Assembly: GCA_030374765.1 (NCBI GenBank)
Contig: JARGXX010000012.1
Span: forward strand, 310,001 to 374,000
Reading direction: 5' to 3'
DNA length: 64,000 bases
DNA from: Agarophyton chilense
Lineage: Eukaryota; Rhodophyta; Florideophyceae; Gracilariales; Gracilariaceae
Part shown: positions 1 through 64,000 of the stretch, piece by piece
Position numbering within the stretch: position 1 is the first letter of the stretch
Layout of the letters: every line of letters begins with the position of its first letter
The notes under the pieces: generated by a model
What the model was told of the DNA's origin: nothing
The model's input: only the letters and a program-made list of their open reading frames with translations
Databases searched by the model: none
Translations under genes and position numbers: made by a program

Positions 1-2311
1 ATTATCTTTTTTAAGCTTCCAAACCATTCAAATTAATTGTTCATGGAGCATCCAGGCAGAACAGGTCACGATTTGACTTTGCTGGCCAAGGAACACCACC
101 TCAAAAGGCAAGTTATCCACTGCGATCTATTCGGTTGAATAGCAATGCGACCCCGAAGAGAGTTCCTCCTATTTGTAGAGTTCATTTCAATCAAAACGGC
201 TTTATCGCGTCGATAGCCCAACTTTCAAAACAAGAAAAGCTCGCTTCCATACTTAGCTCTGCACAAATCTCAGGAGCAGCCTTCCGCCCATGCCAACTTT
301 TAATGCCTACACCGATCCCGTAGCTAATCCCAATATTCATGCGATCCCTTCCAAGCCGTTAACACTTCATGATTCCCATCGTTCCTTTCGATTTGCAACT
401 CGCGCGGGCCAAGTAGTTTCAAAAGCGAAGTATCGTGTTCCAGAAATGATACACCCCCGTCAATAATCAATTCCTTCGCCGGATTTTAAGGGAGACCACG
501 CCTTCCATTTCACCCGGAATCCATTTCAGTCGAAAAGGATTCGACTAACTCGGGCGTGGCTAAGAATGTGGCATCTGGCGTAGACGTATCGGTTTCAAAG
601 AAGAGACCCAGTACCAAAGAAGAGTTAGTAAGAGCTGGGACTGAAAATCATGAAGCCGAGAGGAGAAAGTTAAACCCTTAATGAAGGCTTGATAAGTAGG
701 GAAGGAATACAAAAGAAACGACAGATCGAGTAAATCTTAAAAAAATAAAGCAGAAAAGTTCGAAATCGGCTTTTTCCACGCCGGCTGTGCATCCCATTCG
801 GGTCACTCAACCTGTAAAAGTCACACAGGCTCACTCTGCACACTCTGTTAGAAATTTGTAGCTGTCTCAAGCGTTTCAGCGTGTTAAACCAGAACAGCCT
901 GTAAAGGTGACATCAACTGCCTCCGACTCCTGCGCGTGCATCATATTGTTTCGCTCATCGGTATCCACAGCAAGCAGCAGCTCGCAGAATTCTGGTGGGA
1001 GATTTTGAGGCCGGCAGCGGTGCGGTTTGCATTGGCATCGACATACAAATCGGAAGGTCGAATGGTGACCATCACAGATATGACCGCAGTGGTCACGCAG
1101 ATAACAAAAGCAGCAGGTGTTACGTTTGGAAAGCGCGCCAATTTTTGAACCTGACGATAATGACTGAAAAAAGGGAGGACTTGGACTGGAACCATTGGGC
1201 AGAGGTGCAACGATGTTTGAGCCTAATGTTTTTATTGGTCGAAATTCTAAAATACTATATAGCCATTGGCAGAGGGAGAATCGGCCTCCTGGTGCAATAG
1301 TAATGGAAACAAATGTCTGAGCCCAGACCTCTGGCTGGTCATTTTTGCGACAACGGCGACGTCGTGTCGATTCGGCATTTGCCTCTCATATGAGCCAATA
1401 ATTACAACATTGAAAGAGATTTGTAAACTTAGTCATTATTCCTAAATTTTTGCGCCGGGATGTTTTCAACAATCTCTTCATCTCTGGCGTCAACCTCCGA
1501 CACCATAAAAGATCGTCCACAATCTGTAGGAAACACCATTTTCACGCAGGTTTCTCACAGTTTGTGTAACATGTGAACATCTACTGATCCCCGATGTGTG
1601 GTCGGCAATAGAGCCCACACCCGCGCAAGTCTCGTTAAGTCAGAAAAAAAACTTTAAACGATTCTTTTCCAAACAATAAAATTTGAATGCATCTGTTGCA
1701 ATCGCTATAGAACTTTTGAAAAGAAGAATGACATTCATTATTGTTGTAGAAAAGGCCACCAAAAGATTTCCTTTAAAATATCTTTCGGTATTATCGATGA
1801 CTTCACGAGGCCACAACATTTTAATGGTGAATAACTTTCCCGGATTAAATCACAGTTTTATGTCTGTGTTCTGGGTCGATCGCTAAATGAGGTTTTTTAT
1901 CAGCCTTTGCAGCCGTATCCAACAAGAAACTCTTTTTTTTGTGAAAGATGGAGGACAACGGATACAGTAAGCAAGGAAATCCCGCATTTTTTCTGTTTCA
2001 AAAGTTTGCGAAGAGTACTGTTCATGTTATTCAAGAATTGATAGACATAACAGATCTCGTTAAGATAATTCGAATATGGAAAATAGGTTTGAAGTGACCG
2101 AATTGTATTTTAGATTGAATACTTCTTTACTGGCAATGTGCGTGCTCGACGCTTGAAATATCTACAAAGCTTATTGGAACAACTTGACTCCTACATCACA
2201 TGATTTTAATTGCAACCTTGCAGACGGATGAATAGATAACACCTGGGATACTACTAGATTCACGAAAAGAATATGAAAACAAGAAGATGAAATAGATAAT
2301 CCATATATAGC
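1..2311. other. Intergenic DNA, no gene recognised
   Basis: Only short open frames occur on either strand, none longer than about 100 codons, none with a recognisable motif and none with a composition like the real genes to the right. No tRNA or rRNA signature was seen. The stretch could hold decayed gene or transposon remnants that cannot be recognised by eye. Confidence 0.5.
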
Positions 2312-3206
2312 TGGTTTTTACTCGCATTCATTTGATTGAGACTGAAGAGCAACGTCCTCCAGGGAGGCTTTTGGGGACTTCAGTTTTTTCCGGAGCCTCC
2401 GGCGTGCAACCTCGTTATGAGTAGGAGTAATCCGTTTTCACGGCGATGGCCGGAACACCGGTGATGCATCGGCGGAACCGGGTGCCATACGCGTAGCCGC
2501 AGCGCCCGCGCGACACGTGGCCGCCAGATTGGCCCCTTTGTTAGACGGACATTTAGCTATTTAGGATAGACTTTACTTATTCTATTCTACGGTGACTACA
2601 GTACTTAGGCCGCCGGCCTCGCGGCGGCCGGTCCAGTAAAGTCTCCCCAACAAGGGTGATCTTGGTCTTCCAGATCTTGGCTCTGGGTCGAACCGCCTGC
2701 GCGGATATACAACTCCTTACGGAGGGATTTCCCGTGGTGCACGGCTTCCCAACCCCCTTGGACGTTCAAGCAGCTTTCGTGTTTTGGGTATCTTTTCCCA
2801 ATTTCGTGGTTCCGCCCGTGTATACGGTTTGCTACACCCGGCAGTGCCGGCTATTCCCGAGTCCCCTCTTGCGACTCGTGGTCAACCTCGCCCTCTTGCC
2901 TCCGTTCCCATTTTCCTCCCCTTTTCCTCCCCTTCATTGGGCAATTCCCGCTCGTGCGGCTCGCACTGACACCTGTCGTGCTCGCCGCTCTCGTGGGTTT
3001 TGCCTCCTCAGAGAATACGCAAGCACCGCTTCGGCGGATATTATCGGCTTCTTTCAGCCTCCCTGCGCCCGTCGCGACGGTTCGGCTCCGGGTTACACCC
3101 GGCATTGCGCGCCGATCCCTGGGAGGGCTCTACCGCGCCGGCTACCTCGAGAGAGGAAGATCCGGACGTCTTCGTAGGTTTTCCCCCTTGGGGGCATTGT
3201 CCTACA
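2312..3206 (+). mobile_element. Candidate solo LTR or LTR-like relic
   Basis: This GC-rich, pyrimidine-rich block differs sharply from its AT-rich flanks. An AT-rich promoter-like stretch at about 2550-2595 is followed by a GC palindrome at about 2610-2632 and then long C/T tracts. That layout resembles the LTRs of the two Ty3/gypsy elements further right. With these borders it begins TGG and ends ACA, and TAGC occurs immediately outside both ends (2308-2311 and 3207-3210), a possible 4-bp target duplication. The two intact elements in the window have 5-bp duplications, so the borders are tentative. The 173-codon open frame inside is probably fortuitous. Confidence 0.35.
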
Positions 3207-5916
3207 TAGCTCACTAACTAAATTTATATCTCTTCATCATTTTCAGTTTTTTTCAATCAATCTTTCTTGGTCCATGCAAATCAACATGTTATGGAGAATC
3301 CGACACGTTTTTATCGCTAAAAACATCTTTTTGCACCAAAGAAAACTTTCTTCTTGTAGAACCTGCGAACGGCCCTGGAAAAGCCCAAAAATCCGTTGTA
3401 TAATATTTTTGACTGCTTTTTGTACCTTTGTAAACCTTTTTTCGCCCTGATTATGAAACGTTTGAATCAAACGAGCAAAAATGGAATAGCCCATCGCAGA
3501 TATATTCCGTCATCAATCAACATAACTGTCTGTTATTTGAATGATGATGTATCTTAAAGTAAGAAAATAAGTTTAGGTCGTACGCACTGGTAAAGATAGA
3601 CGTGCAAAGAAGTGAAACTGCAAGCAATGTTTTATAATTGTTCGTGCAACATCATCCAATAAACAAATATCATACGTACAAATTGCGAACTCTTCATGCA
3701 TTTACTCTAATTGTTTCCGGTTTCCTTCGTTAGTGTTATAATGCGATCTTTGGAGTGCAGCAGGGCAGTGTTTCCGCGTGAGAAAGTCTTGAGATATGAA
3801 GAAATTAGATCGTGTAAAAGTTCGTAGAACATACCGCGAAAAACTCAAAAACGACGCCAAAAAAGAGTACAAAGGATGAGGCTGAAAATATTTTTTGATC
3901 CAAGTGCAAAGACTCCTATTAATTTTCTGCGTACCTGGTTTGCAGCTTATGCGCTTGGGATTGTGGTTCTTTTGAATTATGAGTGAAACTGCAAGTGACG
4001 CAGGAACAGCTGCGCCACAGGTGCGGACATACGTGAACATGTTTTCTTTCCTTTAATTCATGGCCATGTTGATGCGAATGATGGTGAGATTGCGAGAACT
4101 GCGATAATTTGGCGCAGGCAGTAGTTCGCTGGCCGCATGGGGACAAGGGTACATGCGTTTTGGTTTTTTTGTTATATGTATGCAGTCCGCAAAATGGTTG
4201 GCTGACGTTAAACGAACAGAAGGACGCTCATACTCAAGGTGGGACAAATAGCACCCGTCTGGTAGTCTTGCTCTTCAGACGCGTCGCTATAGTTCGTTGT
4301 ATTTTGAAGTCGGGTTGCTATGTTTTAACACACTAGTAGACTTGCTCTAACCCGTGTAGGCAAAAGAATTCATGTACTATGGTCAATTATCTTCCTCTTT
4401 GTGGGCGTGCATCGAAGTCTCCTCATGCGAGGCTCTTGTTGCCAATCACCTTAGTTTTTCCCCTGTAGCAACGTTGCTGCGATCATGTTGAGATGGTAGG
4501 TAAGGAATCATTTACTATACTCTACGAGTTTCGGTGTCGAACTGCATAGTTTGTTTGCAATATGGGGCATTTGGGTTCTTTGGTGTTTTTGTCTACTTAA
4601 CCTCTTTTCCCCACATGATTGAGTCTCAGGGTCCTCTCCATGTTCGTATCCTGTTTCTTTTCTGTAGTTGGTCTGGCATGTTTTCACCACATACCAACTA
4701 TATCGTCAACGGCGATCTTTGAACTGACCTGTCCCTTGTGTTCTGCAAGCTTATCTCACCCCATCCATTGTCAGAACACCATCAGTTGTTGCGGTTCGTG
4801 ATTTGGGTTTTGGGGCGTCATGCCCCGTCAGATGGAGGCGAGAGATAAGAAGGTTCACCATCGATGCAAGACACTTCGTCGCCAACACGTCTCCCCTTTC
4901 GCATGAATTCTTTTCTCATGAATATACAAAAAGATCATTCGATGCTCTTGTTTCTCACGTGAACAACACATGTCTGTGGGATTGAATACCTGGGCTCATT
5001 CATAGTGCTGAACGCTATCAGTTATTTTTCTCGGACTAGGGTCTCTAACGTAGATACATACTGTCTTGGCCAGACGAACGATAAGACAAAAACATGAAGA
5101 AATCATTTGAAAGCGGCCAACAAGGTACCAGCTTCTCTGAAGAAATCATATCTTTGAACGATTCGCGCTTAGTAGAAATCGGGTTCGTGTATTTCAAAAA
5201 TGGGAGAACGCAGTCGGATTCAGTGAAATGCACAGAAAGCAAACGACAAACAGCTACCGACGGCCCCTGTCACAAAAGGCTCTCGCAATTACTTGTCATC
5301 GCGCGAAAGAAATAACTGTCGGCAACAAGCGTCCATGAAAAACGCACTTGTTTGCAGATACGCCGCATGATCCCAACAGGTAGCAATGCTAACCCTTCGC
5401 TGGTAGCCTTAAAGGTTGTCACCGTTACAGCTCATCAACGTCATGCACACCAACAAGCAATACACTACCAATCAGCCTCCGTCTTTAGATACTCCAGCAA
5501 CCGCCAACAAATCTTCCTTCCACACGAGAGAGAGCGGACATCTGTATGCAAACCATCTGCGATGTCACGTAGCAAATTCACATGCTGCGTACATCCAGCT
5601 GATGTTTGTCGAGGCATACGTATCATCAACTCATCCTGAGCTCGTGTCAGCATTGCAAACATACAAACCGTTATCCACGATGCGTCGCTCACCTTCAATT
5701 GCCGTACAAACCCTAGGCCAAGGCTCATACATTCTGATGCAGCCAATCCGGCGACGAGCCCAAATCCATTCCCAAGCCGATGATCTTTGACCAAAAACAG
5801 AAGAATGCGCCATGCCTTCTTCGATCGCTTTACAAGCAGTTAAGCCGGAACTGTATTTTAAATATTAGTCTATGCAACATTGTTATAGAAACCTCACAGA
5901 ACCACAACCATCAATA
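3207..5916. other. Intergenic DNA, no gene recognised
   Basis: AT-rich sequence with only short, overlapping, motif-free open frames. It includes the 3' flank of the GLTSCR1-domain gene. Nothing supportable was found. Confidence 0.5.
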
Positions 5917-8900
5917 CTATCTGTCCTCCCCGTTTAACAAAGAACCCATAGCCAAGGCACCGACCTCCTGCTTCCTGTTATCCTTCTTCATTTCATTGCT
6001 ATCGTTCTGTTTCGCCTCATTCTCACCGTCTCGCTCATTAAACTCGTCACCATTTGATTTTTCCCCCGACAAGACGATTTGACTGAGTCCTACATTCTCC
6101 CCAACGTTGTCCCCCCCCTCGAGCGACTCGTCTATGCTCCCTGTTGTTACATTTACGCCATCCTGCAATCCATATGATTGTGGAGTGCCATCTGACGAAA
6201 CGCCATTCCGTTTTCCAGACGATAGGTTTTCATTCCCATTTAAACCGACATTCGTATCATTGTTGAATGGGGTGAACAACCCACTTTCGACGACAGCGGT
6301 TTCGACATCTTGCCCATTCGAACCATTTTGGGCAGATGAGCTATCCTCCATACCGGAGTCTGAGCCGACCGTTGCCAAAGTTAATTGGTTTTCCCCGTTT
6401 TGTTCCACTTCCGCGCTCAATTGTGAACCAACTCCCCCCGCAGTTGTCATCTGTATCGCGTCACCTAATTGAGCGTCGACTAAATTATGATCTCCCATGC
6501 CCACTTGTCCCACAATCATACCATCGGCTGATCCAGATTCTTCAATCTTCTGCTTAAGAGTTCCATCTTGCACTGAATCTCCCGGGCATCCAAGCCCGGG
6601 TTGAGTTGGCACGTATTGCTCAGTCCGGAGTTGTTCTGGCGTCCGATTACCAAGAAACACTTGAGATCTTGACGGTGCGACTTCTTCCCGATTTACAAGC
6701 CGTGCAACATTGCTATTGTTAGTTTCAAAAAACTCATCTCGGGTCGCATCAGCCCCTGTCAAACGCACAGAGTTCGCTTGTGCCATGGCACTGTTCTGGA
6801 CTCCCGATACTATTTGGGAAGAGCACGGCGTAGCCTGCCTCCACAACGCCGCTTGAGCACCAGCTGATACAATATCATGCGAAGCAGAAACGGAGCCATT
6901 TGATACGCCCAGCTTGACTGGCATAGACTGAAAAGAGTGACCCGGTCCAGGATGCAAAGGAAGATTTTGCGGCAATTGAGGTATTTGACTTGATTGTGAT
7001 GGTGAAAGTGCACCACTAACTGATAACCCTTCTTGCCTTTCACTCGACAACAAGTGACGCTGGCGGTTCAGTTCTTCTAACCTCTTTGCTTCAGCCTCTG
7101 CGGTCCGTCTCCGAGCCAAAGCGGCTTCTCTTCGCACGGTTTCTGTATAGTCATCGAGTAGTATTCGCTCCATCAAAATGGAATCTTCTGTTGTTAACGA
7201 GCTCTGACCAAGAACTGTCTCCTCACCAATGGCCTCGTAATTGCTATCATGAAGCCGGTCGCAATGCGCGCGAAGCTTTTTGTAAAAGCCACCGTACTTT
7301 TCACTGAGCACATCTGTGTGCTTCTTCCATTCCTCGGAAGATACTGACGAATCTTCAGGAGGAAGAAGCACGTGAAATGGAACAATTCGTTCAAACGCGT
7401 CGACTAAGCCTTGAAATGGGGTGGTGTAATCTGGATTGTGCACACGCAAGTAGTCATTCATTGGTCTAGCTTGCAGTCGTCTTTTCTTCTGAGTGGCTCG
7501 TTCTCTTAGTTCACGCTTGTGCAGCACTCGTTTGCGCTCGTCTTCAATCTTCTTTGCGTCGATTTCAAAACTAACCGGCACGTCCGGTTGCACAGGACGG
7601 CTATAAACTTGTGCTACTGGATTCATAGCGCTCGACGGCAAAAATTGTGAAGCATTGCGAGCTGGATCAGAGGTCCGCAATCCCGGAAGTTCTGTCTGTC
7701 GCGTGGACCCAATAGACTGGGTATCTTCAAACGATTGCGACATTGCATGATTTGGATTTGCTGGCGCGCCTGACGTAGATGAGGCGGCGCCGTTTACATC
7801 TGAAACACCGATGCTAGCGCGCTTCGGGCTCTGCCGCGGCGGTCGTTTGTTTGATGGAGAGCGCCGTCTTGAAGTAGAATTGCTGTGAGTTGCCTGCGAT
7901 GCTTGCGAATGAGATGAGTTGGCTTTTGACTTTTGAATTTGAAGGTGTTGTTGCGCCTGCAGTTGGCGAGATTGCAGTTGTGCTTGTAGGTGATGTTGAA
8001 GTTGTGGTGGGAGATTTGCAATGTTCTGAGAGAGACTTGCGGTGAGAGAATCCTGCGATGCAGCGGGATTAAACGGAAACGTAGAAATGGAATTGGGATC
8101 ATGAGCCTGCGGGCGCTGTGGGTTGAGGTGATGCTGATTGTACAATTGCTGCTTCTGAAGCAGTTGCTGCCTCTGATACAAGGCAGCGCTCTGAGATACG
8201 CTCGCGGATGCACCCAATGGCATATTGGGCTGCGATGACGCCAAAGGGGTAGGGCTTGCGCGTGAGTTGATTTGCATAGAAAACGGGGAATCAGAGCTTC
8301 GGGCTTGCATGATGGAAGAGTCGGGTTTGCCGCGTAAATAGTTGAGCTGTTTGCTTAGAGTGGCATAAATTTGAGGATCTCTTGTTCCGCGCAGCACTTG
8401 CTCTAAAGTAGCGGCATCGAACTGAGCGAGACGGGGATCACCACCCATTGTGGCCTGCTGACGGTGATTTTGTTGCTGGGGCGGGTGCAAAGGGGAAACA
8501 TTCGGGTCGGAACCATGCACCCGGGAAAATGGTGACGGAGAGGGATGACGGGAAGAGGGAACGGAGGCCTGTGGGTGGAGAAATGCGTGGTGTTGGGGCC
8601 GATGTTGTCGTTGTTGCTGCTGCAGTTGTTGCGGTTGCGTTTGTAGCGGCATTTTTTGTTGATGTGGTAGGAGAGCGGCGCGGAAAGGGTGTTGGGGTTG
8701 GGGCTGTTGAGGAAACTGTTGTTGGAAGAGAGCCGGATGGGACTGGATGAACATGTGGCCGGCGGGATGCTGTGAGATATGGTGTGGGAGCTGCGGAGGC
8801 TGCGCCGAAACACTCGGTGCAGGTGCAGGAAGAAGCGTAGGGGCAGCAGACTTTGGTCGGGGTCGCCGGGGTTGCGGTTTGCGAGGCTTCTTGTGAGCGG

Positions 8901-9048
8901 CAGTGGCAAGGGAGACGAGCGGGTGCTGCGGGGGTACAGGCGCAGATGCAGGTGGCGGCATAGGGTTGGAAAGCGGTTGGGAGGGGAAGGAGGACGGGTC
9001 AGTGTCGGGAGAAAGCTCGGAGAAGAGGCGGCGGTCCGGTTGGCTCAT
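5917..9048 (-). CDS. GLTSCR1/BICRA-domain protein, probable SWI/SNF (ncBAF-type) subunit
   Basis: The predicted protein has about 1043 residues and no introns. I start it at the ATG topped at 9048 (MSQPDRRLF) rather than at the open frame's upstream end near 9339, because the extra 97 residues look like translated 5' UTR. Residues about 30-500 are low-complexity Pro/Gln/Ser-rich. A basic, charged block at about residues 500-680 contains DYTTPFQGLVDAFERIVPFH, matching the conserved core of the GLTSCR1 domain, in which an acidic/aromatic stretch precedes DA-x2-R-hydrophobic-hydrophobic-P-[YF]-H. This domain is known from BICRA/BICRAL in animals and BRIP proteins in plants, subunits of BRD9-containing SWI/SNF remodellers. 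A helical Arg/Glu-rich stretch follows, then an acidic, Asn-rich tail. A nuclear chromatin-remodelling role is inferred from the domain alone. The stop is TAG at 5917-5919. Confidence 0.75.
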   Translation of the reverse strand: MSQPDRRLFSELSPDTDPSSFPSQPLSNPMPPPASAPVPPQHPLVSLATAAHKKPRKPQPRRPRPKSAAPTLLPAPAPSVSAQPPQLPHHISQHPAGHMFIQSHPALFQQQFPQQPQPQHPFRAALLPHQQKMPLQTQPQQLQQQQRQHRPQHHAFLHPQASVPSSRHPSPSPFSRVHGSDPNVSPLHPPQQQNHRQQATMGGDPRLAQFDAATLEQVLRGTRDPQIYATLSKQLNYLRGKPDSSIMQARSSDSPFSMQINSRASPTPLASSQPNMPLGASASVSQSAALYQRQQLLQKQQLYNQHHLNPQRPQAHDPNSISTFPFNPAASQDSLTASLSQNIANLPPQLQHHLQAQLQSRQLQAQQHLQIQKSKANSSHSQASQATHSNSTSRRRSPSNKRPPRQSPKRASIGVSDVNGAASSTSGAPANPNHAMSQSFEDTQSIGSTRQTELPGLRTSDPARNASQFLPSSAMNPVAQVYSRPVQPDVPVSFEIDAKKIEDERKRVLHKRELRERATQKKRRLQARPMNDYLRVHNPDYTTPFQGLVDAFERIVPFHVLLPPEDSSVSSEEWKKHTDVLSEKYGGFYKKLRAHCDRLHDSNYEAIGEETVLGQSSLTTEDSILMERILLDDYTETVRREAALARRRTAEAEAKRLEELNRQRHLLSSERQEGLSVSGALSPSQSSQIPQLPQNLPLHPGPGHSFQSMPVKLGVSNGSVSASHDIVSAGAQAALWRQATPCSSQIVSGVQNSAMAQANSVRLTGADATRDEFFETNNSNVARLVNREEVAPSRSQVFLGNRTPEQLRTEQYVPTQPGLGCPGDSVQDGTLKQKIEESGSADGMIVGQVGMGDHNLVDAQLGDAIQMTTAGGVGSQLSAEVEQNGENQLTLATVGSDSGMEDSSSAQNGSNGQDVETAVVESGLFTPFNNDTNVGLNGNENLSSGKRNGVSSDGTPQSYGLQDGVNVTTGSIDESLEGGDNVGENVGLSQIVLSGEKSNGDEFNERDGENEAKQNDSNEMKKDNRKQEVGALAMGSLLNGEDR

Positions 9049-9686
9049 GGTAGGAAGGGAGAGAGAGAGGGCCGCGTGGGCGCGGAGGCGCCAGTCGGCG
9101 CGGTTTGATCGGGCGGCTGCGAGCGATGGGATGGGTGCGGACAGGCTCCCTCTCGGACGCGTAGCCACGTCGATGAACAACGCTGCGCTTTCTTTTAGCG
9201 CGCTTTTTGCGCTTCGATTTGTGTGCGCCGATTCCGCGCCGCGGACCGGATGCGCCCACAGCTGCTGGACCACTCCGCCGCCAATGCCCACGCGCTTGAG
9301 GCCCGCGAATTGCTCCCAACTGTTCACAACGTTGTCCACGAAGGGTTTGCTAATATGCTGACTTTAACCCTCTTCCTCTGTGCCTCTTGTTTGCTTTCAG
9401 GGATACCTTCACTCCGCTAGAGCTGTTAAATGCGTTGCCCAACAATTTTGGGGAGCCGACAGGAATGCGATTACGCCCTTGGACACCCCCTCCATGCACA
9501 ACCAAATGCATGTTGCATAAAGCACGAGTGTAGGGGGGCATAAGCCTAATGGTTTTACGCAGAAAAGATGTGCACGGCGTGTGAAACTTTACTTTTCATC
9601 TTCAACCCCTAATCTTCAAACTTTTGAACTGTTGTACAAGCCCACAAGCCCACGCAATCACATGTCTCCACCACATTACATGGCGC
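9049..9686. other. Intergenic: promoter side of GLTSCR1-domain gene, 3' side of TFIIB gene
   Basis: This region separates two minus-strand genes. It should hold the promoter and 5' leader of the GLTSCR1-domain gene and the 3' end of the TFIIB transcript. No TATA box or other element could be assigned with confidence. Confidence 0.4.
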
Positions 9687-10709
9687 TTAAGGAGCCGGCA
9701 AGTCCGACACACTGATCGCACTCTCAAAGTCATCGGGGACAACTCCCTCAATATAGGGATAGAACAGGCGATATGTTGACTTAATTGTCACTTCTGCAGC
9801 CCCTGTAACATCCGCAATCTCCTTTGGCGTGCGCTTATGCTCATCCTTACAGAGAAGGGTTACAATATAGATACTTGTGGCCGCCAAGGTCGTATATGTC
9901 TTTCCGTGCAGCACCGGGTGATCCTGCATTTCAGTAGCCACTATATCCGCCGCGTTAACTACATCTCGCGGCAAGTCCAGAAAGTTGCAAAAACGCGTGA
10001 CAAAGTCGTCTGTACCGCGAACATACGTTGTTTTGGCGTCCGTCAGTTGACGCTCCATTTTCTTCACAGTGGCTCCGACGTTCTTTTTAGGCACGCCTGT
10101 CAACGCACAGATTTCCTTGTAGGAGCGCGCCACTTTTTGATTTCTACAAGCAATGAACAGACTGGAGGCGACAATTTCGTTCACTTCCTCTTCTCGAAGA
10201 GTTCTCGTCCTCACGCGCTTCTCGGGCTCACCTGGACTAGAAGTAATCTTTGTTGTCAAGTGGTCTTGATATCGCTTGAAGAGTTCTAAAGCTCGGTCAC
10301 TCACTGACTTGGCCAAATTAAGCCGTTCTCGATGTCTACTGATTCTTTGAATAACCTCCATCATTACCTTATCAGCAGCGGACGTCGCGTTTCTATTTTG
10401 TGCCCTATTTAGCGACACGCTAAGGGCACCACCGCCCTTTGCACCAGTTCCAATACTCGTACCGTGTTCAAACTCGAGCAATGGGTTGTTGGCCGGTCCC
10501 GCACGATTTGGGTCGTCTCCCTCTTCAGCAGTGAACGTTCGCCATTCAGTACCAAGGTCAAGTAATCTCTCTATGATGATGAGACCGCACCCCCTACAAT
10601 CTGCCGTGCCTTCTCTCCAGTTCTCGACGATGTCATCGGACCCACATTCAGGACATTCTTCTGGCATTTCCCGCTCCATCGGCGGAGCCAAGCTGGGCAT
10701 TCCATTCAT
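9687..10709 (-). CDS. TFIIB: Transcription initiation factor IIB
   Basis: The protein of about 340 residues has the full TFIIB plan. An N-terminal zinc ribbon (CPEC...CRGCG, residues about 19-42) is followed by the reader region around TEWRTF and two cyclin-like repeats (about 110-215 and 230-325). It recruits RNA polymerase II to TBP-bound promoters in the nucleus. The first ATG in the frame is topped at 10709 (MNGMPSLAPP); the frame is open for 12 more codons upstream without an ATG. Length fits the family (about 310-350). No intron is seen. The gene lies head to head with the sterol reductase gene, so the 618-bp gap probably holds both promoters. Confidence 0.93.
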   Translation of the reverse strand: MNGMPSLAPPMEREMPEECPECGSDDIVENWREGTADCRGCGLIIIERLLDLGTEWRTFTAEEGDDPNRAGPANNPLLEFEHGTSIGTGAKGGGALSVSLNRAQNRNATSAADKVMMEVIQRISRHRERLNLAKSVSDRALELFKRYQDHLTTKITSSPGEPEKRVRTRTLREEEVNEIVASSLFIACRNQKVARSYKEICALTGVPKKNVGATVKKMERQLTDAKTTYVRGTDDFVTRFCNFLDLPRDVVNAADIVATEMQDHPVLHGKTYTTLAATSIYIVTLLCKDEHKRTPKEIADVTGAAEVTIKSTYRLFYPYIEGVVPDDFESAISVSDLPAP

Positions 10710-11327
10710 TTTGTGAAAGGGTGATGATACAAGAACCAGTGCCAATTGGGGTGTTTCGCGCTCAAGGTGTTCGTAAGCGGCCGAGCTCTTCGTCTAAGGT
10801 ACCGAAAAAGCGGTCGAGCAATAAACTGCTTCTCTTCACTGGGGCAGTCACGGTCGCAACGTTTGAACGAACGTTAATGAGTAGGACAAATGGAAAGTGA
10901 CTGAACTTACGACATCCACTTATTCTTGGTAGGCAAGCAGTTGTGGGTTGTGCGCTCATATAAATATTTCTAGATTTATCTACTCTACTCCGTCTGATAG
11001 ACGTCATTTTATCTCTACGAGAGAAAAACCTGGTACACGTGTGGCGAGTTCTTTGCCTCAGACCTTGTCCTGATCTTCGCCAAAACTCTAAGGAGATGAC
11101 ATACGGATCCCTTGTAATACGAAGGAGTCGGGCCCACAGTAGTTCTATATACGGCATTCTCAAAGCCCTTATCGTGATCTGCAAAAGCTTTCGAGCGAAG
11201 AACTGTGCAAGGCCTGCAACTGATATGTGTGAGCATCAATCGCAAAGCCTATTGCTGATTTTGTGAAATCGCCGCATCTTGAACCTACTCTTCACGTAAA
11301 ACCCCTAAACCCCTAAAACCCTATGTG
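10710..11327. promoter_or_regulatory. Divergent promoter region between TFIIB and sterol reductase genes
   Basis: This is a head-to-head intergenic region of 618 bases. The notable element is a telomere-like C-rich run at 11298-11323 (AAACCCCTAAACCCC core), ending just before the plus-strand start codon. Promoter function is inferred from position. Confidence 0.5.
11298..11323 (+). promoter_or_regulatory. Telo-box-like repeat in the DHCR24 leader
   Basis: Three imperfect copies of an AAACCCCTA-type unit lie a few bases upstream of the start codon at 11328. In plants, short telomere-like boxes (AAACCCTA) occur near the transcription start of growth-related genes. Whether that applies here is unknown, and the unit here has four Cs in two copies and three in the last. 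Confidence 0.45.
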
Positions 11328-13061
11328 ATGAATTCTGACGTCGCTGCTAGTGGTTCTGCTCCCATGTGTGAACAGAAGAAAGAAACGGGAAACTGGTGGT
11401 GGAAGCCTGACTCTCCTCCGAGACCGATATGCCATCATCCACGTGCACCCTTCCATCTGGTAGACTTCCTCATGCAATTTCGGTGGATAGTCATTATTCC
11501 AATTGTGCTGCCGCTGTCATTTCTATGGGCTCGTCTTCATCTGCTCCGGGCATGGATCAAGTCTTTGATTCGCGGCCCCGCAACAGTCCGAAAGCACCTG
11601 GACCGCGTTGAACGCGTACGTGTCGCTCTAGAGAAGCATCGTTCTTCCGACGATGGGTTAGTGTGCACGGCTCGTCCATCGTTTTGGAGTGTTACCAATC
11701 GTGATTCGGCATATAAACGTAGATCGCGATATGAAGTGGACCTCTCTGATTTAGCAGACGTTGTTGAGGTAGACAAGGAGCGAATGAGTGTGAAGATGGA
11801 GCCATATGTGACAATGGGACACCTCACAGCCACACTGTTGAAAATGGGTGTTTGCATTCCGGTTGTTCCCGAATACGACGATCTCACTGTTGGCGGGTTA
11901 GTGTGTGGATACGGCATTGAAGGTTCAAGCCACAAGTACGGTCTCTTCTACGATGAAGTCTTGTCCATGGAAATAGTTGTCGCCGGGGGTCGCGTGGTGA
12001 CCGCCACTAGAAACAACGAATTCAGTGACCTTTTTTATGCTATTCCATGGTCTTATGGCGCCATAGGGATGCTGGTGGGGGTTGAGATGCGGCTCATTCA
12101 TGTGAAGCCGTACATGAAGGTCACATATTACCCAGTTGCCGGTACTATTGAAGAAATGTGTAAGGCGTGGAACCACTTTCTTGTGCCTACGGACAAACCA
12201 TGGGCCGAATACGTGGAGGGCTTAATGTATAGCTCCAATCGCGGGGTAATTATGACTGCTGATTACGTCAAAGAAGAAGAGGCTTGTAGAGGAAACATAA
12301 ACCGCATGGGCTACTGGTTCAAACCATGGTTCCACAAACATGTCAAGGAGTCTGTTCTGGACAAGACGATTGATGGATCTCCTATCGTTGAGTATGTCCC
12401 AACTAGAGACTACTACCATCGACATACAAGAAGTCTATATTGGGAAGCCGATTTGCTAGTTCCCATGGGAAACCACGTCTTGTTTCGATGGTTCTTGGGA
12501 TGGCTTATGCCCCCAAGAGTAAGCTTTTTGAAGCTGACTACATTCGGAAAAATGTGGGAGTACTACACTTCCCGATTTGTTGCGCAAGACATTCTTGTTC
12601 CATTGCGCAAGACCTCTGCGTGTATGGAGCTAATGCATGACGAATATGATATATACCCACTTTGGCTATGTCCGCATCGTGTCTTCAAGACGCGAAAGGG
12701 GACGATGTTAGATTGCGAAAAAGAATACGACGTGGGTAAACTCAGTCAGGGAGACACCGAAGAAGCGCAGATGTACACAGATCTTGGAATCTGGTACACG
12801 CCAGGTCACATTCTTCGAAAAGAGAAGTTTGATAATGCTGCCGCCAGTCACAAACTGGAGCAGTGGCTTATCGAAAACCATGGGTATCAGACTCTGTATG
12901 CCATATCTGAGCTGAATGAACAAGACTTCTGGAAAATGTTCGACAAGACACTGTATCAAAAGTGCAGGGAGAAATACAAGGCTGAGGGCACTTTTATGGA
13001 TGTATACTATAAAGTTGGCAGAAAAAACAAAAGTGCTTCAGCGCTTGCTGCGAAGAAATGA
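11328..13061 (+). CDS. DHCR24: Delta24-sterol reductase (DHCR24/DWF1 family)
   Basis: The protein of about 577 residues reduces the C24 double bond of sterol side chains with FAD and NADPH at the ER membrane. A hydrophobic anchor sits at about residues 43-68 (FLMQFRWIVIIPIVLPLSFL). The FAD-binding PCMH domain follows, with PEYDDLTVGGLVCGYGIEG (about 185-203) and WSYGAIGMLVGVEMRL (about 240-255), both typical of DWF1/DHCR24. The C-terminal part keeps family features, including PRVSFLKLT and a dense aromatic region. Length fits the family (516-561 in animals and plants), with a somewhat longer N-terminus. ATG at 11328 is chosen over the in-frame GTG just upstream. No intron is needed. Confidence 0.93.
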   Translation: MNSDVAASGSAPMCEQKKETGNWWWKPDSPPRPICHHPRAPFHLVDFLMQFRWIVIIPIVLPLSFLWARLHLLRAWIKSLIRGPATVRKHLDRVERVRVALEKHRSSDDGLVCTARPSFWSVTNRDSAYKRRSRYEVDLSDLADVVEVDKERMSVKMEPYVTMGHLTATLLKMGVCIPVVPEYDDLTVGGLVCGYGIEGSSHKYGLFYDEVLSMEIVVAGGRVVTATRNNEFSDLFYAIPWSYGAIGMLVGVEMRLIHVKPYMKVTYYPVAGTIEEMCKAWNHFLVPTDKPWAEYVEGLMYSSNRGVIMTADYVKEEEACRGNINRMGYWFKPWFHKHVKESVLDKTIDGSPIVEYVPTRDYYHRHTRSLYWEADLLVPMGNHVLFRWFLGWLMPPRVSFLKLTTFGKMWEYYTSRFVAQDILVPLRKTSACMELMHDEYDIYPLWLCPHRVFKTRKGTMLDCEKEYDVGKLSQGDTEEAQMYTDLGIWYTPGHILRKEKFDNAAASHKLEQWLIENHGYQTLYAISELNEQDFWKMFDKTLYQKCREKYKAEGTFMDVYYKVGRKNKSASALAAKK

Positions 13062-13565
13062 ACTTAGAAAACCACAATGTACGTAGTAACATAGCGTCTT
13101 CTCTGGGCCTAACGGAAGCCTATTCAGTGCATGACGTTTCTTAAACAGCATGTGTTGTCGTCCTCGTAAAAACGATGCGATCGTACGGCAGTAAGGACGG
13201 GTCCAGTGTAAAATCCAGCAGGTTGGTTTGTTTCACTTTTTGGGGACTTTGCTCAGGAAGCTCGAACCCGTTTTTTGGTCGTAAAATGATTCCGAATGGA
13301 AAAAGGCAGCTTGTTGGTGCGAATGCTAAGAGAGTCAGATTTACCAGAGATGTCTGTTCACCGGTCGGAATGCTATACGAAATGTTGATGGCAAGCGACA
13401 AATAGAAATACCGTAAGATAAAACAAAACAAAACCCACACATCAAGTTCTAAAAGATATCATGATTACTTTCTGCCCTGCGTATCAATAACAAGCAGACT
13501 AAAGTTCTCTTCTATACTTTGCTATACACTGGTTGCAGTGACCTAGTTTAGAATCTCGTTACACT
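13062..13565. other. Convergent 3' intergenic region
   Basis: This gap lies between the tails of the plus-strand sterol reductase and minus-strand PP2A genes and should hold both polyadenylation regions. A 76-codon frame at 13175-13405 has no motif and is not called as a gene. Confidence 0.45.
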
Positions 13566-15614
13566 CTAAGTCGGGCACAAACTCAGTTTCATGAGAGCTT
13601 CTTGAGCAAAGTAAGTGACATCTTGGTCCTTTTCGGTTGAATCGGTCATCGATATCAAACATGGGCGTATCTTGGTTTCTCTGACGTCTTCTCGTACAAA
13701 CGGGATTATCCGATTCAGTGTCTTGGCAGAACAAAAACGCACGTTGGGAACTGGGTCCTTTGAGGCGCGTTCTGTGACAATGGGTAAAAATGTTTCTTCC
13801 ACAGTCTCCGGTCCTAAAACTTCTGCTAAAACACCAATTGCATGAAGTGCGGTCATTCTCAACAAATAGTTTCCAGACTTTTCGTACATTCTCATCACTT
13901 GAAAGACGATATGTTCCTTGGCCCATTCCAGACCGAAAATCTCCGTCATAGCACGAAGATTCTTAATGGCCGCTTCTCGGATCGAAAACACACAATCGGT
14001 TAACCAGCTTATGCAGAGATCACCCAACTTCTTGTTTTCTTCAAAGAAATCTTTTCCGAGCTGTCTCGCCAGAAGAGGAATACGTTCTATGATTGCTAGT
14101 CTTACTCTCCAATTTTTGTCCTCAGCAAGATCGACAATGGCAGGAAGTAATTCTCCACTGAGCTTCTCAATAGACATAATGAAGCTTACTTTGTCCAAAT
14201 GCGTGATCACGTTCAGCCTAACCTCCGGATATTCATCCTTCAGAAGCGCTAACACGATCTCAACCAAATGACTAACAGTGATATCGACACCGAGCACAGG
14301 CGCCAAGCCCATGATATTGGAGGCCAGCGCCGCACGCACATGTTGAGAACTATCATTGACTAATTGCTCCACGTTGGGAAAAATGTCGTAGACAACATGA
14401 TCAGAGCCTGATGAGCAACCAGCTTTCGGTGGCAAAGCGACCAGTCGTTTCGCAATGTCAGTTACTTTAAAAGCGGCCGCTGTTCGCACCTCAGGCTCGT
14501 TGTCTTGCAGCATAGCAATATACGCATGAAGAAGATCGTTTCGGGTAGCTTCCGGACCCAATGCATCACACAAGTCATTCAAACGAGTCGCCACCATGTA
14601 GCGTACACGCCAAGACTTGTCGACCGAAAAGCCACGCACCATGTCAATGATACGTTCATTGGCTGTGTGATGGTGAGATATTGGCCCGTTGCCAGTTGCG
14701 GTCGAGTTCTGGTTTAGTGGCTTATCAGTGGCGGTTTGGTTTGGTACAGAACTTTCGTCCTGAGACGTATCGACATTGCCACCTACCGTTGATGTGGGCC
14801 CGTTGGTCTCGCTCGACATAGATTCATCAGTCGGTTCAGAGGTGTGCTTCGGATTGAGTAGAGACGCAAAGACTGGAGCATTATCGACATTTATGAGCCT
14901 CACACTGTCTTGGTCGTCGCCAACAAGATCAGAGAAGAGTGTCAACAACTCCTCGCACACAAGCGTCGGAGAGTGGGCATGGACGGCTCTCGCGAAATCT
15001 CCAATGTTCGAGGCAGCAGCCCTACGCACCATAGGCGTAGTGTCGTGCACCAGATTCTTATACATGGCAAGAATACTGGTTCTTAAGTCGGTGCGATCAC
15101 CCGGAATACGGGTATAGAGGTCAGGGAAAAGGGCACATGCGGATATACGTGATGTGAACCAATCGCCGTTTGCCAAGCGCTGGGCAAGAGGGAACATATG
15201 GTCAACATGTAACGATCGCGCATCGTCCTCTGATTGTTGTTGCACCTGATTAGAAAGACGGCACAACGACTCGACAGCCTTCTCCCTCACGACTGTTTCT
15301 TCAGCGTTGGCGAGCGTTTCGAGAGGCTGAACAAGCACGGAACAGTACGCTGGTCCGCCAACCTCTTCGAGAAAGTGGCCGAGCTCCTCAGCGAGAGTGA
15401 GCAGAACCTCGTCTTCGTCGTCAACGGTCTCCGTGATGAACGGCAACAACTCGCCACGCGTGCGCTCGGGTCCCAACGCCTCTGCAATTGTTTTGATGCG
15501 ACGCGTAGCGTTGAGGCGCAGTTGAATGTCCTCATGCTTAAGTTCATCGAGCAGAACGGCGATCGGGTACAGGGAAGCGTCAAGCTCCTCCTCGTTCACG
15601 ACAGCGCTGGTCAT
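13566..15614 (-). CDS. PP2A scaffold (A/PR65) regulatory subunit
   Basis: The 682-residue protein is built of HEAT repeats and matches the PP2A A subunit from end to end. The N-terminus has DELKHEDIQLRLNATRRIKT and ALGPERTRGELLPF, and repeat units recur with VR-x-A/VRFCSAKTL patterns to the C-terminus. It scaffolds the catalytic C subunit and the B subunits of protein phosphatase 2A. The usual length is about 590. The extra length is mostly a low-complexity Ser/Thr/Asn-rich insertion at about residues 255-325, between the helices of one repeat, which ends just before the SVDKSWRVRYMVA repeat. No intron is seen. The start MTSAVVNEEELDASLYP aligns with the family N-terminus. Confidence 0.93.
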   Translation of the reverse strand: MTSAVVNEEELDASLYPIAVLLDELKHEDIQLRLNATRRIKTIAEALGPERTRGELLPFITETVDDEDEVLLTLAEELGHFLEEVGGPAYCSVLVQPLETLANAEETVVREKAVESLCRLSNQVQQQSEDDARSLHVDHMFPLAQRLANGDWFTSRISACALFPDLYTRIPGDRTDLRTSILAMYKNLVHDTTPMVRRAAASNIGDFARAVHAHSPTLVCEELLTLFSDLVGDDQDSVRLINVDNAPVFASLLNPKHTSEPTDESMSSETNGPTSTVGGNVDTSQDESSVPNQTATDKPLNQNSTATGNGPISHHHTANERIIDMVRGFSVDKSWRVRYMVATRLNDLCDALGPEATRNDLLHAYIAMLQDNEPEVRTAAAFKVTDIAKRLVALPPKAGCSSGSDHVVYDIFPNVEQLVNDSSQHVRAALASNIMGLAPVLGVDITVSHLVEIVLALLKDEYPEVRLNVITHLDKVSFIMSIEKLSGELLPAIVDLAEDKNWRVRLAIIERIPLLARQLGKDFFEENKKLGDLCISWLTDCVFSIREAAIKNLRAMTEIFGLEWAKEHIVFQVMRMYEKSGNYLLRMTALHAIGVLAEVLGPETVEETFLPIVTERASKDPVPNVRFCSAKTLNRIIPFVREDVRETKIRPCLISMTDSTEKDQDVTYFAQEALMKLSLCPT

Positions 15615-16242
15615 GTCGGAAAGAGATGCGTGTGGTAGAAAAGCGCGGACGGGAAGCAGTTGGGGAACGAATGAAGCGCTGGGAAGAAGCGGAGGCGGAA
15701 GCGAAAGACGGAAGGGGGTGCTTGTGGTGGGAAGAGGGGTGAGATGGGGAAGGGCCTAGAAAAAGAGGTGAGAAAAGAAGGCGAGATAACTAAGCAGAGC
15801 GCCAAGCGCAGCGGTGGGTTCGCATAGAAGGGGGGGGGGGGCGGGGGCGTACAGCAGGGAGCAGTTGCGGTTGGGGAGGAAGTGAAGAAAGACCACGCGG
15901 AGCACGCGATGAGGGGAGCGTAAATTGACACACTGGACGCGCATTCCACCGGAGGCAGTGGCACGGCGACGCGCGGTGGAGACACTCGCCACAGCACACA
16001 GCCGCCTGTACACCGCTGAGAGCCAGCGAGCGGCGCTGGCGCTCTGCGCTTGCGTTTTCCAATGCAATTTGGCCGTTTTTACTGTATTGCGCTACTGTAC
16101 CCAACACCGACAAGGGCCTTCTCCCACTGCACTGCAGCCCCAACAGCCTTAAAATACGCATTCGCTCCCCCGTCCCCCACACGCCTTCCGTCCGCCCCCT
16201 CTCCCCACTCCCCATCGCCCATCGGCCTCTACACTAACCCCT
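15615..16242. promoter_or_regulatory. Promoter region of the PP2A A gene
   Basis: This 628-base gap lies between two minus-strand genes. The leader of the PP2A gene is strongly pyrimidine-rich on its sense strand (purine-rich on +, including a G run at about 15831-15840). C-rich leaders also precede the starts at 17799 and 19183, so this seems to be a local feature of host promoters. No specific factor site is called. Confidence 0.4.
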
Positions 16243-17799
16243 CTAACCCCGTTTGAAGTAAGACTCCCCCACCGCGTCTTCCTCCTCCGGAGCATTCGCG
16301 TTCACCAGCTGCAAATCAAATATCAGCAGCGCGTTCGGCGGCAGCAAGTCCCCGAACATGTCCGACATTCCATCGCACGCTGTGGGATGCACGTAAAGCA
16401 GTCGCGACTCGTTCTCGTGCATCCCCACAATGCCCTTCGCCAACGCCGCCGGCGCAGTTTTCAACTCTAGCGTCAGCGGATGCACAGATTCGCCCGTCTC
16501 GTCTGCCGCCGGGCACGTGAAGAAGTGCCGCCCGTCCAACAGCCGTGCAGTAACAATCACCAACACCGTTGATTTCTCATCTGCAGCCGGCAGTGACTTA
16601 TCCACCTGCTCTTCTCCCTTCTCATACGCGATTTTCCCCTCCTCCAGCATCACAGCCTCCCCGGCCTGCTTGATTTCCTGGAAAAAATTGTTGGCATCTT
16701 CGAGGTTCGCCTTTGTCAAGAAGTCTGACGCAATATTCTGCAGCGTCGCCATGGAGCGCTCATAGTCCGGCAACGACATTGGGAACGCCTTGCCCTGTAC
16801 CGCGCTTCTGAGGCCGTTGATCACCAATTCCGGATCCAGTCCAAGACCCGAGTTGATAAGTGACTGACCAAGAGCATGACCGTACGACTCAGAAAGCTTA
16901 CTGATGTTGATTCCAGGCGGAGCCAAATCTGCGGCTGTTTTCTTCGCGGCTTGTCGAGGCTTCACCTCCGCAGGAATCGACTTTGAGGCACTTTGGTCCA
17001 CGTCTCCATCTTCACCAGCAGGCTTGTCACCAACCTTGAATAGGCTCTTCGCCGCATTCATGCTGGCACGCCACTTCACTGGGTCGCTTACGACCTTCTT
17101 GAACTCTGGGTCGCTCTCTAACAACTTGTTCATGAATGGGTTGTTGAGGATAGCATCCCTACTTTGCTCCTGCTTGTCTGGGTCATTCAGGTATTCCTGT
17201 AACATGTTAGTGTTGAGAAAACCGTTCATCATCTGCGGTAGTTGGGCGTACAGTTGTTCCATGCCACCCGGCCCAGCTGCGCCGCCATCAGCGCCACCAA
17301 GAAGTGCACTCAGATCTGGCATTGGACCCGCTCCTGCACCAGCGCCTGCTCCAAGGCCTCCGCCAAGACCGGAGGGGCCCGATGCGCCCATGTTTAGCGA
17401 ACGAATCATATCCTCGAGCGATGGCGGTTGAGGTGCGGACTCTGCGCTGGAGTCTCGTTGTGTGGTAGTGGCAGCTGATTGAGTTGATTGGGCCGAGGCG
17501 AGAGAAGGCTTTGATGAATTTGGTTTGGAGGAAGTTGGTTTGGAGACAGTGGGCTTGGAAGAAGATTTTCCGATTCGGCGCACAACACTAATGGTTTGAC
17601 CATTGGAGAGAGCGTAGTCGGACAAAGCGGATCCAGGCTCGAGTACTTGTCCCTTGAAGAGGATGGTCTGGCGGTCTGGGGTGATTCCCGAGACGTTGGA
17701 AATGCTTGATTGCAGATCGATTACGGAGGAGGAAGGGGAGTCGAGAGTGAGATCATACGACTGGCCGTTGAAGCACTTTGCTTTGATAGTGAGCGGCAT
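16243..17799 (-). CDS. Ubiquitin-like / STI1-like / FKBP-type prolyl isomerase fusion
   Basis: The protein has 518 residues. Residues 1-75 form a ubiquitin-like domain (MPLTIKAKCFNGQSYDL, then ...DRQTILFKGQVL). A Ser/Lys/Pro linker and a Gly/Ala-rich stretch follow. Residues about 195-245 resemble the STI1-type segment of ubiquilins (NNPFMNKLLESDPEFKKVV). Residues about 290-350 look like the dimerising N-domain of Mip/FkpA-type FKBPs (LSESYGHALGQSLINSG). The C-terminus resembles an FKBP domain, with GIVGMHENESRLLYVHP and LPPNALLIFDLQLVN. A role in chaperoning or proteasome shuttling with peptidyl-prolyl isomerase activity is inferred. Several active-site aromatics of canonical FKBP12 were not located, so catalytic competence is uncertain. 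Confidence 0.72.
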   Translation of the reverse strand: MPLTIKAKCFNGQSYDLTLDSPSSSVIDLQSSISNVSGITPDRQTILFKGQVLEPGSALSDYALSNGQTISVVRRIGKSSSKPTVSKPTSSKPNSSKPSLASAQSTQSAATTTQRDSSAESAPQPPSLEDMIRSLNMGASGPSGLGGGLGAGAGAGAGPMPDLSALLGGADGGAAGPGGMEQLYAQLPQMMNGFLNTNMLQEYLNDPDKQEQSRDAILNNPFMNKLLESDPEFKKVVSDPVKWRASMNAAKSLFKVGDKPAGEDGDVDQSASKSIPAEVKPRQAAKKTAADLAPPGINISKLSESYGHALGQSLINSGLGLDPELVINGLRSAVQGKAFPMSLPDYERSMATLQNIASDFLTKANLEDANNFFQEIKQAGEAVMLEEGKIAYEKGEEQVDKSLPAADEKSTVLVIVTARLLDGRHFFTCPAADETGESVHPLTLELKTAPAALAKGIVGMHENESRLLYVHPTACDGMSDMFGDLLPPNALLIFDLQLVNANAPEEEDAVGESYFKRG

Positions 17800-19182
17800 G
17801 ATTGCAGAAGAGGCCGCGATGCGACGACGGGGATGTGGGGGGGAAGGAGGGTGAGGTTGGAACGGAATAGTTGAGGTGAGGGAAAGGGGGGAAGGGGGGG
17901 GGTGGGGGTAGAGGGGTTGGGGGGGAAATAGGCGGGCGGGGCTTGAGGAAAATGATGCAGAGTAACTGCGGTATATTTCAATATTTGAGAGGTGTGAAGG
18001 GATAGGCGGACGGGCGCAGCGAGGGAGAGGGGGGCCAGTGATCTGAAATGGAAGGCAGGGTGTGAAAGTGGCACATGGGTGGTGGGGGGACTACGACTAG
18101 TGTGCCAGCTAGAGAGAGCCAGCTAGAGAGAGCCAGCTAGAGAGAGCCAGCGTCACCGCTGGTGGCACAGTAGGGGTGGGAGCGGCAGTGTAAGCATGCG
18201 GTGAATCGGGCGTGTGTGATTGGATGTGAGCGGTGTCAGCACAGGGAGGGCGCGTTCGGCGCGTTCGGATCACGTGCGCAGAAGAGATCAAGTGGATGAT
18301 ATAGAAATGCGTGGACACGACAACGGTGGTCGCTGAGGCAAGTACTCTGTGAGAAAGTGCAGCAGGTTTCACACACGGTTTTCATCAGCGTTTGCAACTG
18401 GGCGCATGAGCAATCACTTCTGTCGTACAGTCCTCAACAAACGCCAAACGCTTGTCCCAAAGTGTCGGTACAAATGCCATGGCATTGCTAACCCTCGTAG
18501 CGCTTATCCAACCCACGAGCACTTTGCAACGACTTGGCGCCGCACAGGCCACACACACACACGCAAGCAGCAGTCGCGCCTAAAGCGCCACGTGAACACG
18601 TATAGTAACAAGGTACCGTTCGTAGATATCGCGCAACCCGCGCCGTGCGCACGCTACCGTGAGAAACTCAAAACGGACGGTCAAGAAGCGCCGGTCTTCG
18701 GGCAACCGACATCGCGGCCTATGTGCGCAGACACACGCGCCTGAATTCATTGCGCATGCATCATGTCCCCAGTACCGAGAGCCAATCCACAGCCACCGTC
18801 CTCACGCCACAGCCGTCCGTCCACACGCCACAGCCGTCCGCCCACATCGCTCCGCCTCCTCGCAACATGGCACAACGCTTGAGGTAAATCCGCCGCCATC
18901 CCCAGCGTCACTGCGCCACAGCGCCACAAACCCCCCCCGTCCTAATGCGCCACCGCCTTGAAGAACGCACACCGTCGTTATCCGCCTCCGTTAATGCGGC
19001 TGACTCTCTCCCGCCTTGAGTGCGCAAACATGCACGTAGCCGCGCAAGCAGTCCCGCTGCCTCTTCCCTCTCCGCACGTATCCTTCTGTCACTGCCGTCC
19101 GCCGTATCGGCTCCCCTCGTGTCACCTGATCATCGCCTCAACTGATCGTCGCATCAACTGATCGTTGCGTCCGATTCGTCGT
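17800..19182. promoter_or_regulatory. Divergent promoter region, FKBP-fusion gene and GARP gene
   Basis: This head-to-head region of about 1.4 kb has opposite composition at its two ends. The + strand is G-rich next to the minus-strand gene and C-rich next to the plus-strand gene, so both leaders are pyrimidine-rich on their sense strands. It contains a 14-bp tandem repeat near 18104-18151 and a short CA run near 18550. No coding feature is supportable. Confidence 0.45.
18104..18151. repeat. Short tandem repeat, 14-bp unit
   Basis: The unit AGCCAGCTAGAGAG is repeated about 3.3 times without interruption. It sits mid-way in the divergent promoter region and contains the palindrome AGCT. Confidence 0.85.
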
Positions 19183-20586
19183 ATGTGCTCCTATGATCCA
19201 CAGCACCATCGTCGCTCCCGCCATCGTGAGCGACTCAACACCATTGCGCCGCGCATATCACCCATTCAATCCTCCCCACATGCCACGCTGGCAACCAACC
19301 TACCTGGCGCAAACTACCTCCACGACGTCTCGTCGTCAGCTACAACACGGATTTCGCCGCAACAATTGCGCGCCTCTCATGCATTTTCACAAACACCTTT
19401 ACCGCCGCATTGTGCTCCTCCAATGCCTCTCAACTCGTTACCACCGCCATCTACGCCGGAATCGTTGCACATGGCTATGCCGCCAACCATGAATTCACAG
19501 CCGCCTCTTCGCACGGATGCTTTGGCGGCACACCGTCAATCGTTTCAATATCCTTTGTCTCGACCCTCACCCCAATTGGCAGCGGCTTCTCCCCCATCCC
19601 AACACTCGTCTCCTGGAGTTTGCATGTATTATGACCCGCTTTCCCATCCAACTTTGCCTGCCGCTCATTCCGGCATCTACCCTTCCCCATCAGATCCTCC
19701 CCATCCATCTCTGACTACATCTACTTCGTGGAGTGCTGCCAGTGCTTCACCGTCCCCAATTACCCCCCACGTCATGCCGCAGCCGCACTTTGTCCCGTAC
19801 ATGCCATCTGCTGCGCCTGGTCCTCCTTATTACCTGTACCCCCCGATGCAACCCCCTTATGTGCCTCCTACACCCTATTACGCCCCGCCTTACGCCGTAA
19901 GCACACATACAAGCATGCACAATCATCAACAACGCCTTGTACACGGCGCCGTGGCTGACCCCCGCTTAACCCACATGCTTCATACAACAGCCATGGCGCA
20001 GCAACAAATGCCCGTACAACAATCTATACCAACGCGCTCTCAACCGCTTATGCCTGTTCCGGTCTATGTAAACATGCCTCAACTTCCCTACTACTCTCAA
20101 CCACTAACAGCCAAGAAACGACGCCTGCAATGGACACCTGAACTGCATTCCAAGTTTTTGAATGCAGTAAAGCAGTACGGAATAGACGACGCAGTACCAA
20201 AGCTCTTGTTGCGTGCCATGAATGTGCCTGGGCTTACGCGTGAGAACGTTGCAAGCCATTTGCAGAAGTATCGAGAAAGCCTGCGAAAGGAGAAACAGAC
20301 GCTTGAATCATCAAGCGAGAACGTTGATACCGGTGACGGCCGCGGAGGCAGCCAAGTACCGGTAGAAGTGGTACGCGACAAAGGTCTCCAGAACAGCAAG
20401 AAACGAGACGATCTGCCAAATGGTTTGTCTTCTTCACACTTAGCGATGCTTCAATCGTCTGATTCGAGCAGTTCAGAGCAGAACGCTTGCACACAAGCAA
20501 AGGCGGATGTCAGCAACAAAGACGGGCGCTTACCTTTTTCTGAACCCACTCTGAAGAAACGAAGACTTTCAGAGTCTCCCACTTGA
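19183..20586 (+). CDS. GARP-type Myb-like transcription factor (LUX/ARR-B class)
   Basis: The protein has about 467 residues from the first in-frame ATG. The first two thirds are Pro/Ser/Ala/Tyr-rich and low in complexity, as in many plant-type activators. A single GARP domain lies at about residues 310-370, with [38 protein letters not shown] and SHLQKYR. The [18 protein letters not shown] form is that of LUX/PCL1 and type-B response regulators rather than of SHAQKYF Mybs. No receiver domain is present, which favours the LUX-like group. A basic [10 protein letters not shown] tail may be a nuclear signal. DNA binding is expected; the target genes are unknown. Confidence 0.85.
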
Positions 20587-21207
20587 ATATCACGAACCAT
20601 GGCCGATGCCTTCGTGTCATCTACTTTGGTCATGGGATGCATTCTCAATGTCACATGGAAACAAACTAGTAATTATCATTCTGCATACCATGTAGCATAC
20701 GCCAATGCTAATAATAATAATAACACACACTTTGAGTGGAGTTGCGATGCCGTTTTCGGCTGCACCTGCAGGACGGTCGACAGCGGGCGTGGGGCTTTTG
20801 TATGGCCTTCCTTTTGATACAACATGACCTTTCCATATGCATCGAGGTTGGTCCACTTGGCATATTTGAATGATAAAACATTCCGGCAGCCAATCACGAA
20901 TAGTCGTGAAATGAATGCCACATAAGTCGTATCTGTTTCGCTCCCCTATCGCCACTCGTGTCATCCGCGCACAAGCCGGTCTCAGTCTCTAGCTAGCTGC
21001 ACTAGCTAGAGCCATCTCTAACGCACGATTCAAACATCCGTCTTCCACCATTTGCTTCCACGACATCGCCGTTCAGAGCTGCTTCAGCGATCAGCACGAC
21101 GAAAACCTTTTGCCCTCCAAATTTCCGACGGAGTTAGTTTTTTTCGGTGCTGTAGCTCATCCGTCTTCGGATACCTGTTCGCATTCTTTTGTGCGCCTTA
21201 CATAGCC
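20587..21207. other. Intergenic between GARP gene and guanine deaminase gene
   Basis: Contains the GARP 3' end, a short (TAA)n run near 20709-20722 and a CTAGCTA-rich stretch near 20990-21010. The frame of the deaminase first exon is open upstream to about 21052 but has no ATG there, so it is treated as leader. Confidence 0.4.
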
Positions 21208-21794
21208 ATGGGCACCGTAGCCCCTCTTCATTCCGATGCTGAATTTATGAAAATGGCCATTGGGGAAGGCCTTCGAGGTAAGTGCCAAGTCATTCTTTTG
21301 CCATCAACTACGCCTAAAACACAGCCTTAACAAACATCGAACCGCTCCACATTTCTATATCAGGTGTGGAACTATCTGAAGGTGGCCCATTTGGAGCCGT
21401 CATCACTCAAAACGGGCTGGTAATTGCCCGTGGTCACAATAGAGTGCTGCAAACTAACGACCCGACAGCTCACGCCGAAGTTGTAGCCATTCGTGACGCA
21501 TGTTCTAAATTAGGTCGCTTTTCCCTCCACGATTGTGTCTTGTATTCGTCCTGTGAACCATGCCCAATGTGCTTCGCCGCAATCCATTGGGCTAAACTGC
21601 CCAAGTGTTTCTTCGCATCCAAAGCGGATGACGCAGCTGAAATAGGTTTTGATGATCGCTTTCTGTATGATGCTATTCGTGGAATCGAAGTGACCAAAAA
21701 GTGCCAATTCCTCCGTCTTGATCACGAAGACAAGATTCTTCCCTTCACGGCATATGGAAAGGCCTTGGAGCTGAACAAATCATCGCTATATTAA
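21208..21794 (+). CDS. guaD: Guanine deaminase (cytidine-deaminase fold), two exons
   Basis: Exon 1 is 21208-21277 and exon 2 is 21364-21794, giving about 166 residues. The intron (21278-21363, 86 bases) has GTAAGT at its start and TATCAG at its end, and splicing joins GEGLRG to VELSEGGPFGAV in phase. The zinc site is HAEVVAI with CEPCPMC, the signature of CDA-fold deaminases. The following DDAAEIGFDDRFLYDAI region is characteristic of bacterial-type guanine deaminase (GuaD), which converts guanine to xanthine in purine salvage. Length fits (about 156-165). An adenosine or tRNA deaminase is a less likely alternative. The stop codon lies only 11 bases from that of the convergent neighbour. Confidence 0.87.
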
Positions 21795-21805
21795 AGCAGC
21801 GATCG

Positions 21806-23101
21806 TCACGTCCACTCGTACTGTTGTGCCAGATCCCACATAGCTTCTGCGTCACGCCTCCATTCTGTGGAAAGTGCCATGCATGACTTCGGAGAAAGAG
21901 TACGAATCTCATGGTGCTCTTCCTCACGAATGAAGATCGCTATAGGCTCCCTGCGTAAACACCATATCAATCTATACCGCGTTTTTGCCGTAATTCGAGC
22001 AAGTGCAGGAAGGCTTGCGCCAGTAAAGAGCCGTTCACGTCCATCCTCATCCGAGACGCCGTCCCCAACGCGGCTCCTATCCGCTGAACCCCAATACGCC
22101 TGGTAGAACAAAGCCAAAATCCTTGGGCGGGCAACAGACAAATGTATGTGTGAAAGAAGATTGATATCTCTTCCTCCACCAGCAAGTATCAACATTGCAT
22201 CTACAGTGCCGGCACCATCCACGGTATTCAGAAGTGAATTCAGACGCTCAATATCGCTTATAATTCCAGCATCGACTACTTCCACCTTGGCTTCGATACC
22301 CTGCAATGGCTTTTGAAAATGCTCATAGTGCACACGACATGCTTCGTAGGCACTCCACCTTTCTTGTAGCACGATACCAGACCAGCCGTTCTGCATGAAG
22401 ATATGGCCAGCGTACAATTGGCCATGCGCTCTTGACGATTCGATTTCGATGAATGTCTTCTTTGTGGCTCCAACAATAGAAGTGATATAAATCAGTACGT
22501 TCTGTAATGGGGATGCAGCGGCCGCCGATTCGATTTGTGCGTACGGAATACTCAGCGGCCTACAGTTTCGGCTTTCCGGAAGCCATGAAATTCGAAGGTA
22601 CTTAGAAGACGCTTGTTGAAGAATACGAGGGTCGTCCGCTTGGTTTAAATAGGAAACGAGTCGCTTATGAGCATTTTTTCGAGCCGTGCAAACGTTTGTT
22701 GGAAGATCCAGCATTTCCCGAATAGACAGTCCAAGTAGAACGACAAAAACTGCGAAGTGGGCTCCAGCGACTGGCGAAATGTACATCCTCACAGGATGCG
22801 ATTGATCACCTTTCATCTCATCTTCGAAAGGTTCAGGACGGTTCACTACGAAGTTCTGCTGGTGAACCAATTCCTCGACATGAGTATTTCTGCTCAAAAT
22901 ACGTGTTGGAAAATTCTGTGAAATTAAGAGACTACGCAATAAGGTTACAGTCCCCGAAAATCGAAACGCAACAAACAAGGAATTGCAGTCCACCGCGACA
23001 CACGTCCAAAGGATGGCTCGGTCGCAAGTGAAATTCGAAATCGCAAATTGTGCACTCAAATTCAGCGATTCCGGCCATTTCAGTGTACTCAGTTTGCGCA
23101 T
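21806..23101 (-). CDS. Uncharacterised protein with weak FkbM-type methyltransferase resemblance
   Basis: The protein of 431 residues starts MRKLSTLKW and is intronless as read. A hydrophobic segment at about residues 113-130 (AHFAVFVVLLGLSIREM) could be a membrane anchor. The segment around residues 215-260 (TKKTFIEIESSRAHGQLYAG ... NGWSGIVLQE) recalls FkbM-family methyltransferases, where FIEIGxxDG...GWxGxxxE binds S-adenosylmethionine. Here the glycine-rich part of motif I is missing, so activity is doubtful. It converges tail to tail with guanine deaminase. I would call it hypothetical; the family link is a suggestion. Confidence 0.5.
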   Translation of the reverse strand: MRKLSTLKWPESLNLSAQFAISNFTCDRAILWTCVAVDCNSLFVAFRFSGTVTLLRSLLISQNFPTRILSRNTHVEELVHQQNFVVNRPEPFEDEMKGDQSHPVRMYISPVAGAHFAVFVVLLGLSIREMLDLPTNVCTARKNAHKRLVSYLNQADDPRILQQASSKYLRISWLPESRNCRPLSIPYAQIESAAAASPLQNVLIYITSIVGATKKTFIEIESSRAHGQLYAGHIFMQNGWSGIVLQERWSAYEACRVHYEHFQKPLQGIEAKVEVVDAGIISDIERLNSLLNTVDGAGTVDAMLILAGGGRDINLLSHIHLSVARPRILALFYQAYWGSADRSRVGDGVSDEDGRERLFTGASLPALARITAKTRYRLIWCLRREPIAIFIREEEHHEIRTLSPKSCMALSTEWRRDAEAMWDLAQQYEWT

Positions 23102-23645
23102 AATCGTTATGGCTCGGCCCCGTCAGAGCATTTGATCAAGGACGCAAACATCAAATATGGCGCCAACGAAGCCACCCAAACCCTGTACCAACCAGAAAAA
23201 GAAACTCCTGCCATGTAGCACCATAAACGGAAAACATACTATATGAGCGATCAAAACGTCTTCTCTCACAATAGAAGTTGCTTGACAGAAAGTTAAACTT
23301 GGTTTCATCTTTTACGCTAACATTCGCACCTCTGCAAACGCATTTGAACCAAAAATTTGCAGAAAAATCTCTAAAGCAATTTGCATAAACGGAGAGAACA
23401 TAAAGCTTTAAACGCCAAGATGAAGACAGAACTTCCGCATTTAATCCCTCTTTTAATTCTAACTGATAACAACACCACGTCGTTGTGCCGCATTCGTTTA
23501 TCTCACTAAATCTTTGCCATATAGTGGCAGAAGGGCTGACCTTTAAGGTTGTCAATATACTACACTGACCTTGTACGTGATGGATGCGAGGGATCATCGG
23601 CCATACAGCTCCGGGCAAGCTACTATCTAGAGGTTTTCAGCCACG
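23102..23645. other. Intergenic, 5' side of the FkbM-like gene
   Basis: AT-rich sequence upstream of a minus-strand gene. A 155-codon minus-strand frame (23151-23618) has Cys/Trp/Phe-rich content without any motif and is not called. The retrotransposon nest begins to the right. Confidence 0.4.
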
Positions 23646-24126
23646 TGTAGTGTTTAAATGTACCTTCTGGTTGAGTAATTGTTAGTACTTGTAGTTGTAA
23701 TTATATCTATTTTAGTACAGTAGTGAAGTATCTACCTGGCACTGTAGCCAGTGCTGGCCAGGTCTCTGACACTAGCTCAGAGACCGTGCCTTGCTGGCAC
23801 CTCCCGGGTGATCTGGAGAGTGCAGTCCACTGCATATAGGGAACTGCACCCCCTCAATCCTAACCTGATAAAGACAGGCACCACTTGGGTCACGACTATA
23901 CCTTTTGGTTCATTGTTTCTCAACTACCACACAGGCTTTCCCGCGCGTCGACGCCTACCATCGTTCACCTACACGGTATAAGCCAGTTGCCCCGCCGTTT
24001 TCTCACGCTGGTTTTCACGGTGCCCTGTTACCATTGAGGTTTACTACGTCTACCTTCTAAGGTTGAGCGTCACTACGCTCCCGAAACAAGACAGTAGCAT
24101 ACCCCAGAGGTGATTGTACGGCAATT

Positions 24127-24144
24127 TGGTCTCCTGACTTAGAA
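24127..24144 (+). other. Primer-binding site of the truncated element
   Basis: TGGTCTCCTGACTTAGAA begins with the TGG expected opposite a tRNA CCA end. It differs at only one or two positions from the sites of the two other elements in the window. Confidence 0.7.
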
Positions 24145-24270
24145 AGTATTTTTAGGTTTCGTCGTTCCTTCACGGTTCACACGAGATTCAGAGAAGTATT
24201 GGACGCTCGTAGACCTATTTGGTTTCAGGAAATCCCGCAAAACAATACAGGATACCACTACTGGTCACAA

Positions 24271-24918
24271 ATGGAACGACCTAAAAGGAATAGGCGTGGT
24301 GCGAGCGCCCCGCCAAGCCATAAAGGTCCTAAAGGAGCCCCATCAGCTCAACCGATTCTGGAAAACCCCGAGGAGCTGCTCCGGCACCCTCGGGACAAAA
24401 CTTTAAAGGTAAATGGTCCGCCGCCTCTGACAACGGAACCTCACAGGGAACTACCAATTGAGGTTGCAGCGGAGGAGCTATGGCCTCAGCTCGAAGAGCG
24501 AGCGAAAGCGCTCGTCACCCTTGCAGTCGAGGATGAATTCACCGTAAAGGAGAAGCCGGATACCCGGGTGGTTCCTCTATCAATAGACGTCGATGCATTT
24601 ACCCGTATTGTGGTTGACCGAGCAGCTCAAGAGCTATCGGACAGGATACCTGAAATGGTGAAACGGTATCTCTTTACAGATGCTAGGGAGCATGTTTACC
24701 GCTCGGTGCAAGACCTTTGGGGTTCTGAGGGATTCGTAGAATCCCGACCTACACAGGTTAACATCGCAAAGCGCATATCACAAGGGTTCCAAATGGGTCA
24801 TTCCACCCATTCCAAACACTTACCTACTGTTAGTGAGTACCTACAAGGTACAAGGCAGAGTCACGTCAGTGTTCTCGGAATGCTAGTTCAGTGGTCAACA
24901 AAGGACGAATTGAAATGA
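24271..24918 (+). pseudogene. gag N-terminal fragment
   Basis: The 215-residue product starts MERPKRNRRG and is acidic and helical in the middle. It has no capsid-like core or zinc knuckle, so it covers only the part of gag before those regions. Assignment rests on its position 3' of the primer site and on a compositional likeness to the inner element's gag N-terminal half. Confidence 0.5.
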
Positions 24919-24987
24919 CCGAAAAACCCGTGAATTTATCCAAATTTGGAGGTGTTAATTTCCGAAAATATTTTCATTTGTTCATTA

Positions 24988-25019
24988 GTGCTAGTTTGTA
25001 TGGGAAGGAAAACTAGCAC
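24988..25019. other. Hairpin with 10-bp perfect stem
   Basis: GTGCTAGTTT at 24988-24997 pairs with AAACTAGCAC at 25010-25019 around a 12-base loop. It lies in the short segment that was contiguous with the transposase promoter region before the outer retroelement inserted. Function unknown. Confidence 0.7.
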
Positions 25020-25091
25020 ATATCTGCAGTTTTTCTAGTTTTGATGGAGGTAAAAGTAGAGAAGTGGTGCAGGAGCAGATTCAATCTTTGT

Positions 25092-25976
25092 TGTAGAGCA
25101 ACGCCCAGCTAGGGGATACTTGAAGATGCAATTCATAGAATGAGGATTGAACCCTCCGAGGGTTATGACTATGATCCCCTCTAAGGTGTGCTGAGGTGGC
25201 ACTGTTTTCTCGTTAGAGTTCGCCTATGAAGTGAAAATTCGGATGGCCCATGGTTGGATTGGCCCCGTGATACACGTGGCTTAATTTTGGCACCGATTTT
25301 CGGATATTTGTTAGAACGTTGGACTTTTGGGCCCTGACAGTGGGATCTCCACGTGTATGGCCCTGAGCGGGTGTGCACTACTGTAGAGTTTAGTTAGTGG
25401 GCCCTACTTAGGGAGACGAGATCTGGCAGTCCGAAGCTCAGAGTAAAATGGTAACCAAGGTTGGTCTTCGATACCTTTAGAGGTTCTTCGTCGCCATCGT
25501 TTCGGCCTTACAACCCGGAACGGGCTCTGGTTAGCAACGCCTGCGTAGGGACACGACTCTACTTGGAGAGTGCCCACTTTCGGGTTCCGTGCAACCACCC
25601 CCTTGGGACCGCTCAGACGACCTGCGTGCACGATACCCCGTGGGGGTTCTGCTTACTTGTTGCGTGCTTTTTGTGTTTCCTTTCGAGGACAGGTTTTCGC
25701 CCCTGTATTGGGTTTCTTTTGTTGTTTCGCCCCTTTTCTGGTTCTCGGGTCCGGTGCCTGTTAGTGCCCGACCCTCGCCCCGTTTTTCCTCTTCGCCGGA
25801 TTTTCCCCCATTCTTTGGGATACCCAGACCCATTCCCGACCCAACGGTTTCTACCCCTCACCTCCGTCGGTACTGCCGGAATCCCCCGTGGGAGTTACAC
25901 CCCACAATACGGGTGGAACGGAGGGCTCTGTCTCTGAGTCTGCCTCCCCCAGGGAGCAAGGCTTCGAACACCTTGA
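25092..25976 (+). repeat. Outer element 5' LTR, first part
   Basis: This is 885 bases of the LTR, up to the CTTGA target site where the inner element inserted. It matches 45291-46176 of the 3' LTR with scattered substitutions. Confidence 0.95.
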
Positions 25977-27156
25977 TGTAACGCAATGCGCTACTCGGGA
26001 GACCAGCTGCGGGTGGCGAGAGCTACACACAGGCAGAGCCTGGAAAGCCGGGGTCGGCTATCTGGCCTTAGAGTCCGCAACGACTCAAGAGAGACGTCGT
26101 CGCCAGGCGAGGAGTGTCTACTAGGCACAGACTCCTATCGTTCCACAGGAGCCCTTGGCGTCCGGAAGACGTGCTCGGAGTGGTGTCGATCCGACACGAG
26201 CCGAAGTGATCGGCCTGGATATACGCCGCGTATGACGAGTAGCCGGGGCGAGCCCCGGGATTGTACCAGAGCCCGGACGAGCGCCACAACCCTAACGTCG
26301 GCAACGGCGCACCAACCACTTCACCCAACGGGTGGCGATAGCAAAGCAGGGCAAGCCCTGAGATTGTACCAGCGCTCAGACGAGAGCGTCTGCTTGGCTA
26401 TGCCGACTGGCGCCACAAAGTGGTAATCACTCACACCCAACGGGTGACGATAGCAAAGCAGGGCAAGCCCTGGGATTGAACCAGCGCCCAGACGAATGCG
26501 CCTGCCTGGCTTTACCAGCTGCACCTGGAAGTGATACTCACTTATTCGAAGCTCCCGATCCACACCTCGGTATCCAACGGATACGGGTCTACAATCTGCT
26601 CGGGCAGTAGAACTGCCAGCGGCCCAATAGACCGAGCGAAAGTGCAATGCGCCACGCGGCGACCGATGGCCGTGAGGGCAAGGACTGGACGGGGAATACT
26701 CGATAGGCTAAAACGCGAGAGGTACCCCTGCAGCAGTTGATCAGACTGTTGCCTGTCTTGTCGGCGTCGACTGGGAACGAAGGTCCGATAACCCTATAGT
26801 CTCAAGACACGAACTAGTAGTTCGGAGGGCCTCACGCCTTCTTTCGGACTTTACTTCGGTATAGCCCCCGGCGACCCGGCGCTCAAGTACCGCCGGCCGC
26901 TTAGCAGTTAGCCAGTACGATAGATTACAACTAATAAATACAATTAAAAATTACAAGGCAGCAGTGCAGAGCACTGTATGGTGCCAACCACACGAACTAG
27001 CTGCCGGCCATTGCCACACGTATGACACCTAGCGCCATGCACGGTATTTCATCCTGGCAGTATGCCAGCTATTACGGCGTCGTCACTGTTTAGTGTAAGG
27101 AGGTCGGAGGAGGATGGCTTCTTGTCCTAAATAAGGGCCCGGCGCGTTGCGTCACA
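25977..27156 (-). repeat. Inner element 3' LTR (left copy)
   Basis: Nearly identical to 35723-36901. It contains internal sub-repeats at about 26239-26520 and, on the minus strand, an AT-rich promoter-like segment at about 26920-26960. Confidence 0.95.
26239..26520. repeat. Sub-repeats inside the inner LTR
   Basis: Two copies of a 111-bp unit start at CACCCAACGGG (26322 and 26433). A third, partial and diverged copy lies just upstream near 26240-26290. Each carries the palindromic core CAGGGCAAGCCCTG or GGGGCGAGCCCC. The same array recurs in the other LTR at about 35985-36266. Confidence 0.8.
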
Positions 27157-27169
27157 TCACCCCCTTCTC
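27157..27169 (-). other. Polypurine tract of the inner element
   Basis: On the minus strand GAGAAGGGGGTGA lies directly before the TGTGACG start of the 3' LTR, as expected for the plus-strand primer. Confidence 0.75.
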
Positions 27170-27260
27170 AGCTTGTAGCGTCCCCGCTACAGCCAAGAGT
27201 GATACCGATCACAAGACAGCACAGCATCGCTGATATTGCTTCAACTGTGCCACGCACAGT

Positions 27261-29081
27261 ATGATAGGAACGGATCCCTGCAAGCACCGCCGTGATGGCC
27301 ACCGTGAACCGCTCTTCGAGCGATCGCTTCAACGGGTTCGCTGGGCCTCAGAGACAACCTTGTCTCGTCTTGAAGTCCCAATAGGACTCGCGAAAGTAGC
27401 CACATGGCTGCAAGATGTCGCAGAAATCGAAGAGTGATTCCGCTCGTACACCTTCAGGGAGATGGCTAGCCATCCTTCATCGCTCCTGACCGTGTGGGGT
27501 CGCGGTCACTTTTTGCGGCTGGTAATCGAACGATGAGCGCGTCTTGCCGCGTTCCGCCGCTTAATTTCCGATGACTTCATCGGCCGGGTAGACATCGAGT
27601 TCTACCGACGTCCGGCGGATGAACCGTACGTAGCGAGCACGCTACGCGAAAGCTTCCTGGACAGGGTTGAAAGTTGGGCGGACGGCCGCCCTCTGGTTCA
27701 CAAGCTTTGCTTGCCTTTCCCGTACCTCTGCGAGGATGATGAGGGGATTCCCTGGCTGACCACCTTCGAGGAAGTCCACAACGGCATGGGTGCCGAGGAG
27801 ATTGAGCGCATCCTACGGAATCCGAAAATACTCCGTGTGTTGCCTCCGACGGTCATCCGTGACAACGGAGCCAATTGGGTCCTCGACCCCTGTAGGCGCG
27901 ATGCGTCAGGCGACTTTGTCGCAAGGGTACTACCTTCGATGGACGCTTGGCGCGACCAAATCATGACGTACACGCCACATTCTTGGCGACAATTCGAGCG
28001 CATGCGGCGACATATGTACCAGGTTCTGGTAGCCTACCACCAAATCGAGGTCGACTGCTTCCAGAAAGATGTCATCCGCGACATATCATGGCCTTTGCCA
28101 TGGTGGTGGGAGGAAGTTGAAGTCCCCTACGGGTTCTTCAACGAAATTCCACCGGTAGTCGTCTACCGTGGCTCATACTTCACCAGGTATCCTGGATACC
28201 AAACAGTGCTCCGCACTGAATGGGCCTGCTCGGTGGCACGCCATCTCATCTATGAGGCCCGCGCGGGTCGCTTATGGTGGATCCTTCCGCCGGTACGCAA
28301 GGACATAAGAGATCTTAATCTCAATGGCGTCGAGCCCGATCTGGCTGATGACGAGCGACGCAACGCCGAAGCGGAGAGTCTGGAGACTCTACTCGAATCT
28401 ATCGACAAGACCTGGTGGTCTTCTTTTCCAAAAGACGGGGTGTTTCCTGAATTCCCTGCGACGCCACGCGTCCGAATGTGTGGCGCCATGCGCCCTGCCC
28501 ACAACGATGGAGCAACTCCGGTGCATCGCAGCTGTGATTGGGTTGTTTTCAACCCAATCCTTTGGAATCTGGACATTCCAGAACAATACCTAGTCGGCCA
28601 TGACCAAGGAGGCAACCTCGTTGTGGAGAATCCGCGGGCGGACTTCACCGCTCCTCTCTCTGTAGGCCGGAGATCTACCTCGTCGAACTCGACGAACTCG
28701 GTACGCCTTGCAGAATGGCGACGCCAACAACTAGCGAAGCTAGCTTCCGGACCGAGGGATGTCGACATGGTCGACCAACCGTTGGTTAAACGGCCAAAAC
28801 TTGGATTGGTGGCCGCACCGCCAAGTGAGCTTGCAAAAGAGAACTCCGCTGCTGCTCTACTGGATGCCCTCAAGGCCTACGGGGTGACGAGCCTTGCTCA
28901 ACTCCAGGCCAGGATGGCCAACAACCCTTCGTCAACGCCGGGACCTGCTGCAGTAGCCGCACCAACCACTTCGACTACGGGGACTATCCCTGATATCAGT
29001 AGCACTGCCGTGCCTGTAGGGCCGTCGACGGCCCCTGGGGACGAACTCCTAGATAGTGAGGAGGAATTATCTCAAGTGTAG
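27261..29081 (+). pseudogene. Antisense accessory gene of the inner element
   Basis: This frame runs opposite to gag-pol, between the pol end and the 3' LTR. From the ATG at 27261 it is open for 607 codons except for TGA at 27435-27437 and 27534-27536, and the last 515 codons are uninterrupted. The product is rich in Trp, Tyr and Arg and has no membrane segment, so it is not envelope-like. Its core (LPWWWEEVEVPYGFFNEIPP, then RTEWACSVARHLIYEA and a WWILPPVR stretch) clearly matches the antisense gene of the outer element (43353-45209). Similarity extends across both TGAs upstream, suggesting one original gene. The C-terminus is a Pro/Thr/Ser tail ending in TAG. I recognise no family. An unseen intron could remove the stops. 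Confidence 0.7.
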
Positions 29082-29385
29082 CTGTCCAAACCTTCTTTTC
29101 ATAAAACAAATGCGTTCCCTTGAACACCTGCTTGCCTCCTTTGCTCTACCATTCCAGTAGGTTAGCCATCTAGCGAATTTGTTGGGATTGGGACGGGCTC
29201 TGCTCCGGCCGCAATAGCGGGGAGCCCGCACAGATCCAACCGTTTCAGTGTTGTATTTACACTTGCGAGTTTGCCTCAGCGGGTTCCACTAGGTCATGAG
29301 TGAAGCCATGGTTAGCTCGCAGAAGTATCTCATCCCGGTCGGGGACGCTGATCTTCCGTCGTCGGCAGTAGCGAACCACGAGGTT

Positions 29386-32300
29386 TCACGGCAGGCTCTC
29401 AGCTGTATGGAAGGTGTCTTTCTCTGCTGTATATCCGAGCCACCGAACTTTGTACTCGCGTTCCTCCGCCGCTCCCTGGGTATGACCCACTATCTTGTCT
29501 ATGACGCTTTCGTCATATCTCGTCAACGCGGGCGGCTTAGACGCCCCAATGACTACGTGGTCCAAGTTATGACGCTCCTCGAGTCCTTCGTTCTCAATAA
29601 GAACCGTGTGGTTTTCCTCGTCACCGCTGATGACCTTGTAAGGTCCAACGACCTTTCGTCTCAATTTACCGGAGATCTTCACACCTGGAACCTTGGGCTC
29701 TCTAGGGTCTAAGTGCCTCCGCAAGTACACATACGTACCGGGTTCCGGCATTCGCTTCTCAACGACGCGAGCATCGTACCGCTGCTTGTAGCTTTGCTGC
29801 GCTTTAGTTAAGGCACCGGTCGTGCGCGACAGCAGTTGACGCAGCTGTGTCAAAAACTGCATCTTAATCTCGCGAGGAGCCTTCCCTTTTATGGTTCCGA
29901 GTCTTTGTAGAGCCAGCGGCTCCGGGGCGTTAGCGAGTACCAACTCGAACGGGGAATGGCCGGTGCTAGAATGGACTTGTGTATTGTACCCAAAGGTCAG
30001 CGCATCGCTGTAAAGGTCCCAGTTGTGCTGATGCTCAGCAACATAATGCCTCAAGGCAGACAACATGGTTTGGTTGAACCTCTCGAATTCACCGTTGGTC
30101 TGCGGATGGTACGTGGACGTGAAGAGGTTCTTGATGCCAAGGATTTGGAAAGCGCTCTAAAAGAACTTCGAGGCGAAGTTAGATCCATTGTCCGACAGGA
30201 CAGTGACGGGTGGTCCGTAGAAAAACACCCAATGGGTGCAGAACGCCCTTGCAATTGCGAACGCATCGGTGTTCGACAAAGGGATGGTCTTCGTCAACTT
30301 TGTGAAGCGGTCACAGATCACCAGCAGGTAACGATTACCTCTACTCGTAGTCTGAAGTGGCCCCAGGATGTCGATCGCGACACTTTCCAGCGGTGCGGTC
30401 GCCGGGAACAGCTTCAATCGGGAGCTTTTTCTCACAAGAGAAATCCTCTCCTTCACACACGAGTCACACTCGTTTACCAAACGGTACACATCGGCAGCCA
30501 TGCTTGGCCAGTAATAGCGTCGACGCATCGTGGCGTACATCCTTCGTCCTCCCGGGTGTCCTGCGACACGGGGGTAATGATGCATATGCATCACGCGCTC
30601 CCTTAGCGATTTTGGTGTAAGCACCTGCTCGCTTTGATCTATTCTAGCTTTGCGGACTAATAGTCCATCATGGTCCGTGTACACACGGCATTTGGGGTCA
30701 TGGAGATATCGTTCTCTCATGTCCTCACAGAACGAGTCTGTGGCTTGCTTGGCGAGCAATTCTTCTAGCGAAATCGCCGTCAGCTCATGTTCTTCAACGT
30801 CGAGGGCGGCATCCCAAGGATGCGAGGCATTGCAGAACGAGATGCTCGGGCCTGTAGCCTCCGGCTCACACACAAAACAGGGTATATCCTCTGAAGGTCT
30901 CATAGCGGTCTCACCATCTGTGGGCATGCGCGACAACGCATCGGCCGCTTGGTTTTCCGAGCCCTTCTTGTAAATGACTTCGTAATCATACTCTGCGAGG
31001 CGTAACCTCCATCTAGTTAGGCGGCTATTCGCGTCGGAGTCCGACAATCCGAGAAGCCATCTCAAGGACTGGTGGTCGCTGATCACTGTGAAGTGCGTGC
31101 GCTCTAAGTAAGGCCGTAATATGGTCAGCGCCCACACAACTGCGAGACATTCTCGCTCCGTACTGGAGTATCTCCTCTCAGTGGCGGACAAGGTCCGGCT
31201 CCAATATCCAACTGGATGACGGATTTCGTTATGAACTTGCGTCAAGACGCAACCAATCTGGCCAGCACTGGCATCGGTCTCCACCGTAAACGGGCGGTCT
31301 GCCCTTGGTAGCTTTAACACTGGCGCGTCCGTCAGTGCTTGCTTAAGCATTTCGAACGCTTCTAACTGCTCAGCTGTGAGCTGCGGCAATCGAGGTTAAA
31401 CCTCTTTCTTCGTAAGCTCCGTCAGCGGTGCAGCAACTTTCGCGAAAATTCGCACAAAACGTCGGTAGACGTTGCACATTCCGAGAAAGGATCGAACTTC
31501 AGTCTGCGTCGCAGGTGGTCGCGCCTTCTGGAGAGCCTCAAGGTTCTTCGTGGCAACTTGCAACAGGCCCGGTTTGATTATGTGGCCAAGGTAATCTACT
31601 GACCTCCGAAAGAAGTGACAGTTCTTCAACTTCTGGGTTAACCCTGCGTTTCTGAGAACAGTGAGTATCTCGTCCACATGTCGTATGTGTTTGTCCGCAT
31701 TTTTGGAGAAGATGATGACATCATCAATATACACCAAGCAACATTGCCATTTGAATCCTGCTTGCAGGATATCCACGATTCTCTGGAACGTTGCTGGGGC
31801 ATTGCAAAGCCCAAAGGGCATACAAGTGAACCTATAAGTCCCTGCGTGACACTTGAACGTGGTTTTGTCCTGATCTTCAGGCGCGACGGACAGTTGCCAA
31901 TACCCGCTATTGCAATCTAGCGTGGTAAAGAACCGGGCCTCGCCCAAGCTGTCACGACACTCGTCTATGCAGGGTAGGGGATAGGTATCCTTCACGGTAA
32001 GGGCGTTCAGGCGCCTATAATCTACGCAGAATCGTAGGCTTCCGTCGGGTTTCGGAACAAAGACAACTGGGCTTGTCCACTCTGACCTGGCCGGTTCGAT
32101 GACACCTGCATCAAGCATACGCTTAACTTCGGCGAACTCGTGTTCTCTAATCTTCGGTCCAGCTCGATAAGTCTGCGAGTGAACAGGGGTTGCCCCTGGC
32201 ATCAACTTGATCCGATGAGGAGGTCCTCGAATCTCTCCAAGCCTACCGCTCCACATGTCTTCATGCTTACCAAGCATCTCTTTCACGGCCCGCTGCATCT

Positions 32301-33204
32301 TTGGCGAGATCTCCGAGAGATCTATCGAGTCTAAGAGGCTCGTTGGAGGCTCGGTCGTCCGCGACTCTCTAGTGTTACATGCCGGGTGTGGCCTGAGGTT
32401 TCCGGGTTTTGGTTCCTCGGGTTGTCGATCGTGCAGGATTGCGTAGATGTCTGACGGGCACTGCGGAACAGCACGACCAAGGACTTGTCCTTTACAAAGC
32501 GTCACTTTCTGACGAGCGAAGTTGGCGACAATAACTCTGAACGGTCTGTTGCTACGAACGTTCGCGACGCTCTTCGCCAGACGAACGCGAAATTTGTCGA
32601 AGAGCTTCTCTTCTGGCTGGAGGAAGCAACTTCCTCCATCGGCGCACCTCCCCAAGACGATGGTTTCAGGGCTAGGAGAAAGGGCTATCTTCCGTGCGAC
32701 GTGAATACGTCTGCAATGGTAGAAGGGGTCCTTCTTTAGCTTCTTTCTTTCACCCTTCGGTGGCGTGCGACGCCAATCAGATGCCGGTCGTCGGTATATC
32801 GGAACAGATGAGTAGTTAATCATATAGAGGGTCCCCCTCTTAGGGTGGATAGCGTCAACATGCTTATCGATGAAATCACATCCTAGGATCACGTCTGTAC
32901 TCAGACGTTCGGCGACCAGGAATGGCACGCGTGCCAGATAATACGCGATGCGGACGGTTAGCACGGTGGTGCGGCGTATTTTGAGGGCATGCCCTCCTGC
33001 GTCGTTAAGTCCGAGGGACTTCTGAGCGGGTGCCAATGGGGTTATCCTCAACCCCGGAACTGCATCCTGGTGGATGAGGTTGGGAGCGGCCCCTGTATCC
33101 AATACGGATAAAACCTCCATGGCATCGTCTTTGGTGAAGCCCACACGGGCTACAACTTTGTAGTTGAAGCGTCCTATTTTGAGGACGGGGTCCTGTTGCG
33201 GCAT
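29386..33204 (-). pseudogene. pol: pol of the inner element: protease, RT, RNase H, integrase, chromodomain
   Basis: The single reading frame has two in-frame stops, TAA at 31396-31398 and TAG at 30157-30159. In order it shows a retropepsin (VLDTGAAPNLI), reverse transcriptase (FVPKPDGSLRFCVDYRRLN, GLCNAPATFQR, YIDDVIIFS), RNase H (ETDASAGQIGCVL), the integrase zinc domain (HHYPRVAGH ... CDSCVK) and the integrase core (AIDILGPL, LSDNGSNFASKFF, YHPQTNGEFERFN). A C-terminal chromodomain ends it (VIDKIVGH ... YKVRWLGYTAEKDTFHTAE). The chromodomain places it among chromoviruses. The first stop falls at the RT/RNase H junction and the second inside the integrase core. Gag and pol are in different frames, as is usual. 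Confidence 0.92.
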
Positions 33205-33320
33205 AACAACTTCCGCATACTTGTCTAATAGACACTTGGTAACGATTTCGTCACCTTCGTCTCTGATATCCGGAGTCTTAGAAGAGGAGACTTGAGCCTC
33301 TAAGTCTGGGGGACGTTTCC

Positions 33321-35618
33321 CTAAGCTTGGGGCTCAGCGTTGTCCTTGCAAAGGACCTGGGGTTGCGCGGACACCGCGCTAGGTCGTAGGGCCTGGTATC
33401 CTCTTCGTGGAGGCGTGAGTCCTGCCACGTAGTAGACCATCGCCGGCATCCTTGCCGCTATCTCTGGAGAGGCCTCCATTATACGCTGTCGAGCCTGCGC
33501 TCGCATGGCCGGAGTGATCCACTCGCAATCAGCGACCACGTGGTCGGGATTGGCGCACAAGTAACAAGCTCCGTAAGCTTCGCGTCGCTGCGCATGCTGG
33601 CTCCACTGGAGCCTTCGATCAACCCATCCAACGCGCTTGGGCTGCGCCCACTCCTCCATACGGGGGTTATAGTTTGGCACTACCGGAAGCGCGGGGTCAC
33701 TCTGTCCCAACGGGTCAGATTGCGGAAGGGTTTCCGCCTCTGTTGTGCTACAACTGTAGCTTGGGTCCGTAGGCGGACCCTCTACATCGGTGCCGATAAG
33801 CAGTATGGCGTCGTCGCCAAGAATACGGCCTGTCAGGGCCGTATCGGTGGAAAGGGTCGTACCCTCCAATGACATCACCGGTGCCTTAACCTGATACAAC
33901 TTAACATTCAACGGATGCCTGAGCGGTCGCGTCAGCCTTGACGTATGTCCATGAGACATAGCCAGTTCAACCACAGCGTCCAAGGTCGTAAATCGATCGC
34001 GGTGGAGCTGGCGGTCTCGTGTCACACACGAAGCGACGCTGGGCAAGAGCCCTTCGATGAAGGAAGCAGTTTGCTCTTCCTGTGAATAAACCCCACCAAG
34101 CCTCGAGAACTTCAGGCGTACACGCTGTCCGAAAGACTGCTCAGTCTCACTAGCCCTCTGGCGTAGCAATCGGAGATCACGTACTAGATCCTGGATATAC
34201 TCATCCTTCGCGTAGCTGCGCAGCAGCCATTGGATAGCCTCTGGCCATGACTTGATTCCCGTGGAGGAATCGTCAATCGCGTCCACGTGCAAAGCACTGT
34301 CGTACGCTATACGGGCATTGCCCGTCAGGAAGTACGGGAGTACTAACTTTGCCATACCTTCGGAGATTCCGTTGTTATTGGCCTCGCGTTTGAACGCGGC
34401 TAAAAAGGTCAGGACTGACATAGGATCTTCTCCGTCGAACCGATGGTTCGCCATGGTGGTATTGAACCGCTTGACCATAGAAGCGACACGTCGCTTAACT
34501 TTCGAGCTCTCGCTTGTTGCTCGATTATCTAACCGATATGTCTTGTACGACAAGACTTTCTTGAAGCGGCTATTAGCAGGGTTAATCTCTGCGAGATTAT
34601 GCTTCCGCAAGTCCGCACCGGACTCTGAGCTCGAGGATGATGTATCATCCGTGGACGAAGATTCCGAACCAGATTTGCGCTTCACCTTAGAGCGTTTGCG
34701 CTCCTGCTTGGCTTTGGAAGCCCTGGGCTTGTGTGAGGTAACCTCACCTTCTGATGGAGAAGTACCATGCTTCATAAAGAATGCCACCTGGCCTTGCAGG
34801 GCAGCTCGTTGGAACTCTAGGTCCTCAACCTTCTTGTCCAGGTTGACAATTCGAGTCTCCAGGCCCTGGAGCTCCTGTCCATTAGAAGTAACACCTCCTC
34901 GTTGTGTGGCATGCAACACCTGGCGGGGGATCTTGACCGCAAGAAAAGATTGAAGGCGTTGTTGCAGCGCAGCTTGCACTTCACCTACAACCTTCACAGT
35001 GAGTTCGGCGAGTCGAGCTTCGAGGGATTCCCTCCAACTCCGCTCAGCCTCGTTAACCTGCTGGGTCACGAGCCTGGGCACGAGGTCTACGACCTCGGCC
35101 ACGACGAGCTGTCGGACTTGCACCGGTACTACGTCCATTGGAGGTCTTGGGGATGGAGTTTCATCCACGTTGATGGGAATTCCTCCCGTGGGTGGGGCAT
35201 GAAGACCTTTTTCAGGGGGAAACACCTTACTGGGACGAACAGTATCAGTCGTCGTAGATTGCTGCGCTGAGGGGTCCAGCCTCGGTAAGGGAAGGGGAGT
35301 GAACTCCACCCTAGGCGAGGTAGCAAGAGCTACCAATGGTGTGTTCACTGGCACACTAAGACCTGCGGGTCCGGAGGATGAAGGTTCTTCCACGACTGGC
35401 GAGGGTGAGGAGGCAGCATCTCTCGGAGTCGCTGACTGCACCTCCCCGGGCTTCGGGCCATGGGCTAACTGGGCAACTCGGAAACGTTTCCGGGGTTTGC
35501 TTCCGCTGAGTGCTGAGGCGTTGCTCTTTGTAGAACTAGCCTCTTGACGACTGCCCCGAACGGACTGATTGTCGTTCGAAGTCGAACGCCTGAAGGAAGC
35601 ACCTGATCGGGTGCTCAT
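33321..35618 (-). CDS. gag: gag of the inner element
   Basis: The 765-codon frame is intact and starts MSTRSGASFRRSTSND. A Pro/Ser-rich N-terminus leads to a helical coiled-coil segment, an acidic/basic linker and a capsid-like retrotransposon gag domain (about residues 385-540, including SVLTFLAAFKREA and YAKDEYIQDLVRDLRLL). A CCHC zinc knuckle, CYLCANPDHVVADC, lies near residue 690. It should assemble the particle that packages element RNA. It ends about 115 bases before the first pol methionine, in a different frame. Confidence 0.9.
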   Translation of the reverse strand: MSTRSGASFRRSTSNDNQSVRGSRQEASSTKSNASALSGSKPRKRFRVAQLAHGPKPGEVQSATPRDAASSPSPVVEEPSSSGPAGLSVPVNTPLVALATSPRVEFTPLPLPRLDPSAQQSTTTDTVRPSKVFPPEKGLHAPPTGGIPINVDETPSPRPPMDVVPVQVRQLVVAEVVDLVPRLVTQQVNEAERSWRESLEARLAELTVKVVGEVQAALQQRLQSFLAVKIPRQVLHATQRGGVTSNGQELQGLETRIVNLDKKVEDLEFQRAALQGQVAFFMKHGTSPSEGEVTSHKPRASKAKQERKRSKVKRKSGSESSSTDDTSSSSSESGADLRKHNLAEINPANSRFKKVLSYKTYRLDNRATSESSKVKRRVASMVKRFNTTMANHRFDGEDPMSVLTFLAAFKREANNNGISEGMAKLVLPYFLTGNARIAYDSALHVDAIDDSSTGIKSWPEAIQWLLRSYAKDEYIQDLVRDLRLLRQRASETEQSFGQRVRLKFSRLGGVYSQEEQTASFIEGLLPSVASCVTRDRQLHRDRFTTLDAVVELAMSHGHTSRLTRPLRHPLNVKLYQVKAPVMSLEGTTLSTDTALTGRILGDDAILLIGTDVEGPPTDPSYSCSTTEAETLPQSDPLGQSDPALPVVPNYNPRMEEWAQPKRVGWVDRRLQWSQHAQRREAYGACYLCANPDHVVADCEWITPAMRAQARQRIMEASPEIAARMPAMVYYVAGLTPPRRGYQALRPSAVSAQPQVLCKDNAEPQA

Positions 35619-35700
35619 GACTGGGTCCAGGTGACGACCTGGGCAAAAAGACGAGTATCTCCTTGAATTTGAAGAAGTGAGACTGCGTAGTCTCTTGTAT

Positions 35701-35718
35701 TTCTAAGTCGGGAGACCA
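35701..35718 (-). other. Primer-binding site of the inner element
   Basis: On the minus strand TGGTCTCCCGACTTAGAA starts four bases after the LTR end. The priming tRNA could not be named from the complementary 3' end. Confidence 0.8.
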
Positions 35719-35722
35719 GAAA

Positions 35723-36901
35723 TGTAACGCAATGCGCTACTCGGGAGACCAGCTGCGGGCGGCGAGAGCTACACACAGGCAGAGCCTGGAAAGCCGGGGT
35801 CGGCTATCTGGCCTTAGAGTCCGCAACGACTCAAGAGAGACGTCGTCGCCAGGCGAGGAGTGTCTACTAGGCACAGACTCCTATCGTTCCACAGGAGCCC
35901 TTGGCGTCCGGAAGACGTGCTCGGAGTGGTGTCGATCCGACACGAACCGAAGTGATCGGCCTGGATATACGCCGCGTATGACGAGTAGCCGGGGCGAGCC
36001 CCGGGATTGTACCAGAGCCCGGACGAGCGCCACAACCCTAACGTCGGCAACGGCGCACCAACCACTTCACCCAACGGGTGGCGATAGCAAAGCAGGGCAA
36101 GCCCTGATATTGTACCAGCGCTCAGACGAGAGCGTCTGCTTGGCTATGCCGACTGGCGCCACAAAGTGGTAATCACTCACACCCAACGGGTGACGATAGC
36201 AAAGCAGGGCAAGCCCTGGGATTGAACCAGCGCCCAGACGAATGCGCCTGCCTGGCTTTACCAGCTGCACCTGGAAGTGATACTCACTTATTCGAAGCTC
36301 CCGATCCACACCTCGGTATCCAACGGATACGGGTCTACAATCTGCTCGGGCAGTAGAACTGCCAGCGGCCCAATAGACCGAGCGAAAGTGCAATGCGCCA
36401 CGCGGCGACCGATGGCCGTGAGGGCAAGGACTGGACGGGGAATACTCGATAGGCTAAAACGCGAGAGGTACCCCTGCAGCAGTTGATCAGACTGTTGCCT
36501 GTCTTGTCGGCGTCGACTGGGAACGAAGGTCCGATAACCCTATAGTCTCAAGACACGAACTAGTAGTTCGGAGGGCCTCACGCCTTCTTTCGGACTTTAC
36601 TTCGGTATAGCCCCCGGCGACCCGGCGCTCAAGTACCGCCGGCCGCTTAGCAGTTAGCCAGTACGATAGATTACAACTAATAAATACAATTAAAAATTAC
36701 AAGGCAGCAGTGCAGAGCACTGTATGGTGCCAACCACACGAACTAGCTGCCGTCCATTGCCACACGTATGACACCTAGCGCCATGCACGGTATTTCATCC
36801 TGGCAGTATGCCAGCTATTACGGCGTCGTCACTGTTTAGTGTAAGGAGGTCGGAGGAGGATGGCTTCTTATCCTAAATAAGGGCCGGCGCGTTGCGTCAC
36901 A
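35723..36901 (-). repeat. Inner element 5' LTR (right copy)
   Basis: 1179 bases, nearly identical to 25977-27156. It starts the minus-strand element. Confidence 0.95.
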
Positions 36902-36906
36902 CTTGA

Positions 36907-36938
36907 GAGCACTTCCCGTCGCCGGGTTTTGCTACACA
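36907..36938 (+). repeat. Outer element 5' LTR, second part
   Basis: The last 32 bases of the split LTR, after the duplicated CTTGA. They match 46177-46208 and end in GCTACACA. Confidence 0.93.
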
Positions 36939-36940
36939 AG

Positions 36941-36958
36941 TGGTCTCCCCACTTAGAA
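36941..36958 (+). other. Primer-binding site of the outer element
   Basis: TGGTCTCCCCACTTAGAA lies two bases after the LTR end and shares 17 of 18 positions with the inner element's site. Confidence 0.8.
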
Positions 36959-37165
36959 TCCGCTCTCGGACTTTTGGGTTGGTCATCCACGTCTTGGAAT
37001 ATCTCTTGGAAGAGGAAGCACCGTCGTGCAGATTTGTTGTAGTGGTCCCCTTTGGAAAGGGTGGAATTGGTTGTTATTTTTGTTTTGTGTTACGTCATCC
37101 GTTCTCCGGGAATCTCGTGATCGAATTTCATCGTAAACCCGAATCATCGGTGTCGTGTCTGCAGC

Positions 37166-39192
37166 ATGTCGCCGCCTACCCGTGGTTCCAGGACTGGATC
37201 GAACCGTCAAGCGGATTCAGTGCCCCCGGCCCTAGGTCGAGGAGCTCCATTCCCGAAGATCGGAACGATTCCGGTATCGATCCGGATACTCGCAGAGCAC
37301 CCTCAGTGGTTTCAGGTCCTCGAGAGGTCGTGGCTGTGGGCCCAACTCCAGTGGTGGAGACCCCCTCAGCAGGACCCCGAAGTCGGGCCGACCCTGAATT
37401 ACAGCGCCTGGAGACTCGAATCGATATCGCCAACGCGGCTCACATCGAGCTCCTTCAGGAGGTTACTACCCTCCGCCTCAAGGTGGAGGACGCCCAGGTG
37501 CGGGGAGTCGCCGATGACCTTCGTACCATGAGGAGGGATGTGAACTCCCTTTTGGAAAGCATTGGTACCCCTGGGGTCTTTATCCAGGAGTACCGGAGCC
37601 TCGTGGAGGAACACCGCGTGCAAGCGGAACGCTTCCGAGCTCGGCTGGACACCTTCGAGGCCATTATCCGTATGGACGGAGACACAGAAGCCTCGAAGGA
37701 TAAACCCGACGTTTCGGAAGACGAAGAACACCGCTCCGCTAAACGGGACCGCCGCAAGTCCAAGAAGAGGGTTCACCTCCAAGAGGATTTATCGGATTCC
37801 GATCCCAATCGCTTGTCATCGAGTTCGTCCTCCGAATCATCGGATAGTGAAGATGAACGCCGGTCATCCCGGGCGACTCGGTCGAAGGCTACTTACACCT
37901 CTCAAGGGGCAATCCGTACCCGGAAGAAGGGTAGGAAACACCTTGGATTTAGGGAGCTGAAGCCGACGAATCCTCTCTATCGGAAGCTGCTATCGTACCG
38001 CTATTACCGGTTGGATAACCCTTCGGGAGATCGAACATCCCGCGGAACGGGTAGGGTCAAGGACTACATCAAAAGGCTGAGCATCACCCTACAGAAGAGG
38101 GAGTTCACATGAACAGACCCAATTCTGGTGCTCGATTTCCTTGCGAGGTTCGTCCAGGAGGCTGACATCCTCGGTAGGAGTGAAGCGCAAGCGTATCTCG
38201 TATTACCCTATTTCTTAAAGGGGATGGCTGAAGACCAGTTCAACTCCGTCCGTGGATCATCCCGAGCCTCGGAAGGGGGAGTCACGTGCTGGCCCGAAGC
38301 GGTGCAGTACCTCTTGAGGTCATACGCTACTGGAAATGCGATTCAGGAAGCAATCCTTGCATTAAGGGATACGCGGCAGAAGTCGATGGAAACCGAAACG
38401 GTGTATTCAACTCGCTTGAATAAAGCGTTTCACCGATGCGGGAATGTATTCCCCGCCTACGAGAGATGCACCATGTTTGTGGATGGTTTGGACCCCTCGA
38501 TAAGGGCATTGGTTGCCCGACATCGGGAAGAGAAGCGCAAGCTGACCTACTTGGAACTGGTTCAGTACGCTCAGACTGAGGGGGATACTCTCCGTGCCCG
38601 GCAGAACCGAAAGAGTCGGCCGACACGTGCACTCCTCGCCGATGGAGGTAACTCGTCTTCGTCACTCGCAGGAGGCCCTGCCCCTGTGGGGGTCAATGAT
38701 AACATTCACTTCATGGGAAGTAGCCCCGAATCTATGGGTACGTCTGAGTTGCCGTCGACATCCGCTCCGACTACGGATGAAGACCCTGCGCTCTATACCC
38801 AAGGAAGGAGGGTGCCAGCTGCATCGCTACCTTTTGCGAATACCGCTGCTCGGTTCTCTCGCCCCGGATGGAGGGATACAGCACCACGTCGCGTGGATTC
38901 ACGTCCACAACCGAACCCGACAGAGCTGATTTGCTATTTGTGTTACCTCCGTGGTCACAAAGCACCAGACTGCACATTTCCCCTGCGGGAGGGTTCACGA
39001 ATTATCGCTCAGTACGAGGCTCTGACCCCTGAGGAGAACGCTCAAGTCCCGAGTAGGTCCTATGAGGAACAAAGTATACTCCGAGCTCACCTTGCTGACA
39101 AGGATACGGAACTTGTACCCGCGAACGGGGAACAACCGGTCCCCTTCGAGGCAGCTGCACCGAATTCGGTGGGGTACGCTTCGAAAAACTAA
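37166..39192 (+). pseudogene. gag: gag of the outer element
   Basis: The likely start MSPPTRGSRTGSNRQADSV resembles the inner gag start, but that frame is lost after about 120 codons. The rest continues in the frame open from 36940, implying a frameshift near 37200-37290. A second lesion is an in-frame TGA at 38110-38112, just before the capsid-like domain (LDFLARFVQEADILGR ... YLVLPYFLKG). The CCHC knuckle is kept (CYLCYLRGHKAPDC). Domain order and length agree with the inner gag, and sequence divergence is high, so these are different families. Confidence 0.85.
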
Positions 39193-39194
39193 AC

Positions 39195-42082
39195 TTGGGA
39201 GTCTCCCCTGCGGAAGGGGCGTCTTCTAAGCCGGATTTGAAGACGCCCGAGGCGCTCCAGCTTCGCTCCCCAGCTGTGACTATCTTTTCAAGGAGAACGG
39301 CTGACACCGACGTTAACTCGGGAGACTTTAGTGTCTTGCGTCGCCCGTGGATATGGTCCCGTAATCTCCGTATTCCGGATCGAGTTATGGTAATGGCCAA
39401 GCGGAATTATAAAGTATTCGCCGACTTCGGCCTGTCCAACCAGTTTATGGTTCGTCAAATATCTGTCCTGGATACAGGAGCCGCTCCTAACTTAATTCAT
39501 GTTGAATTGTTACCCCCGCTGCTCCGGGTCCAAATTCGTACCGGTCCACGTTTGGATATCGCCGATGCGAACAACAACCCGCTACGGACACTGGGTACAA
39601 TTTCCCTCATGGTGAGGTTAGGCTCCTATCTCGTTCAGCTAGAGTTTATTGTATGCAAGTCACTTGCAGCACCAGTCATACTGGGTTGTGACTTTTGCGA
39701 CCGCTTCGTGGAAGCCATCCGTCCTCGGAATAGAACTGTGGAACTCGAAGACGGGTCTACGATCCCAATCGTTCGTAAACCCTTACAGGGAGGAGCGCGA
39801 ACACGCGTTCCTCTCCCTGTCGCGCAGGAATCTGTGAAGAAGGACCCGGTGTCTACACGGGTAAAGTTTGCGAAGTCAGTGGCTATCCCGCCAGAAACCC
39901 AGGTTTGGGTCACAGTTGTTACCAAGCAAATTGGTGTGCATGTGGTACAACCGAACCCGTCTCTGTATACGCGGCGTCAACTCGCCCTTGGTACTCGTTT
40001 CAAAGTCCATACGGACCACGCATGCTTGTGTTGGCTCCTGGAGATCTCCGAACCCTCGGGCCACCTTATGCGCTGGCGTCTCCGACTGTTGGAATTTGAC
40101 TTTGAGATCCTGTACAAGAAAGGGAAGCTGAACACTCAGGCTGATGCACTATCCCGCTTGGGAACCACAGCGGAAACAGAAAACTACGAGGACGATGACA
40201 TCCCATGTTTTATGGTATCGGACCTCGAGGGAGGAGCTCAACCGCTGACGGATGATGTTTGTCACGATATACTCGTCAACGAGAGTCTGGATTCGCCGAC
40301 CGGCTCTTTTATACCTATCTCTCCAGAGGAGATGATACGCGAGCAACAGCTCTACCCATTCTGTACACGGATTCGGGCTCGCCTCAACGGAGGTTTTCAG
40401 TTACCTTTCGAGGACGACGATCAGGGTTACCAAATCAGGACCGTTGGACCTCGCCCGAGGATAGTGGTGCCGCACACCCTACAACAGAGGGTATTACACC
40501 TCACTCACTATTTGAAGGTTGGCGCCCACCCCAGGGGAAGAAAACTGTACCTCACGTTGAGAAGGGACTTTTACTGGCCGGCAATGGTATTCGATTGTTA
40601 CGCCGTCAGACGGGCCTGCGCCAATTGCGCCAAGAATGACGTCAAACTTCGGAAGCACTCTAAGAAGTTGACGCTGTTCCCGGCACGGGCTCCACTCGAA
40701 TTCGTGGCCATAGACATCCTAGAGGAGTTTATCAGGACGCCCCGAGGTCATCGGTATCTGCTTGTCATTTCTGACAGATTCTTTAAGCTAACGAGAACTG
40801 TGCCGCTGAAGCGGATTACCGCCGCTTCCGTCGCGCAAGCGTTCGTGACCCATTGGGTGTTCGTATATGGTTATCCGACAACGGAGGGCAATTCGCATCA
40901 AAGTTCTTTCAGGATGTATGTCGAATCCTTGATGTAAGGAATTTATTTGTTACTACGTATCACCCTCAGGGGAATGGCCAGGTGGAGAGGTTTAACCGCA
41001 CGATACTCAACGCTTTGAGATCGTATGTTGCGGATCATCCCAAAAATTGGGACTTGTACACAGACGCTATCACGTATGCATACAACACCCAGGTACATCG
41101 GGTTACATCGTTATCCCCATTCGAACTGGTACTGTCGAGGACACCGCCGCCGGTCGCCATCGAGGCTCAACCGACGCTGTCGACGTACCCGTCACCGGGA
41201 TTGTACCGAGAAGCCTGGAAGGAGTGGCTTACGAAGATGGTGCCGATAGCCCGGAAAGCAATGGACAAAGCTCAACGCGCCTACAAGAAGGACTTTGACA
41301 TTCGGGTTCGCAGACCTCTACCTCAGGTGGAGCCCGACGACTTCGTCTTCCTTCGAAAGGAGTACTACAATCCTGAAAAGGAACGTAGGCACAAGCTTTC
41401 GCCAATTGTGGACGGACCCTATCGTGTGGTTTCTGTAGACCCGGACACGGTGGTATTGGATATCGCTAACCGCCACGAACGGATCTCCAGGGACTGCATC
41501 ACACGAGCGCCCAACCCAAATGTGGAAGTGTTGTCGGCACCAACGCTCTCCACAGGGGATGATTCAACGGAAGTTAACCCGTCAGGCGGAGATTCGAACA
41601 CCTGCCCCGTTATACATCCGCACCTGGAACGTGGTTTAACCGACCTACCGGAAACTTCGGATACTCCCGAACCTGGGCCCGCTCCCTCAAGGGCCCAGTC
41701 AACGAACTATTACAGAGTTACTCCCCCACCGGAGGTAATCAAGCCTCCTGGCTCTCCACCTAAGGAGGGGGAGGAGGACTTAGTTCCTTCGCAGGACGAT
41801 GTTTCGGCGTCAGCCAGTCGCCCTAACAGGGAATCTAGTTCTCACAGTGAGACGGGGAGCCCGACCGAGCCGGCGACAGAGAAGTCACAACCCCAGCGTA
41901 TGGGTAGCGACATCACCGCCGACCCAGCCGAGCACGACGTCAGAAAAGATGACGAAACCCCGCCTAGGGAGAGTCGTGTGGAGAACTCCGCACCCGGAAC
42001 GCCTACAGAGCCGACGATCACCCGCAGCCGCGGAAGAGACACTGAGGTGTCGCACACTCAACCCCCGCTTTCTCGGGAATGA
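39195..42082 (+). pseudogene. pol: pol of the outer element, reverse transcriptase deleted
   Basis: The protease is present (VLDTGAAPNLI, VILGCDFCDRFVEAI). At about 39990 the sequence jumps, still in frame, from the region after the protease to the last part of RNase H (FKVHTDHACLCWLLEI). The whole reverse transcriptase and most of RNase H are therefore missing, roughly 1.4 kb by comparison with the inner copy. The integrase follows (zinc domain around HYLKVGAHPRGRK ... CANCAK; AIDILEEF; SDNGGQFASKFF; YHPQGNGQVERFN). A small deletion near 40870 shifts the frame inside the integrase core. The second frame runs to 42082 with a long Pro/Ser/Thr/Glu-rich tail. Confidence 0.88.
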
Positions 42083-42662
42083 GCTGTGTCAGCGGACCCG
42101 CACGGGGAAGATCTCGACGACGAGGTTGACCAAATTTGGCTCTCGGTTATGGAATGGGAATAGAATCTCCTATGGAGACACTGGAACCCTCAGGAATGGG
42201 AAAGAAATGAGTGAGACCCGTCGGGGACAGCTCAGGAGAGTGCTAGCGCGTGCCTAAAGTGCCACCTCATATCCGCTTGCGGAGTGGCAACCGGCGCCCG
42301 CGCATTTATGTGGCCCACGTCGAATGGCACCGAGCCAATCAAAAGGCTCTGACGACCAACCGTCGCGCAAACCGCATCCGTCACACGGCGCGTTGCACAA
42401 GAGCAACCTTCGTCCCCGTAGCTCGGGTTGACGTTGAAGTCTTATCCCCCTGAGATTGGAGACGCTACCGCGTCGCGGTTTCTCAACCGTCACGGAATTT
42501 AAGAACACCGTTGTTATCGGGAAGATCTCAGCTTTAAGAAAAACCCAAAACTGGGCCGTTTTGACTCCGTAGACGGAAGTTACAACGTAGCCCACAGGCC
42601 ACTCGGCGCCGTTTGGACGAAGTGCTGAGACCCGCTCGCAACACGGAAAAGAACCCACCGGG
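42083..42662 (+). other. Outer element, region between integrase tail and chromodomain
   Basis: No continuous frame links the integrase tail to the chromodomain. A 67-codon basic frame (42250-42453) may be a remnant of pol. Part of it (LRSGNRR near 42270) recurs around 43498 in the same orientation, suggesting a local duplication. Confidence 0.4.
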
Positions 42663-42953
42663 GTGTGTCTAAACCCTAGGTTGACACCCCCAAGGGAACT
42701 AGAGCGTTCCAAGATGGAAGAGAAGCCCGAACAGGGAAAAGTGTACCCGCAGGAATTCGTTATCGATCGCATCGTGCATCACATCTACACCCCCGAGGGA
42801 GAAGTCCGCTACCAAGTCCGATGGTACGGATTCTCGCCTGATGAGGATACAGTGGAACCCATTGAGCACCTTCCGAGGTCTAAGGATTTATCCTATCACC
42901 GACGCGCTCGGGTAACCTTGCCTCCAAGTCTGGATCGTGCCCAAGCCGGGTAA
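42663..42953 (+). pseudogene. Detached chromodomain of the outer element
   Basis: The segment FVIDRIVHHIYTPEGEVRYQ followed by VRWYGFSPDEDTVEPIEHLP is a chromodomain of the chromovirus integrase type, with the expected Y/W/Y aromatic positions. It lies about 580 bases after the integrase frame and in a different phase. Either the joining region has decayed or it was expressed separately. In active elements the domain guides integration toward marked chromatin. Confidence 0.8.
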
Positions 42954-43352
42954 GCCACCACGGGAACTGGTGTGGATGGGACCTCGAAGTGAGGAAGATG
43001 TTGGACCTCTGAAGAGGAATTGAGGAGAGTATCCCGAAGAACACGTATTGAGAGGGAATGTCTACTGGCCCTCGGCCTAGCGCCGTTAACCGGGGAACAC
43101 AGTACCGGTTATCGGGACAGTTTATGATGAAAAATGAAAAGAAGACCCACGAAGTGGAGAAGAAGATTAAGAAGAAGATTAAACCCTAGGAAGGGAAGAA
43201 GATGAAGACGAAGATGAAGAAGATCCTAAGAAGGAAGAAGAAAAGAAGTAGAAGTTAAGATCCTAGGAACGAAGAAGAAAAGAAGTTATGCAAATATCAG
43301 AAGTTTACTATTGTTGCCAAGCTATGGACTCCACAATTGCCCGAAGGCGGAA
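42954..43352 (+). other. Outer element, purine-rich spacer
   Basis: Contains a GAAGAAGAAAA-rich low-complexity tract at about 43125-43290 between the chromodomain and the tail of the antisense gene. No frame or motif is supportable. Confidence 0.5.
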
Positions 43353-45209
43353 CTACGGAAAGCCCGAGGAGGGACCCGCCCCACCGTTGGGATTCTGACC
43401 CTGATGGTACGCCGAGGCGAAAGCCAACCTCTGGCTCACATCCGTCGTACCCGGGGGAATCGGAATGCCCGCGTTCACGAGGCCTTGTCGAACACTATCC
43501 GCTTGCGGAGTGGCAACCGGCGCCTGCGCAAGAGTGTTCACACCCCACCCGGGGGGAGCAGATGGACCGCCACCGGATGCATTCGCCGCCGCAGCTGAGG
43601 TCGTTCTCACTGGTTGGAAGGGTGCAGATGGCTCCACAGGGAGTACTTCACTAGGAGCTGGCATGTCGTTATCCAACGCTGGATCGTCCAGGTCTACTGG
43701 AGGCTCGTACTCGTAATCGTCGGTATAAATGAACCCCGTCGGGTGTCCCACCGGCATCGGTCGAGGCGAGTCAATCAGCGCCCGTGCTTGCGCCGCGCTG
43801 ATGCGAACCCCTTCGAAGGGATTGTAATAGACCCAGTTCCCGGAGCCCGGATCGTACCGGCCAGGAGACTTGTCTCGCGCGGATCCTTCCCCTGCGGGCT
43901 GATTTTCCACTGGAACTCGATCCCGTTGGGTGTTGTCGATCACGGCCAAGATCGGATACAGGTCCTGGACGCTGCTGGCCCAACCCAACGCTGGGAAAAG
44001 GTCGAGCTGATGCATGATGGTCCGTAGCATCGGAGGAATATACCAGATACGGAAATGGTCATGAGCATCCCAGAGGAGGTGCGCCGCAACGCGGGCTGCC
44101 CACTCGGCTGCAACGAGGGCCCAGTATCCCGAGTTCGGGTCGTGCATCAAACGAGACCCGATATAGTAGATGCATGGGGGCAGTTCAGCAAAGCACCCTC
44201 GGGTGACCTCGACCTTACTCCACCAACCTGGAAGGGGCATGAATCGCCCAACCTTCGCCGTATTACGGATACGCTCCAGTTCCACGTGAGGATACGGGAC
44301 AAGGAACCCGAAACGGGAGCGCGAGCGGCGCTCGAAGCGCACGCGTCGATCGAACCCATACTGGGTAAACTGCCGTTGAAGGTACCTGAATTCAGCCCGA
44401 AGGATGGGACTACTCCATTGGGGCATATCTTCTCGGAGAGGAAAACCCGGTCCGCGCAACTCGGCTTCGGGAAAGGCTGCCAGGTTATCCCCGTAGGAGA
44501 CCTCACCGTACGTGCGGTAATAGGCGACATCGAACCCGTACTCCGGGGGAACCAGATGGTCAAAGCGTGACCTCTCCAATCGCTTGTAGGCCAGAGCCGC
44601 CATCGCTGCGCGCGCCTTGTCCAGGGACTCCCCGCGACCGCGGTATAGATACTGAGGCTCTATGGCTACCCGCGCCCTTCAATCGGGAGAACGTACAACC
44701 TCGACAGGTAGGCCACCCGGAAATAAGCCGTCCTCCACGTAGGAGTCGATGAGCTCATCGTCGCGAACCGCTGTCGGATGGAACCACGGAGCGCGGGAAT
44801 ATATCACCGGATCGGTAAGGGAACTCCACCTTCGAAAGGATTCGTTTGAGATCCAACCTCTGGAGTTTTCTACCAAGGTCATCGCATGAGCAGAGTTTCA
44901 CGCCACTGCGTTAATGTCCAAATCCTCCTGAGGATGTCGGTTGCTCGCCGAGGCGGAAGGTTCGGTACCTGACGGAGCCGCATCCAAACCGGAGAAATAT
45001 CCACCCTGCTGGGGAGCTTCGTTGTCTGCCGGCGCGGAGGCTGATGGCCCCGAGAGTGGATTGAGGACGTACGGGTTCATTCCCTTGAGAGGGCTGATTG
45101 AGACTGCTGTTGCAAGAAGTTGCTTATCGCCGAAAGTCGGAGGAGTAGTAGAAAGTTGTACCGATGTCCCGGTTTTGTGGCGATCCTCAGAAGTGGTGAA
45201 GGACCCCAT
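43353..45209 (-). pseudogene. Antisense accessory gene of the outer element
   Basis: On the minus strand, opposite to gag-pol, one frame runs from MGSFTTSEDRH (top at 45209) to TAG at 43353. It is broken by TGA at 44898-44900 and 44679-44681, and the last 416 codons are open. The region LPGWWSKVEVTRGCFAELPP, then AAEWAARVAAHLLWDA and RIWYIPPM, matches the antisense gene of the inner element (27261-29081), in the same place relative to pol and the 3' LTR. The product is Trp/Tyr/Arg-rich with a Pro/Ala/Ser tail and no membrane segment or recognised domain. Conservation between diverged elements suggests it was once a functional protein, presumably transcribed from the 3' LTR side. Confidence 0.7.
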
Positions 45210-45278
45210 TGGGAGAGAAGTATATATAGTGACCGGAAAGCGAGACGCCCGTGGCTCGGAATGTTCTTCCTCGTCTTA

Positions 45279-45290
45279 AGGAGGGGCAGA
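45279..45290 (+). other. Polypurine tract of the outer element
   Basis: AAGGAGGGGCAG(A) lies directly before the TGTAGAG start of the 3' LTR. Confidence 0.75.
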
Positions 45291-46208
45291 TGTAGAGCAA
45301 CGCCCAGCTACGGGATACTTGAAGATGCAACTCATAGAATGAGGATTGAACCCTCCGAGGGTTATGACTATGATCCCCTCTAAGGTGTGCTGAGGTGGCA
45401 CTGTTTTCTGGTTAGAGTTCGCCTATGAAGTGAAAATTCGGATGGCCCATGGTTGGATTGGCCCCGTGATACACGTGGCTTAATTTTGGCAGCGATTTTC
45501 GGATATTTGTTAGAACGTTGGACTTTTGGGCCCTGACAGTGGGATCTCCACGTGTATGGCCCTGAGCGGGTGTGCACTACTGTAGAGTTTAGTTAGTGGG
45601 CCCTACTTAGGGAGACGAGATCTGACAGTCCGAAGCTCAGAGTAAAATGGTAACCAAGGTTGGTCTTCGATACCTTTAGAGGTTCTTCGTCGCCATCGTT
45701 TCGGCCTTACAACCCGGAACGGGCTCTGGTTAGCAACGCCTGCGTAGGGACACGACTCCACTTGGAGAGTGCCCACGTTTGGGTTCCGTGCAACCACCCC
45801 CTTGGGACCCCTCAGACGACCTGCGTGCACGATACCCCGTGGGGGTTCTGCTTACTTGTTGCGTGCTTTTTTTGTTTCCTTTCGAGGACAGGTTTTCGCC
45901 CCTGTATTGGGTTTCTTTTGTTGTTTCGCCCCTTTTCTGGTTCTCGGGTCCGGTGCCTGTTAGTGCCCGACCCTCGCCCCGTTTTTCCTCTTCGCCGGAT
46001 TTTCCCCCATTCTTTGGGATACCCAGACCCATTCCCGACCCAACGGTTTCTACCCCTCACCTCTGTCGGTACTGCCGGAGTCCCCCGTGGGAGTTACACC
46101 CCGCACTACGGGTGGAACGGAGGGCTCTGTCTCTGAGTCTGCCTCCCCCAGGGAGCAAGGCTTCGAACACCTTGAGAGCACTTCCAGTCGCCGGGTTTTG
46201 CTCCACAT
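45291..46208 (+). repeat. Outer element 3' LTR, intact
   Basis: 918 bases. It shows the uninterrupted CTTGA site (near 46172-46176) into which the inner element inserted in the sister LTR. Confidence 0.95.
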
Positions 46209-46213
46209 TTGTG

Positions 46214-46459
46214 CGCTATAGATTGACAGATTAGTACAAACAACCGGTCCCAAAATGGACCTCAAAATAGAAATTGAACATTTAGTACCATCCATATCAA
46301 TCGCAATAGAATCGCAGCCTGACCTGGCAGACCTCACGTGCCTTGCATTCTATATTATTCTCCACCGCCCTCCCCTGTCACGTGCCCTGTGTGCGCCATA
46401 CTCTCTCTCCGTCTACGCCCCCTACCAACTTCTTTCCCACCACCTCTCCTCCACCCACC
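46214..46459 (+). promoter_or_regulatory. Leader/promoter region of the transposase gene
   Basis: AT-rich at first, then strongly C/T-rich up to the start codon. Before the retroelement inserted, this was joined directly to the segment ending at 25086. No terminal inverted repeat could be recognised. Confidence 0.4.
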
Positions 46460-49400
46460 ATGCCTTCCTGCTGCTTCAACGGTTGCTCCTTCTTCGCCCG
46501 AGAAATCCCCGCCCTCCAGCGGCACCAGAGAAGGTGCCCTCATCGCCTCTCCGCCAACAAGCGCTTCCTCTCCCCTGGCGGAAATGAACCCAACTTCCCC
46601 CCCCGCACAAAACGCCACAAGTCCACCTCACAACTCCCCCCTCATCCTCCTCCCTCACATCGCCCTTCCGACAACGTTCCTCTCGCACACCATGACTCCT
46701 ACCTCCAAGACCAGCTCTCTCTCTCCCTCCACACCCAGGACGCCATCCACGTCGCCGCTGCCCCTCTCGGTTCCCCCTCCTCTCTCGCTCTCTCCCCCCT
46801 CCTTCCTTCCACTCCCCCCCTCGACAACCCCCACCTGGAGAAAATGGTCTTCTACATCTCCTCCATCGCCTCCAATCTTGGACAACGAAAGGCTGACGAA
46901 CTCATCACTCTCCTTAATGATTCCCACTTCTCCGAATCAACATTCCGGAACTCAGTCTCCTCCGCAAAGCAATGCCTCGAGCTCCAGGCAGACCTCTTCC
47001 ACCAGAGAATCAGGTCCATTGGTTTCGCCCCCTCCACCATCTTCGATCCCCACAAACGCTTCTCCGCAACCCTCTTCCAGAAAGACGCAATCCATGTCCT
47101 CAAACAACAGCTCGCCCTCGCACACTTCAAGAACACCTTTTTCCACCCCACCTCCCAAACATCCGCCTCCGGCTCGCCCGCCTTCGCACACCCCATGGCA
47201 GCCACCCTCGGCTCAAAAGTCGTCCCCGCACTCAAGACCGCCATCATGCAGTCCACAAAAGATAACATCGTCTGGCATCTCCCTCACTCCACCGGTATCG
47301 ACTCCTTCATCGGCCTCGTCCAAATCTACTCCGACAAGTCCTCTACCTCTCTCAAATATTCTTCCATCACCTCCTACCCCCTCCACATCACCCTTCTCAA
47401 CTTCTCCGACTCCTTTCGCCGCAAATGCATCTCCGAAAATCTCACACTCCTCGGCTATCTTCCCACCTCCTTCACCCCAATCACTCCTTCTCCAGATGCA
47501 GATATCATCACTCATTCCTCCCCCATCCCCCGCCAAACAAAAATGGAACTCATACAGCAGACCATCTCCTCCCTCCTTCAACCTCTCTTCTCTTCCGCCC
47601 TCCCCGGTTTCCCCTTCCGCAACGCAGACGGCGTTCTTCGTCAATGCCACCCCATCATCGCCAGCTACTGCGCAGACATTCCCGAGGCAAAGGATATTCT
47701 CGCCATCTCCCACGACACCCGCCCCCAGCACTCCTGCCACAGATGCTCTGTCCCTCGCTCACAACTCCACCAACACTCTCACGCCCATCCCCCTCGATCT
47801 CTTCCCCTCACCCTTGCAGCCCGCAACAACCACTTCTCCCTCGTCAAGGACTCCGAAGCAGCTCTCCTCGCCCGCAAGCCAAGAGTCTCGCGCAACTTCA
47901 AGGAACAAGCTCTCCAAGCACTCCACTCCCTCTCCCTCGCAAAATACCCCTCCCTCTTCGAGTCTTACCCCCTTTTCAACATCACCCCCCTCCTCACCCC
48001 ATACAACATCTTCCCCTTCGAACCCCTCCACAACTTCCACCTCGGCGTTTCCAAACTCACCAAGCTCGCCGCCATCGAACGTCTCAGATCAGAACACCTC
48101 TTCACCACCATCAGCTCCACAAACTCCAGCCGTTCCTTCCACTCCGTCCGCACCTCCATCCTCAAGCACTCCAACTTCATCCTCACCGCCATCGAAAATC
48201 ATTCCCCAGCTACCGGCCTCCACATCGACTTCTCTACTTCCGAAAGCGGGCAGTCCCTCAACGGCTTCTTCACAACTGACGGCGTCCGCGGAATGCTAGA
48301 AGCAAAAGACTACCGCGCCCTCAACATGGTCTTCCCCTTCATCGGCGCCTTCTTCGACCGCTGCTGTGACGAAGCCAATTCCGCTCCCATCACAACCGTC
48401 TTCTCCAAGTACACAGACCTTCTCCTCACCTCCATGTGCTACAACTCCGTCCCCGAATGGACCACTTCTCGTCTTGCCAAACTCGCCTCCCAAATCCATT
48501 CCTTCAAACACAGAGCTGTCGATGTTCTCGGTCCATACCATACCTCCAACCTTGGCACCCTCAAATTCCACCTCCTCGATCACATCGTAGACGACATTCG
48601 ACGCTTTGGGGGTCTCCACTTCAACGATGCAGGCATCTTCGAACAAGCCCATACCCTCTTCAAAGCACATTACTCCCGAACCACCAAGCGCAGACCCACC
48701 GCGCACAACGAAACCATCCGTGCCATCGAACGCTCCGATGCCGTCAACAATTGGATTTCTCTCTCCGCTGATCCTTCCGTCACCTCATCCTCCCATGCCC
48801 CTCCTCCTCCCTTCCAAGCCCGCAAACCAGGTTTCGTCCGTGATGGCAAGCACACCTCTTTTTCCGATCTCATCACCGCTCACAAATTCCTTCGAGCAAA
48901 CCCCCACTCAACAGTCTCTTCTCTTCAGGACCTCTTCTCCCCAGACACTATCGCCATCATCTCACAGATTGGAACCCTCGCACTCCCCTCCTTCGTCACA
49001 CTCACACTCGAAACACTAGCTCTCAACCAGGACTCCCCCACTCTCCGCCAAACCCGTCTCACATTCGTCAATTCCGCATACGTCGTCGGCGGCTTCACCC
49101 CAACCCTAGACGACTACATCGCCGATCGAAACGAGCTCGCCGTCAAAGATCCCCCTCTCCCACTCATTCAACGTATCTTCGCTGCTCTCTCCTTCGGTCC
49201 CTCTAAAACCCCAAAGTTCTCCCACATCCTCGTTGCCGGTTCCAGCTTCTCCAACCCCACTCCCACCGCCTGGGTCTGCAAGCTCAACTCTCTTCTTCGC
49301 TTCACCACCCCTTCTTCCCCTTCCACTCATAACGAGTTCGCCTTCGTTCAGTTCCTCGAACTCGTTCCACCCCAGGATCAAGTCGATGTCTCTCTCAATT

Positions 49401-49723
49401 GCATCTGCCTCCGATGGGCAACAGAAGACGAACAAATCCACACCGCCCACCCCCTTCCTATCTCAAACACTTCCAACTCCGACAACGTCTCCCCCTGGTT
49501 CGGCCTCGTACCATCCTCTTCCATTCTCGGCCCCGTTCATGTACTTCGCCAAAACTACCCCGCACCCCCCTTCACCCCTGGATTGCACTGGCGCTTCCAT
49601 CGATTTTACCTCAACAGATTCTACCGAGACCCAACTGCCAAGCCCTTCTTCTCCAACACCACCACTGGTGGCACAACACCACCACTGGGTGGCACCCATA
49701 ATAATACCTCCCAAGGCACATGA
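46460..49723 (+). CDS. Plavaka-like transposase (CACTA superfamily)
   Basis: The protein has 1087 residues from the ATG at 46460 (MPSCCFNGCSFF); the frame is open a little further upstream without support. Residues about 4-27 form a Cys/His finger of the type that opens these transposases. The catalytic core shows IYSDKSSTSLKYSS (first acidic residue near 292) followed by YPLHITLLNFSDSFRRK and LLGYLP. This closely follows the YSDK...YPVYxTIGN...RR...LLGYLP pattern of Plavaka transposases. Later come GVLRQCHPIIASYCADIPEA, a CHRC zinc pair, FEPLHNFHLGVSKL and the KFHLLDHIVDDIRRFGG region. Coding is intact, and codon use is extremely C-rich. It is apparently the mobility gene of the locus; the target-site preference is unknown. 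Confidence 0.83.
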   Translation: MPSCCFNGCSFFAREIPALQRHQRRCPHRLSANKRFLSPGGNEPNFPPRTKRHKSTSQLPPHPPPSHRPSDNVPLAHHDSYLQDQLSLSLHTQDAIHVAAAPLGSPSSLALSPLLPSTPPLDNPHLEKMVFYISSIASNLGQRKADELITLLNDSHFSESTFRNSVSSAKQCLELQADLFHQRIRSIGFAPSTIFDPHKRFSATLFQKDAIHVLKQQLALAHFKNTFFHPTSQTSASGSPAFAHPMAATLGSKVVPALKTAIMQSTKDNIVWHLPHSTGIDSFIGLVQIYSDKSSTSLKYSSITSYPLHITLLNFSDSFRRKCISENLTLLGYLPTSFTPITPSPDADIITHSSPIPRQTKMELIQQTISSLLQPLFSSALPGFPFRNADGVLRQCHPIIASYCADIPEAKDILAISHDTRPQHSCHRCSVPRSQLHQHSHAHPPRSLPLTLAARNNHFSLVKDSEAALLARKPRVSRNFKEQALQALHSLSLAKYPSLFESYPLFNITPLLTPYNIFPFEPLHNFHLGVSKLTKLAAIERLRSEHLFTTISSTNSSRSFHSVRTSILKHSNFILTAIENHSPATGLHIDFSTSESGQSLNGFFTTDGVRGMLEAKDYRALNMVFPFIGAFFDRCCDEANSAPITTVFSKYTDLLLTSMCYNSVPEWTTSRLAKLASQIHSFKHRAVDVLGPYHTSNLGTLKFHLLDHIVDDIRRFGGLHFNDAGIFEQAHTLFKAHYSRTTKRRPTAHNETIRAIERSDAVNNWISLSADPSVTSSSHAPPPPFQARKPGFVRDGKHTSFSDLITAHKFLRANPHSTVSSLQDLFSPDTIAIISQIGTLALPSFVTLTLETLALNQDSPTLRQTRLTFVNSAYVVGGFTPTLDDYIADRNELAVKDPPLPLIQRIFAALSFGPSKTPKFSHILVAGSSFSNPTPTAWVCKLNSLLRFTTPSSPSTHNEFAFVQFLELVPPQDQVDVSLNCICLRWATEDEQIHTAHPLPISNTSNSDNVSPWFGLVPSSSILGPVHVLRQNYPAPPFTPGLHWRFHRFYLNRFYRDPTAKPFFSNTTTGGTTPPLGGTHNNTSQGT

Positions 49724-49810
49724 TCCACTAAAATAGTCACCGCTGTTTTTCTTCCATAGCCGACCCCCATCTTGCTCCACCTCCTTACCCCCTTATCCCC
49801 CCGTACCTTA

Positions 49811-52465
49811 TCACTCTCCCACTCCTTGCCTACACCCCAACGCTAAGCGCTTGAACCGTGGTTCTTCTGGTCCACATGACCCTATATAGCAATCTAACAC
49901 CGCTCCAAGTCTTCTCGTGAGATTCTCCATGAAAAACTCCTCCCTCATCGCCAGATAGATTTTCTCTCTCGACGGTATCCATAGCCCAACCGTCGCGATT
50001 CTCTCCTTATTCCCACTCACTTCTCTACGATTCCCTCCACAGAATCCATCATTCTCAAACTCCTCAGCATACTCATCCTTCACCATGTTCCAGGCAACCC
50101 TCAATATGTCCTCAACAGCCAGTGGCAGAAACCTCTCAAACAGCGTCGAGAACAAAAGTTGCCTTTGGCCTCCCCGCCCAACGTCTCTATCCATCGTGGT
50201 CACCACACATCCAATCCATGCATCAAGTCGCACAAGATGCATCACCGTCCCATCCACATACTGCCTTTCTCCATTTCTGTGACTCTCTACCGCATAGCCC
50301 ATAAACTCCTCCAACACTTTCAACGACACCTGATTTCGAAAATACATATCTGCCTCACCAAAGTCCTCCAAGTTCTCAGACACCTTCGATCCAGAATAAG
50401 TAATATCTTCAATCGCACTCGTTCTCCACGCACACAGTTTACCTCTCCCATCCTCCCTCGACCCCATCAACTTCTCCTGCGCCTCCTCAATCTGCTTCTC
50501 CAACTCCGCCCAAAGCTCCGTCCCTTCAGTCACCTTAGCTCGTTTCGCGATCAAATCATATCCAAGCATGCAAAACAGCTTATCACGCGCTGCTCGCTTC
50601 CGCACCCCAACCACATCGCTCAATTTCTGCTTCGTCCTCTGTCTCAAGCACCTATCCGCACTTACATTTTCCACGCACTCCTCTCTCCTCCCCGCTTCCC
50701 TTATCGATTCCCATTTCTCTCCCATTAACTCAGTCTCTACCACGTGCTTCAACAACAAATGGCTCCCGCCCTCTGTCGACGGCGTATACGGTCTCATCTC
50801 ATATGCAACCTCAATTGGACATCTCGGAACCATTTCCTTCTCTACCACCACAAACATACTTTCCTTCCTACTCTCCCCAACCGCCTCACTTCTATTCTTC
50901 TAGCTTCGACCCACATTCTCGGTATCGAAGCAAAGTTCCGATGCCTCCAGTTTTGCATAATGAAGAATCCTATCATGCATACGACGTGCAAATCCATAAA
51001 AGCATTCCTGCACTCCAATGACATGCTTTCGTCGCCGCGTCACGCCTCCCTCCCCCCTCCCTTCCCCAGCGATTCTACCTTTCAACGCCTCCCTCAAACT
51101 CTCAATCAGCACATTCTGCTGCTTCATTTCCTCCCTCGCCCGATCCAGCTCCGTTTGGGTCATTTTCAAACTCACCATCACACTGTAGCTGTCTTCCTTC
51201 ATACTTCCCATTTGTCCCTTCACCACATTCATCTTCTCAATTAGCATCGACCGCGGCAACAAACCTATGTCATCATCATTTGCTTCATCTTCCACTATAC
51301 GGACGGCGTTCTCCACGACATTTAAATTCGCATTCTCCCCGTTATCATTATTCCTTGTGAATACAATGTTTCTCCTTACTCGCATACCTTCCGGCGTCCT
51401 TCGCCTTGAGTTCACCTCAAACCCTTCAACTCCCAAACCCACCTCTCTCCTCGGTGGCAAACGCTCTACATCTTCTCTCTGATGAGAAAAAACAGCTGCT
51501 CTTCCATCGCCTTCCTCCCCTGAACCACGTGTTCTCCCTCCAGCAAACCCCCTTCTCCCCCCCTCACTCACATGCACTTCTCTGCTTTCCGTTCCGTCTA
51601 TCGCTCTTCTTCCTGTAACTCGAACACTACCCATTCTTTCCCTTGCACGCTCTCTCCTTTCTTCCACGTAATCTAAGTTCGCCCCCTCCCATCTTTCCGC
51701 CTGTTCCCCCGCGGTAACTCCAACACTCTCTCCTTCTGTTCTCTCTCGAACGACTCTTGCGCCCGCGATTAGACCACTACTGGGTCCACCTATTCTACCC
51801 TCCCCACCACGGCTACTGTCTATTCTCCCTTTCTGTATCTCATCATCACCGTCCTCTTCCCTCATACCCGTAGACGATGCCCCTGCTTCTTCAACGCCTC
51901 TGAGGCGGGATCCACGTTCTCCGATCATTCTCTATCCCTCCTTACACCCCTTCGTCCTCTCATTCGGAATCTCTTCACCTCCTTCAGGCGCAGAGCATAG
52001 ATTTACCGGCTCCACATCAGCTGAAGACGTGAGTACAGCACTTAGAGTCCGCTCGGATGCATCCCCTCTCCTTGTCCTCCCTGGAGCTCTGCTCGCCCTC
52101 CCCCGCAATCCACTTCTAGGTACACGCGTGCGGTTGCTTCGCACGCCATCCCGTTTTCCATCGCCGCTCCGCACCATCTCTCCGGTAGGCGACGTGATTT
52201 GCTCCGTACGCGACGTGATTTGCTCCGCACTCTCCTCCGTCACCGTCTCCTTTGCGCGAACAGCCTTTCCTTTGCCCCCACTCGCCTCTCCTTCCCCACC
52301 ATCTTGCCTTGATCTACCTCTCAGGCGCACGCCTCCCTTCTCTCCACTCGCGCCCTGGAGCCTACGCCCCTTGTCCCTTCGGCCCTCCGCATCCCCTCCA
52401 TGCCGCCGTGATTTTGTACCGCGCCCGCTAGTGTTCTCGCTTCTCGATTTGCGCTTCGGAGCCAT
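49811..52465 (-). CDS. Uncharacterised basic/coiled-coil protein read through two TAG codons
   Basis: One frame of 885 codons starts MAPKRKSRSENTSGRGTKSR. It is interrupted only by TAG at 51932-51934 and 50900-50902, giving open segments of 177, 342 and 348+ codons. The first third is Arg/Gly/Glu/Ser-rich and disordered. The middle holds a coiled-coil stretch (EKMNVVKGQMGSM ... TELDRAREEMKQQNVLIESL). The C-terminal third is globular-looking (ERFLPLAVEDILRVAWNM and after) and ends in TGA. No family is recognised. The segments may be separate proteins, a decayed gene, or one product made by amber readthrough. The tail faces the transposase tail, 87 bases away. Confidence 0.55.
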
Positions 52466-52789
52466 GGTTGAAGAGAGAGAGAGCGATCATGGTATGGTCT
52501 TCCACGCGTTGCAATGCGATGGATGGGAGAGAAGCTTCGAAACATTCTGCTTCCAAAAATATACCTCCACCCTTTTCGTGTTCTCAGAAAACCCCCAAAC
52601 TTTTCAGATATTTTAAATATGCGCTCGAACGCACCAGATATTGGGAAAGTATTCTCCTTCGGTGTACATGACTTTCCTTTAGCATATGTACTACGTCACG
52701 CTTTGACGTTATATGTAGCGACAAACATAGTAAAAGCCCACAATATCTGGTACACTACGATGAAGTAAAGTAACAAAAGCGATGCACTT
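52466..52789. other. Spacer between two minus-strand cargo genes
   Basis: AT-richer than its neighbours. Should carry the promoter of the coiled-coil gene and the 3' end of the MTase-SET gene. Nothing else is recognised. Confidence 0.4.
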
Positions 52790-55700
52790 TTAATCGATTA
52801 CTACGACTGGCGTGTTATTTATACTCCAGATATACTGTGTCCCATAATCTGCGAACAGCTCCTCTCCTATTTCTATATCTCGAATTGCTTGCACAGAAAG
52901 CAATCTATAGTCTCTCAACTGAAATGGGGTCCGCCCCGTCCCCGGAGTTCTGATGACCCGAACATTTGCAGTTCGGCGTCTCATTAACCCGTCTTCAACC
53001 GCATTCCTGTCCCTATCCCCTTCCACATACTTGGGGTCGTTAATTGTTCCCCCCAAGCAAAATGGAGCAGGGACAATCCACACCGGAATAAGAGACACCC
53101 CACTAATTCTTCCTGGTAGCTTGTGAAACACTTCCCCTCGGACGCTTATCTCCATCGCGTACTGCCGAAAACGATCAGCAGTCGCTTTCAATAGCCCCCC
53201 TCCGTATGCCTTATGAACTTCCTTCCGCTTTGAAAGATTATGGTACACCAAAGTCCCGTAAAAGTAACAAACAGTCTCACCTTGTATCACCCGGCGTGTT
53301 GTGTACACACCAACTCCAGCATTCGGGTGCCTTATCGTCGACTTTGCAATCCGACAACCACATACTGTCGCCTCCACTGCCAGAATAGCATTCCAATCCA
53401 ACAGTGACATCTTCCCTTGAAAACTTCTTGGCCACTCATACAGCGCCTGCCGTCGCCCAATCTCCGGTATATTCTTATCCTGCCACATGGAGGAGAGAAA
53501 ATCCACGATATGGGGTGGAAACATCTGATGCTCGGGAAATCCGGTAGGTGTTTTCCAGGACTTCGAACGCTTTATGACGACGTCCGGAAACAAGCATGTC
53601 ACTCGAGTCACAGCGTTCCGAACATCTTGCGTTATATGAATGTCCGTCTCGTTGTTCCGCATGCATGACGCAAATTTCACTGTAGCGGCGTGCTTCGCAT
53701 GAGCAAAGCACTGCGGATCTGGCTCACACCCTAGAAACTGACGGTGCTTTTCCAGTTCCATGCATGCCATGGCCGTTGAAAATGTTCCGGCGAAGAGGTC
53801 CACCACTATGTCTCCCGGCTGAGAAAACCTGCTGATGAGCTCCTTCAGCAAAGCGCGTGACTTCTGTTCCGCCCGCACTTTCTGATACGTAACTGCTCCT
53901 TTGGCATTCTTCCTTCTCCATAGAAGTGTTTCACCATTCGACATGGGAGGCACTTGGTCAATCACGCTATGGTAACCCGGATATCGCGATGGTACATAGC
54001 TGAAGTTCTCATAGTTCACCATGCCATGTTGTTCGGCGTAGGACAACCCGCTGCGAACTCCATGAATGGCGTACTCTGTTCCGGGAAACAGGGAGCACGA
54101 ACTACGTCCGGGATTACGCATCGGATTGCCTTGAGAGCGAATGAAGTGCAGCTGGACCTTGTCCACGACAAACGACCTGCTCTTCTGTCCATTCTCATCC
54201 TTTGCACCAATTCGACCCAACACTTCTTTCCATTCGTTCACCTGCTCAATCGCGCAGAATATAACGAAATGCCCTCCCGGACGCAGAAGTTTAGAGATGA
54301 GCTTCGCCGTCTTCACCATGTCTTGCCGGTTAAGAACGTCGTACCAGCTGTTTTTCCTGTTCTTCTTCGCACGTATATTATACGGCGGGTCCGTGAGAAC
54401 CAACTGCACTTTCCCTATCGGAGAGACCCCATTGCTGCGCAATGTCTCGTCAATCTCCACCAGGTTCTCGAAAGTACAATTGTACATTCGACAGTGCTTA
54501 TCCATCTCCGACTCGCACTTTTGGAGAGACATTATATCATCCAGAGAGGTAAGGTCGTGAGGCGGCAGAATATCCACCGACTCAGATTCGACCGACCTTG
54601 GTCCAGCTGTGGAAGAATGCTGACCAACACCAATGTTCTCTTCATCATTCCCGGTCCCACCCTCCACTCTCTCTCCACCCTCCACCGCCGGAGCCTCCGA
54701 ATCTTTCTCAGGGGGTACAACTTCTATCTCGTCTTCTTCCATAACCATAGTAGGTTCCGCCTTTGTCGCAGCCACCACTTCCACCTCCACACTCCCTCGC
54801 AGCTTTAGTGGCGATATGTATTCCGAGATGGTAGAGATAAGAGAGTTCGAGAAGCAGTCGAATCTCTCCGCAAACACTCTAGGCAAAGTGTATGTAAACG
54901 GTTTTAGAACGTCCCATCTTTCCGGAGCTGATATAGAGTAAAGCTGCTCATTCACCACCACTTTGTGCAGGTCAGCGAGAAACTCTTTGGCCAACATACG
55001 AAGTGGAGTGTCAACGTACTCCGGCAGGTTCCACGCCCATGGGACGACATCCTCCTCCAATAAAGTACGGTTTCTACCAGGAAGGAGTCGTTGGGCCATG
55101 TCCTTGTGAGAGAACCCATCCCTTCTGTTTCCGATTGCCTGGAACTGCATATCAGAATATCGTAGATGGATAAAGGGCAAAACCATGAATTCCACGCCAG
55201 GGAATCCCAAATACTGGGCGAAGCTGTCCCACGCGTTATTGACGAGCTGCACACCAAAGCCCACACGCTGAGCTACTGGTTTGTCATAAATCGCCACCTT
55301 CGAAAATGGCGTATCGTAGGTTCTGTCCCGCTTTCTTCGCTTACGGGAGACTCTTCTCTTCTCCATAGAGACCGACTGAATACAAATGAGGAACAGCAAC
55401 CTCTGGAACATTGTCGGGAAGTCGGTCGCGAATGGAGCCCGGCTTTTGCTCGCCTTCTTTCGGGTTGTATCCAGACCTTTGAAGAACTCTGTCAAAGTGA
55501 CATTCTTCGGGATGCCCTTGAACTCCACCGCCTCGTACGCGTTCCAAAAGTCCCTCACGCGCCTATCTGGGTCCCCATCCCTTATATCCAGCAACCTCGC
55601 CGAGAAATAATTCTGACAGTTCGAGCCCCTCATTCCTACAACTCGGAGCTCATCTTCTGTGTAATTGGTGTGGTCGGGACCTAGGAGAGTATAAAAAAAC

Positions 55701-55921
55701 TTCGCGGTCTCCGGTAGGATGTGGCGATTGGCAATTGCGAAATCGATGAATGCAGTGTGCCCCACTTTTCGCGGCTCATCTTCCTCCCGCCTCGTTGATG
55801 CGTAACGATCACGCAAATCCAGACACGCCCTGATAACTTCATCCCCCGTACCAAACAGTTTACCCATTTCGAAGGTGTCTGCCGCAGGCGATGAAGAAAT
55901 TCTCGTGGGTTCTGGAGCCAT
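52790..55921 (-). CDS. DNA N6-adenine/N4-cytosine-type methyltransferase fused to a SET domain
   Basis: The 1043-residue frame is intact. Residues 1-400 have no recognised domain and are followed by an acidic linker. The methyltransferase has DPPYN near residue 511 (motif IV) and DLFAGTFSTAMACMELEKHR near 705 (motif I-like, FAGT in place of FxGxG). The order DPPY before FAGT is that of beta-class amino-methyltransferases such as CcrM. A SET domain follows: HPNAGVGVYTTRRVIQGETV near 862, GGTINDPKY in the place of the NHS motif, and IEIGEELFADYGTQY near 1015. The enzyme could methylate DNA and a histone or other protein lysine in the nucleus; neither activity is shown. It diverges from the ParB-like gene across the compound palindrome. 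Confidence 0.82.
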   Translation of the reverse strand: MAPEPTRISSSPAADTFEMGKLFGTGDEVIRACLDLRDRYASTRREEDEPRKVGHTAFIDFAIANRHILPETAKFFYTLLGPDHTNYTEDELRVVGMRGSNCQNYFSARLLDIRDGDPDRRVRDFWNAYEAVEFKGIPKNVTLTEFFKGLDTTRKKASKSRAPFATDFPTMFQRLLFLICIQSVSMEKRRVSRKRRKRDRTYDTPFSKVAIYDKPVAQRVGFGVQLVNNAWDSFAQYLGFPGVEFMVLPFIHLRYSDMQFQAIGNRRDGFSHKDMAQRLLPGRNRTLLEEDVVPWAWNLPEYVDTPLRMLAKEFLADLHKVVVNEQLYSISAPERWDVLKPFTYTLPRVFAERFDCFSNSLISTISEYISPLKLRGSVEVEVVAATKAEPTMVMEEDEIEVVPPEKDSEAPAVEGGERVEGGTGNDEENIGVGQHSSTAGPRSVESESVDILPPHDLTSLDDIMSLQKCESEMDKHCRMYNCTFENLVEIDETLRSNGVSPIGKVQLVLTDPPYNIRAKKNRKNSWYDVLNRQDMVKTAKLISKLLRPGGHFVIFCAIEQVNEWKEVLGRIGAKDENGQKSRSFVVDKVQLHFIRSQGNPMRNPGRSSCSLFPGTEYAIHGVRSGLSYAEQHGMVNYENFSYVPSRYPGYHSVIDQVPPMSNGETLLWRRKNAKGAVTYQKVRAEQKSRALLKELISRFSQPGDIVVDLFAGTFSTAMACMELEKHRQFLGCEPDPQCFAHAKHAATVKFASCMRNNETDIHITQDVRNAVTRVTCLFPDVVIKRSKSWKTPTGFPEHQMFPPHIVDFLSSMWQDKNIPEIGRRQALYEWPRSFQGKMSLLDWNAILAVEATVCGCRIAKSTIRHPNAGVGVYTTRRVIQGETVCYFYGTLVYHNLSKRKEVHKAYGGGLLKATADRFRQYAMEISVRGEVFHKLPGRISGVSLIPVWIVPAPFCLGGTINDPKYVEGDRDRNAVEDGLMRRRTANVRVIRTPGTGRTPFQLRDYRLLSVQAIRDIEIGEELFADYGTQYIWSINNTPVVVID

Positions 55922-55984
55922 TTATGTACATGTTCAAACAACCTCACGGGCGGTCGTCACGAGAGCCTGAGTGAAAGAGAGCAG

Positions 55985-56012
55985 CGGGTGCGGGTGGGTG
56001 CGGGTGGGTACG
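55985..56012 (+). repeat. GGGTGC-type G-rich run
   Basis: Alternating CGGGTG and GGGTG units give five G-triplets in 28 bases on the + strand, enough for a G-quadruplex. It lies in the leader side of the MTase-SET gene. Confidence 0.7.
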
Positions 56013-56092
56013 GAAAGATTGTGAGTACGGTTGAGGAGCGCGCACGGAAGAACGGTTGTTGCGGAACGACTTCGCAGCTATCCTGGTTGCAT

Positions 56093-56784
56093 TCTGTCGG
56101 CCGTCAGAGGTGCGCTCCGACTTCATCGGGGGTCCCGATGAAGTCCCCGCGCACCTCTGTCGACCGTCATAAAACATATAGTTTTGTAATTTTTAGGACG
56201 CCCAGGTGTACACGGTGCATTCTGTCGGCCGACAGAGGTGCGCGGGGACTTCATCGGGACCCCCGATGAGGTTGGAGCGCACCTCTGTTGGCCGACAGTC
56301 GACCAACATCTCAGAAACGCATCATGCGTGATGTTATGGCGTATTTGTCGGCCGCCAGGGGGGTGCTGCGACTTCGTCGATCCACTGATGAAGTCGCAGC
56401 ACACCCCTGGCGGCCCATAAATGGCCCGAATGGTGTCCCTACAACATTTTGGTGAATTGTCTGCCGACAAAGGTGTCCTGCGACTTCATCGGTGGACCGA
56501 TGAAGTCGCAGGGCACCCCTGTCGGCCGACAAATACGCCATAACATCACGCATGATGCGTTTCTGAGATGTTGGTCGACTGTTGGCCGACAGAGGTGCGC
56601 TCTGACTTCATCGGGGGTCCCGATGAAGTCCCGGCGCACCTCTGTCGGCCGACAGAGTGCACCGTGTACACCTGAGCGTTCCAAAAATTACAAAATTATA
56701 TGTATTATGTCGGCCGAAAGAGGTGCGCGGGGACTTATCGGGACCCCCGATGAAGTCGGAGCGCACCTCTGTCGGCCGTCAGGA
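56093..56784. repeat. Compound palindrome: six palindromic units in one 692-bp inverted repeat
   Basis: Six units of 75-78 bp lie at 56093-56169, 56221-56298, 56345-56420, 56457-56532, 56579-56656 and 56708-56784. Each is itself a palindrome, built as GTCGGCCGACAGAGGTGCGC...ACTTCATCGG / CCGATGAAGT...GCGCACCTCTGTCGGC. Units 3 and 4 carry a variant core (GGTGCTGCGACTTC). The whole array is also an inverted repeat about the middle of spacer 3 (56421-56456). Spacer 2 (56299-56344) is the exact reverse complement of spacer 4 (56533-56578), and spacers 1 and 5 are near-exact complements. The layout suits an origin, a partition or repressor array, fused element ends, or a source of double-stranded RNA. 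Confidence 0.95.
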
Positions 56785-56874
56785 TATTTTTAATTTTTTA
56801 ATTTTATTTTCTTGTATCGCCTACCAAGCCAATAGGCGTGTTTGCGATGGAAAGAGACAAGGAGTTTCTTGAGT

Positions 56875-56926
56875 TTGAAACTAAGCGGACGTAGCTCAGG
56901 TTGAAACTAAGCGGACGTAGTTCAGG
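56875..56926 (+). repeat. 26-bp direct repeat, two copies
   Basis: TTGAAACTAAGCGGACGTAG plus six more bases, repeated head to tail with one mismatch, about 150 bases before the ParB-like start codon. Confidence 0.85.
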
Positions 56927-57071
56927 CTGATTGCAACGAACTGCTCTCGGGAGTGTTCCGGATAGTCGCCACCAAAGGAGCTCGATCTAATACGTCTTAG
57001 TCTGTATACCATAAAAGGCTCAAAGCGCTCTGCGACCATTTGCAACCTCGACCGACTACGATCCGATTCAA

Positions 57072-58541
57072 ATGATGACTCGAGGCAAAGCGAAAGCGAG
57101 GGGTACTCCGCGGGGTACTCCACGCGCCACTCCGCGAAAAGCTACATCGGGAAACAATCTGGCTGGTGGGGATAGGGTGGCGTTGTTCCTGGCGGATGGG
57201 ACAGGGAAGAAGAAGGGTACTATGGTTGGCACTGCGGAGTTGAGAGGTGTTGGGGGCAGTGGAGCGGCCGGGAAGGCGCTTTGCAGAGCGATGCATGGCC
57301 ATTCGTTGCGCGAGTCTGCGAAGCCGGGAGAGGACTTGGTGGCCATCTGGAGGACTGAAATTAAGGAGGGGATCAACTCCAAGTATCCGTACTCCTTCAA
57401 GGGAGCAGAGGAGCCGCCGGAGTTGCTGAAGGATATGGTGTCGGCAGGTATATACGCATGGGATACCTCGATGATGACACGCGTCTCCTCTGTGCTAACT
57501 CCAGGGCCTCCTCGGCCGGAGACTCCCAAAAGCGCGACCCCCTCGAAGGAGTCTGCTACGCCTTTGAGGGGGAAGAGGGCACAGCCAACAACAGTGCCGC
57601 CGGCCATGAAGCAACCCGTCAAGCCGAAAAAGAGGGTGACGATAGTGGATGATTCTGATGAAGATGTTGTGGAGGTGGGGTCAGCGGTGAATGTACGCGG
57701 GGATTCGCACAACGGTCCCGAGTTGGAGTTGTTCGATGACGGCGATGTCGTTCCTTCGCAGGAAGTGGATAGGACTCTCGTGGAAAAGAAGATCTCTGTT
57801 TCAGACTATGACCAGTGCCGCTTGATTGTGGACATAGATGACATACAAATCCCCGAGAAGACTGTCAGAAGTGTGAATGCGGAACACAAGGCGGCGACGA
57901 TGGCAAAGTGCAAAACGTTTGGCTGGCTTGCGTCGGCAGGGTCGATTGCTGTTGCCATCGTCGGCGGAATGGAATTAGATTTCAGTGAAATTGTTCACAA
58001 TGGGCGGGTAGTGGTGCCTGTCATACTCATTGACGGTCATCACCGCGTCTTGGTTCTGCGAGATCTGAAGAATGATCCCTCTGAAGGGAGAAAGTGGTTG
58101 GAAATTGTGCGGTCTCTTGATGTCATTCTTTGGAGACGCAAGGACCGGAAGCCTTTATCGCTGAACGAAGTGCTCGGTCTTGGTAATGTACTCAATGAAA
58201 TGAGTTCAAATGTGTTGAAGATGAGTTTCGCCGACAAGGTTCATTCGACAGTGTCCTTCATTTGCAACTTGATTGACGATAAGAGAACCAAGTTGGCTGA
58301 CCTTACTCCGACACGGATAGCTGGGGCACTGAAGAGGAGCAAAGCTATAGGAATCTACAGCTTGCGCCACTTGAATCGCTATGCGACTCTTGGGTTGAAA
58401 TTCGTCAGGAGCGAAGGTCTCCTGGAGTTCTTTGAGAACGTATGCAAGGAGGGTCCAGTGCTAACGCTTGCGCATGTGTCGAGTGACTTGTTGTTAGGAC
58501 TCGAAGACGAAATATTCCGTTTCGCAATCCGTTGTTTGTAG
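57072..58541 (+). CDS. ParB-like reading frame (first segment of a longer frame)
   Basis: 489 codons start MMTRGKAKARGTPRGTPRAT, a basic AT-hook-like N-terminus. A disordered, acidic middle follows. At about residues 265-330 comes a segment with DIDDIQIPEKTVR and VPVILIDGHHRVLVLRDL, which resembles the ParB/sulfiredoxin-fold core, where a positions-and-IDGHHR motif is typical of ParB N-terminal domains. The rest (to about 480) is helical and could be the DNA-binding part. The frame stops at TAG (58539-58541) but continues in phase into the next segment after two codons and on to 60758. Its nearness to the palindromic array suggests that it binds there. The ParB assignment is tentative. Confidence 0.6.
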   Translation: MMTRGKAKARGTPRGTPRATPRKATSGNNLAGGDRVALFLADGTGKKKGTMVGTAELRGVGGSGAAGKALCRAMHGHSLRESAKPGEDLVAIWRTEIKEGINSKYPYSFKGAEEPPELLKDMVSAGIYAWDTSMMTRVSSVLTPGPPRPETPKSATPSKESATPLRGKRAQPTTVPPAMKQPVKPKKRVTIVDDSDEDVVEVGSAVNVRGDSHNGPELELFDDGDVVPSQEVDRTLVEKKISVSDYDQCRLIVDIDDIQIPEKTVRSVNAEHKAATMAKCKTFGWLASAGSIAVAIVGGMELDFSEIVHNGRVVVPVILIDGHHRVLVLRDLKNDPSEGRKWLEIVRSLDVILWRRKDRKPLSLNEVLGLGNVLNEMSSNVLKMSFADKVHSTVSFICNLIDDKRTKLADLTPTRIAGALKRSKAIGIYSLRHLNRYATLGLKFVRSEGLLEFFENVCKEGPVLTLAHVSSDLLLGLEDEIFRFAIRCL

Positions 58542-58547
58542 CTACAT

Positions 58548-59765
58548 GTGAAGGTGAGGATGGGTTCTACGGGGAATATGGGACGTTTCCAGGAGACGCG
58601 AAAGCAGTTCTTCCAATGCGCCATAGGAATGTTCCAACTATGCGAAAGGGCGGGAAAGGAGAAGGGTCTGACGGCGGGGAAGGATCTAGACAGCACAATT
58701 GTGATGGGAAAGAACGAGGTGTCTTTAAGGGAGTACCTTTGCATGCAAACGGCGAAGATGGAGCTCAGTGGTCTGAAGCGGTTGTGGCCGGGGTTGCTGT
58801 CGAAGAGGATGAAAATCGCACAAAGGCGGATTGAAGGCGGTCTGAAAGTGAGTCTGGCGTCCCCAAGTGCGGAGAAGGATGTGGTGGAGGTGCCACCTTC
58901 TGTGAATGTTCCTTCGTCTAGTGCTGGGGAGTCTGTACCCCACCAGAAAACCGTGGTTCCCAGACGCATCACACGAACTGGAAAAGGTACTGAGCGCGGG
59001 CTGGATGCTGCGGGTGAGAGGGTGATGGAACCTAGACAGAGAAAGGGGAAGAGAAAGGCTGTGGTCATTAGTGATGATGAACGCGAGTATGAACAGCCTT
59101 TAAAGCGGAAGAGGAAGACGAGAAAGACGGTGGGCACATCTGCGGCTCAAATAACGGCTGACGTGGTGGATGTGTTCAAGAACATGAGCAGGAAAGAGCT
59201 GAAGCGCTTCTTGAAGGAACATGTACTCAATATTTTCTCATCGAGTGAGGATGAACTGGATGATGACGGGGGGCAGGGTGCATTTGTAGGGGACGAAGAG
59301 GAGGAAGGTGTGCAAATGTGTGGCTTCGAAGACAATAATCCGGAGGGTGTTCCGAAGGGGCTGAAGAGGGCGGGACTGTATGAGGGGGGGTCGGGTATGT
59401 CGTTGGTGTACTTGGTGAATGCACTTCCGAGCGAGTGGCCGGCGGGTGAAAATGGAGTGAAGCATCAGCACCTCTGGATGCAGATGATTTACCTACGCAA
59501 CAAGCACAGGGCGGAGTGCTTGAGGGTAGAAGACTTGAAAAGTGTGCACCATGCGGTTTATTGGCGTGCTGCTCATAACAGGCACAAGGAACTGGGTTCC
59601 ACGAAAGAACCGGTTCTTGGGGTGATTCTACCGACGAAGGACCCCCTTGTGAATGAAGAGCAGGCGATATGGATGGCAGCAATGGAGAGGGATGACTTGG
59701 CCCGCGAGTACTTCGCGACTAAGAGAAGTGAGCTGATGGAGAAAGAATTTTGTGTGCTGGAATAG
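58548..59765 (+). CDS. Middle segment, basic/acidic linker protein in phase with ParB-like frame
   Basis: 405 codons, in phase with the frames before and after, bounded by TAG at 58539-58541 and 59763-59765. It has a helical start (QETRKQFFQCAIGMFQLCER), a basic stretch with PRQRKGKRKAVVISDDEREY, an acidic patch (SSSEDELDDDGGQGAF), and a globular end (HQHLWMQMIYLRNKHRAECL). No family is recognised. Its true nature depends on whether the TAG codons are read: it may be the centre of a protein of about 1228 residues, or a separate or decayed piece. Confidence 0.5.
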   Translation: MKVRMGSTGNMGRFQETRKQFFQCAIGMFQLCERAGKEKGLTAGKDLDSTIVMGKNEVSLREYLCMQTAKMELSGLKRLWPGLLSKRMKIAQRRIEGGLKVSLASPSAEKDVVEVPPSVNVPSSSAGESVPHQKTVVPRRITRTGKGTERGLDAAGERVMEPRQRKGKRKAVVISDDEREYEQPLKRKRKTRKTVGTSAAQITADVVDVFKNMSRKELKRFLKEHVLNIFSSSEDELDDDGGQGAFVGDEEEEGVQMCGFEDNNPEGVPKGLKRAGLYEGGSGMSLVYLVNALPSEWPAGENGVKHQHLWMQMIYLRNKHRAECLRVEDLKSVHHAVYWRAAHNRHKELGSTKEPVLGVILPTKDPLVNEEQAIWMAAMERDDLAREYFATKRSELMEKEFCVLE

Positions 59766-59783
59766 TTTGCCCCGGACGAGGGG

Positions 59784-60758
59784 ATGGCGGATGAGGCGAA
59801 GAAGAGGGTAGTAAACTTCGATGGGGATGTGACTGGGACTTTGCTAGAGTTCTTCCAGACGGATTTCATGAACCAGCCGGACTTGACGATTGAAGGGAAT
59901 AGAAAGAAATGGGACCCTATAATCAACGCTGGTGAGGAGAGAGACGCTGGAGATAGAATGAAGGGAGTTGGGCGGTACATTACGACGAAGGTGGGGATTG
60001 TGGATTCTGTGGAGGGGGACGAGAACAACTTTTTAATGGTGAGGAAAAGGGCATTGTTAGATGCGAGGTTTGGACAGATTGCGGCCGCTCTTCGGTTGTG
60101 CAACAACCGGTCGGGGAAGAAGAGGATGTATGCCCCTGAAACAGGGGGGCGAGTGCTGTGTACGGCGGAGGGCTGTCCAAGGCAGGTGTTACATACGGAC
60201 TTTCGAGGACTGACCGATGCCGAGAAGAACTTCGGAGAGGTTCCAGGGTTCTTCATGATGGCGTCGGGAGCGAGTTCGTTTATGCTTTGGGTTTGTGAGA
60301 GGTCACATAACATATACGTGCCCGACGACAGGAGCTTGAAGCGGCTGTCTCGGACGATGGTAGTGAGGAAGTTCAGGATTCCGCCGTACTCCATTTTTAT
60401 TGGAAGAGGAGATGTGTTTCATGCTGGAGCTGGATACGAGGATGCATTGGTTAAGGAAGTCTGCATGAGGTATCACATGTACTTGGTACCGGATGGGTAC
60501 AAGCTACCGGACGCAGTGCATAGGCAACCAGCATTTTGGCCTAAGTTCGAAGAGGATGATTCCAACAAGGGTGATGATGAAGACGTCCAGGTAGATGAGG
60601 ATGAGGAGTTGGATGAAGATTATAAAATGGAAGTTGTTGAAAGTGGGGAAGAGGAGTATGAAGAAGAGGATGATGAACCTGGGATGGGTCTCAACTGGGC
60701 TAACACAGATGAAGACTATGAAGACGGCGGTATGATAATGGATGACGACGACGACTAG
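59784..60758 (+). CDS. 2-oxoglutarate/Fe(II)-dioxygenase-like domain (last segment of the long frame)
   Basis: The 324 codons follow the second TAG by six codons, in phase. The fold signature is CPRQVLHTDFRG (HxD near residue 136), FFMMASGASSFMLWV, IPPYSIFIGRGDVFHAGAGY (distal His near 212) and RYHMYLVPDG (Arg near 229). This HxD...H...R arrangement with GDVFHAGAxY is typical of double-stranded beta-helix dioxygenases found in algae and giant viruses. It could oxidise methylated bases or proteins, which would oppose the neighbouring methyltransferase, but no substrate is shown. An acidic tail (DDDD) ends at TAG 60756-60758; the frame then stays open for six codons to TGA at 60777. Confidence 0.65.
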   Translation: MADEAKKRVVNFDGDVTGTLLEFFQTDFMNQPDLTIEGNRKKWDPIINAGEERDAGDRMKGVGRYITTKVGIVDSVEGDENNFLMVRKRALLDARFGQIAAALRLCNNRSGKKRMYAPETGGRVLCTAEGCPRQVLHTDFRGLTDAEKNFGEVPGFFMMASGASSFMLWVCERSHNIYVPDDRSLKRLSRTMVVRKFRIPPYSIFIGRGDVFHAGAGYEDALVKEVCMRYHMYLVPDGYKLPDAVHRQPAFWPKFEEDDSNKGDDEDVQVDEDEELDEDYKMEVVESGEEEYEEEDDEPGMGLNWANTDEDYEDGGMIMDDDDD

Positions 60759-60839
60759 ATAGTATCTGTTACCTATTGAACAAGAAAGAGTACAATTTGA
60801 GGTAATATGTGGAGTAGTCCCCTTTTCTTGTAATAGTGA

Positions 60840-61667
60840 TCAGTCGTCTTTCAGTAGAAACTCCTGAACAACTGGATTGAAACGCGTGAGAGCAGCACTT
60901 GCTTTCACTTTCTCATAGTGAATGAAAACTGTCGAAGATATCAAGATTACGACATCCACTGTGTTACCAAGCAGTATAGGAACACCAGGGCCCTCAATGC
61001 GAGAGGTGGAGAAGGTGGTTGAAGAGAGTGCAGCGAATGTGCATGCCGACAGCCTCATACCGAGTAGTCGGAAGGTTACAGCTGGACTGGATATGAATAA
61101 AGCCTGTTGAAAAGAGTGGGAGAGGGCGCCAAGCACGAGGTTCATAAAAGAGGTTCTTCGTGGTTCCGGGGTCATTGTGAACTTTGTGTTAAGATAGGAC
61201 TCTGGAAAGAAGGATATAGAAACAAGCTGGAAAAGATATTCCAAAGCGCCAACTGCGGCCCCTCCTGTGGAGAAGGCGATACAATTTGTCTTCACGTCTG
61301 ATGAAAGGGTACCGCTGACTGGAATGAAGCGGTGAACGAGGAAAAGTATGGCGTTGAGGGGGATAAGTAGAGTAAGGAGTAGAGCCCCGAATTCCAGAAA
61401 TGGTCGTTTCTTCCAGGTATATCGCTGGTTTGGATTGAACGGCGTAGTTTGTAGAGACCCGTATAACGCGTTTATACATTGTATGCCTCCTTCGATTATG
61501 AGAATGTGTGGCAGGCTTTGGATAGGACACCTCAATAGCGTTATGAGAATGAACCGAAGGAGAGAGTTGAATCTGAATGGAAGCGTATATTGCAGAGCTG
61601 GGTCTATAACTCCGAAGAGTGTAGTTAGTGTGATTGTGAACGTTAAGGTCGATGTGAAGAGTGTTTG
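60840..61667 (-). CDS. Multipass membrane protein, probable 3' exon
   Basis: The frame is open for 275 codons from 61667 but has no ATG before residue about 160, so its start must lie upstream. Hydrophobic segments include TLTFTITLTTLFGV, FNSLLRFILITLL, FGALLLTLLIPLNAILFLV and a C-terminal VVILISSTVFI, suggesting four or more membrane spans. Directly upstream the sequence reads as a plausible 3' splice site (pyrimidines, CTAAG, then TTAG at 61668-61671), so I infer an exon border there and that 61681-62307 supplies the earlier exon. An alternative is ATG at 61677-61679 followed by a TAG two codons later. Family not recognised; host gene rather than cargo is assumed. Confidence 0.5.
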   Translation of the reverse strand, partial: QTLFTSTLTFTITLTTLFGVIDPALQYTLPFRFNSLLRFILITLLRCPIQSLPHILIIEGGIQCINALYGSLQTTPFNPNQRYTWKKRPFLEFGALLLTLLIPLNAILFLVHRFIPVSGTLSSDVKTNCIAFSTGGAAVGALEYLFQLVSISFFPESYLNTKFTMTPEPRRTSFMNLVLGALSHSFQQALFISSPAVTFRLLGMRLSACTFAALSSTTFSTSRIEGPGVPILLGNTVDVVILISSTVFIHYEKVKASAALTRFNPVVQEFLLKDD

Positions 61668-61680
61668 CTAACTGAACATC

Positions 61681-62307
61681 TTAGAAAAGGCGTTCCGGTT
61701 TGCTAGTCTTCCTTGTACACTGCACATAGGTAACGATATGATACCACTCTTTGAACAGTGGTTTCAGAGTATCTTGCTGCTGTAAGGAGTTGCGAGTGGG
61801 GAGCCTCCTGGTGGTCTTACAAATGTCACGAATCTCGTCCATTAACTCGTTGGTGATATGATTCTGGAACCCTCTGACTTCGGCCACATTCTGGGTGGTT
61901 GGAAGTTTGATTTGAAGGACTTCGTCGATGGTGATAACCGTTCGTTGTGGAAGAATATCCACAGCTGCTGAGCATTGGACAGAAGAACCAGGGGGTAGGG
62001 AAAGACGTGCTTCGTAGCGCTGCATGCTTAAGAAGGAGAGAAGAGTGTTGTGTAGAAAGGTATTTGTGAGGGACTGGATACAGTATGTTGAGCGCAATGA
62101 AGTAGGGTGGTCATCGGTGGATATATATATGTAGTGATCAAAGTAGTTGTTAGGTTGTTGCCGTATCTCTGTCGCGGAGTATGAATAATTGTTATGAATG
62201 AAAACCTTTGATAGGCTGTAGGAGCGGTTATTGGGTACAGACTTAATTGCAAAGTTGGAAGATTTATGAAGAGTGGTTGTAGTGATGATTTGTGATGTAC
62301 GAAGCAA
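61681..62307 (-). CDS. Probable 5' exon of the membrane protein gene
   Basis: A 208-codon frame whose first ATG is at about residue 94 (MQRYEARLSLPPGSS). The well-formed part (GSSVQCSAAVDILPQRTVIT ... NHITNELMDEIRDIC) looks like a compact soluble domain. Near the end, ACCTATGTGCAG offers a GT donor in phase with the frame at 61667, which would join this domain to the membrane part through an intron of under 60 bases. The donor does not match GTAAGT well, so the model is tentative. Confidence 0.4.
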   Translation of the reverse strand: MLRTSQIITTTTLHKSSNFAIKSVPNNRSYSLSKVFIHNNYSYSATEIRQQPNNYFDHYIYISTDDHPTSLRSTYCIQSLTNTFLHNTLLSFLSMQRYEARLSLPPGSSVQCSAAVDILPQRTVITIDEVLQIKLPTTQNVAEVRGFQNHITNELMDEIRDICKTTRRLPTRNSLQQQDTLKPLFKEWYHIVTYVQCTRKTSKPERLF

Positions 62308-62440
62308 TTATTAATATCGCTTCATATATTCTGACGTGGTGTCGTGCGGATAGCAGTCTTTATCGAGGCAGCGAAGGAGATGGACATATGCTTTAGAAAG
62401 GAGGACTTGTTTTTATTGGAAGGGGTATATGAATGAAGTA

Positions 62441-63265
62441 CTACCCATTGAGGAGGACATTCAAGAAGTTCGTATGGAAAGGGGCGGGGTCACGGTTTCT
62501 AATGGATTTTTGGGCGTTAGAAACGTTGTAGAAGTAGACGTTCCGGAACTCAAAGTCTGAGAACGAGGTGGGGAACTGTGTAAGTGTTTTTCCGTGGGCC
62601 AGAAGTTTTTGGAGTGTTTCTGTTGTATTGTAGGCGATTCCTGTTTCGGATGTGACGATGGCGACGAGCTCTTTCATTATGGTTGAAACGACTGTGCGGT
62701 GTTGTACTGCAACTTCGTATATTGTGATAAAGCCATAAGAGGAGCCGACGAGATTAAAAGCTGATATCCATACGAGTTTTTCGTAGTAAGCTTTAGAGAA
62801 GGAGGGCTGGTCGACGACATGACAAGTGAGGCCTGCGGTATTGAGGCGATTGGCGAGTGCGGGAGCCCATTTGCCGGTGGCAGTTGTGAGACCATGGGGA
62901 CTGAGGAGGGTGACACCGTCCTCGGGGGATGCGTTAAGGGAGGGGACGGCGAGGAAGAGAACGGCTTTGGTGCAGTTTTGGAGCCCATAGGTTGAAAGAA
63001 GAGGGAGAATGTTTCCGTTCTGAATGAAGACCAGATCCTCTCTGCGGGAGGAAGGGCAGAATTGAATGACGTCTTCTAGTGAATGATTTCTGCCGCAGAA
63101 GAAAATGGGGCCGTCGGGGATGTATTGGGCGGACATGAATTCTTGAGTTGAGAGAAAAGCATCTTGTGGAGTGCCGTTGTTGCGAAGCAAAGTGCCGATT
63201 CGGCCTCTGCCGACAATAACGGCTGGGTCGGAGGTGCAAGGGATGGCAGTGAGAGAGTCGGTCAT
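62441..63265 (-). CDS. Ketopantoate-reductase-like protein (ApbA/PanE fold)
   Basis: The 274-residue protein starts MTDSLTAIPCTSDP. The NAD(P)-binding site is VGRGRIGTLL (GxGxxG). The region EDLVFIQNG corresponds to the central ketopantoate-reductase strand and its QNG turn, and AYYEKLVWISAFN carries the conserved Lys and Asn near the catalytic site. Ketopantoate reductase makes pantoate for coenzyme A synthesis from 2-dehydropantoate with NADPH, in cytosol or organelle. The protein is a little short (family about 290-310) and the C-terminal domain is divergent, so the substrate may differ. Confidence 0.68.
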   Translation of the reverse strand: MTDSLTAIPCTSDPAVIVGRGRIGTLLRNNGTPQDAFLSTQEFMSAQYIPDGPIFFCGRNHSLEDVIQFCPSSRREDLVFIQNGNILPLLSTYGLQNCTKAVLFLAVPSLNASPEDGVTLLSPHGLTTATGKWAPALANRLNTAGLTCHVVDQPSFSKAYYEKLVWISAFNLVGSSYGFITIYEVAVQHRTVVSTIMKELVAIVTSETGIAYNTTETLQKLLAHGKTLTQFPTSFSDFEFRNVYFYNVSNAQKSIRNRDPAPFHTNFLNVLLNG

Positions 63266-64000
63266 GTTGATTGCGAAAGGTGTTTGGAGTGCGGTGTGGT
63301 TGGAATTGAAGAAGTGGTGGGGGTGGCGAGTGTGGAGATGTGATTAAATAGAGAAGGAGTATGGTTGTGGAGGAATGGGTGTTAGGGGTTTTTGGGAAGG
63401 AGGTTAGATTTATGATATTGAATGGTGTTTATTGTGTTAAAAGTGTAGGAGTGTGTGTTGTTATGGAAGTCATAACGGGAAAGAGGGCTTATGAGTAATC
63501 GGCGGTTTGTGTTACGAATGAGTGTGATTTATTATAAATGAGAAGGCTATGAAATTGGGAGTAGTGAGGGAGCGCTGAACATGATAGAAGGTGTAGGAAT
63601 ATGGATGGGAGTGTGTGAGTGAGCAGTGAGTGGGGTGAAGGGCATCCGGAGCGTAGATGCAGGGGTGTACGAGGGTACTGAAATTGGGCGAGCGCGCGCG
63701 AAAAGCGGGTCAAAAAAAGGAGATAAAAGGCCGAAGGTGGGCGAGAGGATTTTCGAGGGGTGGTGCTGTGTGGGAGGCTGCGGGTACTACTGGCCGCATT
63801 AAGGTGAGTGCGCTTGCGCTTGCGGTGGCTCTTGTCGATAGCTTTCGCGGGCGTTGGCGATGTCGAGCGGATCCCCATGGGGCTGGAGATGGGGAAGCTG
63901 TGGAGGGCGAATGAGGAACTGATGAGGCGTTTGAAGGTGTTGAAAGTGCACATGGAAGGAATGGGGGAGATTTGGGGTGCGCGAAAGGTGTTGAAGGAGG
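63266..64000. other. Promoter side of the reductase gene and G-rich flank
   Basis: The + strand is G/T-rich throughout. A 154-codon minus-strand frame (63489-63953) has no motif and is not called. A gene could start beyond the window edge. Confidence 0.4.

Follow-up and report, generated by a model that had tools for sequence, protein, structure and literature searches.

A nested palindrome array at the centre of a many-copy Plavaka-type transposon in the red alga Agarophyton chilense, and its possible role as a target of an element protein

What is a block of palindromes, arranged so that the whole is again a palindrome, doing between two divergent genes of a red alga? The window, a 64-kb stretch (64,000 nucleotides) of Agarophyton chilense DNA, holds such a block at 56093-56783, and the search for its relatives covered the 79.8 Mb, 135-contig genome to which the window belongs. 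As the first-pass annotation had described, six palindromic units, each of 76-77 bp and with five spacers between them, are set within a larger inverted repeat. In the largest one the two arms, of 296 nt and 88% complementary, span 56141-56436 and 56441-56736; its centre at 56438.5 is the middle of the 36-bp spacer at 56421-56456, and the 692-bp block shows 79% identity to its own reverse complement without gaps. When folded as single-stranded DNA, all six units lie 8.4-13.8 s.d. under their shuffles, none of the 200 shuffles made for each unit equalling it. Unit alignment separates two classes: class A carries a fixed 3-nt asymmetry, with TCC opposite CCC, and the class B consensus is symmetric. 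Unit 1 (56093-56169, plus orientation) is of class A and turns its TCC arm toward the methyltransferase gene on the left, and unit 2 (56222-56298, minus), also of class A, has the opposite orientation. Units 3 (56345-56420) and 4 (56457-56532), on either side of the central spacer that inverted-repeat detection places at the symmetry centre of the block, belong to class B, and they are followed by the class A units 5 (56579-56655, plus) and 6 (56707-56783, minus), the last with its TCC arm toward the ParB-like gene. A 26-bp tandem repeat of 2.2 copies (56875-56930) lies just to the right of the array.

The gene on the left (52790-55921, minus strand) encodes a DNA N6/N4 methyltransferase-SET protein of 1043 aa, hereafter MTase-SET, with a match to PF01555 (E = 3.4e-18) and a marginal one to SET (E = 7.3e-05; 23.6 bits, cut-off 22.4). 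Its PDB matches are DpnA and other DNA methyltransferases and its PHROG matches are methyltransferases, and no relatives appeared among the 7997 protein candidates scored. The gene recurs at 95-100% identity in at least 44 places of the genome (44 scored), many of them with stops. The gene on the right (57072-60758, plus strand) has at least 88 matches in the genome, fragments and a distant family included. In the copy on C117 its frame stays open for 1228 aa before a stop is reached, and the window copy is broken by in-frame stops into open reading frames at 57072-58541, 58548-59765 and 59784-60758. Among 7996 candidates scored it has two protein matches at E <= 0.001 (34% and 30%), and both belong to the red alga Gracilaria domingensis. 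Both domain labels that we use for this gene are motif readings only. We take the protein to be ParB-like from a D-G-x-H-R motif, of which D382, G383, H385 and R386 (L088 numbering) are invariant in four relatives, and we take its C-terminal part to be dioxygenase-like from an H-T-D ... H pattern with FIGRGDVFHAG, which is mostly conserved in two further proteins, one of them having R in place of the first H. Profile searches of Pfam, PHROGs and PDB gave no ParB match and no family match for the dioxygenase label either, and structure predictions made without an alignment for the ParB-like and C-terminal parts (pLDDT 32 and 37) were too poor to use. PE-type TET/JBP proteins have HxE rather than H-T-D, according to the available text of the source (PMC12730594).

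The array is the central intergenic region of a DNA transposon of the Plavaka type, which is present in many copies and measures ~18.8 kb in the C117 copy. From left to right the element comprises the transposase, three minus-strand ORFs, MTase-SET (minus), the array, the ParB-like gene (plus) and the right arm. The transposase ORF of the window copy (46343-49723, plus strand) matches the Plavaka transposase domain PF18759 with an E value of 1.5e-21 (77.4 bits, cut-off 26.3), and the three ORFs between it and MTase-SET had no convincing match in Pfam and the other profile searches. The ends are 23-bp terminal inverted repeats that differ from each other by one base, CGTCAGTGTTCTCGGAATGCTAG and, at the opposite end and reversed, CGTCTGTGTTCTCGGAATGCTAG; individual copies deviate slightly from these. 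The left terminus was located in the C117 copy and then in eight further copies, and the right terminus is common to the copies, the homology stopping there when 11 right ends are aligned together with 11 stretches from the left side. Eight of the nine copies with both sides read are flanked by identical 2-bp sequences (TA in five, TT in two, CA in one), the exception being the C71 copy at 2.25 Mb; the flanks also match in one of three derivatives.

The part of the window copy that lies inside the window extends from 46208 to 64000; it lacks the left ~263 bp, being joined at 46208 to other repeat DNA, and its right end lies 563 bp past the window at C12:374563. Position 46208 was ruled out as the left end of the element, since other copies continue for ~263 bp to the terminal repeat. 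The first-pass annotation had also considered that the array might represent fused element ends, and this had to be abandoned: the true ends lie ~10 kb to the left and ~8 kb to the right and carry an unrelated terminal repeat. Short motifs differ in the same way. The array lacks CTAGC/GCTAG, of which there are four in the left 403 bases and three in the right 566, and it has 13 of TGTCGG/CCGACA, which is found in neither of the two end stretches; each motif is found twice in 5.9 kb of the element middle. Other repeated DNA is present in the window at 25092-25976 and 45291-46175 (98.4% identity) and at 25976-27156 and 35722-36901 (99.5%), the repeat at 45291-46175 stopping 33 bp short of the point where the element is truncated on the left. 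The right flank (L051:563-2477, from C12:374563 on) is itself a repeat with 39 other places at 94-96% identity (40 scored of 561 candidates), so that the element is located either within another repeat or next to one.

By its transposase we file the element as Plavaka, and we place it in neither published subgroup. The published Plavaka termini, as given in the available text, are TGT..ACA for subgroup A and CATCA..TGATG for subgroup B (PMC12730594); the CGTCA..(A/T)GACG termini seen here are close to those of PlavakaB and match neither. The element resembles the Plavaka elements with modification enzymes described in the same text in its Plavaka transposase, its 2-bp target duplication and its DNA-modifying-like cargo, whereas the cargo-bearing families described there are fungal and carry TET/JBP genes (PMC12730594). 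That source names SET genes for HarbingerS and MuDR, and ParB is absent from its main text (PMC12730594). In the open-licence literature on Plavaka, on transposons with ParB, SET or DNA methyltransferase genes, on Gracilaria transposons and on red-algal palindromic arrays we found, within the accessible texts, no report of this element or array.

The link between array and gene pair, proposed from the window alone, holds across the genome. All 30 loci found by the ParB-like protein alone carry 1-8 units within 1.5 kb upstream, at least one of them a full unit in 29 of the 30. Furthermore, a divergent MTase-SET gene is present within 3 kb (gaps of 533-1801 bp) at 33 of the 48 ParB-like places with a query coverage of three quarters or more, a count that sets 48 of the 88 ParB-like matches against the 44 scored MTase-SET places. 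As many as 38 of the 40 scored array places (of 100 candidates) lie inside the element or its derivatives. By immediate surroundings, 24 of the 40 clusters adjoin one of the two genes, 11 were scored with an element end within 8 kb and five have neither; four of these five carry a deletion junction described below, at right-arm position 63877, and the fifth, at C16:541 kb, is one of the two arrays that were not placed in the element. The other is the array at C3:196 kb, one of the 11, the end at C3:203756 (minus) belonging to the array at C3:204 kb and pointing away. The same figures speak to the first-pass expectation that dispersed copies would reveal a MITE. Nested insertions of a short MITE would yield units that are palindromic and repeated, as these are, and with nearly all scored places in the element and the spacers recurring in fixed classes we consider such an origin scarcely credible.

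Our tentative preference is for a reading in which the array is a cis target, amplified in tandem, for a protein that the element encodes, most likely the adjacent ParB-like/dioxygenase-like one, and would serve in anti-silencing or autoregulation. The main rival, and a strong one, is that the array is a non-functional palindromic minisatellite, whose units arose once, are rearranged by hairpin-promoted slippage or recombination and are spread by transposition; this we regard as possible, and much of what follows bears on it.

Across the 40 array loci, which hold 1-14 units each when partial units are counted, there are 144 full units of class A and 58 of class B, and the spacers fall into three classes of ~36, ~44-48 and ~53 bases, with gaps of 97-227 bases where a partial or missing unit intervenes. 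The two orientations of the spacers are about balanced, 32 to 38 for the 53-base class and 25 to 26 for the 47-base class. In 32 of 35 loci the outermost full unit on the left, judged by eye, points its TCC-type arm outward, and in 30 of 35 the outermost one on the right does so, a count that leaves out four of the 63877 derivatives and one locus with no full unit. A fixed 3-nt asymmetry in class A, three classes of spacer and outer units that mostly face outward amount to an order that argues against the minisatellite. The exact reverse complementarity over 46 bases of the second and fourth spacers of the window array (56299-56344 and 56533-56578), from which the first-pass annotation had inferred selection, conversion or very recent origin, is real, but selection or conversion need not lie behind it: among the copies this spacer class departs from its consensus by only 1.2% on average (measured on the 21 of 51 spacers that have the modal length), so that an exact match is unsurprising. 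The remaining two classes are 4.9% and 4.1% off consensus (61 of 70 and 13 of 18 spacers, again of modal length).

Turnover of the array is rapid. The copies on C10, C117 and C70 are ~0.03% apart over a ~3 kb stretch of the ParB-like gene and have 7, 8 and 5 units respectively, partial units included. Unit number thus changes faster than point mutations accumulate, as the minisatellite would have it. The tree of 30 copies is star-like; one long branch in it, C2_1078, is false, the stretch concerned running out of the element. Compensatory changes in the paired arms were not in excess: in class A we counted 286 one-sided changes and one compensated change, with 4.7 expected by shuffling (107 distinct units), and in class B 267 one-sided and 21 compensated changes, with 31.8 expected (53 distinct units). 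The copies therefore give no sign of selection for pairing. Sites in paired columns are off consensus at 4.1% in class A and 8.1% in class B and are not less variable than the spacers (1.2-4.9%), which, together with the lack of covariation, also favours the minisatellite. The same result weighs on the idea that the array is a source of hairpin RNA or small RNA with effects on the element or its host. With DNA parameters every unit is able to fold into a long hairpin, as would be expected of such a source, yet the window gave no Rfam match at gathering score and compensatory changes show no excess, and we judge this role very unlikely.

Deletion derivatives give an indication of what the element can do without. 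At nine loci (L081, L082, L083, L084, L095, L107, L109, L111 and L114) the array runs straight into right-arm position 63877 and the ParB-like gene is gone. The five of these with enough sequence hold 4, 6, 7, 9 and 15 units, half units counted (15 in L082), and no MTase-SET was found on the other side, a statement that covers the whole of the C3 copy and 150-1700 bases at the rest. That C3 copy consists of the array, ~470 bp of other repeats, the left arm and the left terminal repeat, without either the MTase-SET or the ParB-like gene, and its right end is among the 40 right ends considered below. L015 has a junction of its own, 63968 to 56828, with six units. The most repeated gene-less derivative that we saw retains the array, which fits a cis target and counts against a non-functional minisatellite.

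The proposition that the array is kept in all derivatives was nevertheless rejected, since array-less derivatives exist. Ten of the 40 right ends were inspected, chosen because they lacked an array and, with the exception of C88, a ParB-like gene beside them, so that the sample leans toward array-less copies. Four of the ten (L089, L090, L091 and L093) have no unit in sequence spanning the array position; L092 and L098 also have none, but their stretches stop short of that position; a single unit is present, in full or for the greater part, in each of L094, L096 and L097, and L095 has four. The array-less junction of L093 is present at two C80 sites with different flanks, one of them with GT/GT and the other without a match, and those of L089 and L090 each occur once among the 40 places scored. 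With one array-less derivative at two sites in different surroundings, the array appears, from these sequences, to be dispensable for transposition. This favours the minisatellite and counts against a further reading, in which the array is a recognition site of the transposase needed in cis for transposition. Its retention in the repeated derivative at nine loci would agree with such a site; with the array ~10 kb and ~8 kb from ends whose motif differs, and with an array-less derivative at two sites, we hold it to be most improbable. The two C80 stretches (772160-779876 and 801626-809354) contain the same array-less derivative in opposite orientation and are 98% identical across the junction. 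Variation in the right arm was also seen: L089, L094 and L096 have other DNA between ~60956-60977 and 63876, and L090, L092, L097 and L098 are without about 61775-64000. These two recurrent variants mark subfamilies.

A target bound by the protein of the neighbouring gene might also be expected beside relatives of that gene, and the distant family, 36% identical over the ParB-like part, has palindromes of its own. On C32 (L088, C32:23500-31500) four palindromes of ~157 bp with a tandem period of 773 bp precede a frame of 1316 aa, the last of them 437 bp upstream of the paralogue's first Met. On C21 (L087, C21:643500-650200) three palindromes lie upstream of the paralogue, the repeat measuring ~773-776 bp in the two loci. 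Comparison of these palindromes with the window array gave only 11-base BLAST matches. Each C32 palindrome has at one of its outer ends an exact palindrome of 16 bases, and the window array also holds short exact palindromes; such short palindromes are no more numerous in C32 than in the best shuffle (four, against a maximum of four in 200 shuffles). Members of the distant family lie near many contig ends and, on C21, in a row of places spaced ~5.5 kb apart. That a distant paralogue, too, is preceded by a palindrome series, and an unrelated one, argues against the minisatellite and fits the prediction of a target array, although two families are too few to prove co-evolution.

Known systems offer partial parallels. 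In CACTA/En-Spm elements a binding motif is repeated in both orientations in subterminal positions near the ends. The array is alike in having a motif repeated in both orientations within a CMC-type element, and differs in being central, with its motif TGTCGG/CCGACA absent from the ends. In bacterial parS-ParB partition, palindromic sites act with a ParB protein; palindromes lie here too beside a gene with a ParB-like motif, but that gene has no ParB family match, and no ParA-like Pfam match was found among the element ORFs scanned.

The closest precedent for a cis target comes from the VANDAL transposons of Arabidopsis, whose VANC proteins, as described in the available text, are encoded by the elements themselves, bind motifs arranged in fast-changing tandem repeats and remove silencing (PMC5735166). 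Like VANDAL/VANC, the present case concerns noncoding tandem repeats of a DNA transposon, with considerable variation from one related copy to another (1-14 units, 40 loci). It differs from VANDAL in its long nested palindromes, its single central block and its placement in a Plavaka element, and binding by the candidate protein is proposed by analogy. In the mechanism that we favour, the ParB-like/dioxygenase-like protein of the adjacent gene would bind the units, whose palindromic form would suit a dimeric binder; binding would either keep element copies transcribable, in a VANC-like form of anti-silencing, or autoregulate the two flanking genes, and inverted and direct units recombining with one another would account for the changes in unit number. 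The linkage to the genes, the array-bearing derivatives, the grammar of units and spacers, the paralogue, the difference in motif between array and ends and the VANC precedent are what lead us to this tentative preference. Against it stand the lack of a compensatory excess, the array-less derivatives, the ParB and dioxygenase labels for which there is no family match, and the consideration that retention of at least one unit could also stem from recombination between units. If true, sequence-specific control of silencing by transposon-encoded proteins would reach beyond flowering plants to the red algae, where other proteins and a target made of palindromes would be involved. On a practical level, tens of similar copies with 1-14 units form a natural dose series within one genome.

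The element also has an extreme strand asymmetry, whose sign changes next to the array. GC skew, computed over 46208-64000 and L051:1-250, is about -0.5 across the outer left arm and reaches +0.64 on the right, switching beside the array; the minimum of the cumulative skew, or best two-part split, lies at 55870, 223 bp from the array. The skew increases with distance from the array and is almost absent (+0.08) in the last right-end piece (from 64208). At fourfold sites it amounts to -0.94 in the transposase (plus strand), +0.83 in the minus-strand ORF at 49811-50857 and -0.85 in that at 62441-63265, with a weaker value of -0.24 at 60843-61667 and a range of -0.10 to +0.20 in 16 other ORFs of the window. 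The asymmetry at these sites tracks the DNA strand of each arm, not the strand of the gene. Strand-biased C>G mutation, considered as a cause, was not seen among the copies, singletons per 1e5 in the ParB-like region being 367 for G>C and 364 for C>G (the spectrum drew on 30 ParB-like loci and on 13 from the MTase side, where changes were few).

Such a pattern raises the question of whether the array is a site of replication or single-strand processing, near which copying of the element starts or ends and leaves a mirror strand asymmetry. The skew switch 223 bp from the array and an asymmetry that follows the strand of each arm are in keeping with this. However, the asymmetry grows away from the array, unlike that of a plain bidirectional origin, and is nearly gone at the right end; present copies of the ParB-like region show no matching strand bias; the split also coincides with the start of two divergent genes; and no replication protein was identified, a skew switch not being sufficient alone. 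We consider a replication site unlikely. A broader reading joins the skew to the cis target that we favour. The array would be the central loading site for a ParB-like protein fused to a DNA-modifying dioxygenase, which would spread outward over both arms and, with the MTase-SET protein, rewrite in trans the epigenetic state of all array-bearing copies, gene-less derivatives included; the same outward-graded process, or the mode of copying, would leave the mirror skew. Target and protein would co-evolve, and related elements would therefore carry unrelated palindrome series. As a whole we regard this combination as doubtful. The mirror asymmetry between the arms of the element is a strange feature in itself. 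Skew as such is not unique to the element, since ~1 kb of the flank of the C117 copy is also strongly skewed (-0.39 to -0.67).
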